In this document: piece after piece, positions 1 to 19,532 of the stretch | Layout of the letters: the number at the start of each line of letters is the position of its first letter | How positions within the stretch are numbered: the first letter of the stretch is position 1 | From: Candidatus Acetothermia bacterium | GTDB taxonomy: Bacteria > Bipolaricaulota > Bipolaricaulia > Bipolaricaulales > Bipolaricaulaceae | Reading direction: 5' to 3' | Assembly (NCBI GenBank): GCA_011057175.1 | Contig: DSBZ01000014.1 | Location: forward strand, 1 to 19,532 | Length of the DNA: 19,532 bases | Made by a program: the position numbers and the translations under genes | Notes under the pieces: generated by a model | Told to the model about the DNA's origin: nothing | Database searches by the model: none | Seen by the model: the letters and a program-made list of their open reading frames with translations, nothing else

Positions 1-835
1 CGTCCCGGGCCGCCCTGTCCACGTCCTTTCCCGCCCGGCCCGCCCGCACCGCGGCCAGGCCCGCGCGGTTGGCCTCGAGCACGACCCGGTACGCCTCACG
101 GGCCTCGCGCCCGGGATCGCCCACGGCCACGACCCGGGTCAGGTCCGAACAGTACCCATCGAGCCGAACGCCCACGTCGAACAGGACCACGTCCCCGCGG
201 GCGATCCTCCGCTCCCCAGGCCGGTAGTGGGGCATGGCGCTCCCCGGGCCGCTGGCGACGATGAGCTCGAACGCCACCCCGTCCGCCCCGTTGCGGCGGT
301 ACCAGACCTCGAGGTCGAGGGCCACCTCGCGCTCCCTCTGCCCCGGGGCAAGCCTCCCCACGATCCAGCGCAGGCCCTCATCGGTGAGCCTCGCCGCGTC
401 GGAGATCCGCGCGACCTCCTCGTCCGACTTGATCCTCCGCAGATTCTCGACCATCCCGATCCTGGGAATGAACTCGATCTCTGGGGCGAGCCGGCCGAGT
501 TCCTGATAGACGTGGAGGCTCGTTCGGTGGGCACCGAGCCCCACCCGTCTCACGCCAAGCGCAGTCAGCCTCTCGGCAAGCCAAGAGAGCCAATGACCTT
601 TCACTTCCTCAATGGGCACCCCCAGCACTTCCTTCCCCGCCTGTTCCGTATACCGAGAGTCGGTGGCGAAGAGGGGCTTCTCTCCCATGATCAGGCCCCC
701 CGTTGACCCTGTAAACCCAGTGAGGTACCGCAGATTCGCCTGGTCCGATCGTTCGAGGCTGATGATGAGGAACGCATCCAGCCCCTCATCCTGTAGCCTC
801 TGTCCCAGTTCCTCCCGCCGTCGCGCGTAGTCCAT
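1..835 (-). CDS. M24 family Xaa-Pro aminopeptidase/dipeptidase, 3'-truncated by window edge
   Basis: This frame is open from an ATG at 835 to the window edge, giving 278 residues with no stop. Residues 1-130 are the creatinase/prolidase N-terminal domain, with the family-typical LRYLTGFTGS (35-44) and the ATDSRY (57-62) motif. The pita-bread metallopeptidase domain starts near 135. It shows the substrate-binding histidine in MPHYRP (H203) and the first two metal-ligand aspartates in FDVGVRLDGYCSDLTR (D220, D231). The remaining ligands (His, Glu, Glu) would lie to the left of the window. The family removes N-terminal residues preceding proline, or splits Xaa-Pro dipeptides, using two divalent metals in the cytoplasm. 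The start is supported by AAGGGGG about 5 bases before the ATG. It is transcribed divergently from pheS. Aminopeptidase P and prolidase cannot be separated without the C-terminus. Confidence 0.93.
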   Translation of the reverse strand, partial: MDYARRREELGQRLQDEGLDAFLIISLERSDQANLRYLTGFTGSTGGLIMGEKPLFATDSRYTEQAGKEVLGVPIEEVKGHWLSWLAERLTALGVRRVGLGAHRTSLHVYQELGRLAPEIEFIPRIGMVENLRRIKSDEEVARISDAARLTDEGLRWIVGRLAPGQREREVALDLEVWYRRNGADGVAFELIVASGPGSAMPHYRPGERRIARGDVVLFDVGVRLDGYCSDLTRVVAVGDPGREAREAYRVVLEANRAGLAAVRAGRAGKDVDRAARD

Positions 836-924
836 TCGGCCCCCTTGTGAACCCCCGGACCCTGCTGGCCGCCTGGGTTGGAGCGTTCTACACGAGCGGA
901 GTCCCCGTGTCCAACCCAAGCTGT

Positions 925-943
925 GGATAGTATAATCCAGCCC
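925..943 (+). promoter_or_regulatory. pheS promoter -10 region, predicted leaderless; possible divergent -10 for the aminopeptidase
   Basis: A perfect TATAAT (931-936) ends 10 bases before the pheS ATG at 947. The usual start point, 6-8 bases downstream of the -10, would leave only about 4 bases of leader, and no Shine-Dalgarno lies between. The -35 is weak: TGTCCA at 908-913 matches 3 of 6 with a 17-base spacer. On the opposite strand TATACT (934 down to 929) matches the -10 consensus at 5 of 6 and could drive the divergent aminopeptidase. The site is flanked by GGAT/ATCC dyad arms (925-938). Confidence 0.65.
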
Positions 944-946
944 GCG

Positions 947-1948
947 ATGACGCTGGAAGAGCTGCGGGCGCGATGCGAGGAGGTCCGGAGGGAGTGGGCC
1001 CAAGCGAGCGCCTCGGCCCACGATCCGGAGGCCCTCGAGGCCCTGCGGGTTCGGTTCCTCGGCCGCAAGGGGGCGCTCGCGACGGCGTTTGACTCCCTGC
1101 GCACCCTGCCCGCCGAGGCCCGGGCCGCCGCCGGGAAGCTCCTCAACGCCCTCAAGGACGAGATCGCCGCGGCCCTGGAGGCCCGGCGGGCGGAGGTGGA
1201 GCGGGAGGCCCTCCAGGCCCGGCTCGCCGGGGAGCGGTACGACCTCACCCTGCCCGGGACCTGGCGGCCCCTCGGCCGCCTCCACCCCCTGACCCAGGTC
1301 CGCCGGGAGATCGAGGAGATCTTCCTCCGCCTTGGGTTCGACGTCGCCAGCGGCCCGGAGGTGGAGACGGACTACTACAACTTCGAGGCCCTCGCCATCG
1401 GGGCCGACCACCCCGCCCGCGACGAGTGGGACTCGTTCTACATCGCCGAGGGACTCCTCCTGCGCACCCACACGTCGCCCGTGCAGATCCGGGTCATGAA
1501 GTCCCAGCCTCCACCCGTGCGCATCATCTGCCCCGGCCGCTGCTACCGCCGGGACAACCCCGACGCCACCCACTCCCCGGTGTTCCACCAGATCGAGCTC
1601 TTGTGGGTGGAGAAGGGGCTCACGTTCGCCCACCTCAAGTGGATCCTCCGGGAGTTCGTGACCGCGTTCTTCGGCCCGGGGTACGAGATGCGCATCTCCG
1701 CGGACTTCTTCCCGTTCACCGAGCCCTCAGCCCAGGTCCACATCCGCAAGCCCCCCGGGGCGTGGCTGGAGATCATGGGAGCGGGGATGGTGGATCCGGC
1801 CGTGCTCACCGAGGTCGGTTGCGACCCGGAGGAGGTCACCGGGTTCGCGTTCGGGCTCGGGGTGGAGCGGATGGCGATGCTCCGGTGGGGGATCGAGGAC
1901 ATCCGCCTGTTCTATCAGAACGATATCCGGTTCCTGTCGCAGTTCTAG
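947..1948 (+). CDS. pheS: phenylalanine--tRNA ligase alpha subunit
   Basis: This 333-residue protein has the normal length for bacterial PheS, the catalytic subunit of the (alpha-beta)2 enzyme that charges tRNA-Phe in the cytoplasm. Residues 1-85 form the charged helical hairpin that binds tRNA. The class II core follows: GRLHPLTQ (110-117), GPEVETDYYNFEAL (136-149), motif 2 around GRCYRRDNPDATHSP (197-211) and motif 3 GFAFGLGVER (299-308). The frame is open further upstream to 878, but ATG 947 matches the normal N-terminus and sits 10 bases after a perfect TATAAT, so the mRNA is probably leaderless. The beta-subunit gene pheT, usually immediately downstream, is missing. After the TAG comes a structured non-coding stretch and then a gene on the other strand. 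Confidence 0.97.
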   Translation: MTLEELRARCEEVRREWAQASASAHDPEALEALRVRFLGRKGALATAFDSLRTLPAEARAAAGKLLNALKDEIAAALEARRAEVEREALQARLAGERYDLTLPGTWRPLGRLHPLTQVRREIEEIFLRLGFDVASGPEVETDYYNFEALAIGADHPARDEWDSFYIAEGLLLRTHTSPVQIRVMKSQPPPVRIICPGRCYRRDNPDATHSPVFHQIELLWVEKGLTFAHLKWILREFVTAFFGPGYEMRISADFFPFTEPSAQVHIRKPPGAWLEIMGAGMVDPAVLTEVGCDPEEVTGFAFGLGVERMAMLRWGIEDIRLFYQNDIRFLSQF

Positions 1949-1980
1949 TGATCCTGTCGCGGACACGGGACCGCGCCGGC

Positions 1981-2030
1981 CCGTGACCCGCAACCGCCCC
2001 GCCGGGCCGCCAACGACGGGCGGTTCACGG
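1981..2030. terminator. GC-rich inverted repeat between convergent pheS and nucleotidyltransferase gene
   Basis: AACCGCCC (1992-1999) pairs perfectly with GGGCGGTT (2018-2025) across an 18-base loop. An outer arm, CCGTGA (1981-1986) with TCACGG (2025-2030), shares one base with the inner stem and leaves a bulge on the left. The element lies in the 151-base gap between two convergent genes, where a bidirectional terminator is expected. There is no T-tract on either strand, so intrinsic termination is not proven. Alternative pairings such as GGCCCG (1978-1983) with CGGGCC (2003-2008) also exist. I see nothing else in 1949-2099. Confidence 0.35.
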
Positions 2031-2099
2031 TTCCTGCCGTGGGAGTCCGGTTCTCGCCGCGTCGCTTGAGGCTCCACGCCCGAGCGGCCCGAGGATCCC

Positions 2100-2872
2100 T
2101 CACCAAGCGCCCCAGGTGCGGAACGCGGCCTTCCCGTCCCCGCTGAGGAACGCCCAGCGGATGGGGCCCATCCGATCGTGGTGGAACGTCTCGCCCCGTG
2201 CATCGAGCCAGGCGTGGAGCCCATCCCGCACCGCCGTGATTCGATCCGAGGACGGAGCGGCAAGGAGATCGCCGGCCGCGCTGAGGATCCGCTCCGGGAC
2301 GCCGAGGAGCCGGAGCTCCTCTGCGGCCCAATGGCGGGTGGGGGCCCATGAGCCGCAGGCCAGGGCGAGGAGCTTCATCAGGGCCACCGCCCCCTCGCCG
2401 AGGACGAGCCGTGTGGCGAGATCGTTGTCGCGGTCGAGGCATTTGGCCGCCCGGCCAAGGGCGAACAAGGCCTCCAGGTAGTGGACCTTGAGGCGGGTCT
2501 TCTGCCCCTCGGGCGGGAGCACCGTGAGGCCGGGAAACAGGGCGGCAAGCTTGCCCTGCGGATCGTGCAGGATCGCTGGGTGCTGGAAGGGGTAGTGGTC
2601 GAGGTCGAGGGGGGAGCGCTCCATCGCCCGAAGCTCCCTCCACGGCCGGAGGTAGAACTCGTGATCCACCCGCCGCGGCGGGCCCTCGTCGATCGCGAAC
2701 ACGTGCCGCTCCTCAAGCCCGGTCCGCTCGTAGGCTGCGTCGTCGAGCGCGACCTCGCTGTCGTAGTCGGAGATCCGGTCCGGAACGGCCGGCTCGCCGA
2801 CCCGACGAGGTAGATCCCCATCACCCCTGGCCGGCCGACGTAGGTCTGTGCGAGTCCCCGTGCTCGATCCAT
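2100..2872 (-). pseudogene. nucleotidyltransferase-domain protein, interrupted by a one-base frameshift
   Basis: Two minus-strand frames together give one plausible protein. From ATG 2872 the first frame reads 30 residues ending GIYLVGSASRPF. A second frame then continues DRISDYDSEVALDDAAYER from 2780 to the TGA at 2100. One missing base at about 2781-2783 separates them, and restoring it gives about 257 residues. The join matters because it rebuilds a polymerase-beta-type nucleotidyltransferase signature: GS, ten residues, then the metal-binding DYD. Such domains transfer nucleotides to small molecules, proteins or tRNA; the C-terminal part is alpha-helical and I do not recognise its substrate. 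A weak -10-like TAGGAT lies 6 bases before the ATG. It could be a true pseudogene, a sequencing or assembly error, or programmed frameshifting. Family assignment (MNT-like or DUF4037-like) is tentative. Confidence 0.7.
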
Positions 2873-3032
2873 GGCCGAATCCTAGCCGCAGGAGCGGACA
2901 CGATCCTTCACCCAGGCGACGGCGAGGCGAGAACGCGATGGGAGGGGAACGCCGAGGCGAGGCCCTGCATGAACCGATCCCCGGAACCTTCGGCTCCGCA
3001 AGAGATCAGGTTCAGCGGTGAAGGGGCTGGAC

Positions 3033-3614
3033 ATGGGGTACCATGCCATCATGGGGCACGGCAACCTGATGTTCTGGATCGCGGCGGCCCGCGCGGTGGG
3101 CCTGGTCGTGACGGGGATCCTCGGGGCGAAGCCGCCGCTTCAGGCGGTGCACGAGCTCGACCTCACCCGCTACCTCGGGACGTGGTACGCGGTGGCGAGC
3201 ATCCCCACCACGTTCGAACGAAACTGCACCCGGGGGACCACCGCCACCTACACCCTCCTCCCGAACGGGCAGATCGACGTCTTCAACGTGTGCTATTCGG
3301 CGGACGGGCGGAGGATCGAGGCCCGCGCCCAGGCCTGGGTCCCCGACCCGAAGGCCCCCGCCAACCTCAAGGTGAGCTTCGTCAACTTCCTCGGCCTGCG
3401 CTTCTTCCCCGCCGACTACTGGGTGATCGACCTCGCGCCGGACTACACCTACGCCGTGGTTGGCTACCCCATTCGGAACTACGGCTGGATCCTCCCCCGC
3501 ACCCCGACCCTCCCGCAGGAAGTCCTCGCCGGGATCCAGCAGCGCCTCGCGGCGCAGCACTACGATTGGTCGCGGTTCCGGATGATCGACCCGACGACCC
3601 ATGTCCAGCCATGA
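3033..3614 (+). CDS. Blc-type lipocalin, probably exported
   Basis: This 193-residue protein has a hydrophobic N-terminus (about residues 11-32) followed by a bacterial lipocalin (Blc/apolipoprotein D-like) domain. The key lipocalin motif is LTRYLGTWYAVASIP (44-58), with GTWY at 49-52. Later blocks DYWVIDLAPDYTYAVVGYP (128-146) and the GWILPRTPTL turn (151-160) are typical of Blc. C65 and C87 could form a disulfide. Blc proteins bind lipids in the cell envelope. Unlike E. coli Blc there is no lipobox cysteine, so this one is probably soluble in the periplasm or membrane-anchored by its N-terminus. ATG 3033 was chosen over GTG 3018 and ATG 3051 because AAGGGG (3021-3026) lies 6 bases upstream. 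It overlaps the next gene by 14 bases. Confidence 0.85.
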   Translation: MGYHAIMGHGNLMFWIAAARAVGLVVTGILGAKPPLQAVHELDLTRYLGTWYAVASIPTTFERNCTRGTTATYTLLPNGQIDVFNVCYSADGRRIEARAQAWVPDPKAPANLKVSFVNFLGLRFFPADYWVIDLAPDYTYAVVGYPIRNYGWILPRTPTLPQEVLAGIQQRLAAQHYDWSRFRMIDPTTHVQP

Positions 3615-4077
3615 TGCGGCCGAAGGTCGTGCGGGGAGGTACGACCGGATCCACGCCCAGCTCCGCGATCTGATCGTTGGGAACTCGCCGAACCTCATCG
3701 CGGCGATGGCCACCGTGTGCGCGGTCCTGCACGCAAAGATGCCCCACCATTCTTGGACCGGGTTCTACTTGGTCGCCGAACACGAGCTCCACGTCGGCCC
3801 TTACCAGGGACCCGTGGCGTGCCAGGTCCTGCGGGGAGAGGGCGTGTGCATCGCTTGCTGGCGCAGTGCCCAGCCCGTGGTCGTGCCCGATGTTCGGCTC
3901 TTCCCAGGCCACGTCCCCTGCGACCCCCGCGCCCAGAGCGAGATCGCCCTTCCGGTGATGAAGGAGGGCCGCGTGGTGGCGGTGTTCGATGCCGACTCCC
4001 ACCAGCCAGCGCAGTTCACCACTGCCGATGTGGATCCCCTGCGGAAGATCCTCGCCCTCCTCGACACGTACCTGTGA
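3601..4077 (+). CDS. msrC: free methionine-(R)-sulfoxide reductase, GAF-domain (fRMsr/MsrC)
   Basis: This 158-residue single-GAF-domain protein has the usual length for fRMsr, which reduces free methionine-R-sulfoxide in the cytoplasm using thioredoxin. All three cysteines typical of the E. coli family are present: C74 in GPYQGPVAC, C83 in GEGVC and C107 in FPGHVPCD, the last expected to be catalytic. Acidic substrate-binding residues are also kept: E114 in SEIALP, and D130 and D132 in VFDADS. ATG 3601 lies inside the end of the lipocalin gene (14-base overlap) without a clear Shine-Dalgarno, so translation is probably coupled. The pairing puts an envelope lipid-binding protein together with an oxidised-methionine repair enzyme, suggesting a small oxidative-stress or envelope-stress operon. 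That link is an inference. Confidence 0.93.
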   Translation: MSSHDAAEGRAGRYDRIHAQLRDLIVGNSPNLIAAMATVCAVLHAKMPHHSWTGFYLVAEHELHVGPYQGPVACQVLRGEGVCIACWRSAQPVVVPDVRLFPGHVPCDPRAQSEIALPVMKEGRVVAVFDADSHQPAQFTTADVDPLRKILALLDTYL

Positions 4078-4119
4078 CGACACGCCGATTGCGTCTAGGC
4101 ATGCCGGCCCTCGAGGGTG

Positions 4120-4162
4120 TATAATGGGTATCGCCCACGGGATAAGGTCGTGGGAGAGGAGG
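4120..4162 (+). promoter_or_regulatory. promoter -10 and strong Shine-Dalgarno for the beta-rich exported protein
   Basis: A perfect TATAAT (4120-4125) is followed by about 42 bases to the ATG at 4168, with AGGAGG (4157-4162) spaced 5 bases from the start. The -35 is not convincing: TTGCGT at 4089 is too far away. Unlike the three leaderless-type sites in this window, this promoter yields a leader of about 36 bases with a strong ribosome-binding site. Confidence 0.6.
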
Positions 4163-4167
4163 AACCG

Positions 4168-5271
4168 ATGAAGAGAAACATCGTGTTTCTGGTGGGTGTG
4201 GTGGTGGGCAGTGCGTTGAGCGGGGCAGGAGCGATCGGGCTATGCGACTACAAGCCGCCGCTCACCGACCTCACCAGCGCATGGCTCTCGGGAACCTACC
4301 GGTACTTCGATGCACCGACAACGCCGGGGGTCGACGTCAACGCGGGCCGGGCCACGGCCAACTTCAGCAGGCTCTACGATTCACCAGGCTTCGGGTACAC
4401 GCTGTCCGGCCTTGGCGAACTCGGGTTCGCAGACCTCGCCCTCGCCAGTGCTACGGCGAGCGGGTCCGGCACCCTGCGCTACTACTTCGTCGAGGGGGAG
4501 CCCGTGTTCGGGTTCGCCGGCCTCAACGCGGGGCATGTCCTCGGACAGCCCAAGCCGGCGCTGACGGTGAGCGTCGGAGGCGGCTACGGACGGTTCGCCG
4601 ACGTGACTCCCCTCGCCAAGGCAATGCGAATCCAGACCATCCTCCTCGGCCGCGGACAGATCACGGAGGCGCTGCCCGATGCCACGCTCCTCGCCGTCGC
4701 TGCGGAGATCGGCCGGGCGATCGAGTATGCCGAGACCGAGGACCTCGTGGCGGCCGTGGTCGGCCTGATCGAGAACGCTGCCGGGACGAGCCTCGATCCC
4801 CGCACCGTGCTCGCCGTGGAGGACGAGGTCCTCGCCACAGGGGCAGAGCGGTACTGCGGTTGGGCCATCCAGGCCGGCCTCGGCTACGAGCTCGCCGACC
4901 CCTATGGCGGGCCTCAGGATGTCGTGGTGACCGTCTCCACGGACGCGGCCTATGCCCCGGGACCGGATGCCCAGCTCCTCCTCCGCGCTGTGGCGGAGGG
5001 GCCGTTTGACCTCGTCAACCAACACACCCTCACCGCGAACTTGTCCTACGAGCAAGGGCTGAGCGCGACCTCGTCCCTCCAGGGGAGCGTCGCCTACAGG
5101 CGGGTAAAGCCCCTTGACCTCGACCCCGTAGACTCGGTCTCGATGACCGTACAGGTCGCGTTCTCCCTCGGACGGGCCACCGTCGGGGTCAGCCTCGGGC
5201 TGAGCAGAGCTCCCGGCGCGGCAGAGTGGACCAAGGACCTGAGCATCTCGTTCGCGATGAAGCTCCTCTAG
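4168..5271 (+). CDS. exported beta-rich protein, possible outer-membrane or periplasmic protein
   Basis: This 367-residue protein has a clear signal peptide: MKR, a hydrophobic core at about 4-20, and a cleavage region near ALSGAGA (about 16-22). The mature part has many alternating polar/hydrophobic, glycine- and tyrosine-rich stretches (for example GYTLSGLGELGFADLAL, FSLGRATVGVSLGLS and the C-terminal LSISFAMKLL). These look like amphipathic beta-strands of an outer-membrane barrel. A central section (about residues 150-225) is more helical and acidic, so this may not be a simple barrel. I recognise no named family or catalytic motif. The start is fixed by AGGAGG 5 bases upstream and by the signal peptide; the upstream in-frame GTG at 4117 is not needed. 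It has the best-formed expression signals in the window, so it may be abundant. Confidence 0.72.
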   Translation: MKRNIVFLVGVVVGSALSGAGAIGLCDYKPPLTDLTSAWLSGTYRYFDAPTTPGVDVNAGRATANFSRLYDSPGFGYTLSGLGELGFADLALASATASGSGTLRYYFVEGEPVFGFAGLNAGHVLGQPKPALTVSVGGGYGRFADVTPLAKAMRIQTILLGRGQITEALPDATLLAVAAEIGRAIEYAETEDLVAAVVGLIENAAGTSLDPRTVLAVEDEVLATGAERYCGWAIQAGLGYELADPYGGPQDVVVTVSTDAAYAPGPDAQLLLRAVAEGPFDLVNQHTLTANLSYEQGLSATSSLQGSVAYRRVKPLDLDPVDSVSMTVQVAFSLGRATVGVSLGLSRAPGAAEWTKDLSISFAMKLL

Positions 5272-5301
5272 CGGGCGGACCAGATAGGTGATGCATACGG
5301 A

Positions 5302-5326
5302 GGGCGTCGTCGCTCGGACGGCGCCC
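5302..5326. terminator. hairpin between convergent genes, possible bidirectional terminator
   Basis: GGGCGTCGT (5302-5310) pairs with ACGGCGCCC (5318-5326): nine pairs including one G-T wobble, with a 7-base loop. It lies in the 81-base gap between the end of the exported protein (plus) and the end of the amidotransferase remnant (minus). There is no T-tract on either side, so it may stabilise 3' ends or act with Rho. Confidence 0.4.
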
Positions 5327-5352
5327 AGCCTTGTGCGGAGGGGCAGGCCCGC

Positions 5353-5679
5353 TCAAGAGGTGACGGAAACCCGTGACACCTCCAGACCCGGTTCGACCCA
5401 CAGGAGATCCCCGTTCCGCAGCGCCTGCCAGCCGGGGCGGCCATCGGTCCGCTCGGAGGCGACGACCACTTCGTCGACATCCACGCGCCACCAGAGCGTG
5501 TAGTACTCAGGATCGGTCGTGTATTGGCAGAGGGCAACGAGGGACCGCCCCTCGAAGAGGAGGAGGTTGAGCGCGGTGTAGTCGCGGACGAGGCGGAGGA
5601 GGGAGCGGAGGGCCTCCGCCAGTCCCACGACGTCCCGGGGCTGCCACGCCGCGACCAGCGACCCGAGGAGACAGCACAT
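5353..5679 (-). pseudogene. C-terminal remnant of a class II glutamine amidotransferase (YafJ/GATase_4 type)
   Basis: The 108 residues resemble only the last part of class II glutamine amidotransferases of about 250-280 residues. RDYTALNLLLFEGRSLVAL (32-50) matches the LNFLLTDG-type strand pair, YYTLWWR (59-65) follows, and VVVASERTDGRPGWQALRNG (71-90) matches the conserved 'VVASEPL...W..L.NG' end. The N-terminal nucleophile domain and its His/Arg/Asn motifs are absent. The first residues, MCCLLG, look like the MCRLLG start of full-length members, but the following sequence corresponds to a helix much nearer the C-terminus, so the likeness may be chance. The ORF starts 9 bases after the flavoprotein stop and in the same frame. 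It could be a truncated pseudogene or a reused small domain. Activity as an amidotransferase is not expected. Confidence 0.6.
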
Positions 5680-5688
5680 CCGTCCCCG

Positions 5689-6279
5689 TCACTCCTCGAT
5701 GGCGGCGGCGAGGAGCCACCCCAGCTCCGCCGCCCCCGCAAGCGGCCTGTCCGGGGCTTCGGCGAGGTCCCCGCACCCGGCTGCCCCGTAGTACGGGTAG
5801 CCCCTGCGCAGGACGGGGCTCATGCGCGTGGACAGGATGAACCCGTGTAGGTAACGGAACACATCGAAAGGATCGCTTCCCCCCGTCGCCACGACGAGGG
5901 CGCACGGCTTGTCCTCGAGGAGGTGGGCCGATTTGTGCTTCCTCAGGTCGTGGAAATAGGCGAGGCAGACCACCCGCTCGCAGAGGGCGACGAGCCGCGA
6001 CGGAATGGGGTAATAGAGGGGCGATCCGATCACGAGCCCGTCCGCCTCTTCCAGCCGCTGGAGGAGACCCGGGAAGTCGTCCTTGACCACGCACTTGTAG
6101 GGGGTCTTGGAACACAGCTCGTAGCAACCCTGACAGGGTCCGACTTCGAGCGCCGAGAGGTGCACGACCTGGGTTCTGATCTTGGGCTTGGCGTCCCGGA
6201 CCGCGCCGAGGACCGCCTCCACCAGCCGGCTCGTGTTTCCATCCTTGCGCATCGAACCAACGATGCCGACCACCTTCAT
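5689..6279 (-). CDS. iron-sulfur flavoprotein-like NAD(P)H-dependent FMN reductase family protein
   Basis: This 196-residue flavodoxin-fold protein begins MKVVGIVGSMRKDGNTSRLV. The GSxRKxGNTS loop binds the FMN phosphate. A cysteine cluster follows: C49, C52, C56 and C63 (C-x2-C-x3-C-x6-C), at the place where archaeal and bacterial iron-sulfur flavoproteins carry their [4Fe-4S] motif. Then come the DDF (67-69) and VIGSPLYY (83-90) segments typical of the family. Such proteins shuttle electrons between ferredoxin or thiol donors and small acceptors such as oxygen, peroxide or quinones. The spacing of the second and third cysteines is one residue longer than in the Methanosarcina protein as I recall it, so cluster binding is likely but unproven. 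GGAGGT 6 bases before the ATG supports the start. It is third in the DUF6485-polX operon. Confidence 0.83.
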   Translation of the reverse strand: MKVVGIVGSMRKDGNTSRLVEAVLGAVRDAKPKIRTQVVHLSALEVGPCQGCYELCSKTPYKCVVKDDFPGLLQRLEEADGLVIGSPLYYPIPSRLVALCERVVCLAYFHDLRKHKSAHLLEDKPCALVVATGGSDPFDVFRYLHGFILSTRMSPVLRRGYPYYGAAGCGDLAEAPDRPLAGAAELGWLLAAAIEE

Positions 6280-6339
6280 CGCACCACCTCCACGGCCGCA
6301 GGGTACCGCGGCCCGGCTGCGGGGAGCAAACCCCGCGCC

Positions 6340-8055
6340 TCATCGCCCCCGCTTGCGGGCGGCGAGGAGCTCGTCCACTGAACGCGTGTTCAAGAGGTGC
6401 TCCGCCGTCGCCCAACCCCGCCGCGCGGTGATCGCCCCCAGCTCGAGGAAATCGAGATGGGATTCGATGTGGGCATCGGTCCCGATCGTCAGCCGGACGC
6501 CGAACCCGATCGCCCGGCGAATGAGCTCCGCGCCGAGGTCGAGCCGTTGCGGATGTGCGTTCACTTCGAGCGCCGTCCCGGCCTTCGCCGCGCGACGAAA
6601 GACCTCGTCCCAGTCCGCTTCATAGGGGGGACGTTCCCCGATCAGGCGCCCGGTGGGATGGCCGAGCACGTCCACCGCCTCGTCCTCCACGGCCCGCACG
6701 ATGCGTTCCGTCATCTCCTTCCTCCCGAGGCGAAAGTGGGTGTGCACCGAGGCGATCACGAGGTCGAGGTCGCGGAGGAGGGATCGCGGGACATCCACCG
6801 TCCCGTCCCGGGCGATGTTTGCCTCAACGCCCGTCAGGATCCGCACTTCCTTCGTGGCCTCACCCAACCGGCGCACGTCCTCAATCTGGCGCCGCAGATC
6901 GTTGGGGGAGAGGCCAGGGATGGCCGCGGCGAACTTGAGGTGATCGGTGATCGCGATGCAGTGGAGCTTCCGCGCCGCCGCAGCGCGAGCGAGCTCAGGC
7001 AGGCTGATCTCTCCATCCGACCAGTCGCTGTGGACGTGGAGGTCACAACGGATCTCCGAAAGGTCCACAAGGACCGGGAGCGCACCCCTCTCCGCGGCGG
7101 CGATCTCCCCTTGATCCTCGCGCAGCTCGGGCGGGATGTAGTCCAGGCCAAGGGCCCGGTAGATCCCCGCTTCATCGGAGCCAGCGAGGGTCTCCCCCTC
7201 CTCCGAGAAGAGGCCGTACTCGGAAAGCTTCCACCCTCGGGCGGCGGCCCGTTCGCGCAGCCGGATGTTGTGCTCCTTCGAACCCGTGAAGTACTGGAGG
7301 GCTGCTCCGAACGCAGCAGCAGGCACGATGCGCAGATCCACCTGAAATCCGTCGGAGAGCCGGACCGACGACCGTTTCGCCCCCCGTGCCAACACCTCCA
7401 CGGCATCGGGCAGCGCACAGAACGCCTGCGCCGCCTCCTCCGGTCGGTCGGAGACGGCAAGGAGGTCGAGGTCCCCCACCGTCTCCTTGCCCCGCCGCAG
7501 GGATCCCGCGGGCTCCAGCCGCCGAAAGAGCCCCGTTGTCGCTAGGTGCTTCATGAGGTCGCGCGCGAGCGGCAGCGCTCGCCCAAGGAGAAGCCGCTGT
7601 TCGACCCCCTTCCTCTCCCGGAGGCCACGCCGGATCCTCTGCTCCATCTTCTCCCCCAACCCCTTCACATCGCGGATCCGTCCCTCCCGCGCTGCCCGTT
7701 CGAGGTCGGCCAGGGATTTCACCCCCAGCTCCCTGTACAGCAAGCGGGCCGTTTTCGGGCCCACCCCGGCGATCCCGGTGAGGGCCCGCAGGTCCACGGG
7801 GAGCTTCTCCTTCAGCTGTTCGTGGTAGGCGAGCTTGCCCGTGGCCACGATCTCCGCGATCTTCGCGGCGATCGAGGCCCCGACTCCGGGGAGGTCGCCG
7901 ATGCGACCGGAGGCGACGAGTTCCTCAACCGGGGTCGGACAATCCTCCACTGCCCGCGCTGCCCGCCGGTAGGCACGGGGCTTGAACGGGACATCGGCCA
8001 GCTCAAGGAGATCGGCGACCTCATCGAGGATCCTCGCCACGAGGGCGTTTTTCAT
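6340..8055 (-). CDS. polX: DNA polymerase/3'-5' exonuclease PolX
   Basis: At 571 residues this has the standard length for bacterial PolX, a family X repair polymerase fused to a PHP nuclease. Helix-hairpin-helix segments lie at about 53-62 (LPGVGASIAA) and 94-105 (GIAGVGPKTARL). The nucleotidyltransferase palm has GSLRRGKETVGDLDLL (184-199) with catalytic D195 and D197, and the third aspartate D240 in QVDLR. The PHP domain begins at CDLHVHSDWSDG (337-348) and continues with TDH (370-372), E411 in GVEAN, SVHTHF (436-441), GHP (465-467) and GTDAH (525-529), so its metal ligands look intact. It fills short gaps and cleans 3' ends during base-excision repair. ATG 8055 overlaps the TGA of the preceding small gene as ATGA, fixing the start and indicating coupled translation. 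Confidence 0.96.
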   Translation of the reverse strand: MKNALVARILDEVADLLELADVPFKPRAYRRAARAVEDCPTPVEELVASGRIGDLPGVGASIAAKIAEIVATGKLAYHEQLKEKLPVDLRALTGIAGVGPKTARLLYRELGVKSLADLERAAREGRIRDVKGLGEKMEQRIRRGLRERKGVEQRLLLGRALPLARDLMKHLATTGLFRRLEPAGSLRRGKETVGDLDLLAVSDRPEEAAQAFCALPDAVEVLARGAKRSSVRLSDGFQVDLRIVPAAAFGAALQYFTGSKEHNIRLRERAAARGWKLSEYGLFSEEGETLAGSDEAGIYRALGLDYIPPELREDQGEIAAAERGALPVLVDLSEIRCDLHVHSDWSDGEISLPELARAAAARKLHCIAITDHLKFAAAIPGLSPNDLRRQIEDVRRLGEATKEVRILTGVEANIARDGTVDVPRSLLRDLDLVIASVHTHFRLGRKEMTERIVRAVEDEAVDVLGHPTGRLIGERPPYEADWDEVFRRAAKAGTALEVNAHPQRLDLGAELIRRAIGFGVRLTIGTDAHIESHLDFLELGAITARRGWATAEHLLNTRSVDELLAARKRGR

Positions 8056-8249
8056 CGGTGGAGGCTGACGAAGCGGCGGAACGACCGGTCGTAGGTTCGC
8101 TCCACCTCCGGCGGGAAACAGCATGCGGGGAGCTCATCCTGGGACAGGTGGTAAGCCAGGCATGCGCAGCAACTCCCCTTCCGCGGACAGCTCGGCCACG
8201 TACAGGGACATCGCTCCAGGTTCGCCTCTACGTTCGGACAGGTCTCCAT
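8052..8249 (-). CDS. small cysteine-rich protein, DUF6485-like
   Basis: This 65-residue protein has nine cysteines: C4, C14, C16, C21, C27, C28, C30, C43 and C44. The layout, CPN near the start, then ERCPCTWPSCPRKGSCCACL, YH and LPACCFP, matches the DUF6485 family of small proteins found mainly in anaerobic bacteria and archaea. The cysteines probably bind zinc or an iron-sulfur cluster; no function is established that I know of. Shine-Dalgarno AAAGGAG lies 5 bases before the ATG. Its stop overlaps the polX start (ATGA), so both are made from one message, suggesting but not proving a DNA-repair or redox role. Confidence 0.85.
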   Translation of the reverse strand: METCPNVEANLERCPCTWPSCPRKGSCCACLAYHLSQDELPACCFPPEVERTYDRSFRRFVSLHR

Positions 8250-8283
8250 CGTTCTCCTTTCGAGGTCGAGGGAAGGTCACGGC

Positions 8284-8298
8284 TATAATGCCGAAGCC
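8284..8298 (+). promoter_or_regulatory. -10 element of the phosphodiesterase-cupin-mnmA operon, predicted leaderless; possible shared divergent -10
   Basis: A perfect TATAAT (8284-8289) ends 9 bases before ATG 8299, with no Shine-Dalgarno between and no convincing -35. The expected transcript start is 2-4 bases before the ATG. On the minus strand CATTAT (8290 down to 8285) matches the -10 consensus at 4 of 6, keeping the key second A and last T, and would give the DUF6485-polX message a leader of about 30 bases containing AAAGGAG. Confidence 0.62.
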
Positions 8299-9519
8299 AT
8301 GACGAATGGGCAACAGGTACTCCAGCGGATCGTGAATGACACAGGCGGCCAGCGCCCCCACTACGAGCGGTACTCCCTCCTCGCCTTCCCGGCGACGATC
8401 GAGTCCTTGTTCGGCCTTCCCGCCTCCGGCCCAAGCCTCCAGGAGGAGCTCGGCCTCCCTCCGGCGGAGGTCGTGGTGAGCGTGATCGTGGATGGATTGG
8501 GCTACCGAAGCCTCGAGGCTTTGCTCAAGCGAGGGGTCGTGGACCTCAGCCCGTTCCTCGATGGGGGAAGCTACCTCCCCCTCACCTCGGTGTTCCCCTC
8601 GACCACCACTGCCGCCCTCGCCTCGCTCGCCACCGGAGCGAGCCCGATCCGCCATGGGGTGTTGGGGTACAAGCTGTTCCGTCCCGATGTGGGATCGATC
8701 GTGGAGATGATCCGCCTCACGACCCCTGGCGGGCGGGACAACGCCCTGGAGAAGCTGGGCCTCCCCCCTGAGCAGATCATTGCTGGGTCCACCCTCTACG
8801 AGAGGCTGACCGCGGCCGGGGTGACAACGACCCTGCTCCTGCCCAAGTACATCGCGGACTCGGGGCTGTCCAAGGCCCTGTACAGAGGGGTGACGCGGAC
8901 CGTCCCCTACCTCACCTCATCCGATCTCGTCATGCACCTCGGCCACGGCCTGGCCCACCGCGGGAGAACCCTCCTCTCCGTGTACTGGCCATCCACGGAC
9001 AGCCTTGGCCACGTCTATGGCCCGACGACCGAGGCGTTCGAGCTCGAGGTGGCGCTCGTGTTCCGCGTGCTGAGCCAGGTCCTCGACATGCTCCCCCGCC
9101 GGGCGACCCTCCTCGTCACCGCGGACCACGGGTTCCATGAGGCCGATCCGGTGAAGGACATGGTGGACTGCTCCGCCCAGCCGGCGCTGCGGGAGGGGCT
9201 CCTCCTTCCCCCGGTGGGGGATCCGCGGGCCTCGTATCTTTTCGTGCGGCGGGGGCACGAACGGGCGGTGACGGAGTTCTTCTCCCGGTTCTTCCCCCAG
9301 GAGTTCACCGTATTCACCGTGGAGGAGGCCCTGGCCCGGAACCTGTGGGGGCTCGAGGAACCGACCCCCGCCGCGCGGGTCCTGCTCGGGGACCTCCTCG
9401 TCCTGTCGTGCAAGCGGAGGTTCCTCCTCTGGCCGACCGAGGAGTTCAAGCTGCATGGCCTCCACGGGGCCCTGACCCCGGATGAGCTCTACGTCCCCTT
9501 GCTCGCCCGAGCGGCATGA
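8299..9519 (+). CDS. alkaline phosphatase superfamily protein, type I phosphodiesterase/nucleotide pyrophosphatase-like
   Basis: This 406-residue protein has no signal peptide. The two-metal alkaline-phosphatase fold is shown by D65 in VIVDGLGY, the nucleophile threonine in VFPSTTTAAL (T102 or T103), D234 and H238 in STDSLGHVYG, D276 and H277 in TADHG, and a C-terminal histidine in the LHGLHGALTPDEL block. These are the metal and nucleophile positions of nucleotide pyrophosphatase/phosphodiesterases. The family hydrolyses phosphodiester or phosphomonoester bonds; the substrate cannot be told from sequence, and nucleotides or nucleotide-sugars are the usual possibilities. It lies first in an operon with a cupin 11 bases downstream and mnmA after that. 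The start is set by the TATAAT 9 bases upstream and the absence of a Shine-Dalgarno, so it is predicted to be leaderless. Confidence 0.88.
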   Translation: MTNGQQVLQRIVNDTGGQRPHYERYSLLAFPATIESLFGLPASGPSLQEELGLPPAEVVVSVIVDGLGYRSLEALLKRGVVDLSPFLDGGSYLPLTSVFPSTTTAALASLATGASPIRHGVLGYKLFRPDVGSIVEMIRLTTPGGRDNALEKLGLPPEQIIAGSTLYERLTAAGVTTTLLLPKYIADSGLSKALYRGVTRTVPYLTSSDLVMHLGHGLAHRGRTLLSVYWPSTDSLGHVYGPTTEAFELEVALVFRVLSQVLDMLPRRATLLVTADHGFHEADPVKDMVDCSAQPALREGLLLPPVGDPRASYLFVRRGHERAVTEFFSRFFPQEFTVFTVEEALARNLWGLEEPTPAARVLLGDLLVLSCKRRFLLWPTEEFKLHGLHGALTPDELYVPLLARAA

Positions 9520-9530
9520 AGGAGGAGCCG

Positions 9531-9884
9531 ATGGTGATCGTGAAGGAGATGTCCGAGGTCCCAGCGATGGACGTGTCCCACGGGACGGAGGTCGTGGGGG
9601 CCATGAAGCGCGTCCTCATCGGCCCAGCGGACCACGCCCCCACCTTCGCAGTGCGCCTGTTCACGCTCGCTCCCGGCGGCCACACCCCCTTCCACAGCCA
9701 CCCCTTCGAACACGGCGTGATCGTCCTGCGTGGGGCAGGAACGGTGCTCACAGCGATGGGTCCCCGCGCGATCGGTGAGGGAAGCGTGGTGTTTGTCCCC
9801 CCGGGGGAGCGCCACCAGTTCCGGAACGCAGGGTCCATCCCCCTCCAGTTCCTGTGCATCGTGCCCGTGGGGGTCGAGGCGTAA
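9531..9884 (+). CDS. single-domain cupin protein
   Basis: This 117-residue conserved beta-barrel protein has cupin motif 1 in GGHTPFHSHPFEHGVIVLRG (49-68), with metal-ligand candidates H55, H57 and H61 (E60 adjacent). Motif 2 is VPPGERHQFRN (89-99) with H95. Small cupins bind a metal and act as isomerases, dioxygenases or ligand sensors; nothing here identifies the substrate. ATG 9531 was chosen because AAGGAGGAG (9519-9527) sits 5 bases upstream. An in-frame ATG at 9516 overlaps the previous stop as ATGA and would add five residues. The gene lies 5 bases ahead of mnmA in a tight operon. Confidence 0.87.
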   Translation: MVIVKEMSEVPAMDVSHGTEVVGAMKRVLIGPADHAPTFAVRLFTLAPGGHTPFHSHPFEHGVIVLRGAGTVLTAMGPRAIGEGSVVFVPPGERHQFRNAGSIPLQFLCIVPVGVEA

Positions 9885-9889
9885 CCGGG

Positions 9890-10939
9890 ATGAAGAGGAC
9901 CGCGCTCGTCGGCTTATCGGGGGGGGTGGACTCCACCGTCGCTGCCCATCTCCTCAAGGAAGACGGGTACGAGGTCCACGGGCTCACCCTGTGGCTATGG
10001 GATTCGCGAGGGAGTGAGAACCCCTGCTGCTCCGTAGACGGAGCGGCCCTCGCCGCGCGGGAGCTGGGGATCCCCCACGAGGTGGTCCCCGCGGAGCGGG
10101 AGTTCCGGGCGCTCGTCGTGGAGCCAGCGCTCAATGCCTACCGGCGTGGGCTCACCCCAAATCCCTGCACCGTCTGCAACCGCGTGGTACGGTTCTCCCT
10201 CCTCCTCCGGGAGGCGGATCGGAGGGGGATCGAGTTCGTGGCCACAGGCCATCACGCCCGCGTCCGCCGCACCGCGGGCCGCGCCCACCTCCTGCGTGGG
10301 GCAGATCCAGTCAAGGACCAATCGTACTTCCTGTACGCTCTCGGCCAGAGGGAACTCGCCCGCGCCCTGTTTCCCGTGGGAGAGAAAACGAAGCGGGACA
10401 TCCGATCCCTCGCCGCATCGTTGGGCCTGACCGCGGCCCAGCGCCGCGAAAGCCAGGACCTGTGCTTCGCTCCAGCGGGCGTCCCGGCCCTCATCGCGGA
10501 TGCGCGGCCCGGCCCGATCCTCGACCTCTCCGGCCGCGAAGTCGGGGAGCACAGGGGCCTCCCCCACTACACGATCGGCCAGCGGCGAGGCCTAGGGTTG
10601 CCCTCACCGGAACCCCTGTACGTGGTGGCCCTCGATGGGACGAGAAACGCAGTGATCGTGGGGCCGGAACGGGCTCTCTATTCCGAAGAACTCGTCGCGG
10701 GCGAGCTCGCCTGGATCGCGGGCCGGCCGCCGGGAGGCCGCTTTTCAGCCGAGGTTCAGGTGCGGTACCGCGGCGCCGCGATCCCGGCGGAGGTCAAGGC
10801 TGCGGGAGAGACGGCCCAGGTCCGGTTCAGCCAGCCGATGCGAGCGATCACCCCCGGCCAGGCGGCGGTGATCTACGGCGGAGAGGAGGTCCTGGGCGGC
10901 GGGACCATCGTCCGCGCTACCTCGGGCTCACTCCGGTAG
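9890..10939 (+). CDS. mnmA: tRNA-specific 2-thiouridylase MnmA
   Basis: This 349-residue protein makes the 2-thio group of U34 in tRNA-Lys, -Glu and -Gln. The ATP-binding PP-loop is GLSGGVDSTVAAHLL (8-22). The catalytic region is TPNPCTVCNRVVRF (89-102) with C93 and C96. The ATGHHARV tRNA-contact block lies at 118-125, KDQSYFLY at 142-149, and the second catalytic cysteine is C192 in ESQDLCF. The C-terminal beta-barrel starts with YTIGQRRGLGL. A cysteine (C93) occupies the position that is aspartate (D99) in E. coli MnmA, a known variant. ATG 9890 lies 5 bases after the cupin stop; an in-frame upstream start at 9854 would overlap the cupin and is not needed. The last 12 bases overlap the convergent permease gene. 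Confidence 0.96.
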   Translation: MKRTALVGLSGGVDSTVAAHLLKEDGYEVHGLTLWLWDSRGSENPCCSVDGAALAARELGIPHEVVPAEREFRALVVEPALNAYRRGLTPNPCTVCNRVVRFSLLLREADRRGIEFVATGHHARVRRTAGRAHLLRGADPVKDQSYFLYALGQRELARALFPVGEKTKRDIRSLAASLGLTAAQRRESQDLCFAPAGVPALIADARPGPILDLSGREVGEHRGLPHYTIGQRRGLGLPSPEPLYVVALDGTRNAVIVGPERALYSEELVAGELAWIAGRPPGGRFSAEVQVRYRGAAIPAEVKAAGETAQVRFSQPMRAITPGQAAVIYGGEEVLGGGTIVRATSGSLR

Positions 10940-11794
10940 GGGAACCCCCGCGAGCTGCGGATCGAGCGCGTCCCGCAGGCCTTCCCCGAACAGGTTCATA
11001 GCCAGGACGAACAGGAGGATGGCGATCCCGGGGAACGTGGAGATCCACCACCCCCGGAACAGGTAGTCGCGCCCGTCAGCAATGATCGTCCCCCAGCTCG
11101 CCTGCGGGGGCTGGATCCCCAGGCCGAGGAAGGACAGCGACGCCTCCATCAGGACAACCCATCCCACCCGCAAGGTCCCGACGACGATCGCCGACGGGAT
11201 GACGTTCGGCAGCAGGTGGAAGAACAGAATCCGCGCCGGGGATGCCCCACTGGCGCGGGCCGCCTCCACGAACGCGGCCCCCTTGAGGGCGAACACCTCG
11301 CTGCGCACGATCCGGCACGAAGTGACCCATTCCTTGACCGCCAGCGCCACCACCATGTTCGCGAACCCCTGACCGAACAGGGCCATCAGCGAGATGGCCA
11401 TCACCAGGTACGGGAACGCCAGCAACACGTCCACAGTGCGCTGGATCGCCGTGTCCACCCATCCCCCCACGTAGCCCGAGATGAGCCCGAGGGTGACGCC
11501 AACCACGGTGCACAGGCTGATCACCACGAGCCCCAACGAGATCGAGACCCGCGATCCGGCGATGATCCGGCTCAGGATGTCCCGCCCGAGGTTGTCCGTC
11601 CCCAACGGGTGCTGCCACATCCCGCGTTCGCCTACGGCAGGCGGCCGCAGGCGGAGGGAGAGGTCGCCGCGCGCCGGGTCGTGGGGAGCGATCTGGGGAG
11701 CGAACAGGGCCATGAAGGCGAACAGGAAGACGACGATCGCCCCCCCCACGGCGGGCCGGTTTCTGAGGAACGCGTTCCAAGACCGGCGGATCAT
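10928..11794 (-). CDS. dppC: dipeptide/oligopeptide-type ABC transporter permease, DppC/OppC family
   Basis: This 288-residue inner-membrane permease has the first membrane helix at about 17-36, then the OppC-type block HPLGTDNLGRDILSRIIAGS (62-81), several more helices, and the EAA loop EAARASGASPARILFFHLLPN (177-197) that contacts the ATPase. SFLGLGIQPPQASWG (221-235) is diagnostic of the DppC/OppC/NikC family. It pairs with the upstream DppB-like permease to carry substrate delivered by the binding protein. Its ATG overlaps the dppB stop as ATGA, indicating coupled translation. Its 3' end overlaps convergent mnmA by 12 bases. No ATPase gene follows, so the ATPases must be encoded elsewhere. 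The substrate (peptides or another ligand of this importer class) is not determined by the permease sequence. Confidence 0.94.
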   Translation of the reverse strand: MIRRSWNAFLRNRPAVGGAIVVFLFAFMALFAPQIAPHDPARGDLSLRLRPPAVGERGMWQHPLGTDNLGRDILSRIIAGSRVSISLGLVVISLCTVVGVTLGLISGYVGGWVDTAIQRTVDVLLAFPYLVMAISLMALFGQGFANMVVALAVKEWVTSCRIVRSEVFALKGAAFVEAARASGASPARILFFHLLPNVIPSAIVVGTLRVGWVVLMEASLSFLGLGIQPPQASWGTIIADGRDYLFRGWWISTFPGIAILLFVLAMNLFGEGLRDALDPQLAGVPLPE

Positions 11795-12813
11795 CGGCTC
11801 CCCTTGCCGGTGGCAATCCTCGGGTCAAGGTACGCGTACGAGAGATCAGCCACCAAGTTCAGGAGGACATAGGTCACCGCGTACACCAGCACGCACCCCT
11901 GGATGAGTGGGTAGTCGCGGTTGTTGACCGCCTCCACCACCAGCCGCCCCAGTCCAGGCCAGCCGAACACGGTCTCGATGATCATGTTCCCGCCGAGGAG
12001 AGCCCCTAGGTTGAGGGCGACCGCGGTCACCACGGGAAGGAGCGCGTTGCGCAGTGCGTGACAGGCGATGACCCGTCGCTCTGGCGCTCCCTTGGCCCGC
12101 GCCGTCCGCACGTAATCCTGGTGGATCGTGGTCAGCAGGCTCGACCGGGTCAGACGCATCGTCATCGCCATCATCCCCGCCGACAGGGCGAGGGATGGCA
12201 TGACGAGATGTCGCAGGACGTCGACGAACGCCACCCAGTTCCCCTGAAGAACCGCGTCGAGAAGGAGAAACCCGGTTCGCGGATCCAGTCCGGTTCCGTA
12301 CGCCATTCGGCCTGCCACCGGAAGGACCCTCAGGGTCACCGAGAACACGATGATCAAGATCAGTCCTAGCCAGAACCCCGGCATAGACACTCCCACCAGC
12401 GAAACGATCGTGCCCGCGGCATCCAACCACGTGTTGCGGCGGACCGCCGCAATCACCCCCGCGGGGATTGCCACGATGAGGGCGATCAGGGCCGCGAACA
12501 CGGTCAGCTCGACTGTGGCTGGGATCCGCTCCAAGATGAGCGCACTCACCGGCCGCCGATGGGCGATCGAGCGACCCAGGTCGCCGCGCACGACTCCCCA
12601 CAGAAACCGCCCGTACTGCTCGGTGAACGGACGATCGAGTCCCAGCTCGTGGCGAACGCGGGCGATCTCCTCCTGAGAGACGATTCCCGCGCGCCCCATG
12701 TACAGCTCCACCGGGTCGCCAGGGGTGAGGTACATGAGCACGAACACGACGAACGTCACCCCGAGGAACACCGGCACCACCTGAGCGAGCCGCCGGGCGA
12801 CGAAGGCCAACAC
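11791..12813 (-). CDS. dppB: dipeptide/oligopeptide-type ABC transporter permease, DppB/OppB family
   Basis: This 340-residue permease has the typical DppB start, a hydrophobic first helix (about 9-29) followed by LTPGDPVELYMG (29-40), then a periplasmic segment with ELGLDRPFTEQYGRFLWGVV (56-75) and GDLGRSI. The ATPase-contact loop is RTARAKGAPERRVIACHALRN (236-256), and NMIIETVFGWPGLGRL is a DppB signature near the C-terminus. The start codon is GTG (12811-12813 on the complement) with no recognisable Shine-Dalgarno. A hairpin lies between it and the binding-protein gene. Both would lower permease synthesis relative to the binding protein, as is common in such operons. It ends overlapping dppC (ATGA). 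Confidence 0.94.
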   Translation of the reverse strand: MLAFVARRLAQVVPVFLGVTFVVFVLMYLTPGDPVELYMGRAGIVSQEEIARVRHELGLDRPFTEQYGRFLWGVVRGDLGRSIAHRRPVSALILERIPATVELTVFAALIALIVAIPAGVIAAVRRNTWLDAAGTIVSLVGVSMPGFWLGLILIIVFSVTLRVLPVAGRMAYGTGLDPRTGFLLLDAVLQGNWVAFVDVLRHLVMPSLALSAGMMAMTMRLTRSSLLTTIHQDYVRTARAKGAPERRVIACHALRNALLPVVTAVALNLGALLGGNMIIETVFGWPGLGRLVVEAVNNRDYPLIQGCVLVYAVTYVLLNLVADLSYAYLDPRIATGKGSR

Positions 12814-12831
12814 GTGCTGGAGAGAGGATGA

Positions 12832-12854
12832 GGAGGGGCGGCCAGCGCCCCTCC
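12832..12854 (-). terminator. perfect intercistronic hairpin between binding-protein and permease genes
   Basis: GGAGGGGCG (12832-12840) and CGCCCCTCC (12846-12854) form nine perfect pairs with a 5-base loop. It sits in the 51-base gap between the dppA stop and the dppB GTG. On the transcribed minus strand the right arm is followed by TCATCCTCTC, which has no proper T-run, so partial termination or protection of the dppA mRNA 3' end is more likely than full termination. Confidence 0.55.
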
Positions 12855-12864
12855 CCGAACCGGA

Positions 12865-14397
12865 CTACGGGACCAAATCCACGTCGTGGAGGTTGATCCG
12901 GCTGTCCGGACTCGGCTGCCAGCCGCGCACGCGCCGGTTCACCCCGTACGACTCCTGGGCCACCCACAGAAACGCCATCGGCGCGTCGTGGTAGATCACG
13001 TCTTGGGCGATGTGGTACGCCACCCGGCGGACCTCAGGATCTACGGTCACCCGCTCCGCAAGGTGAATCAGGCTTTCGAGGACACGGCTCGAGTACCCGC
13101 TGAAGTTGCCGCGCTCCTTGGTCACGAGCTTGGGGATCATGATGTCGTTCGGCTCGAGGGTCGAGTTCCCCCAATCCCCGAGGTGCATCATCCGCCGGCC
13201 GGCAAGCAGCTCAGCCTGGAGGAGTCCCCACTCCCACACCTGGACCTTGGCGTCGATCCCCACGTCGCGCAGCATCTCGGCGATGACCAGGGCCACATCC
13301 TGGAAGTGGGCCTGGCAGTCGAGGGTCACGCTGAACCCCGCGCCGTACCCCGCCGCGGCGAGGAGCGCCCGCGCCTTGTCAGGATCGTACCCATAGGGCG
13401 TCAGCGGCGCGTAGAACGGCGAGTCGGGTGACATGATCGTGGGAATCGGTGTGGCCAGCCCGCCGAGCACGAACTCGACGATCCGGTCCACGTCGATCGC
13501 GTAGTTCACCGCCCGGCGCACCCGCACGTCGTCGAACGGGGGCCGGTTGACGTTCATCTCCACAAACGCACTGCGCGTGCCGCGAACGCTCATCACCGTC
13601 AGGTTCGGATCGGCCTCGACCTCGGGGATGAGGTCCACCGGGATGCGCGTCGCGATGTGAATGTCGCCCGCCCGCAGGGCAGCGATCCGGGTCGAAGTCT
13701 CGGGCAGCACGCGGAAGATGACCCGGTCCACCACCGCCGGTCCCACCGGCGGGATGTCCGGAGACCCTCCGTAGTAGGCATCGTAGCGCTCCATCACCAC
13801 TTGCTGCCCCTTATCCCACCGCACGAACCGGAACGGGCCCGTGCCCATCGGCCGCTCCGCAACCTGAGCGTCGCCTACTGCCTCCACGTAGTGCTGCGCC
13901 GCGATCAGCGTGTGGGGGAGGAACGACGGCAGCGCGGCAAACGGAACCGCGGTGATCAGCTTGACCGTCAGACGGTCCACGGCCACGGCGTCCGTCACCG
14001 GGTCGAGCAAGCCCTTCCGGGGGGAAGTGAGCCCTGCAATCCGGCCCTCCTTCACCGTCCGCTCGACCGTGAACACGACGTCATCCGCGGTGAACGGCGT
14101 CCCGTCGTGCCACGTCACGCCGTCCCTCAGGTAGAACACCCACTCCGTGTCCGAGGACCGTTCCCAGGACACAGCAAGCTCAGGAACGATCCGCCCATCC
14201 GGCGCACGCGTCACCAGGCCATCGAACATGTTGCGAAGGATGGTCTCGGTCTCCCGATGCCGGAAGTCGTGCGGATCCATCGTGAGCGCATCGGCCTCGA
14301 TGCCCACCACGAGCGTTTTGACTGCCTGACCTGTACTCACCAGGGGAAGCGCAACTGTAGCCCCTATCAACAAGCACAAAGCTGTTGTTTTCTTCAT
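12865..14397 (-). CDS. dppA: extracellular solute-binding protein family 5, dipeptide/oligopeptide type
   Basis: This 510-residue SBP_bac_5 protein has the usual length. A Sec signal peptide (MKK, hydrophobic core about 4-20, likely cleavage near STGQA at 21-25) is followed by the mature start KTLVVGIEADALTMDPHD. The family block ELAVSWERSSDTEWVFYLRDG leads into VTWHDGTPFTADDVVF, then GTGPFRFVRWDKGQ, and VRRAVNYAIDVDRIV in the second lobe. There is no lipobox cysteine: the only early cysteine is inside the hydrophobic core, so the protein should be free in the periplasm, as in diderms. It captures a peptide-like ligand for the permeases downstream. Strong Shine-Dalgarno AAGGAGGGAG lies before the ATG. 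A -10-like TACCCT (14419 down to 14414) is a weak promoter candidate. Confidence 0.93.
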   Translation of the reverse strand: MKKTTALCLLIGATVALPLVSTGQAVKTLVVGIEADALTMDPHDFRHRETETILRNMFDGLVTRAPDGRIVPELAVSWERSSDTEWVFYLRDGVTWHDGTPFTADDVVFTVERTVKEGRIAGLTSPRKGLLDPVTDAVAVDRLTVKLITAVPFAALPSFLPHTLIAAQHYVEAVGDAQVAERPMGTGPFRFVRWDKGQQVVMERYDAYYGGSPDIPPVGPAVVDRVIFRVLPETSTRIAALRAGDIHIATRIPVDLIPEVEADPNLTVMSVRGTRSAFVEMNVNRPPFDDVRVRRAVNYAIDVDRIVEFVLGGLATPIPTIMSPDSPFYAPLTPYGYDPDKARALLAAAGYGAGFSVTLDCQAHFQDVALVIAEMLRDVGIDAKVQVWEWGLLQAELLAGRRMMHLGDWGNSTLEPNDIMIPKLVTKERGNFSGYSSRVLESLIHLAERVTVDPEVRRVAYHIAQDVIYHDAPMAFLWVAQESYGVNRRVRGWQPSPDSRINLHDVDLVP

Positions 14398-14400
14398 CTC

Positions 14401-14475
14401 TCCCTCCTTGCGTTAGGGTAAGGAATGGCGATTGCATCAGGGGGGAGTCCGTGTCCGTCTCACCTCCCTTGCGTT
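14401..14475 (-). repeat. imperfect direct repeat in the dppA leader, containing the Shine-Dalgarno
   Basis: On the minus strand AACGCAAGG occurs twice, at 14414 down to 14406 and 14475 down to 14467, offset by 61 bases. It is followed by purine-rich AGGGAGAGA and GAGGTGAGA respectively (3 mismatches in 18 aligned bases). The proximal copy contains the dppA ribosome-binding site. The distal copy also looks like a Shine-Dalgarno but no clear gene follows it. It may be a duplicated leader or a binding site. The 173 bases between dppA and the DUF3467 gene hold nothing else I can name. Confidence 0.4.
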
Positions 14476-14570
14476 GGGATGGCCGCCGCATCCAGCATAG
14501 CGGTCGACCTCTCCCTCCGCAAGGGGCGGCCGCAGGGCTACCAGCAGAGGCTTGCTCCCCGGGGCCGGGA

Positions 14571-14852
14571 TCAGGAGAGCTTCGGCGGGATGACGATCTT
14601 CCCGAGGTTTTTCTCGTACTTATCGATGTTCTCCCCGATCGCCTCGTGCAGCCTCTTCATGTGGCGAGGGGAGAGGATCACGCGCGACACGAGGATCGCC
14701 TGTCCCCGTTCCCTCGTCTGGGCCTGGGGATCAACGAGGAGGAAGTCGATGAAGAACTCGTCCGGCTGATGGGAGATCACGGCGAGGTTCGCGTAAACAC
14801 CTTTCCGCGTCTCCATCTCGGCTCCGACCTGCATCTCTCGTTCTGCGGCCAT
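14571..14852 (-). CDS. DUF3467 family protein
   Basis: This 93-residue soluble protein matches the DUF3467 pattern: YANLAVISHQPDEFFIDFLL (20-39), then a variable acidic section, then SRVILSPRHMKRLHEAIGEN (56-75) and IDKYEKNLGKI. DUF3467 proteins are small and widespread in bacteria and archaea. I know of no established biochemical function. GGAGG lies 4 bases before ATG 14852, supporting this start over the internal methionines at residues 7 and 13. It stands alone on the minus strand, divergent from the ABC exporter across 98 bases and ahead of dppA with a 173-base gap, so it may be co-transcribed with the importer or be monocistronic. Confidence 0.87.
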   Translation of the reverse strand: MAAEREMQVGAEMETRKGVYANLAVISHQPDEFFIDFLLVDPQAQTRERGQAILVSRVILSPRHMKRLHEAIGENIDKYEKNLGKIVIPPKLS

Positions 14853-14912
14853 AGCACCTCCACGATCATCGTAGCCATCGCGGCCGGGATGATCAACTGC
14901 ACATCCCGCCGC

Positions 14913-14940
14913 TTGGCCTGCGGAAGGGATTTCGTATAAT
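14913..14940 (+). promoter_or_regulatory. ABC exporter promoter, predicted leaderless
   Basis: TTGGCC (14913-14918, 4 of 6 to the -35 consensus) is followed after 16 bases by a perfect TATAAT (14935-14940), which ends 10 bases before ATG 14951. The 10 bases between are C-rich with no Shine-Dalgarno. On the minus strand GATTAT (14941 down to 14936) is a possible divergent -10 for the DUF3467 gene, at 4 of 6. Confidence 0.65.
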
Positions 14941-14950
14941 CCCGCTCCCC

Positions 14951-16666
14951 ATGCGCGGCATCCTCCGAGAGCTGTGGCGGTACCGGTGGCGCCTGCTCAC
15001 AGGCGTCCTCGCTTTGTTCGTGGTCGATGCCCTCCAGCTCATCGCCCCGCTCATCGTGCGGAGCGCAGTGAACGACCTCGTCGCCGGAACCGGGGCGAGC
15101 CTCGTCCGCTACGCCCTTTACCTCGTCGGGATCGCCGTCGTCGTGTTCGGGTTCCGGTTCGCCTGGCGGATCCTCCTCTTCGGTGCCGGGCGGCTCATCG
15201 AACGGGACATGCGCAGCCGCCTCTACGCCCATCTCCTCACTCTCTCCCCCGCCTACTACGTCGAGCGCTCCACCGGCGACTTGATGGCCCACGCCACGAA
15301 CGACCTCGAGGCCGTCCGCCGCTCATGCAGCATGGGCGTCCTCATGGCCTCCGACGCGGTAATCATGATCTCATTCTCTCTCGTGGCGACGGTCGGGATC
15401 TCGCCGCTCCTCACCCTGTACGCGTTCATCCCGCTTCCGTTCATCACCCTCGCCGTGATGGGGTTTGGCCGCCTCATCCACCGCCGGTTCGAGCGGGCCC
15501 AGGCCGCCTTCTCCGCCCTCACCGAACGGGTGCGGGAGGCCCTGTCCGGGATCCGGGTCCTCAGGGCGTTCGCCCGGGAGGGGGGGATCGAGGGGGCCTT
15601 CGCCGTCACCAATCGCGAGAATGTGGACGCGAACCTTGCCCTCACGCGGGCGTGGGGCGTGTTCGAGCCGATGGTCGGGCTACTGGCGGGCCTCGGGACG
15701 GCGATCGTCGTCTGGTTCGGAGGGAGGGGCGTCCTCGGCGGCACGCTGAGCCTGGGGGACCTCGTGGCGTTCACGAGCTACCTCGGGATGATGGTGTGGC
15801 CAATGATGGCGATCGGCTGGATCGTGAACACGCTGCAACAGGGGGCAGCATCCATGAAACGGCTGGACAGGATCTTCGCCGAGCAGCCGGACATCACGAG
15901 CCCGGCGGCCCCCCACCCGCTGCCCCCCTCGCGGCGGATCGAGTTTCGCGATCTCACATTCTCCTACCCCGGGACGGATCGCCCCGCGCTGCGGGACGTG
16001 AACTTGGTCGTTGAGGAGGGGATGACACTGGGGATCGTCGGCCTCACCGGATCGGGCAAGTCGACCCTCGTCCGGCTCCTGCCGCGCCTCTACGACCCGC
16101 CGCCGGGGACGGTGTTCCTCGGCGGGGTCGACATCCGCCGGCTTGACCTCGCGGAGCTGCGCGGGCAGGTCGGGATGGTCCCCCAGGACGTGTTCCTCTT
16201 CTCGGCCTCGGTGCGGGAGAACATCGCCTATGGCCGTCCCGAGGCGAGCGAGGACGAGGTCCGTGAAGCGGCGCGTCTCGCCGGCCTGGCCGAGGAGATC
16301 GCGTCGTTTCCCGACGGCCTGGACACGCTGGTGGGCGAGCGGGGGGTGACCCTGTCCGGCGGCCAACGCCAACGGGTCGGGATCGCCCGGGCCCTCCTCC
16401 TCGACGCGCCGATCCTCATCCTCGATGACGTCCTGTCCGCGGTGGACGCCCAAGTCGAGGAGGCGATCCTTGGCCACCTGCAGGGTGTCCTGCGGCGACG
16501 AACGGCGATCGTCGTCTCCCACCGCATCACCGCGGTTCGCAAGGCAGACCAGATCATCGTCCTCGACGGGGGGCGGATCGTCGAAGAGGGCGACCACAGC
16601 CGCCTCGTACGCCAGGGCGGGCTCTACGCGCGGCTGAACGAACTCCAGCAGGCTCTCGTGCGATGA
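14951..16666 (+). CDS. ABC exporter subunit with degenerate catalytic glutamate (TM287-like half of a heterodimer)
   Basis: This 571-residue half-transporter has a six-helix membrane domain (about 12-300) followed by an ATPase domain (about 330-571). Walker A is GLTGSGKST (364-372), Q-loop Q412, signature LSGGQRQR (468-475), Walker B ILILDD (488-493) and H-loop H524. The catalytic glutamate after Walker B is aspartate (D493), while the signature is canonical. This combination marks the degenerate-site subunit of heterodimeric exporters such as TM287/288, BmrCD and TmrAB. The partner follows directly, overlapping as ATGA. Such exporters move lipids, drugs or peptides out of the inner membrane; the substrate here is unknown. 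A TATAAT 10 bases before ATG and the lack of a Shine-Dalgarno predict leaderless initiation. Confidence 0.95.
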   Translation: MRGILRELWRYRWRLLTGVLALFVVDALQLIAPLIVRSAVNDLVAGTGASLVRYALYLVGIAVVVFGFRFAWRILLFGAGRLIERDMRSRLYAHLLTLSPAYYVERSTGDLMAHATNDLEAVRRSCSMGVLMASDAVIMISFSLVATVGISPLLTLYAFIPLPFITLAVMGFGRLIHRRFERAQAAFSALTERVREALSGIRVLRAFAREGGIEGAFAVTNRENVDANLALTRAWGVFEPMVGLLAGLGTAIVVWFGGRGVLGGTLSLGDLVAFTSYLGMMVWPMMAIGWIVNTLQQGAASMKRLDRIFAEQPDITSPAAPHPLPPSRRIEFRDLTFSYPGTDRPALRDVNLVVEEGMTLGIVGLTGSGKSTLVRLLPRLYDPPPGTVFLGGVDIRRLDLAELRGQVGMVPQDVFLFSASVRENIAYGRPEASEDEVREAARLAGLAEEIASFPDGLDTLVGERGVTLSGGQRQRVGIARALLLDAPILILDDVLSAVDAQVEEAILGHLQGVLRRRTAIVVSHRITAVRKADQIIVLDGGRIVEEGDHSRLVRQGGLYARLNELQQALVR

Positions 16667-18741
16667 ACGGACGCCACCACGGCTACGAGGACGAGCAGCT
16701 CGGCAAGGCGCTGGACTTCCGGCTTCTCCGGCGGGTGGTCCGCTTCGCCCGACCGTACCGGCTCCTGTTCGTGCTGGCGTTCCTCCTCGCCGGGGGGATC
16801 ACGGTCATCGAGCTCGCACTGCCCTACCTCGTGAAGACGGCGGTCGACTCCGTTCTCGTCCTGCCGTGGATCGAGGTGCGGGCCGATGTTCCCCCGGTGG
16901 AAGGGGCTCTCCCCTACGACCCCGGGACGTTCCTCGTCAACGAGCAGACCCTCGCCGACCCCGTGCGCCAGGCGCTCGAGGAGGAAGGACGGGTCCTCCG
17001 CCGGTTCCTCGTCGTCCCTGCCGACGTGGCGGCGGCCGAGCTCGTGGCCCGCTACTCGCATCTCTTCCGGCTCACCCCCGTGGGGTACGCCGCCCCCGAG
17101 GAGGCGCTGCAGGACATCCCGAGCCTGGATCTCCTTCGCCTGCGGGCCTCCGCCGTTGAACTCCTGGGGTTTCTCGCCCTCGCCTATGTGGGGTTCCTCG
17201 TGGTGCGGTTCCTCCTCACCTACGGTCAGGTGTACACGATCCAGTACGCAGGGCAGAAGATCCTCTACGACATGCGGCGGGCAGTGTTCGGGAACCTGTT
17301 GCTCCTTCCGATGAGCTACCTCGATCGGCAACCGGTGGGGCGGCTCGTGACGCGGGCCACGAACGACGTCGCCGCGATCAACGTGATGTTCACCCAGGTC
17401 CTCGTCCGGCTCCTACGGGACCTCCTCATCATCGCAGGGGTCCTGGGGGTCATGTTCCACCTCAACGTCCGGCTGACCCTGATCCTGCTTGCGTTCACCC
17501 CGTTCATCCTCGTGCTCGCGTTCTGGTTCCGCAAGCGCGCCCGGGAGGCCTACAGCGCGGCGCGGCGGGTCCTGGCGCGGATCAACGCGTACATCGCCGA
17601 GTCCCTGTCCGGGATGGAGATCATCCAGCTCTTCCGCCAGGAGGAACGGAGCCGCCAGGCGTTTGCGGACATCAACCGAAGATTCTTCCGGGCCCAGATG
17701 CGCTCGATCACCGTATACGGCGTGTTCGGGCCGGTGATCTCGGTGATGCAGAACATCGCTCTCGCCCTCCTAATCTGGTACGGCGGCCGCGGGGTCCTGG
17801 CCGGGGCCTTCACCCTCGGGGCGCTCGTCGCGTTCACGAGCTACATCCGGATGCTGTTCCAACCGATGGTCAACCTCTCCGAACAGTACAACATCCTCCA
17901 GGCGGCGATGGTCGCCGCAGAACGGATCTTTGCGATCCTCGACGAGAAGCCTGAGCCGACGGGCACGCGCACGATCCCCATCCTCCACGGGGAGCTGGAG
18001 TTTCGAGACGTTTGGTTTGCGTACAACGACGAAGAGTGGGTCCTCCAGAATGTGTCGTTCCACGTCGCCCCCGGGGAGCGGGTGGCGATCGTGGGTCCGA
18101 CCGGGTCCGGGAAGACGACGATCGTCGGCCTCGCCCTAGGGTTCTACCGTCCCCAGAAGGGGGCGATCCTCGTGGACGGGGTCGACCTCGCCGAGCTCGA
18201 CCTCCAGGACTACCGGCGGAAGCTGGCCCTTGTGCCCCAGGAGGTGTTCCTCTTCTCCGGGGACGTGGCGGAGAACATCCGGATGTGGGACGGGGTCGTC
18301 CCCTCCGAGGCCGCCGAAGGAGCGGCGAAGGCGGTTGGGGTCCACGATCACCTTGCCCGCCTCCCCGAGGGGTACCGAACCCAGGTCAAGGAGCGGGGGG
18401 TGCGGCTCTCCGTCGGGGAGCGGCAGCTCCTGTCGCTGGCGAGGGCGGTGGCCGCGGACCCCAAGTTCATCGTCCTCGACGAGGCGACGGCGAACATCGA
18501 CTCCCAGACCGAGGCCCAGGTCCAGGAGGCGCTGGAGCGGGTCATGGCGGGGAGGACGGCGATCGCGATTGCCCACCGGCTGTCCACGATCCGCAATGTG
18601 GATCGGGTGCTCGTGATTCACGAGGGGAAGCTGGTCGAAGAGGGCCCGGTGGAGGCGCTCCTGGCACGCAAGGGCCTGTTCTGGGCCCTGTGGCAGCTTC
18701 AGTTCGCGTCCGGCGAGTCCCCGTCGCCGGCCGCGGGGTGA
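16663..18741 (+). CDS. ABC exporter subunit with intact catalytic glutamate and large first external loop (TM288-like)
   Basis: This 692-residue half-transporter is about 90-100 residues longer than usual. The first membrane helix (about 33-53) and second (about 165-187) are separated by a hydrophilic stretch of about 100 residues (about 62-162) that should lie outside the inner membrane, where other exporters have a short loop. The ATPase domain is complete: Walker A GPTGSGKTT (478-486), Q526, signature LSVGERQLL (582-590), Walker B FIVLDE (602-607) with catalytic E607, and H638. The signature departs from LSGGQ. This is the mirror of the partner's defect and leaves one consensus and one degenerate ATP site, as in TM287/288. 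The start overlaps the partner's stop (ATGA). The 3' end overlaps the convergent trehalose gene by 43 bases. Confidence 0.95.
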   Translation: MNGRHHGYEDEQLGKALDFRLLRRVVRFARPYRLLFVLAFLLAGGITVIELALPYLVKTAVDSVLVLPWIEVRADVPPVEGALPYDPGTFLVNEQTLADPVRQALEEEGRVLRRFLVVPADVAAAELVARYSHLFRLTPVGYAAPEEALQDIPSLDLLRLRASAVELLGFLALAYVGFLVVRFLLTYGQVYTIQYAGQKILYDMRRAVFGNLLLLPMSYLDRQPVGRLVTRATNDVAAINVMFTQVLVRLLRDLLIIAGVLGVMFHLNVRLTLILLAFTPFILVLAFWFRKRAREAYSAARRVLARINAYIAESLSGMEIIQLFRQEERSRQAFADINRRFFRAQMRSITVYGVFGPVISVMQNIALALLIWYGGRGVLAGAFTLGALVAFTSYIRMLFQPMVNLSEQYNILQAAMVAAERIFAILDEKPEPTGTRTIPILHGELEFRDVWFAYNDEEWVLQNVSFHVAPGERVAIVGPTGSGKTTIVGLALGFYRPQKGAILVDGVDLAELDLQDYRRKLALVPQEVFLFSGDVAENIRMWDGVVPSEAAEGAAKAVGVHDHLARLPEGYRTQVKERGVRLSVGERQLLSLARAVAADPKFIVLDEATANIDSQTEAQVQEALERVMAGRTAIAIAHRLSTIRNVDRVLVIHEGKLVEEGPVEALLARKGLFWALWQLQFASGESPSPAAG

Positions 18742-19532
18742 GGCCCCCCCTCCCCCAGTTCCGCGAGGAGCTCCCGCAGCTCGTCTGGCCCCGCGAGGCG
18801 GTGGCGGGCCCGGGTGGGGCCGGTCCCAACCTTGATCGAGTGGGCCTGGGGGGGCAACGCGGCGAACATGTCCTCGTCCGTGCGGTCGTCGCCCGCGGCG
18901 AGGATGAACCCCCACTCCCGGTCCAGCCACCGTCCCACCGCCTGGCCCTTGTGGCAGGAGCCGGCCTTCACCTCCACCACGTGATCCCCTTCCACGACCT
19001 GGAGGTCGAGGTGCGCGGTGAGGTTGACGAGGACGTGCCTCAGTTCCGGGGCCCGCAGCCGCCACGCCGCGGGCTCCGCGCGGCGGAAGTGCCATACGAA
19101 CGAGAACTCCTTTTCCTCGACCGACGACCCGGGCGTCCGATGCACGTACCGGTCGAGGATCGGCCTCACCCGGTCCTTCCACGTCCCATCGCGGGAGAGC
19201 ATCGGTTGCCACGCCCCGCCGCGGGTACGGATCCACGCCCCGTGCTCGGCGACGAGGGCCACGTCGAGGTCCCCCAGCCACGCCGTGAGCGTGTCCCGGT
19301 CCCGACCGCTCACGACGACGACTTCGTTCCGCCGGTCGGCGGCGAGGCGGGCGACGACCTCGATCGCCCCCCGATCGGGGCGCGCCTGGCCCGGGGTCGG
19401 GGCGAGGTGGACGAGGGTCCCATCGTAATCGAGGAGCAGGAGCCGCTGCGCCGCCGCGCGGTACGCGGCCACGAGCGCGGCCCGTTCCGCCCCCGTCATG
19501 GGGCGAGGGGTGGACGGGGCGCGGTGGGGGCC
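18699..19532 (-). CDS. otsB: trehalose-6-phosphate phosphatase domain, probably the C-terminal part of a bifunctional synthase/phosphatase; cut by window edge
   Basis: This haloacid-dehalogenase phosphatase converts trehalose-6-phosphate to trehalose. Numbering from the internal ATG at 19499, it has LLLLDYDGTLV (20-30) with nucleophile D24 and D26, VVVSGRDRDTL (61-71), AEHGAWI (84-90), EVKAGSCHKGQAV (176-188) with K184, and GDDRTDEDMF (203-212). The GRDR, AEHG and VKAG blocks are diagnostic for trehalose phosphatases. The frame stays open from 19499 to the window edge (11 more codons, proline-rich), and no Shine-Dalgarno precedes 19499. The segment ERAALVAAYRAA before the DYDGTL motif resembles the linker helix of TPS-TPP fusion proteins, so the true start is probably off-window in a synthase domain. 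If not fused, 19499 is the start (266 residues). It overlaps the ABC exporter 3' end by 43 bases. Confidence 0.88.
   Translation of the reverse strand, partial: GPHRAPSTPRPMTGAERAALVAAYRAAAQRLLLLDYDGTLVHLAPTPGQARPDRGAIEVVARLAADRRNEVVVVSGRDRDTLTAWLGDLDVALVAEHGAWIRTRGGAWQPMLSRDGTWKDRVRPILDRYVHRTPGSSVEEKEFSFVWHFRRAEPAAWRLRAPELRHVLVNLTAHLDLQVVEGDHVVEVKAGSCHKGQAVGRWLDREWGFILAAGDDRTDEDMFAALPPQAHSIKVGTGPTRARHRLAGPDELRELLAELGEGGPHPAAGDGDSPDAN

Follow-up and report, generated by a model that had tools for sequence, protein, structure and literature searches.

Genes of the uncultured bacterium studied here, and of the family to which it belongs, are very probably served in part by sigma70-type promoters lying so near the coding sequence that the mRNA would begin at the start codon or 1–4 bases before it. 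The window, by which we mean the whole stretch of DNA that was analysed, comprises 19,532 nt of a Bipolaricaulota MAG (Candidatus Acetothermia bacterium, GCA_011057175.1, contig DSBZ01000014.1, positions 1–19,532, forward strand); its family is labelled f1 in the present comparisons, and the best 11 relatives of its pheS among the 80 loci kept came from Candidatus Bipolaricaulota/Acetothermia MAGs. An earlier note on this DNA had reported a TATAAT 9–10 bases before the ATG of three genes, and the observation is real: the gap is 10 bases for pheS, 9 for a phosphodiesterase gene and 10 for an ABC exporter gene (Table 1). In all, TATAAT occurs four times in the window, always on the plus strand, whereas dinucleotide shuffles of the window held a mean of 0.28 copies and 0 of 200 reached four. 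The interpretation offered in the earlier note is partly supported, being right for the most part.

Table 1. Features of the window, with the basis on which each was assigned.
Feature	Position	Strand	Basis
−35-like element of pheS, TGTCCA, 17 bases before the −10, 3/6 consensus bases	908..913	+	orthologue rows
−10 element TATAAT of pheS	931..936	+	sequence, orthologue rows
10-base spacer, pheS −10 to ATG	937..946	+	position by sequence
pheS, phenylalanine–tRNA ligase alpha subunit	947..1948	+	TIGR00468, 328.7 bits (cut-off 237.45)
TATAAT of an ordinary led gene (contrast case), 42 bases before ATG 4168	4120..4125	+	sequence
−10 element TATAAT of phosphodiesterase operon	8284..8289	+	orthologue rows
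9-base spacer GCCGAAGCC	8290..8298	+	outline conserved across genera (by eye)
Type I phosphodiesterase / nucleotide pyrophosphatase family protein, operon head	8299..9519	+	PF01663, 84.5 bits (cut-off 23)
Cupin gene, phosphodiesterase operon	9516..9884		profile match
mnmA, phosphodiesterase operon	9890..10939		profile match
−35-like TTGGCC, 16 bases before exporter −10, 4/6 consensus bases	14913..14918	+	sequence
−10 element TATAAT of ABC exporter operon	14935..14940	+	sequence
10-base spacer CCCGCTCCCC	14941..14950	+	sequence
ABC exporter half-transporter, leading an overlapping gene pair	14951..16666	+	PF00664 + PF00005
Second half-exporter gene, overlapping the first	16663..18741		gene layout

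The three genes had been taken for operon heads, which agrees with the gene layout, as the upstream neighbour is divergent in every case (the distance to the start called for pheS, the phosphodiesterase gene and the exporter gene being 87, 243 and 98 bases respectively). They had also been said to lack a Shine–Dalgarno (SD) sequence, and an SD-like core at −15 to −5 was indeed absent from all three; among the orthologue rows it was found in 0/30 for pheS, 0/29 for the phosphodiesterase and 1/30 for the exporter (L217). Likewise, the gene chosen as a contrast does have its TATAAT further upstream and an AGGAGG at 4157–4162. The description of the spacers as C-rich suited pheS (6 of 10 bases) and the exporter (8 of 10) but fitted the phosphodiesterase less well (4 of 9). 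pheS is an essential gene, and its place in the leaderless-type class bears out the statement that the class includes one. Relatives of pheS align from residue 1; the coding-score caller, a script of our own, set the start at GTG 923. A TATACT on the minus strand (929–934) overlaps the pheS −10, so that the divergent peptidase-like gene (2–835, minus strand) may share an overlapping −10; by eye, this TATACT is not kept in most relatives. pheT does not follow pheS, the next called gene (2100–2702) being on the opposite strand. Elsewhere in the window, a TACCAT stands 6 bases before ATG 3051 of an ORF that is lipocalin-like by eye (3039–3053, plus strand); this ORF, for which the coding-score start is GTG 3018, is possibly a fourth leaderless gene of the window.

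For each of the three genes, 30 loci were kept as orthologue rows, from 86, 83 and 100/100 phylum genomes with a match (pheS, phosphodiesterase and exporter respectively); as the loci kept from larger match sets they are mostly of family f1, and one phosphodiesterase locus in which the start was missing was dropped, leaving 29 rows. TANNNT was present at a gap of 6–10 in 27/30 pheS rows, the other three having TATATC in its place. The best −35 match reached at least 3/6 in 23 of the 27 pheS rows with a −10, and TGTCCA or TTGTCA was found at a spacer of 16–18 in 11/30. For the phosphodiesterase the exact TATAAT was kept in 29/29 rows, down to 50% protein identity, at a gap of 9 (23 rows) or 10 (6 rows); no convincing −35 was found for this gene, a match of at least 4/6 occurring in 1/29 rows. 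The outline of GCCGAAGCC was kept across genera despite diverged flanks (window 8282–8301, L158–L187), which exceeds the need of promoter spacing alone. Exporter orthologues had gaps of 9 (1 row), 10 (2), 11 (19) and 12 (7), with 22/30 at 6–11 and a −35 match of at least 4/6 in 9 of the 29 rows with a −10; the single row without a near box (L216, family f6) has, by eye, a TATAAT about 50 bases upstream. That the distance was kept while the flanks diverged argues for selection, the exporter being the least tightly kept case.

The peak of TANNNT relative to start codons that the earlier note had anticipated was present in a sample of 37% of the genome (41 stretches, 506,073 bases). Genes were called by our own script; a 5th-order model gave 493 and a 4th-order model 496; removal of 19 that were truncated at the 5′ edge left 477, made up of 214 unit heads (genes whose neighbour is on the opposite strand or, if on the same strand, over 50 bases away), 241 inner genes and 22 unclassed at contig edges. 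Gaps were taken from TANNNT to an in-frame ATG, for all ATGs lying no more than 150 bases before or 60 bases after the called start. Among the unit heads, gaps of 0–5 were found 1, 0, 1, 1, 1 and 1 times, gaps of 6–10 were found 8, 11, 7, 9 and 4 times and a gap of 11 once, giving a shelf that begins abruptly at 6 and ends abruptly at 10. By gene, 38/214 heads (17.8%) had TANNNT 6–10 bases before ATG, against 5.8 in shuffled upstream sequence, and 46 (21.5%) when GTG at 6–7 was included; own inner genes gave 6 against 5.4. The excess was smaller against the 13–40 base background (39 matches versus 13.4), which itself holds promoters. TANNNT ranked first of 64 XYNNNZ patterns for enrichment at gap 6–10. 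An SD core, with a visible SD peak, preceded 261/477 genes; SD initiation is the commoner mode, and a leaderless-type minority mode beside it is well supported. The earlier view that the arrangement is routine in this organism stood for TANNNT but was rejected for the perfect box, as the 1.38 Mb assembly contains no more than 8 copies of TATAATN{6,10}ATG, 3 of them in the window (binomial P 1.5e-4, for a window singled out for them); since perfect TATAAT at 6–10 is rare, the routine form is TANNNT. In the same genome, outside the window, TATAATCTAATCGGAGGTCGTCGATG is present as two identical, oppositely oriented copies some 15 kb from each other (G000:C1:7128–7153, plus; 22240–22265, minus), with close variants in relatives, and may represent a gene present more than once or a mobile element.

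The signal extended to the family. Four other f1 genomes (200 kb each) gave 27, 19, 16 and 17 matches versus 5.0, 5.5, 5.0 and 5.2, or by gene 76/373 heads against 10.2 shuffled. With the five genomes pooled, ATG at 6–10 plus GTG at 6–7, a GTG class defined after the data had been seen, accounted for 142/587 heads (the two parts came to 16.9 and 7.0 in shuffles), which with background allowed for gives an estimate of about 15–20% of unit heads. Pooled inner genes gave 23 matches at 6–10 in 565 genes and mostly 1–5 per position beyond; the clearest inner excess was in genome G020 (8 versus 2.0), and such matches are perhaps operon-internal promoters. TTG was found 16–18 bases before the −10 in 41/118 shelf ATG matches and at a spacing of 11–13 in 0/118. 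Over 40 genomes of the family, TATAATN{6,10}ATG outnumbered the N{13,17} form by 645 to 283, being the more frequent in 38/40. The anti-SD sequence TGGATCACCTCCTTTC was present in 30/40 family genomes, and the family does not fit the pattern of organisms that do without SDs and whose anti-SD is altered, the 16S 3′ end lacking CCTCC; an exact match to TGGATCACCTCCTTTC was absent from the own assembly, perhaps because the 16S end is missing. As controls, 200 kb of Escherichia coli K-12 gave 6 matches versus 14.5 shuffled in 113 heads, below the shuffle, and 400 kb of plasmid DNA from Deinococcus, a known leaderless group, gave 33 versus 9.6 in 188 heads.

Uniformity across the phylum was rejected, as the gene-anchored test gave a weaker signal, or none, in other families: matches at gaps 6–10 against expectation were 6/6.8 and 9/9.5 in two f9 genomes (G070 and G094), 18/15.4 in an f7 genome (G060) and 18/14.5 in an f5 genome (G057). 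Against shuffles, the same two f9 genomes gave 15/7.7 for ATG and 9/2.2 for GTG. In a whole-genome test using TATAAT only, 6–10 exceeded 13–17 in 10/10 genomes of f4, 31/33 of f9, 5/5 of f7, 2/2 of f6, 1/1 each of f3 and f5 (ratios 1.12 and 1.15) and 1/2 of f8, but was not favoured in f2 (3/6 genomes; 327/340). This suggests near-ATG TATAAT at a lower level in most other families, f2 excepted.

The spacing signal with its edges, its strong bias to unit heads, its conservation and the ATG/GTG difference are read directly from sequence; where transcription starts, how long the leader is and how the ribosome engages are inferred. RNA polymerase would open at TATAAT or TANNNT and start about 7 or more bases downstream; there would be no room for an SD on the mRNA, and translation would begin on a codon that lies at the 5′ end or beside it, the ribosome that does this in other bacteria being mostly the undissociated 70S. 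In the family, this mode would serve the share of transcription-unit heads estimated above. In E. coli the favoured start is 7 bp after the −10, the polymerase rarely starting over 2 bp beyond its modal position, and a CCT discriminator shifts the start from 7 to 9 bp (PMC5730371). On this preference a gap of 6–7, which is found in part of the class, would put the codon at the 5′ end, and a gap of 9–10, as in the window genes at the far edge of the shelf, would give a leader of about 1–4 bases provided that the start is not shifted by a C-rich discriminator; for pheS, a start near 943–947 is predicted. Because gaps of 9–10 are larger than the 6–7 of strict leaderless genes, leaders of 1–4 bases are likelier than none, and the window genes are probably near-leaderless rather than strictly leaderless, close to the leader of 2–5 bases in the earlier note. 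pheS and the phosphodiesterase gene would fall in a sub-class with gaps of 8–10; the exporter lies on its outer edge, most of its orthologues being beyond the shelf at 11–12. Tuning by the discriminator (G-rich at 6–7, C-rich at 8–10) was rejected, G minus C showing no relation to gap (Spearman −0.09, P 0.32), as was a −3 purine as the start of a 3-base leader (49/71 at gaps 8–10 versus 222/313 for SD-led genes, P 0.77). A pyrimidine at −2 was commoner at gaps 8–10 (52/71 versus 167/313 SD-led, P 0.002).

The two start codons differed in spacing. In the 587 pooled heads, gaps of 6, 7, 8, 9 and 10 were found 22, 25, 27, 27 and 17 times for ATG and 21, 11, 3, 4 and 7 times for GTG; by gene, the ratio of 6–7 to 8–10 was 47/70 for ATG and 32/14 for GTG (P 9e-4). 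The three pheS rows with a GTG start have gaps of 7, 6 and 6; an exception is phosphodiesterase row L174, with GTG at gap 9. A whole-genome repeat agreed (ATG 185/460, GTG 188/194, P 6e-11), although it is non-independent, overlapping the sampled genomes, is unanchored to real starts and counts orthologues many times, and its GTG 8–10 count includes, by eye, many GAGGTG Shine–Dalgarnos. Judged from the sequences, ATG across gaps 6–10 beside GTG confined to 6–7 is possibly new: at gap 6–7 either codon would serve, and at 8–10 mostly ATG. We put forward tentatively, at a little under even likelihood, that the commoner leaderless-type mRNA of the family has 1–4 bases before AUG and that GUG is tolerated only at the extreme 5′ end.

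How far the leader shrinks is the point on which the nearest rival differs. Transcription might start on the A of the ATG even at gaps 8–10, pyrimidine-rich discriminators pushing the start downstream, so that all of these mRNAs would be strictly leaderless. The CCT shift in E. coli (PMC5730371) is in keeping with this, and the spacers of pheS and the exporter begin with CCA and CCC; the model nevertheless requires starts 10–11 bases past the −10, although the polymerase seldom goes over 2 bp beyond its modal position, and discriminator composition was unrelated to gap. GTG, moreover, is not found at gaps 8–10 as it is at 6–7, which a preference of the polymerase for A could also explain. We regard strict leaderlessness throughout as rather unlikely, though it has a real claim, and favour leaders of 1–4 bases at the wider gaps.

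Weak −35 elements, above all that of the phosphodiesterase, count against the favoured reading, as do the smaller excess over the 13–40 base background, the matches at inner genes, the exporter orthologues beyond the shelf and the weak or negative samples of other families. The genes could instead be ordinary ones with a longer SD-less leader from a promoter further upstream, the −10-like box being unused. The 216/477 starts without an SD core (by subtraction) mean that SD-less led starts may exist, but the sharp 6–10 shelf, the unit-head bias, TTG at the right spacing and the conservation in orthologues make this improbable. Still less credible is that the start codons are wrong and the true starts lie further downstream behind an SD: single starts are uncertain, given that the coding-score caller was off for pheS, yet relatives of pheS and the exporter align from residue 1 or 2–4 and the distance from box to ATG is kept in orthologues. 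Chance clustering of TATAAT near ATG in one window, for which the window's outlying share of the perfect copies in the assembly might speak, is refuted as a full explanation by the excess in the four other genomes and by the orthologue conservation, and has next to no probability left. Promoters set close against the start codon remain the preferred reading.

If the commoner mRNAs do carry 1–4 bases before AUG and GUG is confined to the extreme 5′ end, one bacterium would have two classes of 5′-proximal initiation and ribosomes that accept an AUG near the 5′ terminus as well as at it. The distance from the 5′ end that a start codon may have becomes testable through the differing spacing of ATG and GTG. 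The range of leaderless-type expression would be widened to Bipolaricaulota and would take in a gene for an aminoacyl-tRNA synthetase. Software that relies on an SD to place starts may set them wrongly in such genes; the coding-score caller used here was itself off for pheS. The mode itself is known, in a phylum for which the literature searched contained no report of it, figures of the PMC12340547 survey aside; the unusually broad spacing is possibly the one new element. The list of bacterial groups with leaderless genes in PMC3160421 does not name Bipolaricaulota.

Bacterial leaderless (TA-led) genes are marked by TANNNT at a fixed short distance from the start codon, beyond chance, and by the lack of an SD; the first is seen in this genome and its family, the second in the three window genes and all but one of their orthologue rows. 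In PMC12340547, a survey of upstream motifs across bacterial phyla, leaderless genes adjacent to a −10 motif make up about 30% of ORFs on average in Deinococcus–Thermus. There, as here, TANNNT immediately precedes the start codon and genes with an SD form a second class (PMC12340547, PMC3160421); the Deinococcus–Thermus motif, however, lies about 6–7 bp from the ORF, whereas the Bipolaricaulota ATG class is flat from 6 to 9–10. The same script gave the Deinococcus plasmid a sharp peak at gap 6 (16 matches, then 4, 5, 4 and 4), and the ratio of gap 6 to 8–10 was 16/13 there and 22/71 in f1 (P 0.0025). Mycobacterial leaderless mRNAs (PMC4633059) resemble these in starting with ATG or GTG and lacking an SD, but must have that codon at the mRNA 5′ end, from which most of the ATG class here is apparently offset. 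Comparable too are the very short 5′ leaders of haloarchaea, with a few bases before the start, AUG efficient and GUG poor (PMC4574771); haloarchaea differ in their archaeal promoter and ribosome and, in the same source, in favouring −3A, where a −3 purine is unspecific here.
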